This document shows positions 1 to 64,000 of a stretch of 64,000 nucleotides of DNA, piece by piece; within the stretch, counting starts at the first letter, position 1; the number at the start of each line of letters is the position of its first letter. The stretch spans positions 2,401,501 to 2,465,500 of the forward strand of contig NC_015958.1 in the NCBI RefSeq assembly GCF_000147695.2. The letters are read 5' to 3'. The translations under genes and the position numbers were made by a program. The DNA is from Thermoanaerobacter wiegelii Rt8.B1. GTDB lineage: Bacteria; Bacillota; Thermoanaerobacteria; Thermoanaerobacterales; Thermoanaerobacteraceae. Below the pieces are notes generated by a model. It was not told where the DNA came from. It was given only the letters and a program-made list of their open reading frames with translations, and did not search any database.

Positions 1-32
1 TATCGTCTATATAAAAAAACGGTAAAATATGA

Positions 33-38
33 TATAAT
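33..38 (+). promoter_or_regulatory. -10 box upstream of riboswitch-like element
   Basis: A perfect TATAAT lies just ahead of the folded leader element. No clear -35 hexamer is seen; the upstream bases are A-rich. It is placed correctly to start a transcript at about position 45. Confidence 0.4.
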
Positions 39-43
39 ATAAA

Positions 44-141
44 ATAGCTCTTGGCAGAGTAGGTGTCTCGCGTGAAGTGCCGGAGGATGGGACGTTGCCT
101 TCATTCTGGCAATTAGTCATAGTCATTGGAATAGGCTAGCT
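44..141 (+). promoter_or_regulatory. degenerate THF-riboswitch-like element
   Basis: The 5' half closely follows the tetrahydrofolate riboswitch consensus as I remember it: GCAGAGTAG, then GCGTGAAGTG, then a six-pair stem (CCGGAG with TTCTGG) enclosing GATGGGACGTTG. The 3' half is shortened: CATTG followed by GGCTAGC resembles the conserved end, but the segment that should pair with the first arm is missing. The next gene is a DUF59 protein over 200 bases away, not a folate gene. Family identity is from memory; the loss of the 3' half is seen directly. Confidence 0.45.
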
Positions 142-368
142 TATATCTTCTGTAATACTTGTACCTTATTTTATCCAATTGCTTTTCCATTTGTCCGTGA
201 AAGTTACATTACCTCCTCGAATTATTACTCAAATTATTTAAGTTCCTCTATATGCCTTTTTTACGCAAATAATTTTGGAAAAACTACGTATAGTTTTTAA
301 CTTTAAAACCGAAGAAAAAGGAAAAAAGTAATACAATATAATTGGATATAAAGGAGGCACAATATATT
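142..368 (+). other. intergenic leader, no gene seen
   Basis: AT-rich stretch between the riboswitch-like element and the DUF59 gene. No open frame with a ribosome binding site is present. A folate transport or synthesis gene that may once have followed the riboswitch is absent. Confidence 0.4.
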
Positions 369-722
369 ATGGAAAGTGAAGAATTTCTTGACTTTGCACC
401 AATTAAATTTGTTGGCATTGATGACAAAGAAGAGCAAAATCGTATAATAGATGTTCTCATGTCCGTTGTTGATCCAGAAATCGGTATAGATATTATAAAC
501 CTTGGGCTTGTTTATGAAATTCACAAAGAAGATAATAAATTATACATTATAATGACACTAACAGCATTAGGTTGCCCACTTGCTGATGTGTTGTCAAATG
601 AGGTAAAAAACGAAGTACTTTCAATTGGAGATTATAGTGAGGTAGAAGTAAAAATTGTATATTCACCTCCATGGGATCATGATCGTCTATCTTCATTTGC
701 TAGAATGGAACTCGGATTATAA
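369..722 (+). CDS. DUF59/MIP18 family metal-sulfur cluster protein
   Basis: A 117-residue protein of the DUF59 (MIP18, SufT/PaaD-like) family, whose members help assemble or deliver Fe-S clusters. Visible family motifs are DPEIGIDIINLGLVY near residues 35-50 and TALGCPLAD, which carries the conserved cysteine, followed by YSPPWDHD near the C terminus. ATG 369 was chosen because AGGAGG at 352-357 sits 11 bases upstream; an earlier in-frame TTG has no site. No suf or isc genes are nearby, so its client is unknown. It is a single-gene unit closed by a terminator. Confidence 0.85.
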   Translation: MESEEFLDFAPIKFVGIDDKEEQNRIIDVLMSVVDPEIGIDIINLGLVYEIHKEDNKLYIIMTLTALGCPLADVLSNEVKNEVLSIGDYSEVEVKIVYSPPWDHDRLSSFARMELGL

Positions 723-748
723 AAAGGCGGTTTAAAACCGTCTTTTTA
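721..748 (+). terminator. rho-independent terminator of the DUF59 gene
   Basis: Inverted repeat AAGGCGGTTT / AAACCGTCTT directly after the stop codon, followed by a T run. Confidence 0.8.
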
Positions 749-879
749 TATAGCTCAAAAAAACAATAATTAAAAATTTAAAAAAGAATTGAATACTATC
801 AATTCGAGTTATAAGTATTTTATATGGTATTGACCTATCTGAAACGAAGGATTATCTCGATGTAGAAAAATTATCAAAA

Positions 880-1269
880 TTGATTAAGAATACATGGACA
901 AAGGAAGAAAATTTTTCACAAGCCGATATAATTAGAAAGTTAGAAGAAATCGCACTATTTATATTTAAAGATGAAAGATTAAAAGATCTGAAAATACCTG
1001 GTGATATACTTATAGGGATAAATTTTGAAGATGATGCAGAAGTGGAGAAAAAAATTGATAAATTAATATCATCTATGATTGATGACCAAATTTTAATAGA
1101 AAATTATCTTTTGGAAATTTCTTATGCGTTACAAAATTACGAATTTACTGAGAGGGAAATAAAAAATCTATTTCATTTGATAGGATTAGCTATATCAGAT
1201 GAATACAAATCTCTCTTAAGAGTTATTGTAGTAAAGTGTTTTGCAGCTATAAGAAAAATTTTCAAGTAA
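880..1269 (+). CDS. hypothetical protein, 5' end uncertain
   Basis: Up to 129 residues, acidic and mostly helical, of no family I recognise. The only start codon is TTG 880 and it has no ribosome binding site. The same frame stays open upstream to 793 and reads like protein (a YGIDLSETKDYLDVEKL segment), but contains no ATG, GTG or TTG there. This suggests the gene has lost its 5' end and is a fragment. It is not part of an obvious operon: the DUF59 terminator precedes it and the acoR leader follows. Confidence 0.4.
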   Translation: MIKNTWTKEENFSQADIIRKLEEIALFIFKDERLKDLKIPGDILIGINFEDDAEVEKKIDKLISSMIDDQILIENYLLEISYALQNYEFTEREIKNLFHLIGLAISDEYKSLLRVIVVKCFAAIRKIFK

Positions 1270-1289
1270 AAATTTAATAAAGAACGAAG

Positions 1290-1458
1290 AAGGAGATTGC
1301 GTAGTGGTTGTCGAAATATAACATAGAGTTTCTTCCTTTGTGGGTTTTGGGTTTCGGTAATTCCTACCTTCGACACTAAAGGGAGGGAAGCCTTCTTTTT
1401 CTCAAATCTTTTTGTATCAAGTATTATAAGGTTTGATAACCCCCTAAATTAGGGGTTC
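1290..1458 (+). other. acoR upstream region with inverted repeats
   Basis: The gap before acoR holds TGTCGAA paired at a distance with TTCGACA (about 1309-1377) and a tight palindrome AACCCCCTAAATTAGGGGTT at 1439-1458, about 35 bases before the acoR start. The palindrome may be an operator or a hairpin in the leader. No sigma-54 box is seen here, so acoR itself probably uses a different promoter. Confidence 0.3.
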
Positions 1459-1491
1459 ATCTGATATAACTTGGTACGGGGGGAGAGGTGA

Positions 1492-3516
1492 ATGAAAGAA
1501 AATTTTTATGGAGTTTATGAAGAAGTGTGGCATCAATGGAACGACTTTCAAAACACCATGACTATCTCAAAACAAATCGTTAGGTCGGAAATACTTAAAT
1601 CTTGGGAAAGGAGCAAAATTGCAGGCGTCGATCCGTACCAGGAACAAGGACAAGAAATTATCGAGGGTGCCGCTTTAAAAGAAGTCAGAGAAAAACAAGA
1701 AGAACTAATTCAAGCTGCTAGGCCGATTATGGAAAAGCTTTTATCGCTGTCTGGTGACTATGGTTTCCTTGCAGTTTTAGTAGGAGAGGACGGTTATATA
1801 TTAGAGACATTAGGGAACCACCAGGAAACTATAGACCTAGCTCGAAGAACCAATTTCATTCCCGGCGCATGCTGGCGAGAAGATAAAGTTGGCACTAACG
1901 GTATAGGAACTGCAATGGTTATAGGGCAAGCCCTTGATGTAACTGGGGCTGAACACTTCTCTCGTGGACTTCACTCTTGGACATGTACTGGTTCTCCAAT
2001 TTTTAGTCCGGAAGGAAAACCTATTGGAGTTATTGATCTTTCGGGACCTTGGTACCGAGAAAATAAACTGGCATTAGCTACTATAGTATCTTCTGCAATT
2101 GCGATTGAAAACAATTTGAAGCAGAGTAAAGCCTTTAAAGAAACTTTACCTTACAGACAACTCTCAGAATACTTCTTAGAAAACAACAGTGATCCCTTAT
2201 TAGTGATGGATAATACAGGAAGATTAATCAAGGTTAATTATGCATCTGAGAAAGTTTTGGGATGGAAAAAAGAAGATTTAATAGGACGAAGAGCTGATGA
2301 AATATTTGACAATTCGCAGGAAATCCTATTCCTCATAAAAGCGCGGCAGAGTATAAAAAACAAGGAAATATTAGTGCAAAGTAGAAAAGGTATCTTGCGG
2401 TGTAGCGCAGATGTTTCACCTATAAGTGGTTATTACAATGAAAATGTAGCGGCTCTAATAGCTCTAAAAATGCATGAAGGTAGTCAATTTTATATAAGCT
2501 CTCCTCCAGCCTTAAAAGGATTCGAAGTAATATTGGGAAATCATCCCTGTTTGCGTGAAAGTATACGATTAGCCCAAATTGCAGCAAATAGCGATGCACC
2601 AGTCCTTATTTTAGGAGAGACAGGGACAGGGAAAGACCTTTTTGCAAGAGCCATTCATGAGGCTAGCGGTAGGAAAGGACCTTTTGTGGCGATAAATGGT
2701 GGTGCTTTGCCGCGAGAATTAATTGGAAGTGAGCTTTTCGGCTATGTAGGCGGAGCTTTTACCGGTGCACGACCAGAGGGCAAGCCAGGTAAATTTGAAC
2801 AAGCACAAGGAGGTACTTTATTTTTAGACGAGATAGGCGATATGCCTATGGATATACAGGTTTACCTTTTACGAGTGTTAGAAGAAAAAAAGGTAGTTCG
2901 AATAGGCGGACATAAGGAGATACCGTTAGATGTTCGAATTATTGCTGCGACCAATTCGGATTTAACAAAGTTAGTAAGAGAGAAAAAATTTCGAGAGGAT
3001 TTGTATTATCGCCTGAGAGTTCTCACTATTCATTTATGCCCGTTACGAGAACGCAAAAGTGATATACCTCTTCTTTTTCAACATTTTGTCAATAAATTTT
3101 CGCAAAAATTAGGCAAAAATATTACCAATATTGATCCATCAATTTGGCCTTTATTAAGTAATTACGACTGGCCAGGAAACATTAGGGAATTACGAAATGT
3201 GGCAGAATGGGCAGTGAATATAGCAGAGGGTAGTACAATTTCTGTTAATCATTTGCCACCTTACTTGTCTGGCTCTCAAACTATCCGCGAGAACAGCAGT
3301 ACTTTTTCTTCTACCTCTCTTATTGAACTGGAAAAACAGGAGATTAGTCGACTTCTCGAACATTATGGTGGTAATATAACCAAAGTTGCTGAAGCCTTAG
3401 GCATAGCACGGAACACTTTGTATAGGAAGCTTTATAAATATGGACTAAAGACTCGTTATGGTGTTCCAAAATCTAACGTTACAAAAAGAGACATAAGTTA
3501 CAAAGAAGCAGATTAA
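1492..3516 (+). CDS. acoR: sigma-54-dependent activator of acetoin catabolism
   Basis: A 674-residue bacterial enhancer-binding protein. The domain order is GAF-like sensor (about 60-210), PAS (about 225-320), AAA+ sigma-54 interaction domain (about 340-570) and a Fis-type helix-turn-helix at the end. Visible motifs are GETGTGKD (Walker A), GAFTGA (the sigma-54 contact loop), FLDEIGDMP (Walker B) and NITKVAEALGIARNTLYRKL (recognition helices). ATG 1492 follows GGGGGAGAGG. It lies directly upstream of acoABC in the same direction, the usual arrangement for AcoR, and a sigma-54 promoter is present between them. It probably activates the operon when acetoin is bound. Confidence 0.93.
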   Translation: MKENFYGVYEEVWHQWNDFQNTMTISKQIVRSEILKSWERSKIAGVDPYQEQGQEIIEGAALKEVREKQEELIQAARPIMEKLLSLSGDYGFLAVLVGEDGYILETLGNHQETIDLARRTNFIPGACWREDKVGTNGIGTAMVIGQALDVTGAEHFSRGLHSWTCTGSPIFSPEGKPIGVIDLSGPWYRENKLALATIVSSAIAIENNLKQSKAFKETLPYRQLSEYFLENNSDPLLVMDNTGRLIKVNYASEKVLGWKKEDLIGRRADEIFDNSQEILFLIKARQSIKNKEILVQSRKGILRCSADVSPISGYYNENVAALIALKMHEGSQFYISSPPALKGFEVILGNHPCLRESIRLAQIAANSDAPVLILGETGTGKDLFARAIHEASGRKGPFVAINGGALPRELIGSELFGYVGGAFTGARPEGKPGKFEQAQGGTLFLDEIGDMPMDIQVYLLRVLEEKKVVRIGGHKEIPLDVRIIAATNSDLTKLVREKKFREDLYYRLRVLTIHLCPLRERKSDIPLLFQHFVNKFSQKLGKNITNIDPSIWPLLSNYDWPGNIRELRNVAEWAVNIAEGSTISVNHLPPYLSGSQTIRENSSTFSSTSLIELEKQEISRLLEHYGGNITKVAEALGIARNTLYRKLYKYGLKTRYGVPKSNVTKRDISYKEAD

Positions 3517-3555
3517 GATTTCATAATTTCTTGTAAAAATCAAGAGATGAGTAAA

Positions 3556-3589
3556 CCAGCACTCAATAATGGGTGCTGGCATATTTTTT
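3556..3589 (+). terminator. acoR terminator hairpin
   Basis: CCAGCAC / GTGCTGG stem with a ten-base loop, then CATATTTTTT. It has the form of a rho-independent terminator. Its 3' arm overlaps the -24 element of the acoA promoter. Confidence 0.7.
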
Positions 3590-3592
3590 GCA
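3577..3592 (+). promoter_or_regulatory. sigma-54 (-24/-12) promoter for acoABC
   Basis: TGGCATATTTTTTGCA matches TGGCAC-N5-TTGCA with exact GG-to-GC spacing. Transcription would start near 3603, giving a leader of about 130 bases before acoA. It fits the sigma-54 activator encoded just upstream. Confidence 0.75.
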
Positions 3593-3731
3593 AGAATATA
3601 TTTAATGCAAAATCTAAAAGGGGGGGATGTAACAAAAGAAATTAAAATATATTCACCTTCTTTGAAATTATAAAGCAGGGTAGTATATTGTAAAAAATTG
3701 AAAAATTGTAAATAGATAGGAGTGAAAAGGT

Positions 3732-4721
3732 ATGAACATTCCCAAAGAAACTCTTATGCGTATGTACCTTGAGATGGTTACAATTCGATTATATGAGGAA
3801 ACCATGGCTGAAGCCTATCAGGAAGGGAAATACCCAGTATTCAACATTGCATCAGGCCCAGTCCCTGGTGAGATGCATTTAGCTGCAGGACAGGAGCCTG
3901 TAGCTGTAGGGGTATGCATGCACCTTAATAAGGAGGATGCTGTAGTCGGTACTCACCGGCCTCACCACTTTGCTATTGCAAAAGGAGTAGATCTCAAACG
4001 CATGACAGCAGAAATATTTGGCAAAGTTACCGGTTTAGGCCGCGGCAAAGGTGGTCACATGCACCTCTTTGACCCTGATGTACACTTCAGCTGTAGCGGC
4101 ATCGTCGGTGCTAGCATTCCCCAAGCAGTAGGAGCAGCCCTAACTTTCAAAATGCGCAAGGAAAAACGTGTAGCTGTGGCCTTTTTTGGTGACGGTGCTG
4201 CAAATCAGGGTGCTTTTCATGAAGGGCTTAACTTAGCTGCAATTTGGAAGCTACCTGTGGTGTTTGTATGCGAGGACAATAGTTGGGCAATTTCTGTACC
4301 AAAACAAAAGTCCACAGCTATTAGTCGAAATGCTGACCGTGCAGTTGCATATGGTATACCCGGAATATACGTGGGAGAAAACGATGTCTTAGCTGTCTAC
4401 GAGGCTGCTGGCAAGGCAGTAGAGCGAGCACGCCAGGGAGAGGGTCCAACTCTTATTGAAGTTAAAACAGATCGTTTCTTTGGGCATTTCCAGGGTGACC
4501 CAGAAGTCTATAGACCCAAGGACGAAGTTCCACGTCTAAAGCAAAATGATCCAATTAAGCGGTTCAGGAAATACCTTATTGAAAATGGTATAGCCAAAGA
4601 AGCTGAAATTAAACAATTAGACGATGAAGCACGGAAGCATGTTGAGGATGCTTTCTTGTTTGCTCGGGAGTCACCCTACCCAGCACCGGAAGAAGCTCTA
4701 CTTCACGTGTTTGTAGAATAG
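3732..4721 (+). CDS. acoA: acetoin dehydrogenase E1, alpha subunit
   Basis: A 329-residue thiamine-diphosphate-dependent E1 alpha subunit. With AcoB it cleaves acetoin and passes the acetyl group to the lipoyl arm of AcoC. The thiamine diphosphate motif GDGAANQGAFHEGLNLAA runs to about residue 175 and ends in the Asn-bearing EDNSWAIS; GRGKGGHMHLF is the typical E1 alpha loop. ATG 3732 follows TAGGAGTG. It is the first gene of acoABC, transcribed from the -24/-12 promoter. Pyruvate E1 alpha is the main alternative, but the AcoR neighbour argues for acetoin. Confidence 0.9.
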   Translation: MNIPKETLMRMYLEMVTIRLYEETMAEAYQEGKYPVFNIASGPVPGEMHLAAGQEPVAVGVCMHLNKEDAVVGTHRPHHFAIAKGVDLKRMTAEIFGKVTGLGRGKGGHMHLFDPDVHFSCSGIVGASIPQAVGAALTFKMRKEKRVAVAFFGDGAANQGAFHEGLNLAAIWKLPVVFVCEDNSWAISVPKQKSTAISRNADRAVAYGIPGIYVGENDVLAVYEAAGKAVERARQGEGPTLIEVKTDRFFGHFQGDPEVYRPKDEVPRLKQNDPIKRFRKYLIENGIAKEAEIKQLDDEARKHVEDAFLFARESPYPAPEEALLHVFVE

Positions 4722-4768
4722 TGAGTTACGCGTTTAGTGGTGAATAGTATGTAAAGGAGGAGAAAATT

Positions 4769-5788
4769 ATGTCTGCGAAAACCACGCGAAAGCTTACTAT
4801 GGCAAAAGCAATTGCTGAGGCCATTAGTTTGGAGATGGAAAGGGATCCGAGAGTTTTTGTCATGGGTGAGGACGTAGGTGTATATGGAGGTATATTCAGT
4901 GCCACAGCTGGGCTATATGAAAAATTTGGGCCAGAAAGAGTTATCGATACACCCATTTCCGAAACAGGTTTTATAGGTGCTGCTTTAGCAGCTGCTATGG
5001 AAGGTATGCGTCCTATAGTAGAATTAATGTTTGTAGACTTCTTTGGCGTGTGTATGGATCAAATTTATAATCACATTGCCAAAAACACTTACTTTTCAGG
5101 GGGAAATATTCGGATACCTTTGGTGCTCATGACTGCGGTTGGTGGTGGTTACAACGATGCAGGGCAGCATTCACAGTGTCTTTGGGGGACTTTCGCTCAT
5201 CTGCCTGGTCTCAAAGTAGTTGTACCTTCTACTCCCTATGACGCCAAAGGTCTGATGATTTCAGCCATACGGGATGACAATCCTGTTCTATACATGTTCC
5301 ACAAGGGGTTACTTGGTCTGGGTTGGATGACCCTTATTAAGGACAGCACTGGCCCTGTCCCTGAGGAGCCTTATACGATCCCGTTTGGTAAAGCAGAGGT
5401 AAAACGTGAAGGAAAAGATGTTTCGATAATCAGCGTGGCTATGGGCGTCTATCAAGCATTAGAGGCAGCTAAAGAACTGGAAAAAGAAGGTATAAGTGTT
5501 GAGGTTCTGGACCTCAGGACATTGGTGCCATTAGACCGCGAAGCCATAATAAATACTGTAAAAAAGACCCGTAGAGTATTGGTAGTGGATGAAGACTACT
5601 TGAGCTATGGTATGAGCGGAGAAGTTGCTGCAACTGTAGTTGAGCATGCTTTTGACTACTTAGAAGCGCCTGTCAAACGGTTAGCAGTTCCAGACGTGCC
5701 TATCCCATATTCTCGTCCTTTGGAACAGTTTGTATTACCTTTAAGTTCTAAAATTGTGAATGCAGTTAAGGAATTGCTCAGGTCATAA
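4769..5788 (+). CDS. acoB: acetoin dehydrogenase E1, beta subunit
   Basis: A 339-residue E1 beta subunit of the transketolase-like fold. It shows GEDVGVYGG and the downstream motif RVIDTPISETGFIGAALAAA, both standard for 2-oxo acid/acetoin dehydrogenase beta chains, plus a C-terminal transketolase domain (VEVLDLRTLVPLD). AAAGGAGGAG precedes ATG 4769. A 47-base gap separates it from acoA and a 34-base gap from acoC. It forms the alpha2-beta2 E1 with AcoA. Confidence 0.9.
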   Translation: MSAKTTRKLTMAKAIAEAISLEMERDPRVFVMGEDVGVYGGIFSATAGLYEKFGPERVIDTPISETGFIGAALAAAMEGMRPIVELMFVDFFGVCMDQIYNHIAKNTYFSGGNIRIPLVLMTAVGGGYNDAGQHSQCLWGTFAHLPGLKVVVPSTPYDAKGLMISAIRDDNPVLYMFHKGLLGLGWMTLIKDSTGPVPEEPYTIPFGKAEVKREGKDVSIISVAMGVYQALEAAKELEKEGISVEVLDLRTLVPLDREAIINTVKKTRRVLVVDEDYLSYGMSGEVAATVVEHAFDYLEAPVKRLAVPDVPIPYSRPLEQFVLPLSSKIVNAVKELLRS

Positions 5789-5822
5789 TAATGAAATTTC
5801 AAAGCAGGAGGACTGATATCTT

Positions 5823-7022
5823 ATGCCATACGAATTTCGCATGCCTAACGTAGCATCAAATGGAATAGAAGGGTTTGTGGTGAATTGGTTCAAGGATGAA
5901 GGACAGCCAGTACAAGCAGACGAATTGCTGCTGGAAGTACAATTTGAAAAAGTAGTTGTTGAAATCCAGGCTCCAGTAAGCGGCATACTTACAAAAATCC
6001 TATGCCCCCAAGGCCATGTAGTTAAGGTTGGGCAGCCGCTCTGCTTGATCGAAGAAGAGGCCACGGAGGTGGCTGGAGGTAGTGAATCTGCGACGCCTCC
6101 AGTCTATGCGCCAGAGGAAACGACCCACATCCACGGCGAGACAGAGCAGAGATCCCAGAGTACTCCAGTGGATACCCAGGATCCCGGTAACAGGACAGGA
6201 GATGTAAGAGCTACCCCTGCAGCCCGTAAGCTTGCCCGTGAATTGGGAATTTCTCTGGAGGCAGTACCGGGAACCGGCCCGAGCGGTCGTATTACTGAGG
6301 AGGATGTTAAGAAATTTGCTCAACGTTCGGAAAAGACAGATTTAAAAGCAAAAAGGGTACCCCTCACTCCTACTCAACGTTTAGTTGGTGCGAGGATGTT
6401 ACAAAGCCTGCGAGAAACTGCACAGTTTACATTAGGGCGGGAGATAGATGTAAGCGCGTTAATCAAAGTCCGCATGGAGCTTAGACAAAAAGGTTCACCT
6501 GCCAACATGACGGATCTTATACATAAAGCAGTGGTTCGGGCGATTTTAGAAAATCCTGAAATGCAGGCTATTATTGATGGAGACGATATGATACTGCCTG
6601 CAGAAGTTCACTTGGGATTTGCTGTTGCCCGTGGCGATGAACTTTTAGTGCCCGTAATCAAAAATGCTCATAGACTCAATCTTAATGAAATGGCTGTTGA
6701 GAGACGCCGGCTTACTGATGCAGTTCTGCAAGGTATTATAAAGCCAGAAGAGCTACAAGGAGGTACCTTTACGATTACAAATCTGGGTACTTATGGTATT
6801 GATTTCTTTACCCCTGTGCTATATCCAAAGCAATCTGCAATTCTCGGTATTGGAAGAATAGTGGAACGACCAGTTCTTGAGAATGGAAACGTCCGCTCCG
6901 CACAATTTATGACTCTTAGTCTTACTGTAGATCACCAGGTAATAAACGGCGCACCTGCTGCGAGATTCTTAACTCGGCTGGCGGAACTTCTTTCTCAACC
7001 TGAAGCGCTCTTGGAGTCGTAA
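5823..7022 (+). CDS. acoC: acetoin dehydrogenase E2, dihydrolipoyl acyltransferase
   Basis: A 399-residue E2 component. It has an N-terminal lipoyl domain (about 1-80, with the lipoyl lysine in EVQFEKVVVEI), a Pro/Thr-rich linker, a peripheral subunit-binding domain (about 130-165, ATPAARKLARELGI) and a C-terminal acyltransferase domain whose catalytic histidine is in DHQVINGAPAARF. GGAGGACTG precedes ATG 5823. It transfers the acetyl group to CoA. No E3 (dihydrolipoamide dehydrogenase) or lipoate ligase gene follows before the terminator, so E3 must come from elsewhere in the genome. Confidence 0.9.
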   Translation: MPYEFRMPNVASNGIEGFVVNWFKDEGQPVQADELLLEVQFEKVVVEIQAPVSGILTKILCPQGHVVKVGQPLCLIEEEATEVAGGSESATPPVYAPEETTHIHGETEQRSQSTPVDTQDPGNRTGDVRATPAARKLARELGISLEAVPGTGPSGRITEEDVKKFAQRSEKTDLKAKRVPLTPTQRLVGARMLQSLRETAQFTLGREIDVSALIKVRMELRQKGSPANMTDLIHKAVVRAILENPEMQAIIDGDDMILPAEVHLGFAVARGDELLVPVIKNAHRLNLNEMAVERRRLTDAVLQGIIKPEELQGGTFTITNLGTYGIDFFTPVLYPKQSAILGIGRIVERPVLENGNVRSAQFMTLSLTVDHQVINGAPAARFLTRLAELLSQPEALLES

Positions 7023-7024
7023 TA

Positions 7025-7057
7025 GCAAAAGGGCAATGCATGTGCGCTGCCCTTTTA
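7025..7057 (+). terminator. acoABC terminator
   Basis: AAAAGGGCA / TGCCCTTTT stem right after the acoC stop, ending in TTTT. It closes the operon before any E3 gene. Confidence 0.8.
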
Positions 7058-7111
7058 GAATACACGAAAAAAAGAAAAGAGGAGTGGTTTCAATAAGGTG
7101 CATTAAGTGGT

Positions 7112-7145
7112 ACCTGGATTTATGTCAATATAGCAGACACAAAAA
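7112..7145 (+). repeat. solo IS-end-like repeat, copy 1
   Basis: GGATTTATGTCAATATAG followed by C/T-AGACACAAAAAC also occurs at 31679-31709 with a single difference. Neither copy is beside a transposase. The sequence has the look of an insertion-sequence terminus left behind after a deletion. Confidence 0.45.
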
Positions 7146-7270
7146 CTCGAAATTTTTATACTAAGTTTTTAATTATATCTTCATATTTCTGGTCAATGTT
7201 GCTGCCATCAGGGCAATTTATAAATTCATTTATTTAAATTAAAGAGAATTTATAAATATTGTCTCTGTGC

Positions 7271-7312
7271 AAGAGCCCCAGCCTTTTGTAAAAATAAAAA
7301 GCTGGGGCTCTT
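7271..7312 (-). terminator. strong hairpin downstream of the DUF302 gene
   Basis: AAGAGCCCCAGC / GCTGGGGCTCTT is a perfect 12-bp stem with a T/A-rich loop, 35 bases past the stop of the minus-strand DUF302 gene. A T run is weak on both sides, so it may act from either direction. Confidence 0.55.
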
Positions 7313-7347
7313 ATACGATAATTTAGGGAGTCATTTGACCTTTTTCA

Positions 7348-7736
7348 TTAAACAACCTTATTGATTATTTTTATTAAACGCTCCTCAATTTCTTTAGCAA
7401 TGTCTTTAATTTCTACATTATCGCTATCCATATGTGAGAATAATTGAGCTAATTTTAAAACACCTACTTTTGTTTCTTTTGTATCTTCTATAATTACAAT
7501 TTTACATGGTAGAAAGTAGCTTGCCATTGAGTCAATTGCGATAATTTTTGCAGCGGCATTAGGATTACAAACTTCTAAAATTGTTACACTGTGATTATAA
7601 GGCAGCCCTTTTTCAGCGAGTTTTTTGTGCAATTCAAATTCCCATAACACACCAAAGTTTTCCTCTTTAAGTTCTTTTTTTAAGTCCTCAATCAACTCTT
7701 TTGTTTTTTATAGGTAGTTAACGTGAAGTCAAACAT
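7348..7736 (-). pseudogene. DUF302 family protein, frameshifted near its start
   Basis: The family core is intact: HSVTILEVCNP, then FLPCKIVIIED, as in DUF302 proteins (about 125 residues). The natural start is ATG 7736 behind GAGGAG; it reads MFDFTLTTYKK and then hits a stop. The rest (KELIEDLKKELKEENFG onward) is in the next frame. Adding one A to the A6 run at 7704-7709 joins the two into a normal DUF302 protein. The downstream frame alone begins at TTG 7695 with no binding site. Function of the family is poorly known. Confidence 0.75.
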
Positions 7737-7841
7737 AGTTTTTTCTCCTCTCATTTATCTTTTTTTCTTTGATGAAAAATTTGTGTGTACTCTTAGTATA
7801 AGATTATTTTAAATTAAAAATTTGAAGAAAATGTGAAGGAA

Positions 7842-8096
7842 AATTTACTAAGAGATTATTTTATAGACATTAGAACTCCTTAGATACTTGCGGATAAAAA
7901 AGCGTGAAATAAATCCCATCTAACAGGCGGTCGGCTTTGGATATTTGTGGGTATTATAGGGTTATTGGATTCAATTTTTAGCGGCATGTGGAAATTCATT
8001 TTTTTGATTGTTCCACAATTACTAAATCAAACAATTCTTTTCTACTTTTTACTTTCAATATTAGAATGCTCTTTCTGTCTTTTCTTTCTCCCATAG
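7842..8096 (+). pseudogene. relic of an SdpI-family membrane protein
   Basis: The plus strand reads LLRDYFIDIRTP*ILADKKA*NKSHLTGGRLWIFVGIIGLLDSIF in one frame. This aligns with the C-terminal part of the intact SdpI homologue at 15081-15743 (NYFVGIRTPWTLADEEVW, then NKTHQLGGKLWLIAGIIGL). Both stop codons fall exactly where the homologue has tryptophan (TGG to TAG and TGG to TGA). The N-terminal part is gone. The frame then runs to a stop at 8094. It cannot make a full SdpI and is a decayed duplicate or an imported relic. Confidence 0.7.
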
Positions 8097-8106
8097 CTCT
8101 TTTATT

Positions 8107-8124
8107 GAGGCTACTTATAGCCTC
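8107..8124. repeat. hairpin between converging gene remnants
   Basis: GAGGCTA / TAGCCTC perfect seven-pair stem with a four-base loop. It lies between the SdpI relic and the stop of the minus-strand GGDEF gene, and may act as a terminator. Confidence 0.4.
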
Positions 8125-8128
8125 TTCC

Positions 8129-10161
8129 TTATCCTCCTTCTATGTCAAATTTACAGCTTTTTACGCAATTTCTTCCTGCGCCTTTTGCTTCATACAACAT
8201 GTTGTCTACTCGAATAAGAACTGTGTCAATGGTATCAGTGTCCCTATATTCAGTTACTCCAAAGCTTGCTGTTACATCCCCTATTCCTTGCAGTTCTATC
8301 CTACTTATCTGTTTTCTAAGCTCTTCAGCCAGATCAACTGCATTATTCAAAGAAGTTTCAGGCAGGAGGATTATAAATTCTTCTCCTCCCCAGCGCGCAA
8401 AACAATCTGTCTTGCGTATCCTTTCTTTTACTGTATCGGCAACACTTTTAAGAACCATATCTCCTGCAGCATGCCCAAAACGGTCATTTACCTTTTTGAA
8501 ATGATCTAAGTCAAACATAATATAAGGGAAAAGAGCTTTTTATTTCGTTTTACTCGCTCTATTTCCTGCTCCAGCATCTGCATGAAAAAACGCCTGTTAT
8601 ATATATTTGTAAGGGGATCGGTAATAGATTGGTGATAAAGTAATTCCTCCAATCTTTTGCGCTCGCTTATGTCGCGAATTATGCCTATTGCATGCCATGC
8701 ATCTTTAATTTTTACAGCAGAAAGTGAAAGTTCTACATCAATTTCATAGCCGTTTTTATGTCTTGCTTTTAGCTCGATTGTTTTCCCTACAGTATTCCCC
8801 TTGCCGGTCAAGCGGAATCTTTTAAATGCTTTTCTATATACTTCGTACAGTCGTTCATCTTGAATCATAAGTGCGTGTAATTCTTTTCCTATTATTTCTT
8901 CTCTTGAATATCCAAGTATACGCTCCGCTGCAGGGTTCCAAAAAGTTACGTTCCCTTTGTCGTCAATCATAATAATGGCATCTCCTGCAGACTCCATTAT
9001 AGTGCTTAAAATCTCATTCCTTTCCTTCAGTTCTTTTTCCATTGTTCTACGCTCCGTTATATCAATCACAAGTGCTGCATATACTTTTTCTTTCCCAAAT
9101 TCTATAAGTTCCAAGTGAACTTCTACTGGATAAAGAGAACCATCTTTCCGGCGGTGTACTGTGTTAAAGATAATTTGCTTCTGTTCTCCTTTAGAAAGAG
9201 GGGCAAGAAGTTCTTTAAAGCTTTGCAATGTAAACTCCGGTTTTAAGTCAACAGGAGTCATTTCTTTGAACTCTTCTTCAGTATATCCTAAATTTTTCTT
9301 CGCACCCCCGTTTACTGCAATGAATTTTAGTGTCTGTGGATGGAATATGTAAATTTCATTGAGTGAGTCTTCAAAAAGATTTTTATAAAATTCAAGCTCT
9401 CTCTTTGCTTTCCATTGTTCAGTAATGTCAAAGATAATCAGATGCATCAGTGTTTTTCCTTGATAATCTACAGGGGATGAATATACTTCTACTAATCTCT
9501 CTTCACCGTTAGCTAACCGTTGGAAGCAAATGCAGGGATTACAACCCTTCTTTAAAGCTTCCGAACACTTTTGACCACCATCTATGGTAGAAACGCCAAC
9601 AACAGCTTCTATGTCCATCTGCAGCATAGTTTCTTTGGAATAACCGTAGAAATGACAGGCAGCTTTGTTAGCATCAATAATGCGTCCTGATTCTGGTTCG
9701 ATAAGTAGCATCACTACATCATGGCTTTCAAACATACTGTGGAACAACTCTTCTCTCTTTTTTATCTGTATTTTAGCCTCATAAAGCTTAAAAGCCATTT
9801 CTATTTGAGATATGAGTACATACTCATCTACACCCTTAAGAACATACCCATAAGCTGAAACTGACTTTATTTTTTCCATTATTTCTTTACTGGCATTAGC
9901 AGTTAGAAATAAAATTGGTATATCTTTATGGTGTTGAATTATTCTTGCTGTATCTATTCCGTCGATTGTTCCTCTAAGTTCTATGTCCATAAGAATTAAA
10001 TCTGGACTTTGAACACTATTTACTACTTTTTTAACAGTCTCTTCTCCTGATGTGATTATCTCTGTTTTGTATCCGTATTTATTTAGAATGTCTGCTGCTA
10101 TTTGTGCATTAAGTTTGCTGTCCTCTACAATAAGGATTTTCTTTGGAAAAGCAGCGTTCAT
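8129..10161 (-). pseudogene. response regulator with three PAS domains and a GGDEF domain, frameshifted
   Basis: The first frame (8506-10161, 551 residues) has a receiver domain (about 8-130; DLILMDIEL carries the phospho-acceptor region), three PAS segments (about 145, 265 and 385) and the start of a GGDEF domain (DPLTNIYNRRFF). It then runs out of frame at about 8518, just before the conserved MFDLDHFKKVNDRFGH, which continues in the next frame (8129-8518). That part holds RKTD-CFARW-GGEEF, so both the catalytic motif and an RxxD inhibitory site survive. Joined, it is a diguanylate cyclase controlled by a histidine kinase. No kinase gene is adjacent. As read, the catalytic domain is split. 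Confidence 0.8.
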
Positions 10162-10258
10162 CAGTTAGTACCCCCAATTAATGCGAAGTAGATGGAGATT
10201 ATAAAACCCTTTATGTATTTTCGAAAAATTACTCAAGAGTTTTATTTTCCGAAATATT

Positions 10259-10287
10259 ATTATACTTTTTTCCCTCAAAAAACACAA
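10259..10287 (-). promoter_or_regulatory. likely sigma-A promoter of the response regulator
   Basis: Reading the minus strand: TTGTGT, 17 bases, then TATAAT, about 100 bases before the start at 10161. The -10 is perfect and the -35 matches in TTG. Confidence 0.5.
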
Positions 10288-10511
10288 TAAAAATTTTCCG
10301 TTCAAGTGCAAATTTTGCGTAAAATTTTCCTCATTTATAATTGTGTATTCCCATTAAAAAAATTTGTAAAGTTGCTATTGATGTGAAATGCATTAAAGTT
10401 GTAAAGTTTAAAATCAAAATAGTAGATAAATCTTTCAATAAATAAAGCATTTGAACGAATTTTAGAGTAAAAACTTTTGACAATATCCTACTTGGAGAAG
10501 GAAAGCACAAT

Positions 10512-10827
10512 ATGACGAAGGGAAAAGTATTGAAAGACAAAACACCTGTATTGAGTATAGTTAGATATTTATTTCCCGTATTTTATAAAGGCAGCATGTT
10601 TGAGCGCACAGGAAGATAATACAGTAAAAATCAAAGTATATAAAAACAACAATTGGATGTGGCATAATATAGAATTTAAAACGAAAAGTCTTGAGCATAG
10701 AGATATGAAAGGCTTTAAAGAAATAAATCCTAGTTTAGTAAATAGTGATAAATATTACCAAATCTTTCTACAAAAATTATTTATTTTTTGGGAAAGGATT
10801 AAATATACAATTAGTGAAAGAGGATAA
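10512..10827 (+). pseudogene. remnant of an IS200/IS605-type TnpB gene
   Basis: ATG 10512 follows GGAGAAGG and opens MTKGKVLKDKTPVLSIVRYL, with FPVFYKGSMFERTG after it, then stops. The next frame continues KVYKNNNWMWHNIEF and later NPSLVNSDKYYQIFLQ. The order and spacing resemble the N-terminal part of TnpB proteins, which share a K-x-Y-x-x-x-W-x-W segment followed by a S-P-x-L-V-x-x-x-x-x-Y-Y strand. No RuvC residues are present, because the gene is cut off near 10800 by an unrelated tail. At least one frameshift and a 3' truncation make it inactive. The family assignment is tentative. Confidence 0.4.
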
Positions 10828-10841
10828 ATAATTTTTCTGAA

Positions 10842-10866
10842 TTTTTTTTTTTTTTTTTTTTTTTTT
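10842..10866 (+). repeat. 25-base T homopolymer
   Basis: An uninterrupted run of 25 T directly after the TnpB-like remnant. Its length is unusual for a bacterial chromosome and may be unstable or inexact in the assembly. Confidence 0.8.
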
Positions 10867-11056
10867 AAAATTTTTAAGAAGGAATTATGCTTTTTTTGTC
10901 GAATATAGTACTTTAACAGATAATAATGTAAAAAACAAAACAGTTAACTATTTATATTGTATATCTTTGCTTTTGTAAGTAAGTTATAACTTGAAAACAA
11001 CTAAAAAAATTTATATTGTCTTTTTCTCAAAAAAAAAACGAAAATAATCATCCAAA

Positions 11057-11292
11057 TTACATTAGATGATAAATCCCGGCCCGATGACCAAGAACTGCAT
11101 ATAAGGCTGACTTAAAGCAGACGAGTTTGTCAAACAAAACAAAGTCCAATATTGCCTGTACCCCATGCAATTTGTTTTTTAAATATTTATCAAGATAATA
11201 AGGGCGAGAAGAGTTCTTGCATTTATGGATATCACATTCCCTACGAGCTTTGATTTTTCAAGAGTTTTACCACAATAAGGACAACGGAAGAT
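11057..11292 (-). pseudogene. transposase 3'-end relic with zinc-ribbon motif
   Basis: On the minus strand, FRCPYCGKTLEKSK is followed, after a frame change, by RECDIHKCKN, RPYYLDKYLKNKLHG and VQAILDFVLFDKLVCF, ending ALYAVLGHRAGIYHLM and a stop. The CPYCGK pair and the final segment look like a transposase tail, but I cannot name the family. It has no start and at least one frameshift, and lies in a long gap between the TnpB-like relic and fapA. Confidence 0.4.
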
Positions 11293-11424
11293 AGCAATTT
11301 TAGAATAATAGTTTTGAAGTTAATAGATATAGTCGCTTTGAGCTTACAATGAGGCAGAATATATATTTGAATATAGAATATCCATTAATATCCATTGGGG
11401 CGCCTAACATGCGGGGGTGTTTTT

Positions 11425-12977
11425 ATGAAAATAGAATTAAGTGATATTTTGAAGAAAATGGGGGTTATTGTAGAAATTTCGGATGATGAAATGATTGTAA
11501 CCTTAAAAAAACCCTTTTTTCTCCTTGGGGTGATGTAGATATTCATGAATTTTTAAATACACTGGAAGGCGAACTTCGTAAGAACGGAATTATAGTAAGT
11601 GTAGATAAAAGTGCGTTAATTAACGTATATACCCAAAATAAAAAAGAAGCAGTAATAGCAAGAGGAATACCATATAAAAGTGGCAGGGATGGTTATCTGG
11701 AATTTATTATAAATATCAATAAACCGAGAATTCTTTATACCGAAACATTCTCTGAAGAAGATATATTTAAGATGGCAAGTATACCCTTTGCAAGAAAAGG
11801 TGATGTTATCGGAAAACTACATAAACCCATAAAAGGTGAAAATGGAATTAGCGTAAGAGGTAGAATTATACATGCACCGCCTGTAAGAGATGTTGAAGTA
11901 AAAATTCTCAGCGATTCCATAGTTTTTAAAGAAGATGAAGATAAGATAGTTGCGATAGCTGACATAAGGCCGGTTATACATAAAAAAGACGAAAATGATA
12001 AAGTTGTATATTTATTTAATTCTATTCCCATGTTAATTTACGAAGGAAGTATCACGAAGAATTCAAGGCCTGTAACATTCGATGGTGATGTTATAATAAA
12101 CGGAAATGTCGAAAAAGGTAATCAAATAATTGTTTCAGGAAATGTTCAGATACTTGGTTCAGTTTACGAATCAGTAGTTCAGGGAGGGCAAAATATTATT
12201 ATCCATGGCGGAATTGTTGATAGCCAGTTACATGCCGGTTTTTTACCAGGAAACATTTTTGATAAAATAGAACTTCACGCCGTAAATCTTATTGTTGAGA
12301 AATTATCGGCAATTTTTGTCCATATTAAAGAACTACCAACGGTTATGAATAATTCCAGACATTTAAGCGAGAAAATCAAATTAATCGAAACCTTAAAAGA
12401 AGAGTTAAAAACATCATCAAGAGAAATAAGTATGATACGCAGTTCAAATGTACTTCAAAACCTTCTGGAGCATTTAAAAAGTCTCGTTAAAACGCTCAAC
12501 AACATTTTGGATTACGATATTATTGGTCTTATAAAACATTTGAATTCATTAAAAGAAATTTATGAAAAAATCCTCTTCATATCAAGGATTTTAGCCGAGG
12601 AACATGAAAACAAGGGGCGTATACTTGCAAAATGGGTTCATGACAGCAAAATTTATGCTATGAAGGACGTAATTATAACCTCAGAAGCAGGTTGTTATAA
12701 CACAAAAATTTCTACAAATGGTTCAGTTTCCATTAATGGTAAGGTTAAAATGAGCACGATCGAATTTGACAAAAATATCTTTGTAAAAGAAGCCGGATCG
12801 CACGGCGTCGGTAGTTACGTATTATTAAAGGGAAGTAAAAATTCAATAGTAAAAATCCTTTACGGCTATGAAGGAGTCGAATTATACTTTGATAAAATAG
12901 GCTACAAATTAAAAAATGGTAAAAAAATAAAATTATATTTAGACAAAGATGAAAAAGTCGTTGAAGACATTATTTAA
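11425..12977 (+). pseudogene. FapA/DUF342 family protein, frameshifted in a T run
   Basis: ATG 11425 after GGGGGTG starts MKIELSDILKKMGVIVEIS, followed by KKPFF, then loses frame. The correct frame resumes as SPWGDVDIHEFLNTLEGEL and runs to 12977. One T added to the six-T run at 11515-11520 restores a protein of about 517 residues. The body has the DUF342 pattern: AVIARGIPYKSGRDGYLEF, AGFLPGN-type beta-helix turns (GDVIINGNVEKGNQIIVSG) and a central coiled coil. FapA-type proteins are linked to flagellar assembly or cell-surface regulation; the exact role is unknown. A GGDEF-EAL gene follows 60 bases later. Confidence 0.75.
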
Positions 12978-13040
12978 TTTGTTTCAGTTGGCTTTTGAAA
13001 AATTCACCGTGGGGAATGGGAGCCTTTCCCATGAATCTGT

Positions 13041-14390
13041 TTGATTTTGAAGAATATATCATTTCTGTCCGGCATATCTTCGATACCGCCGACCGAATAT
13101 GAAAGGATGATTTATGTGTTGAAGAAAAAGGAACTTAGAGATAAGAAGTATTATTATGATTATTTGACCCACCTTCCAAACAGATATTTTTTATATGAGT
13201 ATTATAGCTCTAGCAATTGCCAATTTGTTGTTGCTCTCCTTGATTTTAATAATTTCACATACATTAACGATTCCTATGGGCATCATTTTGGGGATAAAGT
13301 GTTAGTTGAAATAAGCAAGATGCTGATTGAAATAGTAAAAGAAAAGGGAAAGATTTTCAGGCTTGGGGGTGATGAGTTCGTTGTTCTTTTTCACTGTAAT
13401 TTGGATGAAGCAATAAGCGTTATAGAAAATGTTATAGAAAAGTTTAATTATGTTTTCAAAGTTGAGGAAAGAGATATCTTAACAACAGTGAGCGCAGGCA
13501 TTTATGTATCAAAAGTAGGCGAACATATGGATGATATTATAAGAAAAGCAGATGCTGCAATGTTTGAAGCTAAAAAATTGGGCAAATCAAAATATGTCAT
13601 TTTTGACAAAACTATAGAGGACAAGATAATCGAAAAAGCTGAAATGATGGTAGATATCAAGAAAGCGATGTTAAACAACGAGTTTTACCTTTTATTTCAG
13701 CCTATTTATGATTTGAGAGAGAATAGGATAAGGGAAGTTGAAGCCCTTGCAAGGTGGAGGAACGACAAATATGGCGACATCTCTCCTTCTCGATTCGTTC
13801 CAGTGCTTGAGGAGACTGGTCTTATCAAAGAATTTGGTATTTTTATTATTGAAGATGTTTTTAAACAAATAAAAGATTGGCGGAATAAGGGTATCGAGCT
13901 TAAGGTTAACATCAATGTTTCTCCCCTTCAGCTTAGGGACGATGAGTTTTTCTTTAAATTTGATGAGCTTATTAGTAAATACAATATACCATCAAATCTC
14001 ATCGGCATAGAATTTACTGAAACTCAAATATTAGACATTAAAGAGCAAAAGGTAAATAAAATAGACGAATTTTTAAGAAGGGGAATAAAGATTTCGCTAG
14101 ATGATTTTGGAGTTGGATATTCTTCCTTAATAAACATGATAGAGTTTCCTATAAGCACTATTAAGATGGACAAAAGCCTTATTGACAGGATTGACGAAAA
14201 CAAAGTAAAAACATTAATTAAGGGAATTTTGTATATCTCAAAGGAAATGAACTATGAAGTCGTAGCGGAAGGGGTAGAAACAGGGGAACAGCTTAGTATG
14301 CTAAAGGAATGGGGTTGTGACAAAATACAAGGTTATTATATATCGAGACCTAAAACTTCAGAGGAGATAGAACTGATGTTCAGAACGTGA
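13041..14390 (+). CDS. GGDEF-EAL bifunctional cyclic-di-GMP protein
   Basis: About 449 residues: GGDEF domain (about 35-190, RLGGDEF intact) followed by EAL domain (about 205-445). EAL residues are all visible: EVEALARW, NINVSPLQL, GIEFTET, LDDFGVGYSSL, KMDKSLID and EGVETGEQ. No RxxD inhibitory site precedes GGDEF, so the cyclase may be degenerate in control, while the phosphodiesterase looks active. The start is doubtful. ATG 13031, behind a GGGAG, opens a different frame (MNLFDFEEYIISVRHIFDTA) that ends near 13100, just as this frame becomes convincing, so a one-base shift near 13090 is likely. The stop overlaps the GTG of the next remnant. Confidence 0.82.
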   Translation: MILKNISFLSGISSIPPTEYERMIYVLKKKELRDKKYYYDYLTHLPNRYFLYEYYSSSNCQFVVALLDFNNFTYINDSYGHHFGDKVLVEISKMLIEIVKEKGKIFRLGGDEFVVLFHCNLDEAISVIENVIEKFNYVFKVEERDILTTVSAGIYVSKVGEHMDDIIRKADAAMFEAKKLGKSKYVIFDKTIEDKIIEKAEMMVDIKKAMLNNEFYLLFQPIYDLRENRIREVEALARWRNDKYGDISPSRFVPVLEETGLIKEFGIFIIEDVFKQIKDWRNKGIELKVNINVSPLQLRDDEFFFKFDELISKYNIPSNLIGIEFTETQILDIKEQKVNKIDEFLRRGIKISLDDFGVGYSSLINMIEFPISTIKMDKSLIDRIDENKVKTLIKGILYISKEMNYEVVAEGVETGEQLSMLKEWGCDKIQGYYISRPKTSEEIELMFRT

Positions 14391-14890
14391 ACGTAAAAGG
14401 AAGTAAAAACATACTGAAAAATGTAAAAATAACAACTTTACTTTTTATTCTAATAGGAATAGTTGCCATTTCTTTTGGAATAATTTCATTTTTTGTTATA
14501 AATAACATGAAGATTTTAAGAAGCTATGAATAATTTGTATAATTCTAAAATGGCATAATCAGTTGAATTAAATGCTAAAAATTTAATGGAAGTTGTAAAT
14601 AAGGCAAATTTAGCTTTTCAAAATCAAGAGGTATCTTTATAGGAGTATTTATCTTGTTGACGGTAATATCAATAATTGTAGGATTTGCTATAACAAAATT
14701 ATTAGGAATCTCAATGAAGCAGATTAATGTTCTTGTTGAAAAACTATCAAATTATGACTTTACAGTGGAAATTGATAATGAAGGTAAGAACGAATTTGCT
14801 GAAATGAATAGTTCATTTAAAATATCGATATGCGAAAGAAGAGCATTCCCCTGTCACAGGGCACTTTGGGAAATTTTACATAAATTTTAA
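14387..14890 (+). pseudogene. methyl-accepting chemotaxis protein, heavily deleted
   Basis: GTG 14387 overlaps the previous stop and opens MNVKGSKNILKNVKI followed by a transmembrane segment (LLFILIGIVAISFGIISFF), then stops. Further on, LTVISIIVGFAITKLLGISM is a second membrane segment leading into a HAMP-like stretch (VLVEKLSNYDFTVEIDN, then EGKNEFAEMNSSF). The sensor domain between them is almost gone, and the cytoplasmic signalling domain is absent; the sequence changes abruptly near 14825. This is a dead receptor. It was probably co-transcribed with the GGDEF-EAL gene. Confidence 0.7.
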
Positions 14891-15067
14891 ATGTAGCTTC
14901 TTTTGCTGCATGATAATAATCCCTATAATTTCTAATCCGATGCCTACCCCGTTAAATATCCCTCGCAAAAAATCAGTAATATAAATATGTCTGCTTAGAT
15001 ATGTTGTAGTAGATATTACAAATATTCCTAATAAAACTACAAATAAGCCTAATTTATTATTTCCCAT
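14876..15067 (-). CDS. small two-helix membrane protein
   Basis: A 63-residue protein with two hydrophobic stretches (LGLFVVLLGIFVIST and GIGLEIIGIIIM) and a short basic tail. AAAGGAG lies eight bases before ATG 15067. It follows the sdpI-like gene after only 13 bases and is surely co-transcribed with it. I recognise no family; a role together with SdpI in the membrane is possible. Confidence 0.6.
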   Translation of the reverse strand: MGNNKLGLFVVLLGIFVISTTTYLSRHIYITDFLRGIFNGVGIGLEIIGIIIMQQKKLHLKFM

Positions 15068-15080
15068 AGTATTGTCTCCT

Positions 15081-15743
15081 TTACTTTTCTTTGTTTTTGA
15101 AAACTATATAAGAATATACAACCGGTACTATAACAGCAGTAATTAACAGCACAAATATCAAAACAGCCACCCATGTACCGGTGAAAAAGGAAGCAAATAA
15201 ACCGATAATACCTGCAATAAGCCATAGTTTTCCGCCTAGCTGGTGTGTCTTATTCCATACCTCTTCATCCGCCAACGTCCATGGAGTTCTTATCCCTACA
15301 AAATAATTATGGCGAAGTTTACCCATAGCACTTCCAAATCCAATCAGCATAAAAGGAATAATAAGATTGCCCATTCTATTTATATCAATCTTATAACCTA
15401 ATGCAGAATATGTAGAAACAAAATATACTTCTGATAAAATAATTACTAAAACTGCCCTTATCACTCTATAAGCTCCAGCAAATTTACCATAATTGGCTCT
15501 TTTAGGGTCAATAAGGGGTATATGCAACATTGCGAAATATATTCCAGTAATAATTGACGGCAAAATAAATATATCATGTTTTGAACCAAAACTATCCACT
15601 TGGCCCGAAATATTCCAGTGCATTGGAATTTTATCCGGCAAACGTCCAAAAACAGTAAACGTAAAAATCCATATCAATATGATGATCGCAATTAACCACC
15701 AATCTTTTTTGATTTCGTATTTCACATCGTAGTTCTCATACAT
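15081..15743 (-). CDS. SdpI family membrane protein (DUF1648 domain)
   Basis: A 220-residue integral membrane protein. The DUF1648 segment (RLPDKIPMHWNISGQVD) is near residue 35-55, followed by several membrane helices and the SdpI motif NYFVGIRTPWTLADEEVW. In Bacillus, SdpI is the immunity protein against the SdpC killing factor; many homologues stand alone with unknown roles. The start was set at ATG 15743 because AAAGGAG lies about ten bases before it; longer forms lack a site. No sdpC or autorepressor sdpR gene is nearby. A relic of a second copy lies at 7842-8096. Confidence 0.85.
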   Translation of the reverse strand: MYENYDVKYEIKKDWWLIAIIILIWIFTFTVFGRLPDKIPMHWNISGQVDSFGSKHDIFILPSIITGIYFAMLHIPLIDPKRANYGKFAGAYRVIRAVLVIILSEVYFVSTYSALGYKIDINRMGNLIIPFMLIGFGSAMGKLRHNYFVGIRTPWTLADEEVWNKTHQLGGKLWLIAGIIGLFASFFTGTWVAVLIFVLLITAVIVPVVYSYIVFKNKEK

Positions 15744-15829
15744 AATATTCATACTCCTTTCCATGTTTATGATAAACTCGTTGTACATCTTACTTGTTTA
15801 ATAATTTTGGCAAACATATTTAACATACA

Positions 15830-16054
15830 TTATTCCTCTTTAAACAATTCTTTTGCAAGGTCTTCCATTATCTTTTTGCGGTTTTCTGTTTCTTTTTCGT
15901 CTATTAGGACGTTAAATATAAGCACATCTCCTTCTTTTGCGTTTTGAGGAAGAAGTTCTTTCGGAAAATTGAATGTTTTATTTCCATATTCTATTACTGC
16001 CCAATCACCTTCAAATCTGTCTATAATGCAGAGTCTGGATGTTTTTTTAGACAT
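15830..16054 (-). CDS. DUF3006 family protein
   Basis: A 74-residue protein of the DUF3006 family: a short beta-rich N-terminal half (RLCIIDRFEGDWAVIEYG) and DVLIFNVLID, then a charged helical tail. GGAGAGG precedes ATG 16054 by eight bases. A GTG three codons earlier is possible but too close to that site. The family often lies near metallo-beta-lactamase or membrane genes; its function is unknown. Confidence 0.75.
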   Translation of the reverse strand: MSKKTSRLCIIDRFEGDWAVIEYGNKTFNFPKELLPQNAKEGDVLIFNVLIDEKETENRKKIMEDLAKELFKEE

Positions 16055-16171
16055 TATTTGCACCTCTCCATTAAATTCTGTTATATTTGATTTTAATGCT
16101 TTATTTAAGTAATATCCCTACAACTTCATATTTTTCCCATGAATTTTATAATATCTATATTCATATATCTA

Positions 16172-16765
16172 TCACATTAATATATCCCGCTTTTTAGTTT
16201 GAAGAGCGTGCATATCCGAAAAAATTCTCTCTATGACTTCCCTGCTGTAAACTATACCCGATAATATTTCTGCCTTAAAAGCTATGTCTTTTTTCTTGGC
16301 CGTATCTACAGGCATATTCTTTATTGAATTGCTTCCACACACTCTTTAAGATAATTTTCTCTTTCTCTCTTTCTTTTTTCTTTTGTCCATTAAAGGCAAA
16401 AGTGCATATAAGTCATAATAATCTGTTTTTGTAATGTCTGTAAATTTTATTTCCTCTACATCAATTATTCTATACCTGTAGTCTAAAATATTTTGTTCTC
16501 CTAAGTTGTAATTTAATTTGTCTTCCATATTTAACTCATTTTTTCCCATGTAAATTACTATTTGATAAGGTATTAGATTGTGTTTTTCCATTATTTCAAG
16601 GGAATATCTTAGCATCCTGTAAGGCATCTTATCATCATTGCTGGGTTGAAATTATATATGTACAGCAATATCTCCTTTCTCGGTACTGCTTTTAAAGACC
16701 ATGTCACTTTCTCTGTTTTCAACTTTCGTAAATTCAATGTTGAGTTCATCTTCTTCCTCCCGTTT
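16172..16765 (-). pseudogene. Rpn-family recombination-promoting nuclease, multiply broken
   Basis: Pieces of one Rpn/PD-(D/E)XK-type protein appear in order in three frames. They are FTKVENRESDMVFKSSTEKG with GDIAVHI before a stop, FQPSNDDKMPYRMLRYSLEI running to PLMDKRK (16346-16627), YLKECVEAI, and NMPVDTAKKKDIAFKAEIL with LSGIVYSREVIERIF at the end. The family core DIAVHIEFQ is normally the catalytic region, and here it carries a stop. At least three lesions and a lost N terminus make it inactive. Such Rpn genes act in recombination or defence in related species. Confidence 0.7.
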
Positions 16766-16830
16766 CTCCTTAATTACCTTCTATTGTAATTATAACACAC
16801 TTCACAGATAATAAATCCATTACACTCCCT

Positions 16831-16880
16831 AGATAGTGTCAAGATACTGTAGGATAATTTTTAGTGACAACCCATGGAAT
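16831..16880 (-). repeat. degenerate ISLre2 terminal fragment
   Basis: GATAGTGTCAAGATACTGTAGGAT followed by a diverged GACAACCC matches the terminal sequence seen in full at 36840 and 38581. It lies directly before the IS256 relic, as at 36840. Confidence 0.55.
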
Positions 16881-16924
16881 ATGTAAGATCAAGGTTTTCC
16901 TGTTGTATTCGTTGAAACAGTAAA

Positions 16925-17923
16925 AAATATTTTGGCGAAATGGAAATTGATATTCCACGTGATAGAGAAGGAGAATTTGAACCTAAAATAGTCCCAAAGT
17001 ACAAAAGAGATATTTCAGGTATTGAAGAGAAAGTCATAGCTCTTTATGCAAGAGGCATGTCTACAAGAGACATTCACGAACAAATTAAAGACCTATATGG
17101 TGTAGAACTTTCTGCTGAAATGGTCAGCAAAATAACAGAAAGAATAGTATCGGAAATAAAAGAATGGTAGTTATGGCCATTAGAAAAAATCTATCCATTT
17201 GTATTTATGGATGCTATTCACTACAAAGTTAGAACTGACGGCCATATTATCAATAGAGCAGCTTATGTAGTATTAGGGGTAACGATAGAAGGCAATAAAG
17301 ACATATTAGGCATTTGGATAGGAGAAAATGAAAGTGCAAGATTCTGGCTTGGCGTTTTAAATGAACTTAAGAACAGGGGTGTAGAAGATGTTTTGATATT
17401 CTCTGTAGATGGTTTAACAGGAATAAAAGAAGCAATACAGGCAGCTTTTCCAAATTCGGAAATACAAAGATGCATAATACATCAATTAAGAAATTGCTTT
17501 AAATATGTTTCATATAAACATCTTAAAGAGTTTAGCAAAGATTTTAAACCAGTATACCAGGCTGCAAATGAAGAAATTGCAAGAGATGAATTTGAAAAAC
17601 TAAAAAGCAAATGGCAGAATACTTATCCTTATGCAATAAAGAGTTGGGAAAACAACTGGGATGTATTAAGTCCATTTTACAAATTTCCCAATGAAGTAAG
17701 GAAAATAATGTGTACGACAAACATAATTGAAGGATTTCACAGGCAGTTAAGGGAAGTTACAAAATCAAAAACAATATTTCCATCTGATGAAGCATTAGAA
17801 AAAATGCTATATTTGGTAAGCATGAATGTATTAAAGAAATGGACTGTAAGATATAAAAATTGGGATATAGTATTAAATCAATTGATTATAATGTATCCCG
17901 GCAGACTTGAAAAATATCTATAA
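16925..17923 (+). pseudogene. truncated IS256-type transposase with internal stop
   Basis: From KKYFGEMEIDIPRDREG onward it is nearly identical to the intact 405-residue transposase at 37193-38410. The first 80 or so residues are missing. A TAG at 17168-17170 replaces the glutamine codon of EIKEWQSRPLEKIY, splitting the gene into 16940-17170 and 17207-17923. The catalytic residues (FMDAIHYKV, FSVDGLTG, TNIIEGFHRQLR) are still there, but no full protein can be made. Confidence 0.85.
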
Positions 17924-17945
17924 GTGGAAAAGCCGAAAAAATTTT

Positions 17946-17991
17946 TTCTTTAGAACCCTTGAATCCCTAGGTCTTCAAGGGTTCTAAAGAA
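17946..17991 (+). terminator. long hairpin after IS256 transposase, copy 1
   Basis: TTCTTTAGAACCCTTGAA / TTCAAGGGTTCTAAAGAA is a perfect 18-bp stem. The other IS256 copy has the same hairpin with compensating changes at 37122-37171, so it belongs to the element. Confidence 0.7.
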
Positions 17992-18158
17992 AAGCTCAAA
18001 CAACCCCTAATTGAATATTTTAACCAAATTAATTCAATTTCATGCATGAAATTTAGAAAAAAGGTTACACTAAGAAATGGATTAGATAAAATGTTGATTA
18101 ATTCTTGCCAAGAAAGAGTATGAAATTAGTCTAAATACACAAAATGTTTTTCACTCCC

Positions 18159-18780
18159 GGCTAGATTTTTTAAAGCCCAAAAGCAAAATTAGAAAGATAA
18201 CTTGAATTTTCAACCGACTAATTACAAGTTTGTATGAAACTATTCTTTTTAATTAATATACACTACTAAAAACTTTACAATCCTTTAGTTCAAAGTTCTC
18301 TCACCAATTTTACATTTTATCTTTTTGAGAAGGTCATTTTAAAAATTTATTTGCTTTAACTAACCACCTTTCTGATGGTCTGAGTTCTGTCACCAATCTA
18401 CACTTATTGTTTATTTTTTTCAGCTTGATCGATATAGCACATTCAACACTTAAATTGTACATACATTTGTAATATTTATGTAATATTCCATAATATTCAA
18501 CATTTTATTTTTCTATCCGTTTCTCCATTGTAATAGACTTTTACCATCATTATATAACTCTATTTAAATTGCATATTCTTTGTCTTTTTAGTATCTTGCA
18601 GACATATACTCTTTTTTCATATTTTTAACCTGCTCTAATTAAAGTGTCTTTAATAATATGGTAACATCAAGCAACTCATCAAGCAACTCGAGGACTACCT
18701 TCAAAGTTTAGTATAAATTTTCTGCAACTGACAAATAATTACGTCTTAATCTTTTTCAATGTGGCTCACTTGGTGTTGAA
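18159..18780 (-). other. gap with a possible decayed coding remnant
   Basis: The only protein-like signal is on the minus strand at about 18350-18525: NVEYYGILHKYYKCMYNLSV, then ECAISIKLKKINNKCRLVTE and LRPSERWLVKANKFLK before a stop. It is open for about 55 codons with no start, and adjoining fragments lie in other frames. I do not recognise it. The rest is AT-rich and shows nothing. Confidence 0.25.
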
Positions 18781-18791
18781 CTCAAATATAC

Positions 18792-18851
18792 GGCTTCTCT
18801 TCCTCGTGTTGAACGCTTACTTAACACACTATGAGGAAGAGAAGCCTTTTT
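18792..18851 (+). terminator. strong stem-loop with T run
   Basis: GGCTTCTCTTCCTC / GAGGAAGAGAAGCC is a perfect 14-bp stem with an inner GTGTT/AACAC pairing, then TTTTT. It reads as a plus-strand terminator, but no intact plus-strand gene precedes it. Confidence 0.65.
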
Positions 18852-19008
18852 ACATACCCTCTTTTGCACAATTTTTACGTTCTATGCTATTTACCTACGA
18901 AAGTTTTACTCATACAATCTACATTTTACCCTTCAATATTCTGTGCATAAGAGCTAGAAATCCATTTGAGGCTGCGAAAGTTAAACTCGTCATCCTTAGC
19001 AATGAATT

Positions 19009-20283
19009 TTAAAAATCAGGTAATCTTGGATCAAACCGGTTCAGGTAAGTAAGCACCGCCATCTGAAACCAGGAACCCGTCACCGGTTCAACCGCCGTAC
19101 TAATGAGCGGTTGACCATTGGTCCAGTCCACAGCTTCACCAGGGGTGACATAGCCACGAGCAGTCCGGCTAACATACCACTTAAGCCGAGCCAAAGCAGT
19201 AGTATCATCACCCCTCCAGTGCTCAACCATAGCTGCGTACATGGCCATTTGTGGCCAAACTGGTTCGGCTGCACCAGCCTCATACTGCCCACCAGGGCTG
19301 TACGGGCTGGAATAATAAAACTCATCGTTTTCATACCGAGCAATGCCGTACCCATCATGGGTCAGCCGCGATAGTACCTTAATGCGGTGATCTCGAATCC
19401 TAGTATCAGTCGGCGAAAGAAGGCCAAAGACCCAAATCAAGTCTGATGAAGCATCAACCGTCGTTCGTACTGTACCGTCTGTATTGATCGCTCGGTTAAA
19501 ATAGCGGTTAGATTCATTCCAGAGCCCTCGTGGAGAAGACAAAAACGATCGTAGAATCGCGTCTTTGATGATTTGTGCACCCATAAAATAGTTATTTGCA
19601 CGAGTATTATCACCCTTTTCTTCTGCTAACAATCGTCCAGCATTCAATCCTGCGGAATAAGTAACTTGAGTAAAAATATTATACTCGACCTGCTCCTCCC
19701 AGATAGAAGCATCAGCCGGACCAAACCCAGAAGTGCCGATGTTGTTGTAGATGAAATCACCGGCCCGGACCACCTGCGTCCAAATGTTATTCAGAAAAGT
19801 TTTCGCCGCCAAAGGATCGCTGGATTTGAGTAAGCTGTAATGCTGATAGACCCCAATGAGGAAAAGTCCAATGGCGTCGTGTTCAGGCTCTACAAACGGG
19901 ATCCACTCGTTTGCCTTCCAAACATTGTAATTGGTATGCCATGTCCCATCTGTATTTTGAACAGAGGCCATCCAATACCAATACTTTTCTGCTTCAGAGA
20001 GATGATTAGTAGCATCCATTCCCATAGCCGTTACTGCGGAGTCACGAACCCACACCTTGTATTGATAAGAGGGGTTTGTAGCCGCGGGCCAAGAACCAAA
20101 CTCCGGATGTTGCGCCTGTTTGTTTATGATGAGGCTTCGGACAAAGGCAGTATCGATACCAACATCAGACGTATTAACCCGCTGGCCGCTGTTCAACCAG
20201 TTAGTATACGCGACAGCAGTTTGGGTAAACCAGTAGTCAGCCGTCTGCGATCGAGCTAAATCTGCTGCTGCCTCAGCTTCGGC
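19009..20283 (-). pseudogene. GH15 (glucoamylase/glucodextranase-like) domain, downstream half of an interrupted enzyme
   Basis: About 420 residues of a GH15-type (alpha/alpha)6 barrel. KVWVRDSAVTAMGMDATNHL near the start and SIWEEQVEYNIFTQVTYSAG, with the likely acid residue, are typical of glucoamylase and glucodextranase. The frame is continuous with the GH66 part upstream except for one TAG at 20284-20286; ADYWFTQTAVAYTNWLNSG directly after the stop is a normal interdomain stretch. An internal ATG at 20196 has no binding site. It would have removed glucose from dextran- or starch-type oligosaccharides outside the cell. Base composition is clearly more GC-rich than the surrounding DNA, which suggests transfer. 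Confidence 0.75.
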
Positions 20284-22418
20284 CTAGGTCGAACCAATAG
20301 CATAGTAGAAAGCTAATGTCACGCTGCCTCCCGCAGGCACAGTAATAAGTTTCTGAAAGCCCATGCTAAGATTCTGTGACCAAAGGTCACCGCACTTATT
20401 CAGAACGCCGTTGGCGTCGAACTGATACCATGGTGATGACGTCTGACTGTTGGGATTGGAATCGGCATCATTACCCACCTGGTAACTATCCATAGTCTGA
20501 AAAGCGCCCAATTCAATGTAGAACTGGCCAGTTTGACTCATGTCAGTGCCAAGCGCATTTCGGCTCACGTCCCACCAGCCATGCTGCCACCCTGGGGTAG
20601 AGTTACCGCTGGTCTTGTTGTTCAAATGAACTTGCTCCAGAAAGTTCAAAGTACGTGCGTTACCTGTCTGGTTCAGAAAAGTATATTTGATCACAAGAAA
20701 ATTTTGGTTAGGCACCATAGCATATTGTTTGGTGATCTGTACTGGTAAGGCTGAGCCGTTATAGTTCAAGTATTTCACTGTAAGGGTTCCGTCGTTTTCA
20801 AACCATGCCTCAGAATCAAAGTTGTGAGCATTGGTATACTTTAGGGTAGTAAGATCCGTTTCATCTCGGAAAAAGGCAGTCGCATCCACGATTTGATTCG
20901 TAGGCCAGTCGCCGCTGAAATGGAGTTCAGCCAGACGAGGACCGTAATTTCCATTATCAACCGGGCTTAACTTACTAGCCATATGAATACCTATCAAATT
21001 GGACCAGTTATTCATCCAGAAGGAACGAGCCGAAGTTTTTGCCGGAGTAGTTTGTTGTAGAACAATCAGGTTATCAAGATTGATAGCGCCCTCATTTCCA
21101 GGACTGTACCAAAGTACCACCTGATGGACACCCGCTGAAAGCCGCATAGTTGTTTCCACTGTATCCCATATGTCCCAGTTATAGAGATTCCGGAATTGGA
21201 GAGTGCCTGCGTACTGTCCATCAACAAACAAGTTCCGCGTAGCAAAAGTAGTACTGCCGTTGCCATACCGGAATCGAAGCGTGTAGGTATCACTAGTTGG
21301 GACGTTTATGATGAATGATACACCTTTACCGCTAGCATCAAAGCTGTCCACAAACCCGCTGCCAGTGTACCCCGTATGACTGGTGTTAGTGCTAGTACCG
21401 CTCTTGATAGCATATTCTGCTTCATATTGTCCATTTGCCGGTATAGTTATTGTACGCTTTACATAAATAATATCCCAGTACTTTAGGCTTGGCACAGTAA
21501 ACTGGATATAGTCGCCCCGGCTATCATTACCCGTCGTATAAGTGAGTGGAATGGTCATGCCGTGATCGAGGTCCAGACTGGCAAGATACACACCACTGAT
21601 AGTAGCGTTAGGTCCTGGATAGTATTTAATACTAATGTCGCTTTGGAAAGTAGGATGAACTGCCGGGTTACGCCACTGGTCATCATTACCCATTAGGTTA
21701 ATCAAGTGTATGATATCATAATCGGACTTACGTTTAACCATTTGCCAGATAGTACCAGCGGTTCCGTTACCGCTTAAAGGCTGTCCAGTGGTCAGTACAA
21801 TCCATTGGTTACCTTGGTCAGCCGGTACCACATCAGCATCAAATAGCAAGTTTTCGTAGGCAGTAGCAAAACTATAGTAGTCTCTCATGGCTGTCTTGAG
21901 AGAATTACGCATTGACTTAGAACGGTTCGGATAGTATTCATGCGCTAACATCTGGTTAGTGTCGCCAAGCTCAATATGTGTAGCACCGCTTGCAAACATC
22001 ATTGCATCTGCCAATCGAACTGAATGTTCCTCAAACTCTCCAAGAGTTAAATGATCGACGTTTATAGCACCTATATTGTCGCTGTCATACTTTAACGTCA
22101 CGCTATGAGTGCCGGCACTAAGACCCTCTATTTGAATCCAGGCGTCTGTCACCCAAGTGTCCCAATTCAACTGATTGGCAAATGAAACTTGCCCCAGAAA
22201 TCGTCCGTCCACATAAACGTTACGAGTAGCAAGAGCACCAGTGGCATTTGCATAACGGAAAACAAACGAATAATCACCAGTCTCAGGGAAGTCGATTGTC
22301 CACGTGATAGAATCACCCACCGTTTCAAATCCATCAACAAAACCTGTACCCGTATAACCAGGATGGTCTGTATTGACGCTAGCGCCTGACAGAATGGCGG
22401 ATTCAGCTTCGTATTTTG
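20284..22418 (-). pseudogene. GH66 (dextranase/cycloisomaltooligosaccharide transferase-like) C-terminal part with CBM35 domains
   Basis: It opens inside a CBM35-type domain (YEAESAILSG, then GYTGTGFVDGF), continues with the end of a GH66 barrel (SVRLADAMMFASGATHIELG and HEYYPNRSK), a beta domain, a second CBM35 (YEAEYAIKSGTS, GYTGSGFVDSF) and a further beta-rich domain. The N-terminal part with the catalytic Asp and Glu, signal peptide and start codon is missing. The reading frame begins abruptly at about 22418, where it is joined out of frame to a HEPN gene. It ends at a TAG that separates it from the GH15 half. As it stands it cannot be a working enzyme. Confidence 0.75.
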
Positions 22419-22595
22419 GGCCGTATGAATTCGAGGAGGATTATGTTTCTGACTTACCAAAAATGCTTTTAAAGCTTTTTCCGCAGCTTGATGTGAAAAG
22501 AAGCAGACCATATTGTATTTGCCTGCTTTAAACATAATTTCTGCTGAATCAAGGTCATCCATAGCAAAGTCAAGCCATTGTTTTGCTTCTTTCAT
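22419..22595 (-). pseudogene. HEPN-domain protein, truncated by the glycosidase fusion
   Basis: The first 59 residues of a HEPN (HepT-like or nucleotide-binding) protein: KEAKQWLDFAMDDLDSAEIM, then FFSHQAAEKALKAFLV and NPPRIHTA, as expected. The rest is replaced by out-of-frame GH66 sequence. ATG 22595 overlaps the end of the MNT gene, the normal arrangement of a MNT-HEPN pair. In such pairs the HEPN protein is the RNase toxin or the partner that is AMPylated by MNT. The catalytic RX4-6H region lies in the lost part. Confidence 0.75.
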
Positions 22596-22800
22596 AAATA
22601 ACCTTTCCCTTCTTTAATATTTCCTCACCGTAGAACATACTTTCTTTCATTTCTTCTACTTCCTTTGGGGTATACACTATAATATCCGTGCCAACAGTAG
22701 GCTTAGCAATTTTAACAACTTCTTCTAATCTTTCATAGAAAGGTTTATTAGTATCCTTTATGACTATTAAATCAATATCACTCCATTCATTTATTTTTTT
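22570..22800 (-). pseudogene. MNT nucleotidyltransferase, C-terminal part (split by IS)
   Basis: KINEWSDIDLIVIKDTNKPF with the DxD of a minimal nucleotidyltransferase, then YERLEEVVKIAKPTVGTDII, TPKEVEEMKE and GKVIYERSK. Its N-terminal 38 codons are at 24447-24561, on the far side of an IS4-like element. Removing the element and one copy of the 10-bp duplication restores one in-frame protein of 111 residues. MNT normally neutralises its HEPN partner by adding AMP; here both genes are broken. Confidence 0.85.
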
Positions 22801-24446
22801 AGACTTGTGCAAAATTCAAAAGCCTTCATTTAAGCCATTCCACAGACATGCTTTTTTTCTATCACTCTTGAATTTTTTATCTTTTATGTAGGATTTCCCC
22901 TCCCATTTGTCGAATTATTATATATACCGCATGAAAATATTTTTTAAGGAGGAGGAAATCCTACATGTACCAGCTTCAATTACTTTTAAATATACCTGAA
23001 CTCTTTACTTCTCTGTCTAAAATTGATTTCTATTCTTCTATGTTTAAAAATCTAGACTTGTCTTCAATACCTGAATTCCCTTCCTCTAGTCCTGGCCGTA
23101 AGGGTTATTCTCATCATGCAATGTTTAGAGCTTTTATTGTTATGAAAGCTGAAAGATTCGGTACAATTTCTGACCTTTTAGATTATCTCCGCAATAATCT
23201 TATCATTGCTCATCTTTGTGGCTTTAACATCCTTAAACCTCTTCCTTCTTATTGGACTTTCCGCCGTTTTATTAATGACTTCTCTCATGATTATTTGACC
23301 TCTATCTTTCAAAATCAAGTCAATATCCTAAAAAATATGGGCATTATCTCTGGTGAGTTTATTTCCATGGACTCTACCCCTATTAAAGCTAACACTAAGT
23401 TAAATAACCCTAAGTCTTTTTCTAAAAATAAATTCTCTAAAGATAATCAGCCTAAGTCTGATAAGGATTGTAAATTAGGCGTTTATTCTGCTTCTAATGA
23501 TTCTTCTAATAAACGTTATAAGTTTTATTGGGGCTATAAAAATCATATTATTGTTGATGCTATCTCTGGATTGCCTATCGCTGAAACTACTACTCCCGCT
23601 GATGTCCCTGATTTTGAAGTTGCTTTGTCTTTACTTGAAAAGACTAATAAGTGGTTTAACCTTAAGTATGTTAATTTTATTGCCGATAAGGGGTATGATG
23701 TTAAGAGAGTTTATAATTTTGTTAGAGATACTCTCCATGGTCATTGTTTTATTCCTCTTAACAAGCGTAATTCTAAAAGTCCCCCACTGACTGATGATGG
23801 TTATATGGTTTGTGAAGCAGGTATTAAAATGCTCAAAGACGGCAAGCAGTATTTTGATGGTTTTATTAAGCAAAAATTTGTTTGCAAGTTCTGTAATTCT
23901 AAAGATGACTCTGCCTGCCCTATAAAGCATCCTAAATATTTTAATGGCAAAAAGCATAGAGGCTGTACTAAGTATGCTATTATATCTTCTGATTATAGGT
24001 CTTCTATTAATAGAGACTCCCTATATTTTAAGGCTGTCTATAGACTAAGAGTAGAATCAGAAAGATATAATTCTCGATTTAAAGCTCTAGATTTTGAAAA
24101 GGCTTATGTTAGAAATATTAATTCTGTCAGCAACCTTAATACTTTTGGCCATATTACTTTGCTTACTGTCGCTATTGTAGCTATTAAACTGGGTAAATTT
24201 GATGAGTTTAAGTCTCTTGTTGCTCTGATGCAATCGGCTTAACTTTTGCTGAATTTAGTTCATGCCACTTTTTAACATTTGACTTCTACAGGATATTTAT
24301 GCCCTTTTTTAGCTCCTCTTTTTGTCTTTTCTTTTCCCTTATCCCTTACTTTATGTTTGATTGTCAGTCTTGATTACTATATATTGTATGTTATACATAT
24401 TCTGGCTTTTGGTCGTAACTATTTTAATTAATTTTGCACATCCCTA
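22801..24446 (+). mobile_element. IS4-like insertion sequence with 10-bp target duplication
   Basis: A 1,646-bp element. Its ends are AGACTTGTGCAAAATT on the left and, read inward from the right, TAGGGATGTGCAAAATT. It is flanked on both sides by TTATTTTTTT (22791-22800 and 24447-24456), a 10-bp direct repeat that is part of the interrupted MNT gene. The one transposase gene is intact, so the element may be active. Confidence 0.9.
22965..24242 (+). CDS. IS4/IS5-superfamily DDE transposase
   Basis: A 425-residue transposase. An N-terminal DNA-binding region (GYSHHAMFRAFIVMKAERFG) is followed by a DDE catalytic domain: Asp in FISMDSTPIKAN, Asp in FIADKGYDVKR, Glu in RVESERYNSRFK. A cysteine-bearing insert (FVCKFCNSKDDSACP) lies before the last acidic residue. 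AAGGAGGAGG precedes ATG 22965. The 10-bp target duplication fits an IS4-type element, but the DUF772-like N terminus resembles IS5/IS1182 proteins, so the exact family is open. Confidence 0.85.
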   Translation: MYQLQLLLNIPELFTSLSKIDFYSSMFKNLDLSSIPEFPSSSPGRKGYSHHAMFRAFIVMKAERFGTISDLLDYLRNNLIIAHLCGFNILKPLPSYWTFRRFINDFSHDYLTSIFQNQVNILKNMGIISGEFISMDSTPIKANTKLNNPKSFSKNKFSKDNQPKSDKDCKLGVYSASNDSSNKRYKFYWGYKNHIIVDAISGLPIAETTTPADVPDFEVALSLLEKTNKWFNLKYVNFIADKGYDVKRVYNFVRDTLHGHCFIPLNKRNSKSPPLTDDGYMVCEAGIKMLKDGKQYFDGFIKQKFVCKFCNSKDDSACPIKHPKYFNGKKHRGCTKYAIISSDYRSSINRDSLYFKAVYRLRVESERYNSRFKALDFEKAYVRNINSVSNLNTFGHITLLTVAIVAIKLGKFDEFKSLVALMQSA

Positions 24447-24561
24447 TTATTTTTTTTGTTGCTAATGAACCAAACAATATTATTTTTTCAGGCTGATATT
24501 CTCTTATTAATACATCTACAATTCTTGCAAGCTCACGATTTAACTGTTTTATTCTGCTCAT
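24447..24561 (-). pseudogene. MNT nucleotidyltransferase, N-terminal part (split by IS)
   Basis: MSRIKQLNRELARIVDVLIR followed by EYQPEKIILFGSLATKK, the classical GS motif of a minimal nucleotidyltransferase. ATG 24561 follows GAGGTG. It joins in frame with the C-terminal part at 22570-22790 once the IS is removed. Confidence 0.85.
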
Positions 24562-24685
24562 AAAAAACACCTCAATTTTAAGTTTTATCTTTTATTCTAT
24601 TATACCAAATCGTGACTATTTCGTAAGGCTTCACTTTCATCTTTTTAATTTTTTATTTCATTGGTTTAATTTCTAAAAGATGTGA

Positions 24686-24769
24686 TATAATAGACAAAGG
24701 GACACTTCGGGTGCTACAAATATGTGGGGTTTGGGGATAGGTAGTTCTATCTACCTATTCTTTTTTTGT
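24686..24769 (+). ncRNA. possible small RNA with promoter and terminator
   Basis: A perfect TATAAT (24686-24691) is followed by about 45 bases containing CACTTCGGGTG, then the hairpin ATAGGTAG / CTACCTAT and TTTTTTT at 24737-24769. No open frame with a start and binding site lies between. The layout suits a short untranslated transcript of about 70 bases. I cannot assign it to a family. It lies in the 330-base gap between the MNT and DUF2442 genes. Confidence 0.4.
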
Positions 24770-24893
24770 GTTTATTTCTATTTTAATTGTTATGGATTTG
24801 GGTGCATTAACTACAATATACAATTCTACAACTAGAGATGTGATGTCAAAAATACTGTCAATATTTTTATTCTTCTCTTTCCTTTAAACAAAT

Positions 24894-25149
24894 TTAAACT
24901 AGTTTAATTTCTTTACCATTTTTCCAGAGTTCATATTCGCTCAGATCTATCTCGTTATTCCAGCTTACACCATAACCACCAGCATCAACTTTTACTGCTT
25001 TAAAAAAGACTTTGTTTTTCAATAACTCAAATGGCCATTCATTAAGTTTTGGCTTCATATCATATTCTTTTACAGTTCCATTATCAAAAGTAACTATCAG
25101 CTTATAATCATCTGTTGCTTTTACGCTCACAACTTTATGCGTACTTCAT
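24894..25149 (-). pseudogene. DUF2442 family protein with early frameshift
   Basis: VSVKATDDYKLIVTFDNGTV through KNGKEIKLV is a standard DUF2442 protein. The expected start ATG 25149, overlapping the stop of the DUF4160 gene, reads M-K-Y-A and then meets TAA. Inserting one base after the fourth codon gives MKYAHKVVSVKATDD, the usual N terminus. As read, only a GTG at 25130 without binding site could start it. DUF4160-DUF2442 pairs are often found together and are thought to be toxin-antitoxin-like, but this is not established. Confidence 0.75.
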
Positions 25150-25367
25150 CACTCCAATCCAGGTAATTTTCGAAATACTTGAGTTTCCCACATCTCTAAC
25201 AGTTCACGTTGATATTTACTAGCCCACTCAACGACTAATTCTCTTGCTCTTTTAGGTAGATCTCCTTCAATCATTTGAAGAGTATTGATGTCAAACACGC
25301 CTACATATTCTCCATATATAGCATGAAAATGAGGTTTGTATTTTCCATATTTTCTTACTAAATACAC
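25149..25367 (-). CDS. DUF4160 family protein, 5' end uncertain
   Basis: A 72-residue protein with the DUF4160 signature KPHFHAIYGEYVGVFDINTL, then EGDLPKRARELVVEWASKY. GTG 25367 is the only usable start and has no good binding site; the preceding codons contain stops, so the N terminus may be damaged. The gene overlaps the DUF2442 start (ATGA). Function of the family is unknown. Confidence 0.6.
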   Translation of the reverse strand: MYLVRKYGKYKPHFHAIYGEYVGVFDINTLQMIEGDLPKRARELVVEWASKYQRELLEMWETQVFRKLPGLE

Positions 25368-25400
25368 TTTTGATTTCTACGTTAGCAAAATGTTTGCAGT

Positions 25401-25817
25401 TTAAAATGGCTTATTTCTTTCTTTTATATTTAACTTCTCTTTTAATGCATATTGAAGTACTTGCGAAAAATTTATATTAGCCTTCTCTGCTGCTTCATTT
25501 AGCCACCGTGGGAGTGTAATTGTCTTTTTTACGCTTTTGTTTGCCATTTCATCTCTAACAGGAGGCATATAAGCTTCAATGGGAGTAACGAAAGCTCCTT
25601 CTGGAACTTTTATTTTTTCTGGTGGTGTTGGGACTGGGATTGGTTCATTATCTTCTTCTAAATTGTATATAAAAAGCTCTAAAGCTTCTTTAGCCATATA
25701 TAATGCTTCTTCTAATGTACCACCTTCAGTTATACATCCGGGTAAGTCAGGAAAGGTTACAGTATAGCCACCTTTTCCATCAGATTCAAACACTGCTGGA
25801 AAAATATATTTATCCAT
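25401..25817 (-). CDS. hicB: HicB family antitoxin
   Basis: A 138-residue HicB protein: an N-terminal RNase-H-like fold (FPAVFESDGKGGYTVTFPDL, then PGCITEGGTLEEA) and a C-terminal ribbon-helix-helix-like segment (SVKKTITLPRWLNEAAEKAN) for operator binding. AAAGGAGG precedes ATG 25817. The hicA toxin gene lies 15 bases upstream but is dead, so this is an orphan antitoxin; its promoter and likely operator are intact. It may still repress or buffer other HicA toxins. Confidence 0.85.
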   Translation of the reverse strand: MDKYIFPAVFESDGKGGYTVTFPDLPGCITEGGTLEEALYMAKEALELFIYNLEEDNEPIPVPTPPEKIKVPEGAFVTPIEAYMPPVRDEMANKSVKKTITLPRWLNEAAEKANINFSQVLQYALKEKLNIKERNKPF

Positions 25818-25832
25818 GTCAAACCTCCTTTC

Positions 25833-26013
25833 CTACTTTTTTAATCTTGCTTGCCTGAGGATTCAATGTTTTTGGCTTTAAATCTTTATTGTGATATGGG
25901 ATTTGAATTTTACCTGGCTTTGAAGGATGTATCATATGTACATGAGAACCTCTCTGATTTTTTATTATTCATCCCTCTTTTTGAAGCATTTTTATCTATT
26001 CTTTTGGCTTCAT
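25833..26013 (-). pseudogene. hicA: hicA toxin, inactivated
   Basis: From ATG 26013 one frame reads MKPKE*IKMLQKEG*, then IIKNQRGSHVHMIHPSKPGK and IQIPYHNKDLKPKTLN. This is HicA with its RGSHVHM region (the catalytic histidine) intact. A TAG stands where leucine is expected and a TGA where tryptophan is expected. Near the end a shift is needed to reach RQARLKK and the natural TAG at 25833. Three lesions make the loss certain. Confidence 0.85.
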
Positions 26014-26031
26014 TTTTCTTCCTCATACTAT

Positions 26032-26061
26032 ATTATAATACGTGTAATATATACGTGTCAA
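26032..26061 (-). promoter_or_regulatory. hicAB promoter with repeated operator
   Basis: On the minus strand: TTGACA, 18 bases, TATAAT, both perfect. The spacer holds two copies of ACACGTAT 13 bases apart, which overlap a palindromic ACGTATATATTACACGT; this is a likely HicB binding site. Confidence 0.75.
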
Positions 26062-26081
26062 TAATTTTATGTAGATTTAAT

Positions 26082-26237
26082 CTTTTTACTTTGTAGTCAT
26101 TTTAAATTTCCTCCCCTAAAGCTTTTTACTTGCTCGTATTTGACAGCCCGGCGCTACAGCTTACTTTCTTACGCCATGTGTCCACACCTCCTCATTTTTT
26201 GTTTGCTTCTTGTTTGCCCCCGGCAGTTAGAACAAAA
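26082..26237 (+). repeat. repeat unit A, leading into a truncated hairpin element
   Basis: About 150 bases that match 44382-44540, ending TTTGCCCCCGGCAGTTAGAA. The end corresponds to the 5' arm of the hairpin element at 44513. Here the element is cut off by the IS21 end at 26238. On the minus strand this repeat contains a GAGGAGGTG and ATGGCGTAA, so no protein follows. Confidence 0.65.
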
Positions 26238-27058
26238 TGTAAAAGTCAATATATTTTTGTACAAAAAGTGGAATATAATTTTGTATAAAAAATGTACTAA
26301 GATGCATTCGAAGAACTGTTAAAATATTCAACTTTTGACTTTAATCTATATGAAGGCCCTTTTATTGATATAACATGCGAATGATGAAGTAATCTATCCA
26401 ATATTGCATTGGCTAATGTTGCTGATCCAAATACTTCTGCCCAATTAGAAAAGGGCATATTAGTTGTAATAATAGTACTATGCTTTTCATACCTTTTAGA
26501 TATTAGCTGAAAAAATATATTTGAAGCATCTGTGTCTATTGGTAAATACCCTACTTCGTCTATTATTAACACTTTATACTTTGAAAAATGTTTTAATCGG
26601 ATCTCTAAACGGTTTTCTGCTAATGCCTTTTTTAATTGAGACATTAATTCTTGAAAATGAATAAAATATGTAGAATATCTGTGCTTAGCACATTCTATCC
26701 CTATGGCGGTGGCAAGATGTGTCTTGCCTACCCCGGGGGTTCCTACAAACAATATATTTTCGTTATTTTCTACAAATCTTAAGCTTTTTAAATCAAGAAT
26801 TTCTTGTTTGTTTATGCTTGGTTGAAACTCAAAATCAAAATCATCAAGTTCTTTTAAAAAAGGGAAGTTTGCTACTTTAACACATGCAAGTATTGCTTTT
26901 TCTTGTTTTGATTTTATTTCTAAATTGCTTAATTCATATAGAGCATCTATAACACTTTTTTCTCCTGATTTAATCAGGTTTAAATACATATCTATATTAT
27001 TTTTTATGTTATTTAATCCAAGCTCTTCTATGCCAGCAAATAAAATAACATCGAGCTT
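26238..27058 (-). mobile_element. IS21-family relic
   Basis: The right end begins TGTAAAAGTC with internal repeats (TTTTTGTACAAAAAGTGGAAT and a second similar block), as in IS21 elements. Only istB remains; istA and the left end are absent, and the left boundary at about 27058 is inferred from where IstB-like sequence stops. Confidence 0.65.
26297..26989 (-). CDS. istB: IstB-type ATPase of IS21, N-terminally damaged
   Basis: A 230-residue AAA+ transposition helper with Walker A GTPGVGKTH and Walker B VLIIDEVGYLP, then the IstB segment TIITTNMPFSNWAEVFG. The coding frame continues upstream (GIEELGLNNIKNNID) without a start codon, so ATG 26989 is internal and has no binding site. Without IstA it cannot drive transposition. 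Confidence 0.8.
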   Translation of the reverse strand: MYLNLIKSGEKSVIDALYELSNLEIKSKQEKAILACVKVANFPFLKELDDFDFEFQPSINKQEILDLKSLRFVENNENILFVGTPGVGKTHLATAIGIECAKHRYSTYFIHFQELMSQLKKALAENRLEIRLKHFSKYKVLIIDEVGYLPIDTDASNIFFQLISKRYEKHSTIITTNMPFSNWAEVFGSATLANAILDRLLHHSHVISIKGPSYRLKSKVEYFNSSSNAS

Positions 27059-27122
27059 TGGGGTATATACAGCAAAATATGAAAATGAAAGCTATATTGA
27101 TGTTATTAAAAAACCTATATAA
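27059..27122 (+). pseudogene. 3' end of an unknown plus-strand gene
   Basis: FGVYTAKYENESYIDVIKKP and a stop reads like the C terminus of a real protein, cut on its left by the IS21 relic. Too short to identify. Confidence 0.25.
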
Positions 27123-27147
27123 GGCAAAAAAGCGGGAAGAAATAAGG

Positions 27148-28587
27148 TTATAGCTTGAGGCTTTTAGCTTCAAAGCTATGCCTTTTTATTTTTCCCCAGT
27201 TGTGCTTCATTTTTCTGAATTTTATTATGCCTTCCACTCTAAATAGTGTTGTCATCTGTCTGTAACCAAAATTCTCTAATACACCATATAAGCTTAGCCT
27301 TAAAAGCTGTTTTAAAGAAGGATATTTATTAAATGTATACTCCTCTAAGAGGATAGCTCCCAGTGATAAAAGTATCCCATAAAGTATAGATGCTGCTAAA
27401 AACAGTATAAAATACTTAAGATTTAAAACACCAAGCATATATGCCAACGGAATTAATATATATCCTAAAATTTCTATAATAGGTCCAAACATCTCAAATA
27501 TCCAAAAATAAGGCACTGCTATAAGTCCAATTTTTTTATATTTTGGATTAAAAAACATTCTTTTATGCTTAAATAGGCTGTCCATAAGACCTATCTGCCA
27601 CCTTCTTCTCTGCCCTCTTAAATCCCTTATCCTCTCAGGTGCCTGGCTCCAGCATACAGGATCCGGAACAAATTTTATCCTATAGTCCCTTTTATTCCTC
27701 AAGAAATGTTCATGCAACTTTACAATAAGTTCCATATCCTCTCCTATGGTATTTTTAGCATATCCGCCAACTTCCACTACTGCATCCTTTCTAAAAGCAC
27801 CAAAAGCGCCAGACACTATAAGCAGGCTATTTATTGAGTCCCATCCTACTCTCCCTGTTAGAAAGGCCCTTAGATATTCTACTATCTGAAACATCGCAAT
27901 TCTACTTTTGGGAAGATCTATTTTTATTACTCTACCCCTTGTTATTGTAGACCCGTTTGCAATTCTTACAATTCCACCTACTGCAATTGTCTTTTTGTCT
28001 TCAATAAAGGGCATTACTACTCTTACAAGGGAATCACTTTCTAATATTGAATCAGCATCAATAGAGGCTATTACAGGATAATTAGATACATTTATGCCTG
28101 CATTTAAGGCATCTGCCTTGCCACCGTTTTCTTTATCAACTAAAATCAGGTTTGGTATATCTATATTCCTATATATAGCCTTTATCTTGTTTGTCTTAAT
28201 AAGATATCTAACAGGTTGATCTACCTTTTTTAGCTCAAAGGCTTCAATAACCTTCTTTAATGTGTCATCCTTTGAACCATCATTTATTACTATGACCTCA
28301 AACAGAGGGTAGTTTAATGCGAGAAGAGATTTAATATTTTCAACTATTGTTTCCTCTTCATTGTATGCAGGGACCAGTATAGAAATAGGTATCATATTAG
28401 ATGAAACTATATATTTTTTATAATCTGAATACCTTATTCTTTTCATATAATCATTCAGATTAAAGGCAGCCAGAATAAGCTGAACAAAGTAAATAAAATT
28501 TATTACCAGTACATAGTATATAATAATATAATTAAAATTTATTATAATAGACTTTATTAAAGATGCACTCATATAAAACATCATCAC
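27148..28587 (-). CDS. membrane glycosyltransferase family 2 (processive polysaccharide synthase type)
   Basis: A 479-residue protein. It has an N-terminal membrane helix, then the GT-A domain (about 60-300) with ISILVPAYNEEETIVENIKS, the DxD in ASIDADSIL, the acceptor motif GEDMELIVKLHEH and QRRRWQIGLMDSL, then three or four membrane helices. The D,D,D,Q(Q/R)RW set marks processive enzymes such as poly-N-acetylglucosamine or cellulose synthase. It is the last gene of an operon led by a REC-GGDEF-REC protein, which suggests exopolysaccharide made under cyclic-di-GMP or phospho-relay control. No PilZ domain is visible. Confidence 0.85.
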   Translation of the reverse strand: MMMFYMSASLIKSIIINFNYIIIYYVLVINFIYFVQLILAAFNLNDYMKRIRYSDYKKYIVSSNMIPISILVPAYNEEETIVENIKSLLALNYPLFEVIVINDGSKDDTLKKVIEAFELKKVDQPVRYLIKTNKIKAIYRNIDIPNLILVDKENGGKADALNAGINVSNYPVIASIDADSILESDSLVRVVMPFIEDKKTIAVGGIVRIANGSTITRGRVIKIDLPKSRIAMFQIVEYLRAFLTGRVGWDSINSLLIVSGAFGAFRKDAVVEVGGYAKNTIGEDMELIVKLHEHFLRNKRDYRIKFVPDPVCWSQAPERIRDLRGQRRRWQIGLMDSLFKHKRMFFNPKYKKIGLIAVPYFWIFEMFGPIIEILGYILIPLAYMLGVLNLKYFILFLAASILYGILLSLGAILLEEYTFNKYPSLKQLLRLSLYGVLENFGYRQMTTLFRVEGIIKFRKMKHNWGKIKRHSFEAKSLKL

Positions 28588-29727
28588 CTATCTATTTTCA
28601 ATATACTGTTTCACCATGTTAGAAAGCTTTGTACCTTGATCAAGATTAGCCTCACCCTCCAAAAGCTTATCCCATCCGTAGATCGTCTCTAAAACAGAGA
28701 TAATAATATCCTTTGCAAATTTGTCCTCCCCTTGAAGAACTAAACTAATCATATCCAAGCCACCTTCAATGTTAATCAATGAATGTGCTGCGTTATATCT
28801 TACATACCACTGCCTATCGGATAATGCTTTAACCAATGGTAAAAGAGCTCTATCATCTTGCATTTGTCCTAACACCTTTGCTGCAACTGCCCTAACTTCC
28901 CAATCCTTGTCATTTAAAAGCTCCGTTATAGCGTCAACATATCTATTATCTCCCATGTTCCCTAATGCCTTCAGAGCTGCTATTTTCTTTTCCTTGCTAT
29001 CGCTGTTTAAAAACAATGCTATATCGTTTGCTAAAGACGTATCTCTATAGTTGCCTGCTGACTTTATAAACACCGACGATATAAAGTCATCATCTAGATG
29101 CATTAAAGATTTGTATACATAGAGTTTATCACCCTCAAAACTGTCTGCAATTTCAATAAGGCTTCGTTCGCTTAAAGGGATAGTTTTAGAAAGTTTTTTA
29201 AACGCTTCTATAAAAGCTTCTTCATCTCCAATTTTAGAAAGTGCCAAAAGGACATTATATTTTACATCAGTTGATTCGTTTCCAATCAAATTTAAAAGTG
29301 GTTTTACTGCTTTTCTGCTCCTGAACTCCCCAAGATTTCTACAGGCTAATGCGACTTCATGTAAATCCTTATGTTTTAGCTTTTCTATTTCATATTCTAT
29401 AAGCCCTATATCATCACAAAGCGTGGTCAATTTTTGTGCCAATTCACCTTTAAAATTTTCAAAATAGTATATTATTCTCTCCTCTACTATTTCTCTTTTA
29501 ATCTTATGTTTCATAAACATTCTTAATTGTTCTATATGAGTTTCGTCAAGCTCCTCCTCATCAAAGCGGGATACCAAACTATCTAAATAGAAAGATACCT
29601 CGTTTAAATACCTTTGCTTTATTTTCTCTTTTATCTCAGCATATATTTTTTCAAATACAAGGTATCCATACAAGAAAAATATTATTATAGAAAAAGCTAT
29701 TATTGAATATAAAACCAGTAATTCCAT
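28588..29727 (-). CDS. membrane-anchored HEAT-repeat protein
   Basis: A 379-residue protein with one N-terminal membrane helix (LLVLYSIIAFSIIIFFLYG) and a cytoplasmic region built of HEAT/PBS-lyase-like repeats from about residue 110. The clearest are KKIAALKALGNMGDNRYVDA, WEVRAVAAKVLGQMQDDRAL and WYVRYNAAHSLINIEGG. It directly abuts the glycosyltransferase gene (no gap). It may be a scaffold that links the upstream regulator with the synthase. Confidence 0.8.
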   Translation of the reverse strand: MELLVLYSIIAFSIIIFFLYGYLVFEKIYAEIKEKIKQRYLNEVSFYLDSLVSRFDEEELDETHIEQLRMFMKHKIKREIVEERIIYYFENFKGELAQKLTTLCDDIGLIEYEIEKLKHKDLHEVALACRNLGEFRSRKAVKPLLNLIGNESTDVKYNVLLALSKIGDEEAFIEAFKKLSKTIPLSERSLIEIADSFEGDKLYVYKSLMHLDDDFISSVFIKSAGNYRDTSLANDIALFLNSDSKEKKIAALKALGNMGDNRYVDAITELLNDKDWEVRAVAAKVLGQMQDDRALLPLVKALSDRQWYVRYNAAHSLINIEGGLDMISLVLQGEDKFAKDIIISVLETIYGWDKLLEGEANLDQGTKLSNMVKQYIENR

Positions 29728-29737
29728 AAAATCACCA

Positions 29738-31240
29738 TTAATCTAAGAGCTTTTTAATTCTACTGTCTAATTCCACAGGTGAGAAAGGCTTTATAACATA
29801 ATCATCTGCCCCAAGCTCAAGAGTCCTCTTTATATAGTCCTCATTTTTTTGTGAAGATAAAACTATTATCTTTATATTTTTGTTCTGCTCTCTTATTCTT
29901 TTTATAAGTTCATCACCATTCATAAGCTTCATGTAGTAATCTGTAACAACTAAATCAATTTTGTTTTTCTTTATAATCTCAAGGGCATCTGTACCATCTG
30001 AAACAGAATATATATTATACCCTTTGCTTTTATATCTGGCTGTTAATATAGATAAAATTATCTTATCATCGTCCACAAACAATATATTTTTTATAGCATT
30101 TTCCTTTAGCGACCCAATATCTATCAATATCTTCCTTCTTCCTTCTGCTTTTGCCCTGCTTAAAGCTTCTTTAGCCTTAAGATATGCATCTTTCAATTCC
30201 CTAGTCTCCTTACCTATTGAAACTATTCCTCCAGAAAAACTCACTTCAATACCAAAATTTTTGCCATATTTCTCGGCATATTCCAATATCTTTTCTGTAG
30301 CATTTTTAACCCATTTTACATCCCTGTCATAGAACAAAATTGCAAACTCATCCCCTGATATTCTGTATGCTACATCCATTTTTGTCGTATATTTTTTAAA
30401 CTCGGATACTATCTCGTTTATAACGCTATTTCCAAAGCTTACACCCATTTTCTCGTTTATTTCTGACATGTAATCAAAGTCAATCAAAAGAAGTGACCCA
30501 TTTTTATTTTCATTTTTCAAGCTTGATAAAAGCTTATCTCCAAAAAGTTCTCCATGTTTTCTTGTATACAGGCCCGTTGCAACATCATAAATACTATTCT
30601 TTAAACACTTCAAGCTCATATTAGATAGATTATTTATCTTTAAGATTATTTCGTCTATATCAAATGGACAACTAATATAATCAACTGCACCTAGTTTTAA
30701 GCTTTCTATCTTAGCATCACGATTATTTTCTCCAATTATAATGATGGGTATCTGGTTTAAAATTTTTTCTTCCATTATTGCCTTGAGGATTGTCAATGCA
30801 TTTATATATCTATTGTTTTGTATAATAACAATATTAGGATAATATGTCATAATAGAATCTATTATATCACTTTTGCCTATTATTGTATTTATATCCATTT
30901 CATTTAGCTCTTTAATAAGCTGCCTAAGCCTTCCGCTGTCATCAGAAAATATGATAACCCTTCTTCTTTCGACTACCTTTTCCTCTAATGCTTTTTTAAC
31001 ACGGTCAAGTTTTTCTAATATAACCTTATCATCTATTTCAGCTCGTTCTTTAACCAGCACATCTTCTATTTCCTTTAACTCTAAATACACATCCTCAATA
31101 TTGTTCTCCTTTGCAATAACATACACATTCTTTAAAGTACTTTCAACAACGTTTATATAGCTTTTATCTTTGTTTTTTATCTCTTGAAGGTCTTTTATGG
31201 TGTTTAAAATATCCTCTATAACCCCATTCATAGGAATCAT
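29738..31240 (-). CDS. REC-GGDEF-REC signalling protein
   Basis: 500 residues: a helical N terminus (about 1-95), a receiver-like domain lacking some acidic residues (about 95-215), a GGDEF domain (about 220-370) and a C-terminal receiver (about 380-500). The GGDEF motif is SGDEF (YRISGDEFAILF), so cyclase activity is uncertain. The C-terminal receiver is canonical: FVDDDK, VVTDYYMKLMNG and VIKPFSP. ATG 31240 follows AGGAGAGGAG. It heads the operon with the HEAT protein and glycosyltransferase. The layout resembles PleD-like regulators. Confidence 0.85.
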   Translation of the reverse strand: MIPMNGVIEDILNTIKDLQEIKNKDKSYINVVESTLKNVYVIAKENNIEDVYLELKEIEDVLVKERAEIDDKVILEKLDRVKKALEEKVVERRRVIIFSDDSGRLRQLIKELNEMDINTIIGKSDIIDSIMTYYPNIVIIQNNRYINALTILKAIMEEKILNQIPIIIIGENNRDAKIESLKLGAVDYISCPFDIDEIILKINNLSNMSLKCLKNSIYDVATGLYTRKHGELFGDKLLSSLKNENKNGSLLLIDFDYMSEINEKMGVSFGNSVINEIVSEFKKYTTKMDVAYRISGDEFAILFYDRDVKWVKNATEKILEYAEKYGKNFGIEVSFSGGIVSIGKETRELKDAYLKAKEALSRAKAEGRRKILIDIGSLKENAIKNILFVDDDKIILSILTARYKSKGYNIYSVSDGTDALEIIKKNKIDLVVTDYYMKLMNGDELIKRIREQNKNIKIIVLSSQKNEDYIKRTLELGADDYVIKPFSPVELDSRIKKLLD

Positions 31241-31394
31241 CTTGCTCCTCTCCTATCCCACTAAACATACCCTTATATGATTTTTTAGATCTCTCCTTTA
31301 TATACGCTAATTCAAATTCATCCAAATCCCTTCACAAAAGCTCATTCCTCCACCAATTTTACACGCGTGCATGGAACTAAAATTGTCACGGGTG

Positions 31395-31678
31395 GATAAC
31401 CTTTAAAATAATCTGTTTTGTTAGATTTAGCTTTTCTTTCTCGTCGCCATCAAAAATAAAATCCTGCACTTGTTTATAATTATACTCATAGCAAGCGGAT
31501 AAACAAAAATATACCAACTCAAAAAATTCCATATGGGGTTAACTGTTTTTACCTGCTTTTCCTTCAATATAATTTGTGTTCCCATATAACTGATAAATTT
31601 TCTATAAAGTCCATCAGCAACTATTTTCTTTAATATTTCTTGTGAAAGTATTTCACCTTTTTTAACAATAATATTTTG
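31395..31678 (-). pseudogene. fragment of an unidentified protein
   Basis: Minus-strand pieces read NIIVKKGEILSQEILKKIVA and GLYRKF in one frame, and MEFFELVYFCLSACYEYNYK with QVQDFIFDGDEKEKLNLTKQ and a stop in another. The second resembles the C terminus of a TetR-type regulator, but this is weak. The 5' end is replaced by the IS-end-like repeat at 31679. The 31241-31394 stretch shows nothing else. Confidence 0.3.
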
Positions 31679-31709
31679 GATTTATGTCAATATAGTAGAC
31701 ACAAAAACA
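31679..31709 (+). repeat. solo IS-end-like repeat, copy 2
   Basis: Second copy of the sequence at 7112-7145. It lies exactly at the break of the fragment on its left, which supports the idea that it is an insertion-sequence terminus. Confidence 0.45.
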
Positions 31710-31767
31710 ATACTGAGCAGAAAAGAAAATATTGGCTTCCCAGAGATTGAAAAATGAGAATTGTTCT

Positions 31768-33116
31768 TTACAACTTCCTGCTATTGAAAAATCCAGTGTA
31801 AATGTCCATTTCAATTTCCTGATTGTAAGAGGGAAAACTGCTTTCTTCCTTCACATAAATTCTGGTGCCGTTTATCTTCATCAATACTTTAGAACCTCTG
31901 CGAGTAATTCCAGCTGAAAGACCATCAATTAATCTGAAAAATCTGTACATTGGCAATAGAACCTCAGGGAAGTCGGACGGCAGTTCGTTTTCAAGATGAT
32001 GATGATACTTTATCACATAATACACCTTATCGTCTATATTATATAACGCCTTGCTTAAATCAGCGCTTCGAAATGCATGAAAATAACCCTTTTCAAACAC
32101 TTCTTTCGGATTTACTATATCTCCTATCTTCAAGTCCGGCTGTACTTTCCCAATATCATGCAGGACAGCTGCCTGTACAAGTGCATTCTTATCCATCCCA
32201 GGCAATTCCATCAGACCTTGTCTAAAAGCATCTGCAATTAATTTAAGCATGTTTACCACGTGCCTGAAACCACCATTTCTGATTATACCGGTTATCTTCA
32301 CCATGCCTGTAGTTTCGTCGTACTCATCCATATACTCTGGAACAGATTTCAGCCGTGCCTCTATACGCTGGTCAGGAAGCATGATCGAAAATGCCGTTTC
32401 CACTTCATTTTGACTACTTCTCAATTTTTGCATCATATTGTATTCCGCTGTTATATCAGTAAATGTAACTAAAATTTATTTGTCTCCCCTAAAATACTCG
32501 TACTCATCCTATAATAGGTTCCTGCCTTAGATGTTAATATTTTTTCTCGATTATCGTTAATCATTTTTCTTATTTCTTCAACTTCTATTGGATTTTCGGA
32601 TATTATTTCCATCGCAAGCTTATTCGCCCGTATGATTTCACCACCCTCTGAAACCAGTGCTACTCCAAAGGGAAAGAGGTCTATTATCATTCCTATTAAG
32701 CGTTCCAGCCCTTCCCTTTTTTCCTTTTCATCACTACGCGACTTTGCAAGTCCCTCAATTAAATTTTCAAGAGAAAGTCTAGCTATTACTCCTCCATTTG
32801 TGCTGGTAAATAACCGACAGTCTTTGTGTGTAATTACACTTTTGACAAGATCCTCTATATTCAGCGTCGCTTCCACTTTATCTTCGTCTTTTATCAAGAT
32901 AGCAACATCTTTAGCCTTAACCTTCGAAGCTTCATCTCCCATGAGAAACCATTTTAGTACTACGTTATAGTCAATGTAGCCCTTTGCGCCGTCTTCTTTT
33001 TCTACGATAACCACACCTTCTTTACTTTCAAGCATTACTCTTGCAACTTCTCTTAGATCGGCATCCTGTGAAACTACGGGTAGATTAATATATCGATTTG
33101 TAGATATATTTTCCAT
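31768..33116 (-). pseudogene. CBS-PAS-HD signalling protein with one frameshift
   Basis: The first frame (32469-33116) has two CBS-like motifs (LPVVSQDADLREVARVMLES and CRLFTSTNGGVIARLSLENL) and a PAS segment (DLFPFGVALVSEGGEIIRAN). It stops at 32469. The PAS end (LVTFTDITAEYN) and an HD domain (AAVLHDIGKVQPD, YHHHLENE) follow in the next frame to 31768. Adding one A near 32473 joins them into about 449 residues. HD proteins of this kind hydrolyse cyclic nucleotides or (p)ppGpp; the substrate here is unknown. It is the last gene of the stressosome operon. Confidence 0.75.
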
Positions 33117-33130
33117 TAAATTATACCCTC

Positions 33131-33937
33131 CTAATCTTTTTGTTTGTTCAGATGGCTATAGAAAACAAGCCTGTTCTTGCCTTTTGTTTTAGCCGCATAC
33201 ATCGCTGCATCTGCAAATTTTACGATCTCCTCCATACTTAAAGGACGATCATCCGGATATACCGCCGCACCTATGCTGGCAGTAGCTTTAATTTTGGCTT
33301 CTGTAAAAATCCCTTCCTCTATTTTTTTTCTTACCCTTTCAAGGGGTTTTTTGGCACCGTTAGTTTCTGTCTCCGGCAGTAATATGAGAAATTCTTCGCC
33401 TCCATACCTCATAACCACATCCTTATCCCTGAGGCAAGCTTTTATAACAGTGCTCACTTCCTTCAACAACTCGTCGCCGATCAGATGTCCGTATTTATCA
33501 TTAACATGTTTAAAATCGTCCAAATCAAGCATGGCTACTGTAAGAGGTGTTTTGGTCATATTTGTATTCAGCCAAACTTTCGAGAGAATTCTATCAATAG
33601 CCAGTCTATTGTAAAGCCCTGTCAATGGATCTCTTTCTACACTCTCTTTCAGAGAAAGGAGTAAAGCGTCTGTTGCTATAAGTATCTGAGCAAGAAATTC
33701 TGTAGCTCTTTCAATGTAAATCCACTGTACCATATCGTTATCCTGCTTTATATTAAGAACGTCTTTTAGAACTTGATTATGAATATCTAAAATATTTGCG
33801 GCTTGAGCTGAAGAATCATCCAATAATTTTATAAGGTGCTGGTATGCCTCAAACAGTATCTCATCCTGTCCGCCTTTTAAAATGTATTCTGAAAGGTAAT
33901 TTTTATATTCCACCATAAAACCTTTGAGATTTGTCAT
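33131..33937 (-). CDS. diguanylate cyclase with RsbU-like N-terminal domain
   Basis: 268 residues. The N-terminal 90 residues are helical and resemble the N-terminal domain of RsbU that binds RsbT (YKNYLSEYILKGGQDEILFE, then AYQHLIKLL). A complete GGDEF domain follows (about 105-262) with RDKD-VVMRY-GGEEF, so both the inhibitory RxxD site and the active motif are present. The start overlaps the stop of the HATPase-PP2C gene. The arrangement suggests that RsbT released from the stressosome switches on c-di-GMP synthesis instead of, or besides, a phosphatase. That is inference from domain order. Confidence 0.85.
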   Translation of the reverse strand: MTNLKGFMVEYKNYLSEYILKGGQDEILFEAYQHLIKLLDDSSAQAANILDIHNQVLKDVLNIKQDNDMVQWIYIERATEFLAQILIATDALLLSLKESVERDPLTGLYNRLAIDRILSKVWLNTNMTKTPLTVAMLDLDDFKHVNDKYGHLIGDELLKEVSTVIKACLRDKDVVMRYGGEEFLILLPETETNGAKKPLERVRKKIEEGIFTEAKIKATASIGAAVYPDDRPLSMEEIVKFADAAMYAAKTKGKNRLVFYSHLNKQKD

Positions 33938-34905
33938 TACCCCATTTCCCCCCTTGCTACTAATACGGTAGCATCATCTTCTTTTATGCTGAACTCCTTT
34001 ATTATTTTTAAAGCAACGTCTCTAGGACTTAAAGTTCTTATCCAATCCATATCAGGCGATGGAATAAACTGATTCTTTATTCCATCGGTACAGACCACTA
34101 ATATAGAATGAAGCAATGATATCGGCTCTTTAAATATTTTTAGGCTGATCGGCATCCTACCAATAACACCGTTCACTCCCATTGTTCTCCTTACAGTCTC
34201 AGTATCGACAATCCAAGCCTTTATATTGCCCACGTTTATATATTCTATCATAGATTCAGAAACCAGAGCAACAAAAGCAACGCAGCCCCGCGTACCTCTT
34301 ACAAGCCCTTCAAGATCCGCATATATCTTATCTATATTTCCTTCGGTTGAATTCTTTACGTAAAGTTCGATAACTTTTGCAACTTCGTACGCCTTTCTTC
34401 CGTGGCCCAAGACATCCGCTACAAATAACATATATTTTTCGCCCATCTTCTTCCACACACATACATCTCCGCTCTCTTCCTCAAGATAATGCGGTTTTGA
34501 TGCCGTCCCGACTTGCAAAACAAAATTCTTCCCCTTTTGGTTAGATGCCTTAAGAGTAGCTTTCACTCTTCTTCCCCCGCCAGGTTTTCGCTCGATTTCA
34601 AACTCATTGCTACTTTTTTTTACCACTTCAAGTCCTATTCCAAGTCCTCCGGCTGGCCTTTTTTCGCCGTTATCCCCGTCAGCTTTTCCTATGTCTTCAG
34701 CCACGAGACATAAACCATCTTCCTTTAACTTTACCTCTATAAAACCTTTTTTACCGTATTTCAAAATATTAGTGGCCAGTTCTCTGGCCACGAGCAAAGC
34801 GGAAGGAATATCTATATTGGATTTTTCCATAAATTTCTTGAGACGGTATTCGAGAATAAAAAGATCAGCTTCAACAGCAATATCAACCTCCAGCTTTTCT
34901 GTCAA
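33937..34905 (-). CDS. HATPase-PP2C fusion (RsbW/SpoIIE-like)
   Basis: 322 residues: an N-terminal GHKL ATPase of the anti-sigma type (ELATNILKYGKKG, GGLGIGLEVV) and a C-terminal PP2C-type phosphatase (FVADVLGHGRKAYEV, VVCTDGIKNQF, KEDDATVLVA). The phosphatase half resembles RsbX, which resets the stressosome by dephosphorylating RsbS and RsbR. It overlaps rsbT upstream by four bases and the cyclase downstream by one. No SigB or RsbV gene is present, so the ATPase half probably acts on the stressosome or on an unlinked target. Confidence 0.85.
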   Translation of the reverse strand: MTEKLEVDIAVEADLFILEYRLKKFMEKSNIDIPSALLVARELATNILKYGKKGFIEVKLKEDGLCLVAEDIGKADGDNGEKRPAGGLGIGLEVVKKSSNEFEIERKPGGGRRVKATLKASNQKGKNFVLQVGTASKPHYLEEESGDVCVWKKMGEKYMLFVADVLGHGRKAYEVAKVIELYVKNSTEGNIDKIYADLEGLVRGTRGCVAFVALVSESMIEYINVGNIKAWIVDTETVRRTMGVNGVIGRMPISLKIFKEPISLLHSILVVCTDGIKNQFIPSPDMDWIRTLSPRDVALKIIKEFSIKEDDATVLVARGEMG

Positions 34906-35336
34906 AACGCGCGCCTCCTTTTTTCAACGATAACAACCGTTCCCTTTCCAACTTCAGATTGAATATGAAAGCTGTCCATAAGTCTTCTAATTCCAGCAAG
35001 GCCCAACCCCAGGCTTCTTTCCGAAGTAGTATATCCTCCGCTTATGGCTAGTTCCACATTTTCTATCCCAGGTCCCCTGTCGCACGCCAAAATCTCTATG
35101 GCAGGCGCTTTTTCTGAACCCGCTTCCTTTTTCCTGATGTAAATATATCCTTCTTTTGCGTATCTGTATATATTTCTTGCCAGTTCCGACACCGCTGTAG
35201 CTATTTTGGTAACATCCGCTAGAGAGAAATCCATTTTCTGGGCAAAATTTTTCGCCATCTGCCTTGATACCGCAATATCGCTTTCATCTTTTATCTTCAG
35301 TGCTATATCGCAATCCTGGGGATTCACTTCTATCAC
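34902..35336 (-). CDS. rsbT: stressosome switch kinase RsbT
   Basis: 144-residue serine/threonine kinase of the GHKL fold: N box SELARNIYRYAKEG, G1 box DRGPGIENV, G2 box GLGLAGIRRLMDSFH. RsbT phosphorylates RsbR and RsbS in the stressosome on stress, is released, and activates a partner protein. It follows rsbS after 42 bases. ATG 35336 lacks a strong site nearby but is the conserved start. Confidence 0.9.
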   Translation of the reverse strand: MIEVNPQDCDIALKIKDESDIAVSRQMAKNFAQKMDFSLADVTKIATAVSELARNIYRYAKEGYIYIRKKEAGSEKAPAIEILACDRGPGIENVELAISGGYTTSERSLGLGLAGIRRLMDSFHIQSEVGKGTVVIVEKRRRAF

Positions 35337-35378
35337 CCGGTATCACTCCTTCAAAGCAAAAGCATTAAAAAGTATACC

Positions 35379-35738
35379 TTAATCTAATTCATCAAGAATA
35401 TTTATAGCATCCTCAAGGCTCTGGGCAGTGATTATGTCTTTCAGTTTGATACCCATCTGAGACAGTGTAAGTGCTACCTGAGGCTGAATTCCACATATAA
35501 CAACATAGCATCCCATAGCCTTAGCCATACCAGCCGTTTCCGAAAGAACAAAAGATATATAGCTATCAATTACATCAACCATACTAACATCGATTATTAT
35601 TCCCCGAACATTATTCTCATGTATCTCATGGAGTATCTGCATCTGCAGTCTCTCAACTGTATTGTCATCAAGTTCAATTTGTATTGGAACAAGTAAATAA
35701 TCATAAAGCTTGATGGTTGGCACTACTTTATTCTTCAT
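35379..35738 (-). CDS. rsbS: stressosome scaffold protein RsbS
   Basis: 119-residue STAS protein. GIIIDVSMVDVIDSYISFVL holds the serine (in I-D-S) that RsbT phosphorylates. With RsbR it forms the stressosome core that holds RsbT inactive. The start was set at ATG 35738 because GAGGGAG lies just before it; a longer in-frame form would overlap rsbR and has no site. Confidence 0.9.
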   Translation of the reverse strand: MKNKVVPTIKLYDYLLVPIQIELDDNTVERLQMQILHEIHENNVRGIIIDVSMVDVIDSYISFVLSETAGMAKAMGCYVVICGIQPQVALTLSQMGIKLKDIITAQSLEDAINILDELD

Positions 35739-36462
35739 AGTTGCTCCCTCTTTTTTGTCCATGTCTTTCCTCTCTGTTATCAGATGTCATATCAATTGCA
35801 TGCTTAAGGGCACTTTCCAAGTCTCTCTTTATAATTACCATGTTGAAATCAACGCCCAGCTTTACAAGAGTATGAGCTATCTCCGGCTTTATACCCGTCA
35901 GAATTACGTCACTGCCAAGCAATTTTATTGCGTTAAACATTTCTATTAAAAATCCTCCAACAATCGTATCGATCATCGGCACTCCTGTCACATCCACAAT
36001 AACTATCTTTGCCCTAGTACTTGCTGTTCTTTCAAGAAGCTTTTCGGCCATACTCTGTGCTCTGTGACTATCAAGCGTACCAATAAGAGGTACAAGAAGT
36101 ACATCACGCCATATCCTTATTATAGGGGTTGCGAGTTCGGCAAGTATGTTCCCCAGTTCTTTTATGCGCATCTCCTTATCATTTTTTATCTCGTCTAATA
36201 CTTCGATTACAACCTTTAACATTTCTGCAAGGGGAAACCCTTCAATTCTGGCATTCAAAAGCTCCATCCCTTTTACCAGGGCACCTACATCAATAAAATT
36301 CAGCAAATTTTTGAGAGGCTCTTTTATCCTTCCTTTCATATCCTCACTACCTAAGGCATCTGCAAGGCTAACCAAAAAATCCTCCCATTCTTTTTTAGTA
36401 TTATCTGATTCTGTTATTTCTTCTACAAGCGTTTTTAAATTATAAATAATAGTTTCTTTCAT
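35728..36462 (-). CDS. rsbR: stressosome sensor protein RsbR
   Basis: 244 residues with a variable, helical N-terminal sensor domain (about 1-115) and a C-terminal STAS domain. IVIVDVTGVPMIDTIVGGFL holds the threonine (M-I-D-T) matching the RsbT target of RsbR proteins. ATG 36462 is preceded by AAAGGAGTG at eight bases; a GTG three codons earlier is less likely. It is the first gene of the operon rsbR-rsbS-rsbT-PP2C-cyclase-HD. The nature of the stress sensed cannot be read from the sequence. Confidence 0.9.
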   Translation of the reverse strand: MKETIIYNLKTLVEEITESDNTKKEWEDFLVSLADALGSEDMKGRIKEPLKNLLNFIDVGALVKGMELLNARIEGFPLAEMLKVVIEVLDEIKNDKEMRIKELGNILAELATPIIRIWRDVLLVPLIGTLDSHRAQSMAEKLLERTASTRAKIVIVDVTGVPMIDTIVGGFLIEMFNAIKLLGSDVILTGIKPEIAHTLVKLGVDFNMVIIKRDLESALKHAIDMTSDNREERHGQKRGSNYEE

Positions 36463-36839
36463 AGTGCCCACTCCTTTGTTATTTTACTTCTATTTATTCC
36501 AATTAATACCTCTTAAACAATCTTTTTTATTATGTTTATTCTAACAGAACCAATCTCTATGGTTTTTCTTAACACTCCGTCAATGTTCCCTTTATTTGAA
36601 TTCTTCATTATTGACTTTTTATAACAAACAATATAAACTTATGTAAACTTAGATTCGGCAAGTAAAATATCAAAATGTCTAAATAGTGCTAATTGATAGC
36701 TAAATTGAGCGAAAAATTTTTTACAAAATATATATTTTTCTGTTAAAATTTAAGTGTTAAAAAACTTATCAGAAAGTAAAATCTCTGTAATATGAGTTTA
36801 ACACATAGTCTTAAAAAAGAAAAGGGGGTTTCAAAATAA
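36463..36839. other. stressosome operon upstream region
   Basis: No gene. It must hold the rsbR promoter on the minus strand, but only weak boxes are visible. On the plus strand an AAAGGGGG about 12 bases before 36840 looks like the ribosome binding site of a gene that the ISLre2 fragment has replaced. Confidence 0.35.
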
Positions 36840-36956
36840 GGATAGTGTCAAGATGCTGTAGGATTTTTTTAAGACAACCCCTGAAACTTAGTTAATTTCC
36901 GCCTTCAACTTATCATGCATTTTATATAACTTGTGCATATTTTATTGCTCTTAAAA
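36840..36956 (-). mobile_element. ISLre2 3'-end fragment
   Basis: About 117 bases starting GGATAGTGTCAAGATGCTGT are almost identical to 38581-38695, which is the end of the ISLre2 element there. It breaks off where the IS256 begins, at ...GCTCTTAAAA. The rest of this copy is gone. Confidence 0.75.
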
Positions 36957-37121
36957 GGGAGTGAAAAATATTTTGTGTATTTAGATTAATTATATCCTCT
37001 TTCTCAGTAAGAATCAGTTAACATTTTTATCTGTTCTATCTTTAGTATGACCTTTTTTCTACATCTTATGCATGAAAGTGAATAATTTTGGTTAAAATAT
37101 TTAATTAGGGATACTGTAAGC

Positions 37122-37171
37122 TTTTCTCTAGAACCTTTGAAGACCTAGGGATTCAAAGGTTCTAGAGAAAA
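37122..37171 (-). terminator. long hairpin after IS256 transposase, copy 2
   Basis: TTTTCTCTAGAACCTTTGAA / TTCAAAGGTTCTAGAGAAAA, a 20-bp perfect stem. It differs from copy 1 (17946-17991) by paired changes. Confidence 0.7.
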
Positions 37172-37192
37172 AATTTTTTCGGGCTTCGCCCC

Positions 37193-38410
37193 CTATAAGT
37201 ATTTTTCAAGTCTTCCAGGATACATTATGATTAATTGGTTTAATACTATATCCCAGTTTTTATACCTCACTGTCCATTTCTTTAATACATTCATTGTTAC
37301 TAAGTATAGCATTTTTTCTAATGCTTCATCAGATGGAAATATTATTTTTGATTTTGTAACTTTTCTTAACTGCCTATGGAATCCTTCAATTATGTTTGTT
37401 GTATACATTATTTTCCTTACTTCTTCAGGGAATTTGTAAAATGGACTTAATACATCCCAGTTATTCTCCCAACTCTTTATGGCATAAGGATATAGATTCT
37501 GCCATTTGTTTTTTAATTTCTCAAATTCATCTCTTGCTATTTCTTCATTAGCTGCTTGATATACTGCTTTAAAGTCTTTACTGAATTCTTTAAGGTGTTT
37601 ATATGACACATATTTGAAACAGTTCCTTAATTGATGTATTATACATCTTTGTATCTCTGATTTTGGAAATGCTGCTTGTATTGCTTCTTTTATCCCTGTT
37701 AATCCATCTACAGAAAATACTAAAACATCTTCTACTCCTCTGTTCTTTAGCTCATTTAATACTCCAAGCCAGAATCTTGAACTCTCATTTTCTCCAATCC
37801 AAATCCCTAATATATCTTTTATGCCCTCTATCGTTACCCCTAATACTACATAAGCTGCTCTATTGATAATATGGCCATCTGTTCTTACTTTGTAATGGAT
37901 GGCATCCATAAATATGAAAGTGTATATCTTTTCTAATGGTCTTGATTGCCATTCTTTTATTTCTGGTACTATTCTTTCGGTTATTTTACTTACCATTTCT
38001 GCAAATAGTTCTATTCCATACAGGTCTTTTATCTGGTCATGAATATCTCTTGTTGACATTCCTCTTGCATATAGAGCTATTACTTTTTCTTCAATTCCTG
38101 ATATGTCTCTTTTGTATTTTGGAACTATTTTGGGTTCAAATTCTCCTTGTCTGTCTCTTGGAATATCAATTCCCATCTCACCAAATTGCGTTTTTACTGT
38201 CTTTTGAGTATAGCCATTTCTTGAATTTTGAGTATCTTTGTCTTTCTTGTCATATCTTTCATAGCCAAGTTCTGCTGAAAGTTCTGCTTCAAGCATTTCT
38301 TGAATAGTATTTTTAAAGAGATTTTTTAATGATGTATAAAGGTCTGGAACAGATTGAATATTGTTTTCACTAATGAAATTTCTTAATTGCTCTTTTGTCA
38401 ATAGTGACAT
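37193..38410 (-). CDS. IS256-family transposase
   Basis: 405 residues, full length for the family. It has an N-terminal AELSAELGYERYDKKD segment, then the mutator-type catalytic core: Asp in FIFMDAIHYKVRTDG, Asp in VFSVDGLTGIKEA, Glu in TNIIEGFHRQLRK. AAGGAGG lies just before ATG 38410. It looks functional. A truncated relative is at 16925-17923. Confidence 0.93.
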   Translation of the reverse strand: MSLLTKEQLRNFISENNIQSVPDLYTSLKNLFKNTIQEMLEAELSAELGYERYDKKDKDTQNSRNGYTQKTVKTQFGEMGIDIPRDRQGEFEPKIVPKYKRDISGIEEKVIALYARGMSTRDIHDQIKDLYGIELFAEMVSKITERIVPEIKEWQSRPLEKIYTFIFMDAIHYKVRTDGHIINRAAYVVLGVTIEGIKDILGIWIGENESSRFWLGVLNELKNRGVEDVLVFSVDGLTGIKEAIQAAFPKSEIQRCIIHQLRNCFKYVSYKHLKEFSKDFKAVYQAANEEIARDEFEKLKNKWQNLYPYAIKSWENNWDVLSPFYKFPEEVRKIMYTTNIIEGFHRQLRKVTKSKIIFPSDEALEKMLYLVTMNVLKKWTVRYKNWDIVLNQLIIMYPGRLEKYL

Positions 38411-38523
38411 TTTTAAAACCTCCTTCTTGGTTTTGTATATATTCTAATTCTTACCAAGAAAGAGGTTTTTAATCAGTTTACACAAAATTTTTTACAGTCT
38501 CTCATACAAGGAGGATTTTCACT

Positions 38524-38583
38524 ATGGTTCATAATAATTGTACCACAAAAAAGCGTTCTTTTAAACACTTAAGTAGCTATGGA
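38524..38583 (+). pseudogene. N-terminal fragment of an IS30 transposase
   Basis: AAGGAGG at 38511-38517 is followed by ATG 38524 and MVHNNCTTKKRSFKHLSSYG. The R-x-F-K-H-L-S sequence is the standard start of IS30 transposases. It ends within 20 codons where the ISLre2 terminus begins (38581). Confidence 0.65.
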
Positions 38584-38662
38584 TAGTGTCAAGATACTGT
38601 AGGATTTTTTTAAGACAACCCCTGAAACTTAGTTAATTTCCGCCTTCAACTTATCATGCATT

Positions 38663-39562
38663 TTATATAACTTGCGCATATTTTATTGCTCTTAAAACCT
38701 TATATATTGGTGTTACTTTCCCTATATTCAAAACCGTAATATTATTTATTTTTTCATTTGTAGACGTTTTAACTCTCCTTACCGCCTCTTTTATTTGCTT
38801 CTTCGTTAATTTGTAGCTCCCTTCATTTATATTCTCTTTCTTACCCCATTCTATTTCTCTCAAATCTCCTCCATTCTTGCTGAATACTCTTAATTTCGCC
38901 ATTAACTTTAATCCTTCTCTACTCCATCCTAATGGATTCCTACTTAATCTAGAAGAAAATACATGACTTATATGCCCTTCTGCACTGCACCCTATTACAT
39001 CTTTGTCTTTACTGTATATCTCTACTCCTTCCCAATTATTTAGTATGTACCTCTTCGCCTCTTTTACCTTCTCTTTTCTCTCTCTTCCTTTGTTACCTTT
39101 ATTAGTTCATTAAATACCTTCTTTAGTTCTTCTTTATCTCCTTCATTTATTGCTCTCCATATCTTATCCCCTGTATTTTGGCTCTTTCGATGTAGCTTTT
39201 AATACGTATTTGTTTAAATGATATCTGTCTAACACAAACCTTGATTTTACTATCCACTCTAATCCCTCTTTTATCCACGGCGCTCCATCTCCTGCTATGT
39301 ATATCTTCTCTATCTTCTCTTCCTTGTAATTTTCTTCTATGTAATTTGCTACATCTATCCATATGTCTTCAGCTTTCTCTCCTACGTATGCCTTGTAATA
39401 CACATTTTTCAGTACGTTTCTTCCGTTTCTCTCTTCCCTCCCTTCATGTATGTACACCAATCGAGGTGTTTCATCTCCACCCTCTTGTAAAGGTACATGG
39501 TCTTCATCTGCCTCTATGTATAATACCTTTACTTCTTTCTTCTCTTTTATTTCTCTCTTTAC
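38663..39562 (-). pseudogene. ISLre2 (UPF0236) transposase, C-terminal part
   Basis: [20 protein letters not shown], then [20 protein letters not shown], and [20 protein letters not shown] are typical of UPF0236/ISLre2 proteins. Next come [40 protein letters not shown] and the tail to 38663. Two frameshifts are visible: one extra G in the G run at about 39174-39177 and one near 39080. Together with the insertion these leave it inactive. Confidence 0.8.
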
Positions 39563-39751
39563 TTCTACTGTCAATTCTCAAATTAAATCTCCAAAGATTT
39601 TCAAATTATAATGGCATTTTTTAAGTGCATAAAAGTATTTTTTCTCAAATTATTACAGCCTGATTAAAAATTTTTTTCACTTTCCAAGAGCATTACCGCC
39701 AAAATATGTTAATATCTGTTATTGAAATTTTATTTAATTAATATATAATAA

Positions 39752-39782
39752 AATTGAGAGTAACACAAAAAGTGCTACTCTC
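39752..39782 (-). terminator. terminator of the AAA+ gene
   Basis: GAGAGTAACAC / GTGCTACTCTC stem directly after the stop, then ATTTTATT on the minus strand. Confidence 0.65.
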
Positions 39783-40602
39783 ATAAACTGATTTCATTTT
39801 GTGCCTGGTATATTACTTCTTCGTCTATTTCTCTTAGCCTTTTAGAATACGCATAGAGTAAAGAAGCTGTTACCAGGTTATTTATTATCCTTGGGAGCCC
39901 TTTTGTTAGGGAATATATTGCTTCATATGCTGATGGTGTAAATATATCATCCATCATTCCGGCTATTTTCATTCTTGTTTTTATATAATCTTGAATTTCT
40001 TCTTTTTTTAGCCCTTGCATCACATACTTTATAGAAATTCTTTGCCTTAGTGCACTGTTTACATTGAGAGCTAGTTTGTTTCTTATGTGTGGTTGTCCTG
40101 AAAGTATCAATATATACGGGTTTTGAGAATCCATATTAAAGTTAAATATTATTCTCAAATCTTCAAGAACATCATTAGAAACCAGTTGTATTTCATCTAA
40201 TATTATGACAGGAGTTATTTTCTGGCTATAGTAAAGTTCTGTTATCGCTCTTTGTATCTGGTAAAAGAGCGTTACTTTTTTGTATGAGGGTGTTTCGCCT
40301 AAAATCATAGCCAATGCTTGATAGAATTCTCTCACTGTAAGTGTAGATAAAGCGAAATAACATGGTTTAAATGTAGAACGGTTGAGGCTTTCAGCATATC
40401 TTCTTAATGCAGTAGATTTACCTGAACCGGCCTCCCCAACGATAAGTCCTATACCCCTTGTTTCTTGTAAATATTTTAACCTGGCATTTAATTCAGCAAT
40501 GTCTTCACTTATGTAAAGGTCGTTTACACTTATCTCTTTAGAAAATGGATTAAATTTCATTCCAAAATATTGGGTAAACACTTTAAGGCACCTCTCTTTC
40601 AA
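39781..40602 (-). CDS. AAA+ ATPase, TniB/TnsC/ExeA-like transposition protein
   Basis: 273 residues with GEAGSGKSTALRRY (Walker A, about residue 57), VIILDEIQLVSND (Walker B) and a C-terminal lid (GLPRIINNLVTASLLYA). Proteins of this type select target sites and stimulate the partner DDE transposase. ATG 40602 lies at the end of the transposase gene, with AAGAGAGGTG nearby. It appears intact, unlike its partners. Confidence 0.85.
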   Translation of the reverse strand: MKERCLKVFTQYFGMKFNPFSKEISVNDLYISEDIAELNARLKYLQETRGIGLIVGEAGSGKSTALRRYAESLNRSTFKPCYFALSTLTVREFYQALAMILGETPSYKKVTLFYQIQRAITELYYSQKITPVIILDEIQLVSNDVLEDLRIIFNFNMDSQNPYILILSGQPHIRNKLALNVNSALRQRISIKYVMQGLKKEEIQDYIKTRMKIAGMMDDIFTPSAYEAIYSLTKGLPRIINNLVTASLLYAYSKRLREIDEEVIYQAQNEISL

Positions 40603-41911
40603 TCAATGATATCGTTAAAAGAGATTACTTTATGCTTGGTAAAATCACTTATTTCTTCATTTTCGTTTACGTCATTTTTGCCTTTTATATACGCAGCAGG
40701 AATTTTAGCATTCTCATGAAAGTTCACTTTATACGCTTCCCCCACTTTTTTGCCCTCATAATAAAGTAGAAGCGGTGTATTATCCTAAAGCCACTCAGGG
40801 TCATATCTGACTTCTAAGTGCATATTTTTAAACTTTTCTTCTGTTTCATAAAGTATATTTTCCACTTTAAGTGTAGCATCCTTATTTACCTTACGATTTA
40901 CTCTTATGAGAAAACATTCATTCAACATATCTATGTTACACATATTTATTCTTGATATTTGTGACATGAAAAAATCTAAAGGACTCATGCCAATACTGCT
41001 GTGTTCTTTTCTGTTGTAATCTTCCTCCAGCCATTTAAAAACATCATGTTGAGTTCATCTATACTCTTTACGGAGGTAGGATCTATTGTGCTTAAGAATC
41101 TCATTCTCACCGTATGAAAGAATCTTTCTATTTTTCCTTTTGAATGAGGTGAAAAAGGCTCAGCGTGAATAAGAGATGTGCCTAGTGAAGCACAGATATA
41201 TTCCAATTGACTGCTTCTATATATCTTTCCGTTGTCAGTGTAAAGCATTTTGGGTATCCCCCTTCTTTGCACCGCCTCTTTAAATGAGTCTCTTAAAGCT
41301 AAAAAATTCTGGGTATAGTAAAAGCGAGCATAGGTACAAAGCCTTGAAGCATCATCTATATATGCAATAAGGTACGTTTGTCTTTTTGTTTTACCTTCTT
41401 TAATATATGGCCCATACATGACATCAGTTTGCCACAGTTCATTGATGTATTCATGGGAAAACCTCTTTGTTTTACCCTCTTTTTCTTTATCTAGAGATTT
41501 TACAGGAATGTTTTTCAAAAACCTATAGAATGTCGAAAGGAATACTTTATCCGGTGATATTATTCCTTCTCCTATCAATGTCTCATAAAGAAGTTTGTTG
41601 GGCATTTCAGGATGTTCAAGCTTCTTTTGCTTTATTCTCTCTGAAAGTTCAAAGTCTATCTTTCTGTATTTGCCTCTGTCACTTCGATAACCCGGCTTTA
41701 ACGCTTCTATACCACCTCTTAAATACTGATACAGCCACCCTCTAAGTGTCTTAGGAGTATATCTTCTCATTCCAAGATAAGGTATCTCAATAGGTTTATC
41801 GGAAAGAGCATCAAAATATTCTTTCTGATTTTTTACCTGTCCGTTTAACACCGGACTTATCAGTGAAAATCTCTTTAATGCTATAGCTTCTCTCGCTTTT
41901 TCATCAAGCAT
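40603..41911 (-). pseudogene. rve-type DDE transposase with a frameshift and an internal stop
   Basis: It starts at ATG 41911; a helix-turn-helix region (RYTPKTLRGWLYQYLRGG) precedes the catalytic domain with LWQTDVMYGP (D), LYTDNGKIYRSS (D) and HSKGKIERFFHTV (E). At about 41025 one T is missing from a T run, so the reading leaves frame (MMFLNGWRK versus MMFFKWLEEDYNRKEHSS). The next frame goes on as MSPLDFFMSQISRINMCN to a TAG at 40785, after which GKKVGEAYKVNFHENAK and KHKVISFNDIID lead to the natural stop at 40603. The full protein would be about 436 residues. Confidence 0.82.
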
Positions 41912-42046
41912 TTATATGTTCCCCCTTCACTTTTTTGATTTCTAATCGTAATTTTAGCTCATATCTGGGGGACATTAAAGGAAAAAGCTATGTTGCTAAG
42001 AAAAAATCAAAATTTTTATTTAAATCTTTCATGTTTAATGCTAAAA

Positions 42047-42627
42047 TTATGTGAGAGGGGCCAGAAATGATTTTTGGCAATGGGCATAAAACCGTTGGGA
42101 AAAGAGTGGTACAATGTTTATTATGTCCAAAATCTCTCTGGCCCTCTCTCTTTGAGAACTAACCTCGAATAACTTTATGTAAGGGTCTATTTGCCTTAAT
42201 CCATATATGATAAAACTTAAATTATTCATTATCCTTTTGGTGTAAAAATATATATGCTGTCTTGAAAATAGTATGGTAGGGAAGTTTCTTTTTAAGTCAT
42301 TTATGAAAGAACTGAGAGTTTTTTCTCTTGTAAGTGTCTCTTTTAAAGACTTTACAATCATATTGAAAGAATACTGAAAATGAGGAATACAGAAATCAGG
42401 GAGGTAGGAAAGAGTCCTTTTGCACACAGGGCATATATACCTTCTTATGGCTATTTTTACACAGTTAGGTCCATCTAAATAGTAACGGTAGTAAAAACCG
42501 TGCTTTTTAGTTTTACTCTGCACTTGCAGTCAGAATGAGGGCATCTGTCTGGTGGGTCAGGAAAATTGTAATCTTTACTTCTTTGCAAATATTCTTCAAT
42601 GTTATCAACATGAAAAATTATTTGCAT
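42047..42627 (-). pseudogene. DUF6431 zinc-motif protein of the transposon, frameshifted
   Basis: ATG 42627 after TTGGAG opens MQIIFHVDNIEEYLQRSKDY, then PDRCPHSDC, and shifts frame at about 42520. The rest reads QSKTKKHGFYYRYYLDG, then IRRYICPVCKRTLSYLPDF and RQIDPYIKLFEVSS. CPHSDC with CPVC forms the zinc ribbon known for DUF6431 proteins, which accompany rve transposases in Firmicutes. One missing base explains the break. Confidence 0.75.
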
Positions 42628-42648
42628 AAAACAACATCTCCAATTAAA

Positions 42649-42704
42649 AAATTAATGCTAAAAGAATGTGATGAATTTTTTTCACATTCCTTTAGCATTA
42701 ATTT
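42649..42704. terminator. long palindromic hairpin inside the transposon right end
   Basis: ATTAATGCTAAAAGAATGTG pairs with CACATTCCTTTAGCATTAAT around a T-rich loop. It probably blocks read-through into or out of the transposon. Confidence 0.65.
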
Positions 42705-42770
42705 TATCACAAGATTATTTAATCTGAAAAATTTTATCGGTTTTGGGCTGAATTAATTTGAGAAATGACA

Positions 42771-43235
42771 TTCTACTTCTCCTATTTCCCTTATTGCGTT
42801 TAATACCGTCTGTTTACTTAGCTCCTCTGGACATGCTTTTTTACTACTTCTTTCATATGATTCTTCTATCGCGTTTTCTACTAACTTTATCTTTACTCCC
42901 TTTTCTATCCTATCGTGCCGCCCTATCTCTAATGCATCATCCACCAAATATGTATATCTCCCATCCTGCCTAGATTTGTAATATGTCCTCTCATATTCAA
43001 TATCTCCAAGAATTGTCGTTAACCTCTTTTTATCTTTTCTTTCTACTATCCATTTTTCTTTCCTTCTCTTGTCTTCTTTTATTATCCTATCTAACTCTTC
43101 AATAATTGCTTCTATTACTTCACTACCTAGTTTGTCCGTGATTTCCTTTATTCTTGCTACAAGTCTTGTAATATCCATTCCTTCGTTTAATAAATCACTA
43201 AAAATTTCTATCACTATGATGAGACTTTTAGACAC
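42771..43235 (-). pseudogene. ISLre2 (UPF0236) transposase, N-terminal part
   Basis: [20 protein letters not shown], then [20 protein letters not shown] and [20 protein letters not shown], with [19 protein letters not shown] at the end, the typical N-terminal half of UPF0236 proteins. At 42771-42776 the gene is cut by the 3.2-kb transposon. The first residues (before about VIEIFSD) overlap the ISL3 junction and may not be native. Confidence 0.8.
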
Positions 43236-44007
43236 AATAGGAGTAGAGCCTGATTATAAAACATTACCGGAAGTTATCAGTATAGACGAATTCAAAGGTA
43301 ACTCTGGAGGCAGGAAATATCATTGCATTGTTGTAGACCCAAAAGAGAGAAAAATATTAGATATTTTAAAAGACAGAAAACAGGAGAATTTAAGTGAATA
43401 TTTCAAAAGATTTAAAGACAGGAATAAAGTAAAGTGGGTTATTATATACATGTGGAGGCCTTTTTCAGATACAGTAAAAACATATTTCAAAGGAGCTAAA
43501 ATAGCAATAGACAAATTTCATTTTACAAGGTACATATATTGGGCAATAGAAAATGTAAGAAAAAGAATACAAAAAGAACTGCCAGACAATAAAAGAAAAT
43601 ATTTCAAAAGAAGCCGTAAGCTACTTCTTGCAAAATATGATACTTTAACAACAGAACAAAAAGAAGAATTGGAAGTAATGTTCTGGTACAGTGGCGACTT
43701 AAGGATAGCATACCTTTTAAAAGAAGAATTTAATGATAAAGTATTAAAATGCAAGAATTCAAAGGAAGCAAAAATAGAATTAAAAAGATGGATACAGTTA
43801 GCTAAAGAAAGCAAAATTGATGAATTTAAAAGATGTGTGCAAGTATTTAACCGTTGGTTTGAAGAAATAACAAATGCCTTTGATATCCCTTATACTAATT
43901 CTGTAATAGAAGGTTATAACAATAAAATTAAGGTGCTAAAAAGGATAGCATATGGTTACAGAAATTTTTATCGATTCAGAAAAAGGATATTGTATTGCAA
44001 TGCTTGA
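43215..44007 (+). pseudogene. ISL3-family transposase, C-terminal two thirds
   Basis: [20 protein letters not shown], then SIDEFKGNSGGRKYHCIVVD, AIDKFHFTRYIYWAIENVRK and IPYTNSVIEGYNNKIKVLKR are the catalytic region and tail of an ISL3 transposase. The DNA-binding N terminus is replaced by ISLre2 sequence at the left. A short piece of such an N terminus occurs at 44327-44381. Confidence 0.85.
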
Positions 44008-44154
44008 TGCAATGCTATTTTTAGTGATAAAGGATATTCAATGATATTATAGAGCTTTGATGAAAAGACATAAATAAATATCCACCCATACTTCTAGCTA
44101 TATCTCTTATCATAACTAACATAATTTAACAAATATTTCTTGTAATAAAATTTA

Positions 44155-44250
44155 TAGGTGGGCATTCAGAAAAAATACCCACCCCAACTATTGACAAAGA
44201 GCCAAAATTGGTTCTATAATAAATGTTGGGGTGAGTAAAAAAGAATCTAA
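44155..44250 (+). repeat. two ISL3 ends joined head to tail
   Basis: CCCACCCCAACTATTGACAA with AGAGCC is the right end of one ISL3 copy. Six bases later GGTTCTATAATAAATGTTGG starts the left end of another, in the same orientation. A hairpin GGTGGG/CCCACC lies at 44157-44183. Confidence 0.6.
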
Positions 44251-44326
44251 AAAAACAGAGCACTTATTCTGAATGCCTGCTATAATAGAAGTGGAAAAAC
44301 AATCTAAAAAGGAGGCATCAGAATAA

Positions 44327-44381
44327 GTGCAAGGTAATTATATCACAAAATTCTTAAAATCTGAAGAGGTAATTTGGGAAT
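44327..44381 (+). pseudogene. ISL3 transposase N-terminal fragment
   Basis: AAGGAGG then GTG 44327 reads MQGNYITKFLKSEEVIWE, the N terminus of an ISL3 transposase, and is cut at about 44381 by the repeat also found at 26082. Confidence 0.6.
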
Positions 44382-44512
44382 CATCTTTTTGCTTTGTAGT
44401 CATTTCAAATTTCCACCCCTAAAATTTTTTACTCGCTCGTATCTGACAGCCTGGCACTATAGTTCACTTTCTTACGCCATGCGCCTACACCTCCTCATTT
44501 TTTATTTGCTTC
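44382..44512 (+). repeat. repeat unit B flank
   Basis: Matches 26082-26210 at about 85 percent by eye. It always precedes the hairpin element on the plus strand. On the minus strand it contains GAGGAGGTG plus an ATG followed by a stop within three codons. Confidence 0.6.
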
Positions 44513-44676
44513 TTGTTTGCCCCAGGCAGTTAAAACAAAACAGCCTGCAGGCAGGAGGTCAAGGTGGAGTCGAGGGATAAATGGAGGGGACCCTTTGGGG
44601 AGGAGGCCGTTTATGCTCGAAGGCACCTTGACCGCAAGACCCGCAGGCGTATAATCTTTTTCGCGGGGGCAAACAA
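44513..44676. ncRNA. unrecognised GC-rich structured element, copy B
   Basis: Outer stem TTGTTTGCCCC / GGGGCAAACAA; second stem GCCTGC (44543-44548) / GCAGGC (44643-44648); long conserved stem GGTCAAGGTG / CACCTTGACC; then TCGAG / CTCGA and ATAAATGG / CCGTTTAT toward the tip. Copy C shares the conserved stem and CAGTTAAAA but has different, still pairing, outer and second stems. Such compensation points to a folded RNA (or DNA hairpin). No family is recognised and the transcribed strand is unknown. Confidence 0.6.
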
Positions 44677-44712
44677 AAAAGCACGTTTGCTTTAAGAGGT
44701 GCATTACTTTAA

Positions 44713-44752
44713 TCGGATTTTTGATTTGAGCGGAGCAAAAATGAAAAATCCG
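44713..44752. repeat. inverted repeat after the small minus-strand gene
   Basis: CGGATTTTT / AAAAATCCG, nine pairs, just past the stop at 44761. A possible terminator without a strong T run. Confidence 0.4.
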
Positions 44753-44760
44753 TACTGAGT

Positions 44761-44886
44761 TTAAAAATGGAAGTTTTCATCGATGGTGTAAAACACAAAA
44801 TAAGGAAAATCTCCCCCATATTCTTTTAAAATTTCTCTTAAAATTTCTTCCGGGTTATAAGTTGAAATCAGCTCGTAGACCTTCAT
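44761..44886 (-). CDS. small protein of unknown function (41 residues)
   Basis: ATG 44886 is preceded by GAAGGAAC at a suitable distance and reads MKVYELISTYNPEEILREIL, then KEYGGDFPYFVFYTIDENF. It has an even, acidic composition and looks like a true small gene. It is the last gene of the pilus/conjugation operon, after the prepilin peptidase. No family is recognised. Confidence 0.5.
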   Translation of the reverse strand: MKVYELISTYNPEEILREILKEYGGDFPYFVFYTIDENFHF

Positions 44887-44913
44887 AAAAATGTTCCTTC
44901 CATAGTTATTTTT

Positions 44914-45306
44914 TTAGAAAAATAAAGAAACTAGTGTTCCTATGGCAACAGCAGGTATAAAAGGAAGCCTTGTCTTGAACTTGCGTAGGATAAGAGAATA
45001 CACTAGAAAAATTATAGATGAAAATAAGAGAATAACCCATATTTTGAAACCAGCGTAAAAAGACAAAGTAGTTAAAACTTTCACGTCCCCACCACCTATT
45101 CCTCCTAGAAGCCAGAAAAGGAAGAGAACTGCAAACACCAGAAGAGAGTTGAATAAATAAAATTTTAGGCTCATATAAGGTTTCAAAAAGAAGTTAACAA
45201 AAGAAAGAATTAAGATGGAGGTAGGGTAGATATATCCCACCTCCATCTTTTTTATGTCTTCTGCAGCAGCGAAAAAGAGAATAATCAAAATCACAATCTT
45301 AATCAT
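44914..45306 (-). CDS. prepilin peptidase (A24 family, TadV/CpaA type)
   Basis: 130 residues, nearly all membrane helices. The two catalytic aspartates of A24 peptidases are visible in FAAAEDIKKMEV and GGIGGGDVKVL. It would cleave the leader of the Flp-like pilin and the pseudopilins encoded in the same operon. ATG 45306 overlaps the stop of the Trp-repeat gene (TGATG). The short length is normal for Tad-type peptidases. Confidence 0.85.
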   Translation of the reverse strand: MIKIVILIILFFAAAEDIKKMEVGYIYPTSILILSFVNFFLKPYMSLKFYLFNSLLVFAVLFLFWLLGGIGGGDVKVLTTLSFYAGFKIWVILLFSSIIFLVYSLILRKFKTRLPFIPAVAIGTLVSLFF

Positions 45307-46592
45307 CAAAATTTTATCACCTCTGAGTCTTTAATTGATTTTTTGAAGACAGGGTCAGGAATGTTAAATTTCGAATCTGCGTAAATACCGTTTATGGGTA
45401 TGTTCATATAGATTTCGAATGAGCCTCCGCCTTCTAAATCGAAGTAAACATACAGGGTTGAGCTTTCATCGCCCGGCTTTTCATACTGGAACTTCAGCAC
45501 AGCACTTCCTGAAGTGCCTCCGACATTTTTCGTGACTGAGTAAGGCTCCACATAGAGCACACCTTTGTTCTGATACCTGTTCACAACATGTATTGCTCTA
45601 ATGTTAGTAACTTTTTTGTTCAGTGCATACGAAACATTCAAAGTCATATCACAGACAGAGCCGTCGGGTAGTGTGTGCTTGTTTGTAAATACAAACTGAG
45701 GTGTTTTAGAAACAGAGATAGTGCCGTGCACTTCATCCCAATATCCGCTTTTGACCCACTCTTTGTATGTCTCCCAGTGAGAAGTGTCGACCCATACCTG
45801 TCTTGTTTCGTAGTGGCCGGGAACATCAACTACCCACTTCTGAGCCCAGTATCCGTCCTGCACCCATACTCTCTGCGTCTCCCAGTGTGACGTGTCTACC
45901 CATACTTTCTGTGCTGTCCAGTACCCGCTTGTGACCCACACTTTTTCTTCTTTCCAGTAACCGCTCTGAACCCAAACTTTTTCTGTTTTCCAGTAGCCAT
46001 CTTTTACCCAGATTTTTTGCACTTCCCAGTGCGAGGTGTCTACCCATACCCGCCTGTATTCCCAGTGTGCAGGGACATCTACAACCCAATGTCTTGTCTT
46101 CCAATCTACAAAACCATATGGTGAAACGGGAGGTTCCCAATGCCCTTTTTCTGGTACCCACACTTTTTCAGTTTTCCAGTAGCCACTCTCTACCCATACT
46201 TTTCTGTATTCCCAGTGTGATGTATCTACCCATACTTTTCTTGTCTCCCAGTGTGACGTATCTACCCAGACTTTTTTCGTTTCATAGTGCGAGGTGTCTA
46301 CCCACACCTGTTTGGTATCCCAGTACCCGCTTGTAACCCATGCCTGCCTTGTCTCCCAGCGTGAAGTGTCTACCCAATATTTTTCCCAGTGTCCCTGTTC
46401 AGGCACCCAGACCTGCTGTGCTGTCCAGTACCCGCTTGTAACCCACCTCTGCTTTGTCTCCCAGTGTGAAGTGTCTACCCATACTTTTGTGCCGTTTGAG
46501 TCGAGCTTTACCCAGTCTCCAGCGTAAGCAGGACTGCTGGCAGCGAAAATAAAAATTAAAGCAAATAAAAAAAGAGCCTTTAGCTTATTCAT
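45306..46592 (-). CDS. secreted protein of tandem Trp-rich repeats
   Basis: 428 residues with a signal peptide (MNKLKALFLFALIFIFAASS, cleaved near PAYA-G). Residues about 25-295 consist of some twenty repeats of 11-13 residues, such as KVWVDTSHWETR, KVWVESGYWKTE and KVWVPEKGHWEP. Each has two tryptophans and an aromatic or histidine pair. A non-repeat domain follows (about 300-428, beta-rich, GTISVSKTPQFVFTNKHTLP). ATG 46592 was chosen for GGGAGGTG nine bases upstream. It probably sits outside the cell as a carbohydrate- or surface-binding protein linked to the pilus. I know no named family. Confidence 0.75.
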   Translation of the reverse strand: MNKLKALFLFALIFIFAASSPAYAGDWVKLDSNGTKVWVDTSHWETKQRWVTSGYWTAQQVWVPEQGHWEKYWVDTSRWETRQAWVTSGYWDTKQVWVDTSHYETKKVWVDTSHWETRKVWVDTSHWEYRKVWVESGYWKTEKVWVPEKGHWEPPVSPYGFVDWKTRHWVVDVPAHWEYRRVWVDTSHWEVQKIWVKDGYWKTEKVWVQSGYWKEEKVWVTSGYWTAQKVWVDTSHWETQRVWVQDGYWAQKWVVDVPGHYETRQVWVDTSHWETYKEWVKSGYWDEVHGTISVSKTPQFVFTNKHTLPDGSVCDMTLNVSYALNKKVTNIRAIHVVNRYQNKGVLYVEPYSVTKNVGGTSGSAVLKFQYEKPGDESSTLYVYFDLEGGGSFEIYMNIPINGIYADSKFNIPDPVFKKSIKDSEVIKF

Positions 46593-46621
46593 TTTTAAAA
46601 GCACCTCCCTTGAATTTAGGC

Positions 46622-46648
46622 AAAATAAAAAAGCAGGTTAGACCTGCC
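46622..46648 (-). terminator. terminator between 46648 gene and Trp-repeat gene
   Basis: On the minus strand GCAGGT-CTA-ACCTGC then TTTTTTATTTT directly after the stop. It would reduce expression of the last genes or separate them into their own unit. Confidence 0.75.
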
Positions 46649-47475
46649 TATAAATTCTTTTTAGCCCATTCAACATATTCTTTTACATTGCTTTCACGCT
46701 TGATTTCGTAAAATTTGCCGTCTTTGTATTGAAAAACTGATTTAATATAGATTACTTTATTAGGCAACTTATTATTGACAAAAACAGTCACTGTTATTTT
46801 TCCACGATTATTTGGTTCATTTTCAATACTACTTTTATCGTAGTTAATATCATTTGCATATAAAAATTTTATCGAATTATCATTAATCGAAGCATATTTT
46901 AAAGCTTCATCAAGGAGAAGAGTGTTAAAAAGTACAGTATTTATTAAAGGATAATTTAATTTGCCTTCTATTATAAAGTACCTTTCCATTTCTTCTTGAG
47001 GAATTATAAGTTTGTCATTGAGTAACTTTAAATCGATTAGATAATAAGTACGTGTCTTTAAAATATATTTTTCTGCTTCTTTTGGAATTATATTAGAGTT
47101 TAATAACTGTATTTTAGGATTAGCATATACTCTTAAATCTCCAGGTTTCCCATAAGGTGCATTTTCTTTATAATCATATACTTTTAGATTTTCAAGAACA
47201 ATTTTTAAACAACTATTATCAAGTAATACAAACTGAACTCCATCTTTAAAATATCTATTTTTAAAATCTTCCAACAAAGGACTTAAATCTTTTCTTTCAT
47301 ATTGGAAGTAGGGACTAGGACCTTTGTGTATTATAGTAGTCCCTGAATCACCAATACTATACAACACACCTTTTACCTTTTCCTCCAGAGCCATTCTTTT
47401 GCTGTCGTCTTTATAAACCTGATACCCTGCTGCAATAAGTGCTGTAATTATCACTAAAGCTATTATTTTCTTCAT
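46648..47475 (-). CDS. membrane-anchored or secreted protein, unknown function
   Basis: 275 residues with an N-terminal hydrophobic segment (KKIIALVIITALIAAGYQVY) that is a signal anchor, then a mixed alpha/beta extracellular region with no motif I recognise. GGAGGTG lies before ATG 47475. The structured element at 47513-47674 lies in its leader. It may be a pilus accessory or sensor of the transfer apparatus. Confidence 0.6.
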   Translation of the reverse strand: MKKIIALVIITALIAAGYQVYKDDSKRMALEEKVKGVLYSIGDSGTTIIHKGPSPYFQYERKDLSPLLEDFKNRYFKDGVQFVLLDNSCLKIVLENLKVYDYKENAPYGKPGDLRVYANPKIQLLNSNIIPKEAEKYILKTRTYYLIDLKLLNDKLIIPQEEMERYFIIEGKLNYPLINTVLFNTLLLDEALKYASINDNSIKFLYANDINYDKSSIENEPNNRGKITVTVFVNNKLPNKVIYIKSVFQYKDGKFYEIKRESNVKEYVEWAKKNL

Positions 47476-47512
47476 GAAAGCTCACCTCCAGTTAAATTTT
47501 TCAAAAACCTGC

Positions 47513-47674
47513 TGCCGCCCTCCGGTCAGTTAAAATGGATAGGAATGCGGAGGCTGGAGGTCAAGGTGGAGTCGAGGGATACCGGACCGAGCGCAGGCGA
47601 GGGAGGATATGCTCGAAGGCACCTTGACCGGAAGCCCGACGCATTTATAAAATTTTTTGTGCCGGAGGGCGGTA
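47513..47674. ncRNA. unrecognised GC-rich structured element, copy C
   Basis: Outer stem TGCCGCCCTCCGG / CCGGAGGGCGGTA (13 pairs, one G-U); second stem AATGCG (47544-47549) / CGCATT (47640-47645); conserved stem GGTCAAGGTG / CACCTTGACC; TCGAG / CTCGA. Much richer in GC than its flanks. It fills the gap between the lipoprotein stop and the binding site of the 46648 gene. Compared with copy B, both outer stems differ in sequence but still pair. Confidence 0.6.
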
Positions 47675-47676
47675 AA

Positions 47677-48264
47677 TTAATACACGATATCTACTACCTC
47701 ATTATTTTTATCGACAAGTACCATTACCCAACTTCCTTTTTTAAGCTCATCTTTATTATACCTCACAGCTTTATCCGAGTCAGAAAATTTCTGCATAACG
47801 GTCTTATCCGAGGTAGTGTACTTTTCTTCCTTTCCATTTATGTCTAATACAACATAATTATCATTCGCTTCTTTCAAAATGCCCAGTATGCTTGTGCTTC
47901 TATCTTCAAGAGCTTCTTTTTTGCCCTGTGTAACGACATAAATATAATTTTCACCATTTTTTCTTACAATCTTCACAAACACTCCTTCCTTAATATCTTT
48001 AGGCATACCTTCTACAAATACACTTTTTTCATCTGTGAAATCATACTTAACTTTTTCTCCACTGCTTTCTAAAACTATTTCGTTATTCTCATAACTTACC
48101 ACAGTTCCTGCAGTAACCTCTTTTTGAGGATTTACTTTTTCATTTTGAACAGCTTCTTTTACAGTATTTTCGGCTTTGCCTGTATCTTTTTTTACATCAC
48201 TGCAGCCAGCCGCTAGGGAAAAGGTAAGAAACAGGACTAAAACAGAAATCAAAATCTTCTTCAT
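47677..48264 (-). CDS. lipoprotein of the Tad/conjugation operon
   Basis: 195 residues. The signal sequence ends in a lipobox (FSLAAGCSD), so it is anchored outside the membrane. After a Lys-rich linker, two similar beta domains follow (GTVVSYENNEIVLESSG and GILKEANDNYVVLDINGK), each of OB-like strand pattern. TAGGAGG precedes ATG 48264. Role unknown; it may be the outer pilus-base factor in place of the TadD/secretin parts that Gram-positive cells lack. Confidence 0.65.
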   Translation of the reverse strand: MKKILISVLVLFLTFSLAAGCSDVKKDTGKAENTVKEAVQNEKVNPQKEVTAGTVVSYENNEIVLESSGEKVKYDFTDEKSVFVEGMPKDIKEGVFVKIVRKNGENYIYVVTQGKKEALEDRSTSILGILKEANDNYVVLDINGKEEKYTTSDKTVMQKFSDSDKAVRYNKDELKKGSWVMVLVDKNNEVVDIVY

Positions 48265-48287
48265 ATCTTATCTACCTCCTCAAAAAT

Positions 48288-49115
48288 TTATTTTCTTTCA
48301 AAAACAAAGTTACATATTTTGTCTATTTCATTTTTAATGCTCTCAACCACTTTGTACTGAAGGTTCAGTTCTTTTGCATATTTTTTAAAATCTCTTGCCG
48401 GCCTCACAAATACCGTTAAAAACTCATAGGGAAACTCCTTCATTCTTGAAAATTCTCCCTCTGTTCCTTTTGACAGCACTAATATTTTTGCGGCATTATC
48501 AAGCGCAGCTTTAACAACTTCATTAAACTCATTTGGAAGGTCAAAAATTATCACATCAAACTTACTTCTTGCAAACTTAACAACCGCATCAACATCGTTT
48601 TCTTTAATATCTCTCACAAGGCTTGCTTTAGGAGGAGCCTGAAGTATAGATACATTTGAGCTGTACTCAACTAAGTTTTCAAAAAAGTTTTCTCTTGTTC
48701 TTTCCTTAAGCCACATTCCAATGTGTGGAAGAACAGGAAGGTCCAGCATAAAGCTTAAATCTGAACCTCCATCGTGGAAGTTTAAATCCACCACAAGCAC
48801 TTTTATATTTTTATCCAAACTTTCAAAGAGAGCTTTAACAAGTGTGGTTTTCCCAACACCACCCTTGAAGGAGTATACTGCGATAACTTCCTGCTTTAAA
48901 GGCCGTGTTTCTTTTTTCACTTGTTCTTCTTCCAGCTTCTTTACTGCACATCCGCCTAAGCTGTCTTTTACTAAATCGCTAACAATAAAATCGTACTTTT
49001 TCTTACTCAGCATAATCTCTGCGCTTTCTGCAGACAAAGCAGTATCAGCGTCTTCATAAACTTCTTTTGCTTTTTTAATGTAGTCCCTATCATTTGAAAC
49101 AATCAGCACTCTCAC
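48288..49115 (-). CDS. MinD/CpaE-like ATPase (TadZ type)
   Basis: 275 residues: an N-terminal receiver-like domain without the full acidic set (MRVLIVSNDRDYIKKAKEVY) and a MinD-type ATPase with deviant Walker A SFKGGVGKTTLVKAL and VVDLNFHDGGSD. TadZ/CpaE proteins place the pilus machine in the cell. The start overlaps the stop of the pseudopilin gene. A second MinD-like gene lies at 52937. Confidence 0.8.
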   Translation of the reverse strand: MRVLIVSNDRDYIKKAKEVYEDADTALSAESAEIMLSKKKYDFIVSDLVKDSLGGCAVKKLEEEQVKKETRPLKQEVIAVYSFKGGVGKTTLVKALFESLDKNIKVLVVDLNFHDGGSDLSFMLDLPVLPHIGMWLKERTRENFFENLVEYSSNVSILQAPPKASLVRDIKENDVDAVVKFARSKFDVIIFDLPNEFNEVVKAALDNAAKILVLSKGTEGEFSRMKEFPYEFLTVFVRPARDFKKYAKELNLQYKVVESIKNEIDKICNFVFERK

Positions 49116-49522
49116 TTCACATCCCTCGCTTTCGCCATGCCTGTTACAGTTATATCTCCTGAAATGCCGTACATTTCTCCTGAAACTGAAGCAGTAACGT
49201 AAATGTATCTGTTCTTAACAGTCACACTTACATCTTTAACAGGTATGCCTAAATCTTTAAATGTATTTACAGCTAAAGAATAAGCTTTGTTTGTGTCTAC
49301 AGCCAAATCTCCTGACTGGGCATACTGCATGTTTACAGCTGAAACTGCAATATTTAAAGCTATCTCATCGCACACCTTAACAAGCTCCTCCCTTGCACCT
49401 ACCCCTCTTGATATGCTGTAAACAGCGTACATGAAAAGGATTGAGAAAATCATCAAAAACAGCATGAAAAGGAGGACAGCATCTCCTCTTTTGTCTTTTA
49501 AAAAATCTTTCAAAGCTCTCAC
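49112..49522 (-). CDS. TadE/TadF-like pseudopilin
   Basis: 136 residues. KDKRGDAVLLFMLFLMIFSI is the short basic leader and hydrophobic helix of TadE-type pseudopilins; a globular beta domain follows (VKDVSVTVKNRYIYVTASVS). Overlaps both neighbours by four bases, so translation is coupled. Confidence 0.75.
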   Translation of the reverse strand: MRALKDFLKDKRGDAVLLFMLFLMIFSILFMYAVYSISRGVGAREELVKVCDEIALNIAVSAVNMQYAQSGDLAVDTNKAYSLAVNTFKDLGIPVKDVSVTVKNRYIYVTASVSGEMYGISGDITVTGMAKARDVK

Positions 49523-49911
49523 GGTGCATCACCAAGCTTTAAAGAGCTTTTACCCGCAAGAATTTTCTGCTGCCCTCCTAAAAGAGTAAAGGTGTACTTA
49601 ACTTCTACAGTCAGCATATCATTTTTCACCGATGTGCTGACAGAAAGCCTGTCTCCTATTTTCCATCCAGTTATTCCATTTCCAAAGTTTACAACAGCCA
49701 TTTGAGCAGTCTGCTCCGGAGTGTCTGACTTTATCCCTATCCTCGCTCCTTCAAAAGCAGCTTCATTCACCAATGTCTGCATATTGCTTACTACAGAAAT
49801 ATTAACTATAGAAGCCATGATAAGAAGAAGAATAGGAATAAGGGCAGCTGAAGAGATAAGCTGTGATGCTGCCCTTTTGTCTTTTAAAAATCTTCTTATC
49901 ATCTTAATCAC
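49519..49911 (-). CDS. TadE-like pseudopilin
   Basis: 130 residues with RRFLKDKRAASQLISSAALI at the N terminus, a leader and helix of pseudopilin type, then EAAFEGARIGIKSDTPEQTA, typical of TadE proteins. GTG 49911 overlaps the pilin stop (GTGA); ATG 49902 is an alternative. Confidence 0.75.
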   Translation of the reverse strand: MIKMIRRFLKDKRAASQLISSAALIPILLLIMASIVNISVVSNMQTLVNEAAFEGARIGIKSDTPEQTAQMAVVNFGNGITGWKIGDRLSVSTSVKNDMLTVEVKYTFTLLGGQQKILAGKSSLKLGDAP

Positions 49912-50129
49912 TTGCCCTGAACGGCACTGTTGAAAAAACTAGAGGCGTAGTTCATAGCACTGTTTATCATGTTCAAAATTCCCTCTCTTAATGTAGGAGA
50001 AGCCACAACCAGTATCCCGACTACAACTGCGATTAAACCTACAGTTGATAAGAGATTGTGGTCACCTTTTCTGTCTTTAAAAAATTTTCCCACCACTTCC
50101 TTAACTTTTGCTAATAAAGCCTTCACCAT
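49908..50129 (-). CDS. Flp-type major pilin candidate
   Basis: 73 residues: basic leader (KEVVGKFFKDRKGDHN), then one long hydrophobic helix (LLSTVGLIAVVVGILVVASP) and a short polar tail. Length and layout fit a Flp pilin or a TcpC-like small membrane pilin. AAGGAGGTAG lies just before ATG 50129. With the peptidase at 44914 it would be processed at the G/D of KGD. Confidence 0.7.
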   Translation of the reverse strand: MVKALLAKVKEVVGKFFKDRKGDHNLLSTVGLIAVVVGILVVASPTLREGILNMINSAMNYASSFFNSAVQGK

Positions 50130-50159
50130 AAAACATCTACCTCCTTAAAAATTTTACTT

Positions 50160-50909
50160 TTAAAACAGATTAAAGAAGCTTCTCAAGGATATAACAAAAG
50201 GCAGTGCAAACATGACTAAAATTGGAACAAAATAGCCCAAAAAGATAGGGAAGAAGAGGCTGTTGTCAAGAGTTCCTGCTCTTTCAATCTTCTGATTGTA
50301 GTTTCTTTCTTCAACCTCTTCCAAAAGCTCTTCAAGGTTTTCCCTCATATCTTTCACTGACTCATACTCTCCTGTCACAGCCTTTACAAATCTTTTAAAG
50401 TGGTCGTTTAAGCTTTTATCTGCTGCGAAGGTAAGCGCATCTTTTAAAGAGCTTCCTGTATCAATTCTTACCTGTGCTTCATAGAGAAGGTCCCTCACCA
50501 CCCCCTTTCTGGTCCTCACAATGTAGCCTATTATATTTTCCTTATTCATTCCCACCTCCAGCCCGCTTATAAATACTTCTAAAGCAGCAGGGAGCTCTTC
50601 TTCTTTATAGAAGCTCTCCCTGTAGCTTTCTATGGGGCTTCTCCAGTACTGGTAAAACATAATAGCTGAGCCTATAAACACAGAAAAAAGAGCAAAAACA
50701 TTTGCTCCGTTAAGTGCGCCTACTGCTGTCAGAACAAGAAGGCCTCCTAAAACCAGAGCAGCAAAAGAAAAAAGCTCAAGCACATCATGAGCTTTAAAGA
50801 AAAGTATCTTCACTCCTCCTACTGCCTTAATTTCCTTATCCCACTTTTCTATCATGTCCTGCCTTATTCCAAGCTTTTGAAGGTATTTTTCTGAAACAAT
50901 CCTTCTCAT
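50160..50909 (-). CDS. tadC: TadC-like platform protein
   Basis: 249 residues with a type II secretion F domain: GLEVGMNKENIIGYIVRTRK, DTGSSLKDALTFAADKSLND and C-terminal membrane helices. Partner of TadB in the inner-membrane platform on which CpaF acts. Overlaps tadB by four bases. Confidence 0.78.
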   Translation of the reverse strand: MRRIVSEKYLQKLGIRQDMIEKWDKEIKAVGGVKILFFKAHDVLELFSFAALVLGGLLVLTAVGALNGANVFALFSVFIGSAIMFYQYWRSPIESYRESFYKEEELPAALEVFISGLEVGMNKENIIGYIVRTRKGVVRDLLYEAQVRIDTGSSLKDALTFAADKSLNDHFKRFVKAVTGEYESVKDMRENLEELLEEVEERNYNQKIERAGTLDNSLFFPIFLGYFVPILVMFALPFVISLRSFFNLF

Positions 50910-51811
50910 AGCTCCATCTCCTTATCTATTTTCTTAAGCACATAAAATGTTGAGATAAAGTAGCTTAGAGCTGCATAAGCAATAACAATCCTACCTGCAG
51001 GTGTCGAATAAGCTTTTACAAAATCGGGGCTTGACATCATAGTTACTGCAATCATCACAGCCATTACTCCGGCAAGAGATACCATCAAAGACTTTGCCTG
51101 CACAGTCATTGCAGCAATTTTATTTGACATCTTTATCCTCTCATAAAGCTTTTTAGCCGTTCTCTCACACACTCTTGATAGGTCTGATTTCATCCTTACA
51201 GCAAAGATTATGCTGTCAGCCCATGCCTTTATATATGTGCTCTCCACATTCTTAAGCTCTTGAAGGGCTGTTTCTATGTCTTCTCCCAGCTCAAACTTTC
51301 TTACGACCCTGTCTGTGTGCTCTTTCAAAGGACTTTCAGCTTCCTCCGCTGCCTTGATAAAAGCTCCTGCAAAGCTCGGCACCATTTTAAGATATGCCCC
51401 GAGCATTTTAACAAAATCTTTAAACTGCTCCTCAATTTTTCTAACTCTTCTTCTTCCTAAGTAGTCAAGAATGTAGTCAATCAAGTAGTAAAGCATAAAA
51501 GGGAGTGCTGCTCCTAAGGCTGTAAATCCTTTTAGGCTCAAACTGATGGAAGAGAGAACAGAAAGGAGGAGAAACCACAGAAACACTTCCTCCGCATCTG
51601 CTTTAATGCCGCTTTTCTTAAGCTTTCTATCTAACTTTTCAATGAATTTTCTTAAGCCGAACAAGTCTGTTATGCTGAACTCATTTTTTTGAGGAGATAC
51701 CAAATGCCTCTCAAGCCTTCTTTTAAGCTTAAGCCTTTTTTCTTCTCTTATGCTGTACAGAAGAACTACCGCCATAAACACAGCTGCTCCAAATAAAAAA
51801 GAGACTGTCAT
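50906..51811 (-). CDS. tadB: TadB-like platform protein
   Basis: 301 residues with N-terminal membrane helices and a type II secretion F domain (EQFKDFVKMLGAYLKMVPSF, then GEDIETALQELKNVESTYIK) and two C-terminal helices. AGGTG precedes ATG 51811. It sits two bases after the CpaF gene, the standard order cpaF-tadB-tadC. Confidence 0.8.
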   Translation of the reverse strand: MTVSFLFGAAVFMAVVLLYSIREEKRLKLKRRLERHLVSPQKNEFSITDLFGLRKFIEKLDRKLKKSGIKADAEEVFLWFLLLSVLSSISLSLKGFTALGAALPFMLYYLIDYILDYLGRRRVRKIEEQFKDFVKMLGAYLKMVPSFAGAFIKAAEEAESPLKEHTDRVVRKFELGEDIETALQELKNVESTYIKAWADSIIFAVRMKSDLSRVCERTAKKLYERIKMSNKIAAMTVQAKSLMVSLAGVMAVMIAVTMMSSPDFVKAYSTPAGRIVIAYAALSYFISTFYVLKKIDKEMEL

Positions 51812-51813
51812 TT

Positions 51814-52971
51814 TCAGTCACCTACCACATAATTCAAGATGTATTCTCCATTTTCATCTATACCTTCAATTTCAACAACTTCAGCAAGCTCCCTTCCTTT
51901 TATGTTTCCTTTTTCATCTTCAGCAAGCCTTAAAAACACAACAATGTCAACAGCTCTTGAGATAAGCTTTCTTATGATTCTGTAGTCAAGATTTTTAAAC
52001 TCCTGTACTAACATCTCAAGCCTTAACAAAGCATCCAAGCAGGAATTTGCATGTATTGTAGTCATAGAGCCTCTGTGACCGCTGTTTAAAACATGTATAA
52101 GTTCATAGGCGCTTTCAGGTGTACGTATTTCTGTCAAAATTATTCTATCAGGGTCTGCTCTCAAGCAGTCTTTTAAGATGTCAGAGTAGGTCACATCTTT
52201 TGCTTCAGCCGTTCCTTTTCTTGTTTTGAAGTAGTACACATATGGTATGTGAAGCTTAATCTCTCTTGTATCTTCCAGTACTGCTACAACATGCTTCTCC
52301 TGAATCTCAAATCCTAAAGAGTTGATAAAAGTAGTCTTTCCTGCGCCTGTTTCTCCTGCAGCTATGATGTTTTTTCTTTCCTTTACAGCCTTTTTAAAGT
52401 ACTCCTGCATTTTTTCAGTAAGCCCTGCTGTTGTTTTTGCAAGCTCTTCTAAAGGCACATTTAAAAGATTGTGCTTTCGAATGATTATAACAGGCTTATC
52501 AGATTGAGGAGGTATAACTAAAAGAGCTCTGGATCCGTCATAAAGCTCCGCATCCTGTGATGGATTAGCTATGTTTATGGATTTATTTAAGGGTGCAAGG
52601 ATTCTGTCCTGTATGACCCTCACAGCCTGCTCATTAGGAAACTCTTCTTCTGCGTCTATTTTTACTCCTGCTTTTTTGTACATTATCTTTGTGCCGTTCA
52701 CATGTATATCCGTAACTTCGGGGTCCTTAAGGTACTTCTCTATAATTCCCAAGCCGTATAGAGAAGAGTAGTGCATTTCTGTGTACTCCATAAGCCTATC
52801 CAGTGCAAAAGGGTATTTCTTTCTGAGATATTCCTTCACTTCTTCCCTCAGTATCTCCTTAATATTCGGCTTGCCGTGGTGCTTCATCATAACTTCCCTT
52901 ATATCATCAGTCATCCTCTCAACATCCACTGCTCCATCATTTATCTTTCTGCTTAACTCTCTTAAAGCCAT
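51814..52971 (-). CDS. cpaF: CpaF/TadA secretion ATPase
   Basis: 385 residues of the VirB11/PulE family, CpaF branch. Walker A is AAGETGAGKTTFINSL, the Asp box ILKDCLRADPDRIILTEIR, and GHRGSMTTIHANSC carries the His box. It powers assembly of the Flp pilus. AAGGAGG lies eight bases before ATG 52971, which overlaps the preceding gene by 35 bases. A VirB11 role for the transfer channel is the alternative, but TadB and TadC directly follow. Confidence 0.9.
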   Translation of the reverse strand: MALRELSRKINDGAVDVERMTDDIREVMMKHHGKPNIKEILREEVKEYLRKKYPFALDRLMEYTEMHYSSLYGLGIIEKYLKDPEVTDIHVNGTKIMYKKAGVKIDAEEEFPNEQAVRVIQDRILAPLNKSINIANPSQDAELYDGSRALLVIPPQSDKPVIIIRKHNLLNVPLEELAKTTAGLTEKMQEYFKKAVKERKNIIAAGETGAGKTTFINSLGFEIQEKHVVAVLEDTREIKLHIPYVYYFKTRKGTAEAKDVTYSDILKDCLRADPDRIILTEIRTPESAYELIHVLNSGHRGSMTTIHANSCLDALLRLEMLVQEFKNLDYRIIRKLISRAVDIVVFLRLAEDEKGNIKGRELAEVVEIEGIDENGEYILNYVVGD

Positions 52972-53662
52972 TTAAAAGCCTCCTTAGCAGAGATTTTTCT
53001 TTTTTTACCTCAAATAGAGCATCTTTTAAATTTTTGGCGTGCTTTATCATTTTCTTATTTTTGTACTCATTCAATTTTCGAATATAAGGGATGTCATAAA
53101 TGACCGGTATCCCTAAATCTACAGCAGTAATGTATTTCTTTTTTCCCTTTGCCTTGTTAACTACTGCACAGGCCCTGCTTGTATCTAAAAAGCCATGCAG
53201 CTTTAAGTATTCAAGTATTCCGACAGTCCTTGAAACTGCTGATATGTCATCTTCTAAAACAAACAAAACTTTATCAGCTTTTAAAAGAGGAGGAACACTA
53301 ACCTCAGAAATCTGAGGCTGTAAGTCTATCAGCACATAATCATATTCACCTGAAAGGCTGTCAATAAGCTCTTCCATATCTGAATACTTTAAATTTTCCT
53401 GCATGTCTGGAAATCCGCCGACTATGACGTCAAATTTTTCACCGGTCGGTCTTTGAAGGCAGGCTTTATAATCTCCCAGACATGCATTGACTATGTTTTT
53501 CTCTTTCTCTAAATCAAGTAAAGACACAAAATCTCCGGGAGAAAAATCCACCTCCACTGCACAGACTTTTTTATCTTCTGACAGCACTTTCGCAAGAGCC
53601 AGTGTAAGTGTAGTTTTCCCAACACCGCCTTTTGGACTGAACACTGTTATTATCACTTTCAT
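52937..53662 (-). CDS. MinD/ParA-like ATPase (CpaE-like)
   Basis: 241 residues with Walker A FSPKGGVGKTTLTLAL and the switch region YVLIDLQPQISEVS. Without a receiver-like domain of its own; the separate protein at 54191 could supply it. ATG 53662 overlaps the CpaB stop (TGATG). One of two MinD-like proteins in this operon. Confidence 0.8.
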   Translation of the reverse strand: MKVIITVFSPKGGVGKTTLTLALAKVLSEDKKVCAVEVDFSPGDFVSLLDLEKEKNIVNACLGDYKACLQRPTGEKFDVIVGGFPDMQENLKYSDMEELIDSLSGEYDYVLIDLQPQISEVSVPPLLKADKVLFVLEDDISAVSRTVGILEYLKLHGFLDTSRACAVVNKAKGKKKYITAVDLGIPVIYDIPYIRKLNEYKNKKMIKHAKNLKDALFEVKKEKSLLRRLLNGFKRVKQKDK

Positions 53663-54207
53663 CACCTTCTTACAACCTTGAATGAGTTAAGCTTTAAGTA
53701 CGGCACAAGCTGTGCTGCAGAGTTTAAATCTGCATCCAGAATCAGGCTTGCCTTATCGGAGTCTTCCCTTATGACTGAAATAACTTTAAAGCCCTCAATG
53801 ACTTTCGACCCTGTTTGGTCAAAAACTATGAAGCTCACTGTACTTCCTGATTGAAGCGTCTTTGCTTCTACAGAGGTAACAGGAACTGTCATTACAGCAC
53901 GGTCAGGACTTAAGGGTTGAGCATCTTTTGAAGTTAAAATTTCAACTGGAATGAAGTCTCCTTTCACTCTTCCATCCTTTACAACTTTTCCTACAACATC
54001 GGCTGGGCTTCTGGCATAGCTAGGATTAACTACTGAAGCAGGCACATCAATTACTTTTACTGCATCCTCTGAAATGACAGTACCTGCCGGTATATCTTTT
54101 TCCACAACAACCACTTTCTCTGTCTTTTGAATATTCTGCATGAACACAAGCATAAAAGCTGCAGAAACAGCAGCCGTTATTAAAGCAATCTTAATAATCC
54201 TGCTCAT
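53662..54207 (-). CDS. cpaB: CpaB/RcpC-like SAF-domain protein
   Basis: 181 residues: one N-terminal membrane helix and a SAF domain (VVEKDIPAGTVISEDAVKVI, then GDFIPVEILTSKDAQPLSPD), as in CpaB, which guides the pilus through the envelope. AAAGGAGG precedes ATG 54207. Confidence 0.82.
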   Translation of the reverse strand: MSRIIKIALITAAVSAAFMLVFMQNIQKTEKVVVVEKDIPAGTVISEDAVKVIDVPASVVNPSYARSPADVVGKVVKDGRVKGDFIPVEILTSKDAQPLSPDRAVMTVPVTSVEAKTLQSGSTVSFIVFDQTGSKVIEGFKVISVIREDSDKASLILDADLNSAAQLVPYLKLNSFKVVRR

Positions 54208-54802
54208 AAAGAACCTCCTTTACAAGAAGCTTTTCAATCTCTAAAAGGCCTTCATTTAAATCGGTACACCGGTAGTTTTCACCCAAAAACTTTGCTATGC
54301 CCTCAATCTGCTTTTTTGCTTTCTCAACCTCCTTTGAAGGCTCTCTTCTCTTTTCTTCAGCTTGAAGTGAAATGTCCAGCACTCCTGTATGCCATCTTGC
54401 AGCTTGAGTGTAGGCTGCAGGAGGAGATAGGAGGACTTTTTTCACTGCTTCGCCCCATTCTGTGTCTTTACCGCCTGCTATTATGTCGTATATCCCGAGG
54501 CTTACTATAGAAGAAACTAATACATCTCCCGGCTTTCTGTCGTGGACAATAACAGCTACCCTTGTATTAGGTCTTGCTATTCGGAAGCTTTGGAGGGAAG
54601 GAACAGCTTCTTTTTCATTATCTAGAACTTTTAAGTCTACAATTAAAACATCAGAAGGAACTCTTGCAGCAGAGTAGAACACATCCTTGATTTTCTCACC
54701 ATCTAACTTTCCTATATGCTCAAAAACCAGGTCACCTGCCTGCCTTATAGACTCTTTTATCTTTTCCGCCGTTTCTCCTAAAGCAATAAGTGAAACAAGC
54801 AA
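54191..54802 (-). CDS. receiver-like protein of the Tad module
   Basis: 203 residues. The first 120 have the alternating strand/helix pattern of an atypical receiver (DVLIVDLKVLDNEKEAVPSL, then NTRVAVIVHDRKPGDVLVSS), the rest a helical charged tail. It resembles the N-terminal half of TadZ and may pair with the MinD-like protein at 52937. TTG 54802 was chosen because AAAGGAGG lies seven bases upstream. Confidence 0.6.
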   Translation of the reverse strand: MLVSLIALGETAEKIKESIRQAGDLVFEHIGKLDGEKIKDVFYSAARVPSDVLIVDLKVLDNEKEAVPSLQSFRIARPNTRVAVIVHDRKPGDVLVSSIVSLGIYDIIAGGKDTEWGEAVKKVLLSPPAAYTQAARWHTGVLDISLQAEEKRREPSKEVEKAKKQIEGIAKFLGENYRCTDLNEGLLEIEKLLVKEVLYEQDY

Positions 54803-54818
54803 GTCCAAACCTCCTTTC

Positions 54819-55730
54819 TTACTTAAAAAAATCTAATGGATTTACGGCTTTCCCTCCGATTCTTACCTCAAAGTGAAGGTGAGGTCCTGTGCTTTTACCT
54901 GTAGAGCCCACATATCCAATCACATCACCAGCTCTTACAATTTGTCTCTGCTTAACTGCTATGGAAGATAAGTGGGCATATCTTGTCTCTAAATTGCTGT
55001 TGTGCCATATAAAAACAACTAAGCCGTAGCCGTCGTTCCATCCTGCGTAGGCTACTTCTCCATCTAAAGCAGCTCTAACAGGTGTTCCTGCTGGTGCTCC
55101 TATATCCACACCGGCGTGAAGTCTTTCTACTCCGTATACTGGGTCAATTCGAGGACCAAACCCTGAAGTAATGTTATATATGCCCGGTACAGGCCATTTA
55201 AGAGTTTTCTCAGCAGGCACCCATCCATCAGGCACTCCTGAATCTAACAAAGAAGAGATATCTGTATTTTTGAGAAATTCAAGAAACTCCTTAACCTTGT
55301 CTTTTTCTTCTTCCGTGAAGTCAAGCATATTTAAGACTTCGTCTAAGCTCAAAAGCTTATACACCGGGAAGTGCAGCCCCTTCTCTGTGACAACTTCTCC
55401 TACATTTTTAATAAACATTTGTGCAAGATTGTACGCTCTTTCGGGGCTGGCTTTAGAAAAATCCTGCTCAAACCTCACAGCGTCTACAGCAACAAGCTCC
55501 CTCCAGTCAGGACCCATTTTAAACTCTTCTTTAACTTTTTCTGCTGCGTCGATATACCATTTTAACTGCTCTGCATTAATAAGTGGTACCTTCTCAAAAG
55601 CAGTAATGGGGCCTGCAAAAATTACAGCAATCACTAAAACAGGGACAACAACAAAAAGGAGAGCAAATTTAAAAATGCTCTCCAAATCATCCGGAAGAAG
55701 TGCTAAAAGCACTTTTCCTAAAACATTCAT
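54819..55730 (-). CDS. M23 peptidoglycan hydrolase
   Basis: 303 residues: a membrane helix near the start (ALLFVVVPVLVIAVIFAGPI), a helical region, and a C-terminal LytM/M23 domain with SGFGPRIDPVYGVERLHAGV and THLHFEV-type PHLHFEVRIGG, giving the H-x3-D and H-x-H zinc ligands. Conjugative systems of Gram-positive cells use such enzymes to open the wall. Overlaps the VirB4 stop (TGATG). Confidence 0.85.
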   Translation of the reverse strand: MNVLGKVLLALLPDDLESIFKFALLFVVVPVLVIAVIFAGPITAFEKVPLINAEQLKWYIDAAEKVKEEFKMGPDWRELVAVDAVRFEQDFSKASPERAYNLAQMFIKNVGEVVTEKGLHFPVYKLLSLDEVLNMLDFTEEEKDKVKEFLEFLKNTDISSLLDSGVPDGWVPAEKTLKWPVPGIYNITSGFGPRIDPVYGVERLHAGVDIGAPAGTPVRAALDGEVAYAGWNDGYGLVVFIWHNSNLETRYAHLSSIAVKQRQIVRAGDVIGYVGSTGKSTGPHLHFEVRIGGKAVNPLDFFK

Positions 55731-57517
55731 CAGCTTCCGCCTCCAGTTAAGTACTGCATTTCATAGGGTGCAGCCTCAATCTTTATGTGAATTCGCTGTG
55801 TGCCTGCAACAAAAAGACCTTCTCCTCTTTTTGCATTTGCTAAAAGGTCATGCTCTGCTTCAGATAAGTTCATGAGATATGTTACTGCCTCCAAATCTTT
55901 TTCTCCCTGCGCAAGAAGGAGCTTGTAAGTCGGATTATCCAGTAAAGCTTGGCCGTACCTCTGAACTTCAGGAGCAAGGAAATCAATTATATTTTGACTG
56001 ATTACAACAAGACTTCCGTTGTACTTTCTTATCCTTTTTGATGTATCCCTCAAAAATGCAATTGCCTGAGGTGTCTGTGGGTCTACAAGCATCCATGCTT
56101 CATCCACAACCAAAACAGTTCTCTCTCTTTTATCCCTTTCAAGTATGTTCCATGCAAAAGAGAGCACATTAAAATACTGCGCTCTTTTAACTTGGTCTTC
56201 TGCATTCTGCAGATCATGAACATCAAAAACAATAAAATCAGAGTCGGCCTCTACAGCAGTTGGGCCTGCCCAAAGGTATGAATCTGCTCCTTCTGCTGCT
56301 CTTTTCAAAAGCACTGAAAGCCTTCCATAGGTTTCAGGATTTTCTTCCGCTTTTTTAACAAGGTGTTTATACAATACCCTTACAGTAGGCCACTTCTCAT
56401 TTGGGATGTCTTTTGGGTCTGTATCCCATGTAATCCCTGCTTCCTTATACACTTCCACTAATGCATCCTCTAAAGCTGCTTTTTCTGTGTCTGTGAGATC
56501 TCGGAGATACAGACTAAAAAATGTCCTTAATGTTTGGACATGTAAAGCTAACGGACTTTGAAAGGTTATGTTCTGCTTTTCTTCGTCTTCCTCTTCAATT
56601 GGTCTCAACCTTACCTGAAGTGGATTTATCTTTCCTTCTCCACCTGTGCAGTTAATCCACACCCCTCCAAGCTTATTACACATGTCTTTATACTCTCTTT
56701 CAGGGTCTATGATTATGATTCTGCTCCCCTGCATGTACTCTCTTAAAAGAAGCATTTTAGCAGTAAAGCTCTTTCCTGCACCGGGCTTTGCAAGAATAGT
56801 CCAGTTAGAGTTTGTCCTGTCTCCTCCTCTTTTCCATATATCAACTAAAACTAGCCCACCGTCTTTGTCTTTTCCCAAAACAACACCGCTTCCATCATTT
56901 ATACCTGAAGCAGTGAAGGGGAATGAGGCAGCGGCTGTTTCAGCAGGCATGTTTCTTGCTCCTGCTTCTTTCACTTCATCCGGCAGTAGGGAGAAGGGAC
57001 CTGCTGCTTTAAGCCCTTCTTCTTGGCGGAATATTAAAATTCTTCCCCTCATACCTGAAGCAGCTAAAGAAGCCTCAACCTGCCGTGTTCTTCTGTCAAG
57101 CTCCTGCTGGTCAGAAGCTAAAACCATAAGGACGACTGTAACGTAAAACACCTGCTGCTGCTCTTGGTCTATTTTTCTCATAAGCTCTTCTGCGTCTTTC
57201 AAAGCCTGCTCAGTTCTCTGCATGGAAAGAGCATTTCCACCCATCTCAAGCCTTCCTGCATATTCACCAATAGCCTTATTTAAGCTATTTATTAAATTTG
57301 TAGGGTCAGTAGGCTCAATGTGAACTGAACACACTACACCCGGCATTCCAGCAATTCTTGAAAGCCATGCAGGATTTACCTTAGGAGGATAGCCTGCAAT
57401 GACTAGAATTCTTGCAAGCTGGTCGTTGAACACAATCTGTTTTGCACTAAACTCAAGAGCCTGAGGAGAAATCATATCTATTAAGCCTGTAAGCACATTT
57501 ACTTCTTTTTTCTTCAT
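55730..57517 (-). CDS. VirB4/TraE-type conjugation ATPase, catalytic part
   Basis: About 595 residues. NWTILAKPGAGKSFTAKMLL is Walker A, RTVLVVDEAWMLVDPQ Walker B, and SLVVISQNIIDFL the following motif of VirB4 ATPases. The usual N-terminal domain is encoded by the separate upstream gene 57523-58137, so the protein is split into two genes. GAGGTG lies six bases before ATG 57517. It drives substrate transfer and pilus/channel assembly. Confidence 0.9.
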   Translation of the reverse strand: MKKKEVNVLTGLIDMISPQALEFSAKQIVFNDQLARILVIAGYPPKVNPAWLSRIAGMPGVVCSVHIEPTDPTNLINSLNKAIGEYAGRLEMGGNALSMQRTEQALKDAEELMRKIDQEQQQVFYVTVVLMVLASDQQELDRRTRQVEASLAASGMRGRILIFRQEEGLKAAGPFSLLPDEVKEAGARNMPAETAAASFPFTASGINDGSGVVLGKDKDGGLVLVDIWKRGGDRTNSNWTILAKPGAGKSFTAKMLLLREYMQGSRIIIIDPEREYKDMCNKLGGVWINCTGGEGKINPLQVRLRPIEEEDEEKQNITFQSPLALHVQTLRTFFSLYLRDLTDTEKAALEDALVEVYKEAGITWDTDPKDIPNEKWPTVRVLYKHLVKKAEENPETYGRLSVLLKRAAEGADSYLWAGPTAVEADSDFIVFDVHDLQNAEDQVKRAQYFNVLSFAWNILERDKRERTVLVVDEAWMLVDPQTPQAIAFLRDTSKRIRKYNGSLVVISQNIIDFLAPEVQRYGQALLDNPTYKLLLAQGEKDLEAVTYLMNLSEAEHDLLANAKRGEGLFVAGTQRIHIKIEAAPYEMQYLTGGGS

Positions 57518-57522
57518 ATAAA

Positions 57523-58137
57523 TCACCTCGTATTAAAAATGGGTGGTAAGTATGGTCCGTTAAAAGCTGGCGCTCTTTCAAAAGCTGCCTGAGACGGATG
57601 GCTGAAGCTGAAGAGAAGGTCTATTATGTCTTGGTCTGCTGCTAATTCTATCTTTAACCCTGATTTTTCAAGATTATTGGCAAGCTCATGGGCTTTTGCT
57701 TTTAACTCTTCTTTTTCTCTGCCTGAGAGCATAATAAAAAAGCGCCTTTCTACTGCTTCACCGCTTGTGACAATAGAAGCGACATATTTTAAGTACTCCT
57801 GAAGTAATCTTTTTTTAGTTATGTTTGTCTCTTCCTTAGATTTTGTTTGAAGGCAGCTGATGTATGAGTCAAGGTCTACTGGTCTTCCTATAGAAAATAT
57901 CTGCATGGAATCCTTAAACCCGTTTAGAGCTTCATAAACTGTCTGTATAATTCTTTTCTTTTCATTTTCACTTTTTAAGATGATGTTCAAAGGCATTACC
58001 TTTAAAACACACACATATCTTCCATCCTTTAAAACCATTAAATCCTCTGCAACATCTTTTACAGGAAGCCACTCCTGAACAGCCTTTCTTTTCTGCTCTT
58101 CTATTTTTGCCTTATCTTTTTTAAAAATCCCAATCAA
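57523..58137 (-). CDS. VirB4 N-terminal-domain protein (TraC-like)
   Basis: 204 residues, like the N-terminal domain of TraC/VirB4 proteins: LVLKDGRYVCVLKVMPLNII-type start (LMVLKDGRYVCVLKV), FSIGRPVDLDSYISCL and RRFFIMLSGREKEELKAKAH. TTG 58137 follows GGGAGG at nine bases. The stop lies six bases before the ATG of the ATPase gene. Confidence 0.75.
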   Translation of the reverse strand: MIGIFKKDKAKIEEQKRKAVQEWLPVKDVAEDLMVLKDGRYVCVLKVMPLNIILKSENEKKRIIQTVYEALNGFKDSMQIFSIGRPVDLDSYISCLQTKSKEETNITKKRLLQEYLKYVASIVTSGEAVERRFFIMLSGREKEELKAKAHELANNLEKSGLKIELAADQDIIDLLFSFSHPSQAAFERAPAFNGPYLPPIFNTR

Positions 58138-58439
58138 TCTCTAAAACCTCCCTGCACATAAAGATATCTTTTCTGCTTCTTGCTCCATTTGAGGTAGTAT
58201 TTGATTAAACTTAAAACACTGCTTCCGTCAGGTCCGGGAATAACCAAAAAATAAGCAAGGCCTGTAAAAATAAACACTGCTAGGTATCTAGCAGGAGAGT
58301 AAGTAAAGATAGATAAAATCAAATAAACAAAAAAACCCAGCGAAAGGCCTGCAAGCACAAAAAAGAGCTCTTTCCAGCCGAAGCCCGGAAAAAACTCAAA
58401 CTTTGCAGAAATATTTCTAGGTATTTGATACAACTGCAT
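58134..58439 (-). CDS. PrgI family (VirB3-like) membrane protein
   Basis: 101 residues with the PrgI pattern: YQIPRNISAKFEFFPGFGWK, then two adjacent membrane helices, and a conserved YLKWSKKQKRY tail. It sits next to the VirB4 genes, as in other Gram-positive type IV systems. Confidence 0.88.
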   Translation of the reverse strand: MQLYQIPRNISAKFEFFPGFGWKELFFVLAGLSLGFFVYLILSIFTYSPARYLAVFIFTGLAYFLVIPGPDGSSVLSLIKYYLKWSKKQKRYLYVQGGFRD

Positions 58440-59305
58440 CACCCTCTCATCATAACTCTTCTTAATATATACATGCTGCCTGCTGTCTGTCCTGCATGGC
58501 CTATGGCAGAGCCAAGTCCTGAATGATATGCAAACTGCCTTAAAACAGCAGGAGTTTTAAATGCAACCCACAGCCAGCCTATAAGCATTAGAAGATTTAA
58601 TACAGGCTGACTAAACTGCATGTTTACTCCTGTTGAGAGAAAGCCCCTAATCATAAAAGTCTGCACAGCCTGAGATAAAGACAAAACAATAAGCTCTCTC
58701 CACCACACAGACCACACACCCTCATCAGGGCGTGTTAAACCCACTGCCATGATTGGAGCAGACACTGCAAGAAAAGCAACTTCAACTGCTCTTATGCCTG
58801 TTTGGATGAGAATTAGAATCCATATAACTACTGCTGTAAGAGCTATAAAAATAACAGCGGTAGAGAAAGAAGAAAGCTGCTGAAGAACTGCAGTAATTCC
58901 TGCGGTAGGATTGCCTGTCTGCGTAGAAGGCAAAGACGCTGCAGCTTTTGCAAGCTCTGTGCCCCATTCGTACACCGTTGTCACTGCCCAAGGACCTGTT
59001 GAAATCATCAAAGCAGCAAAAGCAGTTCTTTTAAGAAGCTCCAAAGGCTGCGCTGATGAATCTCCTGAACTGTATAAGATGTATGCCTTTAATGCCTCAG
59101 CAGCTACTTTCACTCCTAGAAGAGTACCTGCGACTACTTTTGTAAGGTAAATTGCATTATTTACATAAGGTGTATTTAAAATCTTCAAAGCCAGTGCCAT
59201 CTCATCTCCCAAAAAAGAGACAAAAAGAGAAAGGAGACTGTCCAGTATATTCGTGAAAAAATTATTTACAGCATTCATAATCATATTTTCTAAAGCAGCA
59301 AACAA
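58439..59305 (-). CDS. TrbL/VirB6-like channel protein
   Basis: 288 residues with five or six membrane helices and a soluble C-terminal tail (RQFAYHSGLGSAIGHAGQTA). GVWSVWWRELIVLSLSQAVQ is a conserved stretch of this family. TTG 59305 was chosen because GGAGGTG lies seven bases before it; the longer reading would start inside that site. Confidence 0.82.
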   Translation of the reverse strand: MFAALENMIMNAVNNFFTNILDSLLSLFVSFLGDEMALALKILNTPYVNNAIYLTKVVAGTLLGVKVAAEALKAYILYSSGDSSAQPLELLKRTAFAALMISTGPWAVTTVYEWGTELAKAAASLPSTQTGNPTAGITAVLQQLSSFSTAVIFIALTAVVIWILILIQTGIRAVEVAFLAVSAPIMAVGLTRPDEGVWSVWWRELIVLSLSQAVQTFMIRGFLSTGVNMQFSQPVLNLLMLIGWLWVAFKTPAVLRQFAYHSGLGSAIGHAGQTAGSMYILRRVMMRG

Positions 59306-59350
59306 GAAAAACACCTCCAAAAAGGGCCGGCATAATCCGACCCTTTAAAA

Positions 59351-59593
59351 TTACTTGAAGTAGGATAAAAACACCTTAACAATTGAAGCTGCGCTCATTC
59401 CTATTGCACCGCCTATCAGGATATTCCTGATAGACCTATTATGTGCAGCTGTAACGGCAGGGTCGCCGTCTCCCATCTGCTTCATCAAAGCATGGTACCC
59501 TATAGCTGCGCCAGATGCAGCAGGTATAATGTAAAGAATCCATGTTAAGACATCATTTAAAAGCTTAACAGCACCAGAGACAAAACTCGGCAT
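59351..59593 (-). CDS. VirB2/TrbC-like small membrane protein
   Basis: 80 residues with two hydrophobic helices (VLTWILYIIPAASGAAIGYH and NILIGGAIGMSAASIVKVFL) flanking a polar loop, the VirB2-like pattern. AGGAGGAG precedes ATG 59593. It lies between VirD4 and VirB6, as expected. Confidence 0.75.
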   Translation of the reverse strand: MPSFVSGAVKLLNDVLTWILYIIPAASGAAIGYHALMKQMGDGDPAVTAAHNRSIRNILIGGAIGMSAASIVKVFLSYFK

Positions 59594-59605
59594 AAAATCT
59601 CCTCC

Positions 59606-61438
59606 TCATCTTAATTTTGATAATAAATTCTCATTAGTTCTCTCAACATCCTTACTTTTACCTTCTCCTGAAATGCTGATATCAGGTATCCATATAGGTA
59701 CTGACACCACCTCCCTTGTAATTTCTTCTAAAGCAGCAGAAACTAAATCTTTAGCTGCAGGCCACTTAGAAAGGTCGGGTAAGGGAAGCCGTGCAGGGTT
59801 ATGCCTTGCCTGAAGTATTAAGGCTTTCCCTTCAGGCCACCTCAAAACTTCGTCTTGAGTTAACAAAGGCCTTCCTGTGAGGCCCTCTGATGTGCCGTGG
59901 CTGTAGTCTGTATGCTTAACTTGAGAAGAATAGCTTTCAGTCCTTATTGTGTACTGTCCAGTTTTTACGCTTATTATCTTAGCCGTTTCTGGATCTGTTG
60001 TAAGTATATATACCCATGTGGCGCAGTTTCCTGTGATTGTCTGAGCAAGCTCTTTGTACTTTGCCTTAATCATTGAGATATCCTGAACAGCTAATAAAAA
60101 CCTCATGTTTCTTCCTGCTGCCACAGTAATCTTTTTATCAAAGTCTGGTATTGGAGGAAGGTTTCCAAACTCGTCTAAAATGAAGTTGACTCTCTGAGAA
60201 AGTTTTCCTCCACTCTTATTTGCAAGGTCAACTAAAGCCTGATAGGCTTGGGAAATATAAAGTGTAGCTAGTACGTTTCGTGTGCTTCTTTCATCGGGGA
60301 TAACTATAAATACTGCTGCTTTTTCTTTTCCTACGATATCTAAATCGTGGTCCTTTTTTGATGTAAGGTAAACAACAGCAGGGTCGCTCCAGAGCCTTAA
60401 CTGCGCTGCTGTTCCTGTAAATATTGAGCTTCTTAATCTATCTTCTGATAAGGCTGCAACTCCATAGGCTGAAGCAGCAGGATGTTCTCTTGGAAGTGAA
60501 CGAAAATATTTATCCAGCAGCTCTCCTCCATCTGCGCCTAGGCGGTGAAGCATCTCATAAGCACTGCCTAAATGTTTTGCCTCATGCGGTGCAGAAGAAG
60601 CAACGGCAAGAATTAAAGCAGCAGTAAGGCTTTCCTGCGACTGAGGCCATATAGGGTCCACTCCTATGTGAGGCTGCTGATTTGTTATTATGTTTGCTAT
60701 GTCCCATGCACTCTGACTTGCAGCAGAATAATCACCGGCTTCAAGCTTATCAGCTACCTCTAAAACGGGATTCCACTGGTTTCCTCTGTATGGATTTCTT
60801 AAATCAATTAAAATTACCTTATACCCAAGCTTTTTCAAGTACTCTGATGAATATCCGTATAACTCTCCCTTAGGGTCAGATACAATCATGCTTTCTCCTG
60901 CTTTTGCAAGGGCCCATATCGTTGGTAGTATTATTCTTCTCGATTTACCGCTTCTTGTTGAGCCTATAACTAATAAATGGGTATCTCCTGCGTCAAGCCA
61001 TGCTTTTCCTGCAGCAGGATTAAAGCCTACAACAAAGCCCCCTTTCGGGGGGTTGCTGCTTACATTCCATACTGTAAAAGTTTTTGATATCTCTTTTTCT
61101 GTTCTCCATCTTGCAGTTCCATATTCTCCCCTTCCTGCAGATTCAGGAAGGCCCAACTCATCAGTTTTTCTTTTTCTCTTCCCATAAACAGGGAAGAGCA
61201 CAGAAACTAAAACTGCAAAAACAGCAGGCTGTAGCCAGAGCCAAGGAGTTTTCACATCATCTCTTTTGAGCAGCAAATATATTCCCGACAAAGGCTTTTC
61301 TTTTACATACACCTCCCATTTAGGAAGGCCTTCTTTAAAGCCGTAATCTTTAGCGTAAATCGGAAGAATTAATATAAAAGGAGCAAATAAAAAGTCAAGC
61401 ATGAGAATTAAAGTCGCTATTATGGCTCTAAATCTCAC
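59606..61438 (-). CDS. VirD4/TraG type IV coupling protein
   Basis: 610 residues: two membrane helices at the N terminus, then the ATPase with VIGSTRSGKSRRIILPTIWA (Walker A), SDPKGELYGYSSEYL and VNFILDEFGNLPPIPDF (Walker B), and LLAVQDISMIKAKY. It brings the relaxase-DNA complex to the channel. GTG 61438 follows AGAGGTG by six bases and overlaps the relaxase stop; an earlier TTG lacks a site. Confidence 0.92.
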   Translation of the reverse strand: MRFRAIIATLILMLDFLFAPFILILPIYAKDYGFKEGLPKWEVYVKEKPLSGIYLLLKRDDVKTPWLWLQPAVFAVLVSVLFPVYGKRKRKTDELGLPESAGRGEYGTARWRTEKEISKTFTVWNVSSNPPKGGFVVGFNPAAGKAWLDAGDTHLLVIGSTRSGKSRRIILPTIWALAKAGESMIVSDPKGELYGYSSEYLKKLGYKVILIDLRNPYRGNQWNPVLEVADKLEAGDYSAASQSAWDIANIITNQQPHIGVDPIWPQSQESLTAALILAVASSAPHEAKHLGSAYEMLHRLGADGGELLDKYFRSLPREHPAASAYGVAALSEDRLRSSIFTGTAAQLRLWSDPAVVYLTSKKDHDLDIVGKEKAAVFIVIPDERSTRNVLATLYISQAYQALVDLANKSGGKLSQRVNFILDEFGNLPPIPDFDKKITVAAGRNMRFLLAVQDISMIKAKYKELAQTITGNCATWVYILTTDPETAKIISVKTGQYTIRTESYSSQVKHTDYSHGTSEGLTGRPLLTQDEVLRWPEGKALILQARHNPARLPLPDLSKWPAAKDLVSAALEEITREVVSVPIWIPDISISGEGKSKDVERTNENLLSKLR

Positions 61439-62699
61439 GGCTTTCACCTCTTTCTGCTGTTCTTCTTTTCTTCTCCATTTCTTTTTGAGCTGCAATGGTA
61501 GACTCTGCTTCTGCTCTTAACCTTTCTCTTTCTAGAGCTCTCCATGCTGAGCGCCATACTGAGTTTGTGAGCCTTGCTGTGTCCACCGTTTTTTCTTCCT
61601 GCAGCGCTGCTGCGCCTCTCAGTACAATCTGAGATACTCTTTTTTGTATGTCTTCATAAGCTTTTTCTGCTGCTTTTTCTAAAGCTTCGTGATTTGATGT
61701 GTAGTGGCTGGCGAGCTCTTTGGCAAGTTCTTTATATCTTTCAACAGATTGAGAAAAACCGGGCTGCTTTAAAAGCCAGTCTGCAGCTTCCTTTGCTTTT
61801 TCTTTTACTTCAGGAGGCATGTAAGCAAAAGCAATGCGTCCATGAGATGGCATAATCTTTGAAAGCTCCTTGAGCTTTTCCAGAAGCTCTTCTCTTGTAA
61901 TCTGGTCAAGGGTAGGGGGGAGGCCGGGCTTTTCTCCTTCTAATGCTTTTACTTTTACCCTCGCACTTTCAACTTTTCTTAAGACATTCACAATATCATT
62001 TCTTGCTGTATCTCTTATGAGGTCTCTTACTGCTGATTTTTCTGCTGTAAGCGCAAGCCTTTCTTTAGCGTATATTTCATTTAAAAATATCTTTTTTATG
62101 TCTTTTATCTCACCTTTTGAAAGTTTTCCCCGACGCCTCTGGGGTGTTTTCTCCCACATTACAACATGTACATGTGGATGACCTTTTTTCTGATGAAAAG
62201 CAGCGACCCACCTCAGATTTGACCCTGGTATACCCATTTTAGCTGCTGCATCTGATATTGTAGCTCTAAGAGCTTTCTCCCATGACTCTCTTGTTGTATA
62301 TCCAAGTTTTACAGCGTCTTCTTCCTTAAGTGACAGAATAAACCGCCAAGCAATACCTGAATGCTTACTCAGCTCTTTCATTGTCTCTTTTAGACTAACT
62401 TTATCTTCCGAGCTGAAAAGCCCATGGCTTCCCGGTCTTTCATCCATATACTTTACGTGTCCTGCAGGAGTACCGGCAGTATCTATCTCGAGATTATCAA
62501 TAAAATCATCAATGCTGTCATATTTTGAAAGTATTTTCTCTGCATATCTTTTCCCTGCATCTAATTCTTCCAATTCATTAAATTCACCTTTATCTACACC
62601 TGATCTGGTTCCTATATATAAAAGATGTGCGACGTTTTTTGCCTGATTTTCTTGTGTAGGTAGATAAAAACTTGCTATCATTACAAAGGGAGCTGTCAT
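61428..62699 (-). CDS. MobL-type (MOBP) relaxase
   Basis: 423 residues. The histidine cluster HQKKGHPHVHVVMWEKTP (about residue 170) is the metal site of HUH relaxases of the MobL group, with the preceding GIAWRFILSLKEEDAVKLGY. The likely catalytic tyrosine lies near the N terminus in the family; LLYIGTRSGV is a candidate segment here. A long charged coiled-coil tail follows. It would nick the oriT at about 63263, some 560 bases upstream of its start. Confidence 0.88.
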   Translation of the reverse strand: MTAPFVMIASFYLPTQENQAKNVAHLLYIGTRSGVDKGEFNELEELDAGKRYAEKILSKYDSIDDFIDNLEIDTAGTPAGHVKYMDERPGSHGLFSSEDKVSLKETMKELSKHSGIAWRFILSLKEEDAVKLGYTTRESWEKALRATISDAAAKMGIPGSNLRWVAAFHQKKGHPHVHVVMWEKTPQRRRGKLSKGEIKDIKKIFLNEIYAKERLALTAEKSAVRDLIRDTARNDIVNVLRKVESARVKVKALEGEKPGLPPTLDQITREELLEKLKELSKIMPSHGRIAFAYMPPEVKEKAKEAADWLLKQPGFSQSVERYKELAKELASHYTSNHEALEKAAEKAYEDIQKRVSQIVLRGAAALQEEKTVDTARLTNSVWRSAWRALERERLRAEAESTIAAQKEMEKKRRTAERGESREI

Positions 62700-63064
62700 T
62701 CATTATCATCTCTTTCTTTAAGATAAGCTACAGCCTTAACTCTTGCTTCGTTGTAAATTTCAACGGCATTGTGCTTGCCTAAATCTGCTATAGTCTGCAC
62801 ATTCATGTACATTGCTGTAGCTGCTGCAACGGCTGCCTTTGCCATGAGCTTGGCTAATCTGTCTTCTGTAGGTCTTAGTACATCCCGCATGGCTTTGCGG
62901 ACAGCTTCGGTGACTGCGTCCATGCCATCCTTTGCGGATTCTTCTGTTAATCCTTTTTCAAGTATTTTTCTGGCAATCAATGATATAGATTCTTTTCTTC
63001 TGGAAGACAGATTATTCAGGACCTCATAAGTATCTTCTGAAAGATAAACTGTTACTTTTTTCAA
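62696..63064 (-). CDS. ribbon-helix-helix relaxosome accessory protein
   Basis: 122 residues: an N-terminal RHH motif (KKVTVYLSEDTYEVLNNLSS, then RRKESISLIARKILEKG) and a helical C-terminal region. Proteins of this kind bind oriT next to nic and recruit the relaxase. TTG 63064 is preceded by GGAGG at seven bases. Overlaps the relaxase start. Confidence 0.78.
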   Translation of the reverse strand: MKKVTVYLSEDTYEVLNNLSSRRKESISLIARKILEKGLTEESAKDGMDAVTEAVRKAMRDVLRPTEDRLAKLMAKAAVAAATAMYMNVQTIADLGKHNAVEIYNEARVKAVAYLKERDDNE

Positions 63065-63204
63065 AAGCACACCTCCTTTTTAACCTGGCTGTTTAAAAGC
63101 GTTGTTGATAAAATAAGCAATATCAATATTTTTGAGTATTTTGCACTGCGTTTTTACTGCTTTGTGTTCTTAAAAGCGGTGTGAAGTACGTTTCTCTTAT
63201 TTAC

Positions 63205-63270
63205 GGTATCCAACAGGCTCTGCCTGTTGTGTGTCGGCGTGGTGCGCAGTGCGCCTTATCCTGCATTATA
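63205..63270 (+). other. oriT: predicted oriT with IncP-like nic site
   Basis: CAACAGGC-TCT-GCCTGTTG is a perfect inverted repeat (63211-63229). It is followed by GGTGCGCAGTGCGCC and TTATCCTGC. The RP4-type nic consensus is YATCCTG|Y; here TATCCTG|C puts the nick between 63263 and 63264. It lies just upstream of the RHH and relaxase genes, the normal place. Confidence 0.7.
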
Positions 63271-63340
63271 AAAACAAAGCATAAAAGCTCAGCAGGTTTT
63301 GAAAAATAGAAAAGCACCCTTGCATGCTGCAAAGGTGGTT

Positions 63341-63610
63341 TTAGGTAGTATCCCTCTCAATATGATGTTTTATTTTTGAAATTTCATATATGACTCCTAT
63401 GCGGAAGTCCAGTAAATCATCTTCTAATTTCTGGTTCTTTAAATCCTCCCTAATTACATCTATTATGAAATCCAATATTTGAATCTTATCTTCTTTTGTT
63501 TTCTCATTTTCTAGGATCTGATGAGTAAATTCGAGGGCATATTTAAACTCATAAGACTGATTTATTCTCTCTAAAAAACCTTCCTTTTTAAAAAACTTTT
63601 TAAGCAGAAT
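63341..63610 (-). CDS. small charged protein with non-standard start
   Basis: About 88-89 residues in a clean open frame: LLKKFFKKEGFLERINQSYE, then FKYALEFTHQILENEKTKED, DLKNQKLEDDLLDFRIGVIY and a stop at 63341. No ATG, GTG or TTG is available. AGAGGTG lies seven bases before ATT 63610, and CTG 63607 is the alternative. It overlaps the preceding gene by 11 bases and is followed by oriT. It reads as a helical partner of its upstream neighbour; function unknown. Confidence 0.55.
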   Translation of the reverse strand: MLLKKFFKKEGFLERINQSYEFKYALEFTHQILENEKTKEDKIQILDFIIDVIREDLKNQKLEDDLLDFRIGVIYEISKIKHHIERDTT

Positions 63611-63929
63611 CCTGTATCACCTCTTTTTCTAAGAGCTTAAGGACGTTGTAGTAAATTCTTCCCTGCATGAAAGGTTCATAGTGCATTAGTGAAATTAGCT
63701 CGTTACATGCCCTCATATACTTTTTTTCGTCAAGAGCTTTCTTTATTCTAACGAGGTACAGAACGTATGCAAAATGAGCTATGCTTTTCTCATACTTTTT
63801 AGAAGGCCTTGACTTTTTCAGCTCTCTATAAAAGTCCTGTAAAGCCTTTTTTGCCTCCAAATTTTTCTCTTCTCCTTTGTCATTCCACCAGCTGTCATAA
63901 GGTTCTAAAATAGAATAAAGCTTCTCCAT
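63600..63929 (-). CDS. hypothetical helical protein
   Basis: 109 residues, mostly alpha-helical and charged (MEKLYSILEPYDSWWNDKGE, then RACNELISLMHYEPFMQGRI). GGAGGTG lies just before ATG 63929. Co-transcribed with the genes on either side. No family recognised. Confidence 0.6.
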   Translation of the reverse strand: MEKLYSILEPYDSWWNDKGEEKNLEAKKALQDFYRELKKSRPSKKYEKSIAHFAYVLYLVRIKKALDEKKYMRACNELISLMHYEPFMQGRIYYNVLKLLEKEVIQDSA

Positions 63930-63952
63930 CTTTACACCTCCAGTAAGTTTAT

Positions 63953-64000
63953 CTAAAGGGATAAAATATCTTCTAGGCTTTCAAGGAGAATTTTTTCATC
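63953..64000 (-). CDS. 3' end of a gene running off the window
   Basis: The minus strand is open to the window edge and ends DEKILLESLEDILSL and a stop at 63953. It precedes the 63600 gene by 24 bases and is part of the same operon. Confidence 0.45.
   Translation of the reverse strand, partial: DEKILLESLEDILSL

Follow-up and report, generated by a model that had tools for sequence, protein, structure and literature searches.

A Frpo-like family of candidate single-stranded DNA promoters in conjugative elements of Bacillota

We describe a family of long hairpins that probably constitutes a class of single-stranded DNA promoters of Bacillota conjugative elements, Frpo-like in action, which host RNA polymerase would use, judging from their fold and promoter boxes. 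The family shares no sequence relation with F-plasmid Frpo. Three copies lie in a stretch of 64,000 nucleotides of Thermoanaerobacter wiegelii Rt8.B1 (NC_015958.1, positions 2,401,501 to 2,465,500; hereafter the window). Computation established the family itself, its covariation, the folding strand, the placement of the promoter boxes, the orientation of adjacent genes, the conjugative context and the polarity of the hairpins relative to a candidate nic site.

A preliminary description of the window had claimed two related elements with compensating stems and a truncated third copy, and these claims were borne out. Copies B (44512-44677, plus strand) and C (47512-47675, with plus as the folding strand), both proposed single-stranded DNA promoters, are long imperfect hairpins at the positions where they had been placed. 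Both are far more stable than shuffled sequences: RNA folding of the two gave -86.1 and -76.7 kcal/mol, with z = -8.0 and -6.6, and none of 200 shuffles was equally stable. Common to both are the ten-pair core stem (GTCAAGGTGG/CACCTTGAC), the TCGAG/CTCGA stem and CAGTTAAAA, whereas the outer and second stems differ in sequence with pairing kept in each. Copy C lies in a minus-strand operon, 2 bases past a stop codon and 37 bases ahead of the next gene start, in agreement with the earlier statement that one copy precedes an operon gene; this neighbour (46648-47475, minus strand) encodes 275 aa without a Pfam match and has the ribosome-binding site (RBS) GGAGGT at 47484-47489. Copy A (about 26080-26236, plus strand) consists of the 5′ flank and 5′ arm as in B and is then interrupted by an IS21-type insertion, adjoining an istB gene (IstB Pfam match), to which its 3′ part was lost. 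The left flanks of B (44380-44512) and A (26000-26212) hold decayed gene starts (RBS, ATGGCGTAA) of a gene that is intact beside other copies (MTAREIAEEIRKNLKKHG...).

Copies were found in 12 of 61 genomes by a blast-level search. Twenty distinct copies were aligned to build the covariance model R1, which detected members in 18 of 398 Bacillota genomes and in 14 of the 20 genomes of the window's taxonomic family; with the model R2, the count was 22 of 398 Bacillota genomes. The opposite strand of true copies scores 30-46 bits in the model, so the palindrome alone yields that much; weak distant matches were counted only if the conserved tip described below was present. In genome contigs, a relaxed DNA pattern returned 11 stretches, including records of Thermaerobacter, Desulfovirgula and Caldanaerobacter, and an exact-core pattern, which was too strict, returned no match. 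Two queries of a plasmid collection gave no match, and the 45 pattern matches in viral contigs were dismissed as chance, none being confirmed by the covariance model. The published T. kivui megatransposon concerns a different locus. An Rfam search, which the preliminary description had proposed as a check, yielded no window match that reached a gathering score, and around the elements it returned nothing relevant at E <= 5; raiA, HEARO, ROOL, GOLLD, retron and other Rfam families did not reach their gathering scores, and the family is thus absent from Rfam.

The preliminary description had further held that the elements would be plain hairpin repeats if more copies lacked covariation. Among 37 distinct rows, we counted 333 double-change cells compared with 90 +/- 7 in shuffled and 38-85 in slid alignments; double changes occurred at 38 of 48 pairs, and 94% of cells were paired. 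Although these rows had been fitted to the model, an alignment made from sequence only gave 88 compared with 27.6 in its control. Because covariation is strong in the added copies, the elements are not plain hairpin repeats. On the plus strand, G-U pairs outnumber A-C pairs (74 and 38 cells; binomial p = 9e-4, an optimistic value because the copies are related), which argues that the plus strand is the folding strand. The best-folding strand is the one opposite to the strand of the neighbouring gene, and the fold is predicted, with extrapolated parameters, to persist at 65-70 C.

From the base upward, the hairpin begins with an outer stem of free sequence and conserved pairing, followed by an A-rich 5′ loop (CAGTTAAAAC in the window's bacterial family) that faces TATAAT, a second stem, a small third stem with flanking G-A mismatches, the ten-pair core and the tip. 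In copy C, the 5′ arm of the outer stem (47513-47525, plus strand), proposed as the template strand at the hairpin base, pairs with the 3′ arm (47662-47674, plus strand), which would be the non-template strand of the first transcribed bases. Two forms of the tip occur, ATACCGGA..GGAGGATAT and ATAAATGGAGGGGACCC..GGAGGCCGTTTAT, and no other part of the hairpin is as strongly conserved in sequence; by alignment, the tip spans 47577-47614 (plus strand) in copy C (GGGATACCGGACC...GGAGGATATGCTC). That its conservation exceeds that of the promoter boxes lies outside what a single-stranded DNA promoter model accounts for, and we count this against the model. The tip loops (window 47577-47614) are mostly GNNA/GNAB or GNA and suit stable DNA hairpins.

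The 3′ arm reads as a sigma-A promoter, with TTGACC paired in the core stem, 16 bases of spacing, TATAAT in an unpaired bubble and the duplex base beneath. In copy C, the DNA fold and promoter scan place the -35 box TTGACC (47624-47629, plus strand) in the paired core stem, and the -10 box TATAAA (47646-47651, plus strand) follows after 16 bases in an unpaired internal loop; copy B has TTGACC at 44628-44633 and TATAAT, in an unpaired loop, at 44650-44655 (both plus strand). The group of genomes G072 and G278 has TTGCCG, 17-19 bases and mostly an extended -10 (TGTTATAAT), with which such weak -35 boxes are mostly combined. Folding with DNA parameters at 55 C gave a mean probability of being unpaired of 0.60 at the -10 box and 0.11 at the -35 box, and the -10 box was more open by >0.2 in 34 of 35 copies. 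Promoter scores were higher on the plus than on the minus strand, again in 34 of 35, and exceeded those of shuffles in most copies. Shortly past the promoter, several copies have by sequence a terminator-like hairpin and T-run. Some distant copies (L102, L109 and L107) have no clear -10 box, which also counts against a promoter. Frpo2 of F, scanned for boxes as a folding control, was hairpin-rich, but a simple rule did not recover canonical boxes in it, which makes this control uninformative.

In 35 of 41 copies, the opposite strand encodes the gene that adjoins the hairpin at its 5′ side, and 24 have it within 200 bases; in most copies, the 5′ flank has an RBS-like motif. Polymerase that started in the bubble and left the base of the single-stranded DNA hairpin would therefore transcribe this gene. 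Elsewhere, the genes beside the hairpins include ArdC, RadC (twice), HicA, HicB, HEPN/MNT, DUF4258 and DUF5348, which resemble the gene content of plasmid leading regions (PMC11541004). The neighbour of copy B is degenerate, a point against the promoter reading.

Two RNA-based explanations bear on the same arrangement. A hairpin just upstream of a gene's RBS, and in copy C within an operon, is what a cis-acting leader RNA transcribed from the minus strand ahead of that gene (attenuator, antiterminator or riboswitch) would look like, but wobble pairs and tandem G-A loops speak for the plus strand, the promoter boxes are conserved on the plus strand, and there is no Rfam match; we regard such a leader as improbable. 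Slightly less probable still is the idea of the preliminary description, a free-standing plus-strand structured RNA. Purine-rich GNNA-like loops and G-U wobbles are compatible with it, but inspection found no promoter-like sequence between the hairpin and the RBS of the divergent gene, and because the conserved promoter boxes are inside the 3′ arm, a transcript from there would omit most of the hairpin. The suggested structured family thus stands as new, covarying and absent from Rfam, but RNA is not its best reading, given a folding strand opposite to the gene and a promoter in the 3′ arm; where the hairpins lie, on which strand and in what mobile surroundings all suit a fold of single-stranded DNA. 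Other candidates were rejected: an integron attC site (no ends of attC type, gene on the wrong side) and a retron msr-msd (no reverse transcriptase seen nearby), and an invertible promoter and a group IIC intron were considered and set aside.

Between 44.9 and 62.7 kb, the minus strand of the window encodes a conjugation module comprising a MobL relaxase (61428-62699), a VirD4-type coupling protein (T4SS-DNA_transf, 59606-61495), TrbL, a VirB4-like ATPase (TraG P-loop, 55730-57526) and an M23 peptidase, followed by a Tad-type pilus set of CpaF, two T2SSF-like proteins, TadE, a TadZ-like protein and a prepilin peptidase. Such a fusion of a MobL/VirD4/VirB4 module with a full Tad pilus set (44914-62699) is likewise seen in G278, G072 and G153. 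A secreted-looking protein of 432 aa without a Pfam match, with repeats such as WVDTSHWETK, is encoded at 45306-46604 (minus strand). In other genomes, most copies have a MobL or VirD4 gene in their vicinity. The copies L034 (G007), L033 (G010) and L110/L111 (G013) occur in genomes with no match to either gene, and some of these adjoin CRISPR type III-like or ATPase genes; they are probably left over from former conjugative elements.

Upstream of the relaxase module, a candidate oriT (63237-63268) consists of an inverted repeat and, on its 3′ side, the candidate nic site CTTATCCTG|CATTA (63255-63268, plus strand), with the expected nick at 63263/63264. The P-type nic consensus, known from RP4 and R64, is YATCCTG|Y, and the candidate motif fits it. 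More generally, the DNA ahead of the relaxase module has a short inverted repeat that precedes CTTATCCTGC[AC]TTA, and the sequence of the repeat varies among genomes. The nic motif is present in 16 of 36 genomes, and a reversed control pattern in 0 of 36. In all 13 genomes with both on one contig (G000, G419, G001, G004, G012, G015, G017, G153, G144, G311, G072, G278 and G374), CTTATCCTGCMTTA lies upstream of the relaxase on the hairpin strand; the match in G072, G278 and G374 is only to the shorter CTTATCCTG, and a further copy in G001, an inverted duplicate about 118 kb off, was left out of this polarity count. If the motif marks oriT, as its sequence suggests, the candidate nic site makes the plus strand the transferred strand, as the promoter reading predicts. 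The divergent copy L107 (G390), without a clear -10 box, lies on the same strand as a nearby VirD4 gene and is the sole exception seen to the polarity.

Measured along the transferred strand past the nic site, some hairpins come soon, at about 1 kb in G311, about 4 kb in G278 and about 3.4 kb in G072. Several copies, including B and C, are on the late-entering side of the candidate nic site, in contrast to Frpo with its strictly leading position; we count this against the promoter reading, and a purely leading-region role is supported for some copies at most. The dispersal of copies in varied contexts might suggest a small palindromic mobile repeat without a regulatory role, but they are oriented uniformly with respect to both genes and nic site, several strains have kept orthologous copies in the Tad operon, and covariation is phylum-wide, all of which makes this a very remote prospect.

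We propose that the hairpins act as single-stranded DNA promoters in the following way. When conjugation transfers one strand, here the plus strand, the element would fold into a long hairpin with the -35 box in duplex, the -10 box in a pre-melted bubble and a duplex base, an arrangement like the open complex of RNA polymerase. Host RNA polymerase could initiate in the bubble and proceed to the hairpin base, past which it would copy the transferred strand, which serves the adjacent gene as template. Within double-stranded DNA, the identical boxes would face away from this gene, often toward a nearby terminator, so that the gene would be on only during entry. Such a promoter would fire only until the entering strand becomes double-stranded and would turn on establishment genes in the new cell. 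The use by RNA polymerase, the production of mRNA rather than, or besides, a replication primer and the timing are what we infer from these features.

The same strand and boxes would also serve a single-strand origin (sso), in which RNA polymerase, recruited by the transferred strand in its folded form, makes the primer of the complementary strand, with gene expression as a secondary effect or none at all. Single-strand origins of Gram-positive plasmids and ICEBs1 are folded RNA polymerase promoters (PMC4595007), and several copies along one element would speed conversion. Priming does not need the observed siting by the RBS of opposite-strand genes, and we consider an sso unlikely as the main role. 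Because F Frpo both primes and expresses genes, the promoter and sso readings are not exclusive. The family resembles the ssoA and ssoU types and sso1 of ICEBs1 in that folded single-stranded DNA is read by RNA polymerase as a promoter (PMC4595007), and differs in that sso types make replication primers and the hairpins adjoin gene starts.

Single-stranded DNA promoters of the Frpo/ssi type are established for the enterobacterial plasmids F and ColIb-P9 (Masai & Arai 1997; PMC9849209), and Frpo-type promoters have been looked for by similarity in other elements (PMC11541004). In both Frpo and the present family, a hairpin on the transferred strand would rebuild the -35 and -10 boxes by folding, the gene has the transferred strand as its template, several copies lie a few kb apart, and anti-restriction and toxin-antitoxin genes are associated. 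Unlike Frpo, the family spans the phylum Bacillota, has its own conserved tip, belongs to MobL elements and has several copies beyond the leading region. Model R2 found no match in the leading region of the F plasmid (L123, positions 50000-67500), and we therefore do not file the family as a homologue of Frpo. A more far-reaching version, in which a Bacillota-wide class evolved independently of Frpo, a dedicated factor binds the tip and the whole element is transcribed from the entering strand, several operons at once, is possible but rather doubtful.

The pLS20-family Bacillus plasmids, with a MobL system, offer another parallel, because their EGeRS1 are high-GC inverted repeats before establishment operons that include ardC (PMC8708921). 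These are 420-750 bp long with no promoter identified, and because the transferred strand is the non-template strand, their authors judged a single-stranded DNA promoter highly unlikely (PMC8708921). By contrast, the present hairpins are about 165 bp, with the transferred strand as template. In the literature consulted, mostly outside subscription papers, we found no established Gram-positive single-stranded DNA promoter, and how the protective genes of pLS20 are expressed before the second strand is made has been called unknown (PMC8708921). If our reading is true, a Frpo-like family in Bacillota would explain early expression of protective genes in MobL elements, and the hairpins would provide a sequence handle for the establishment and anti-defence genes that adjoin each of them.
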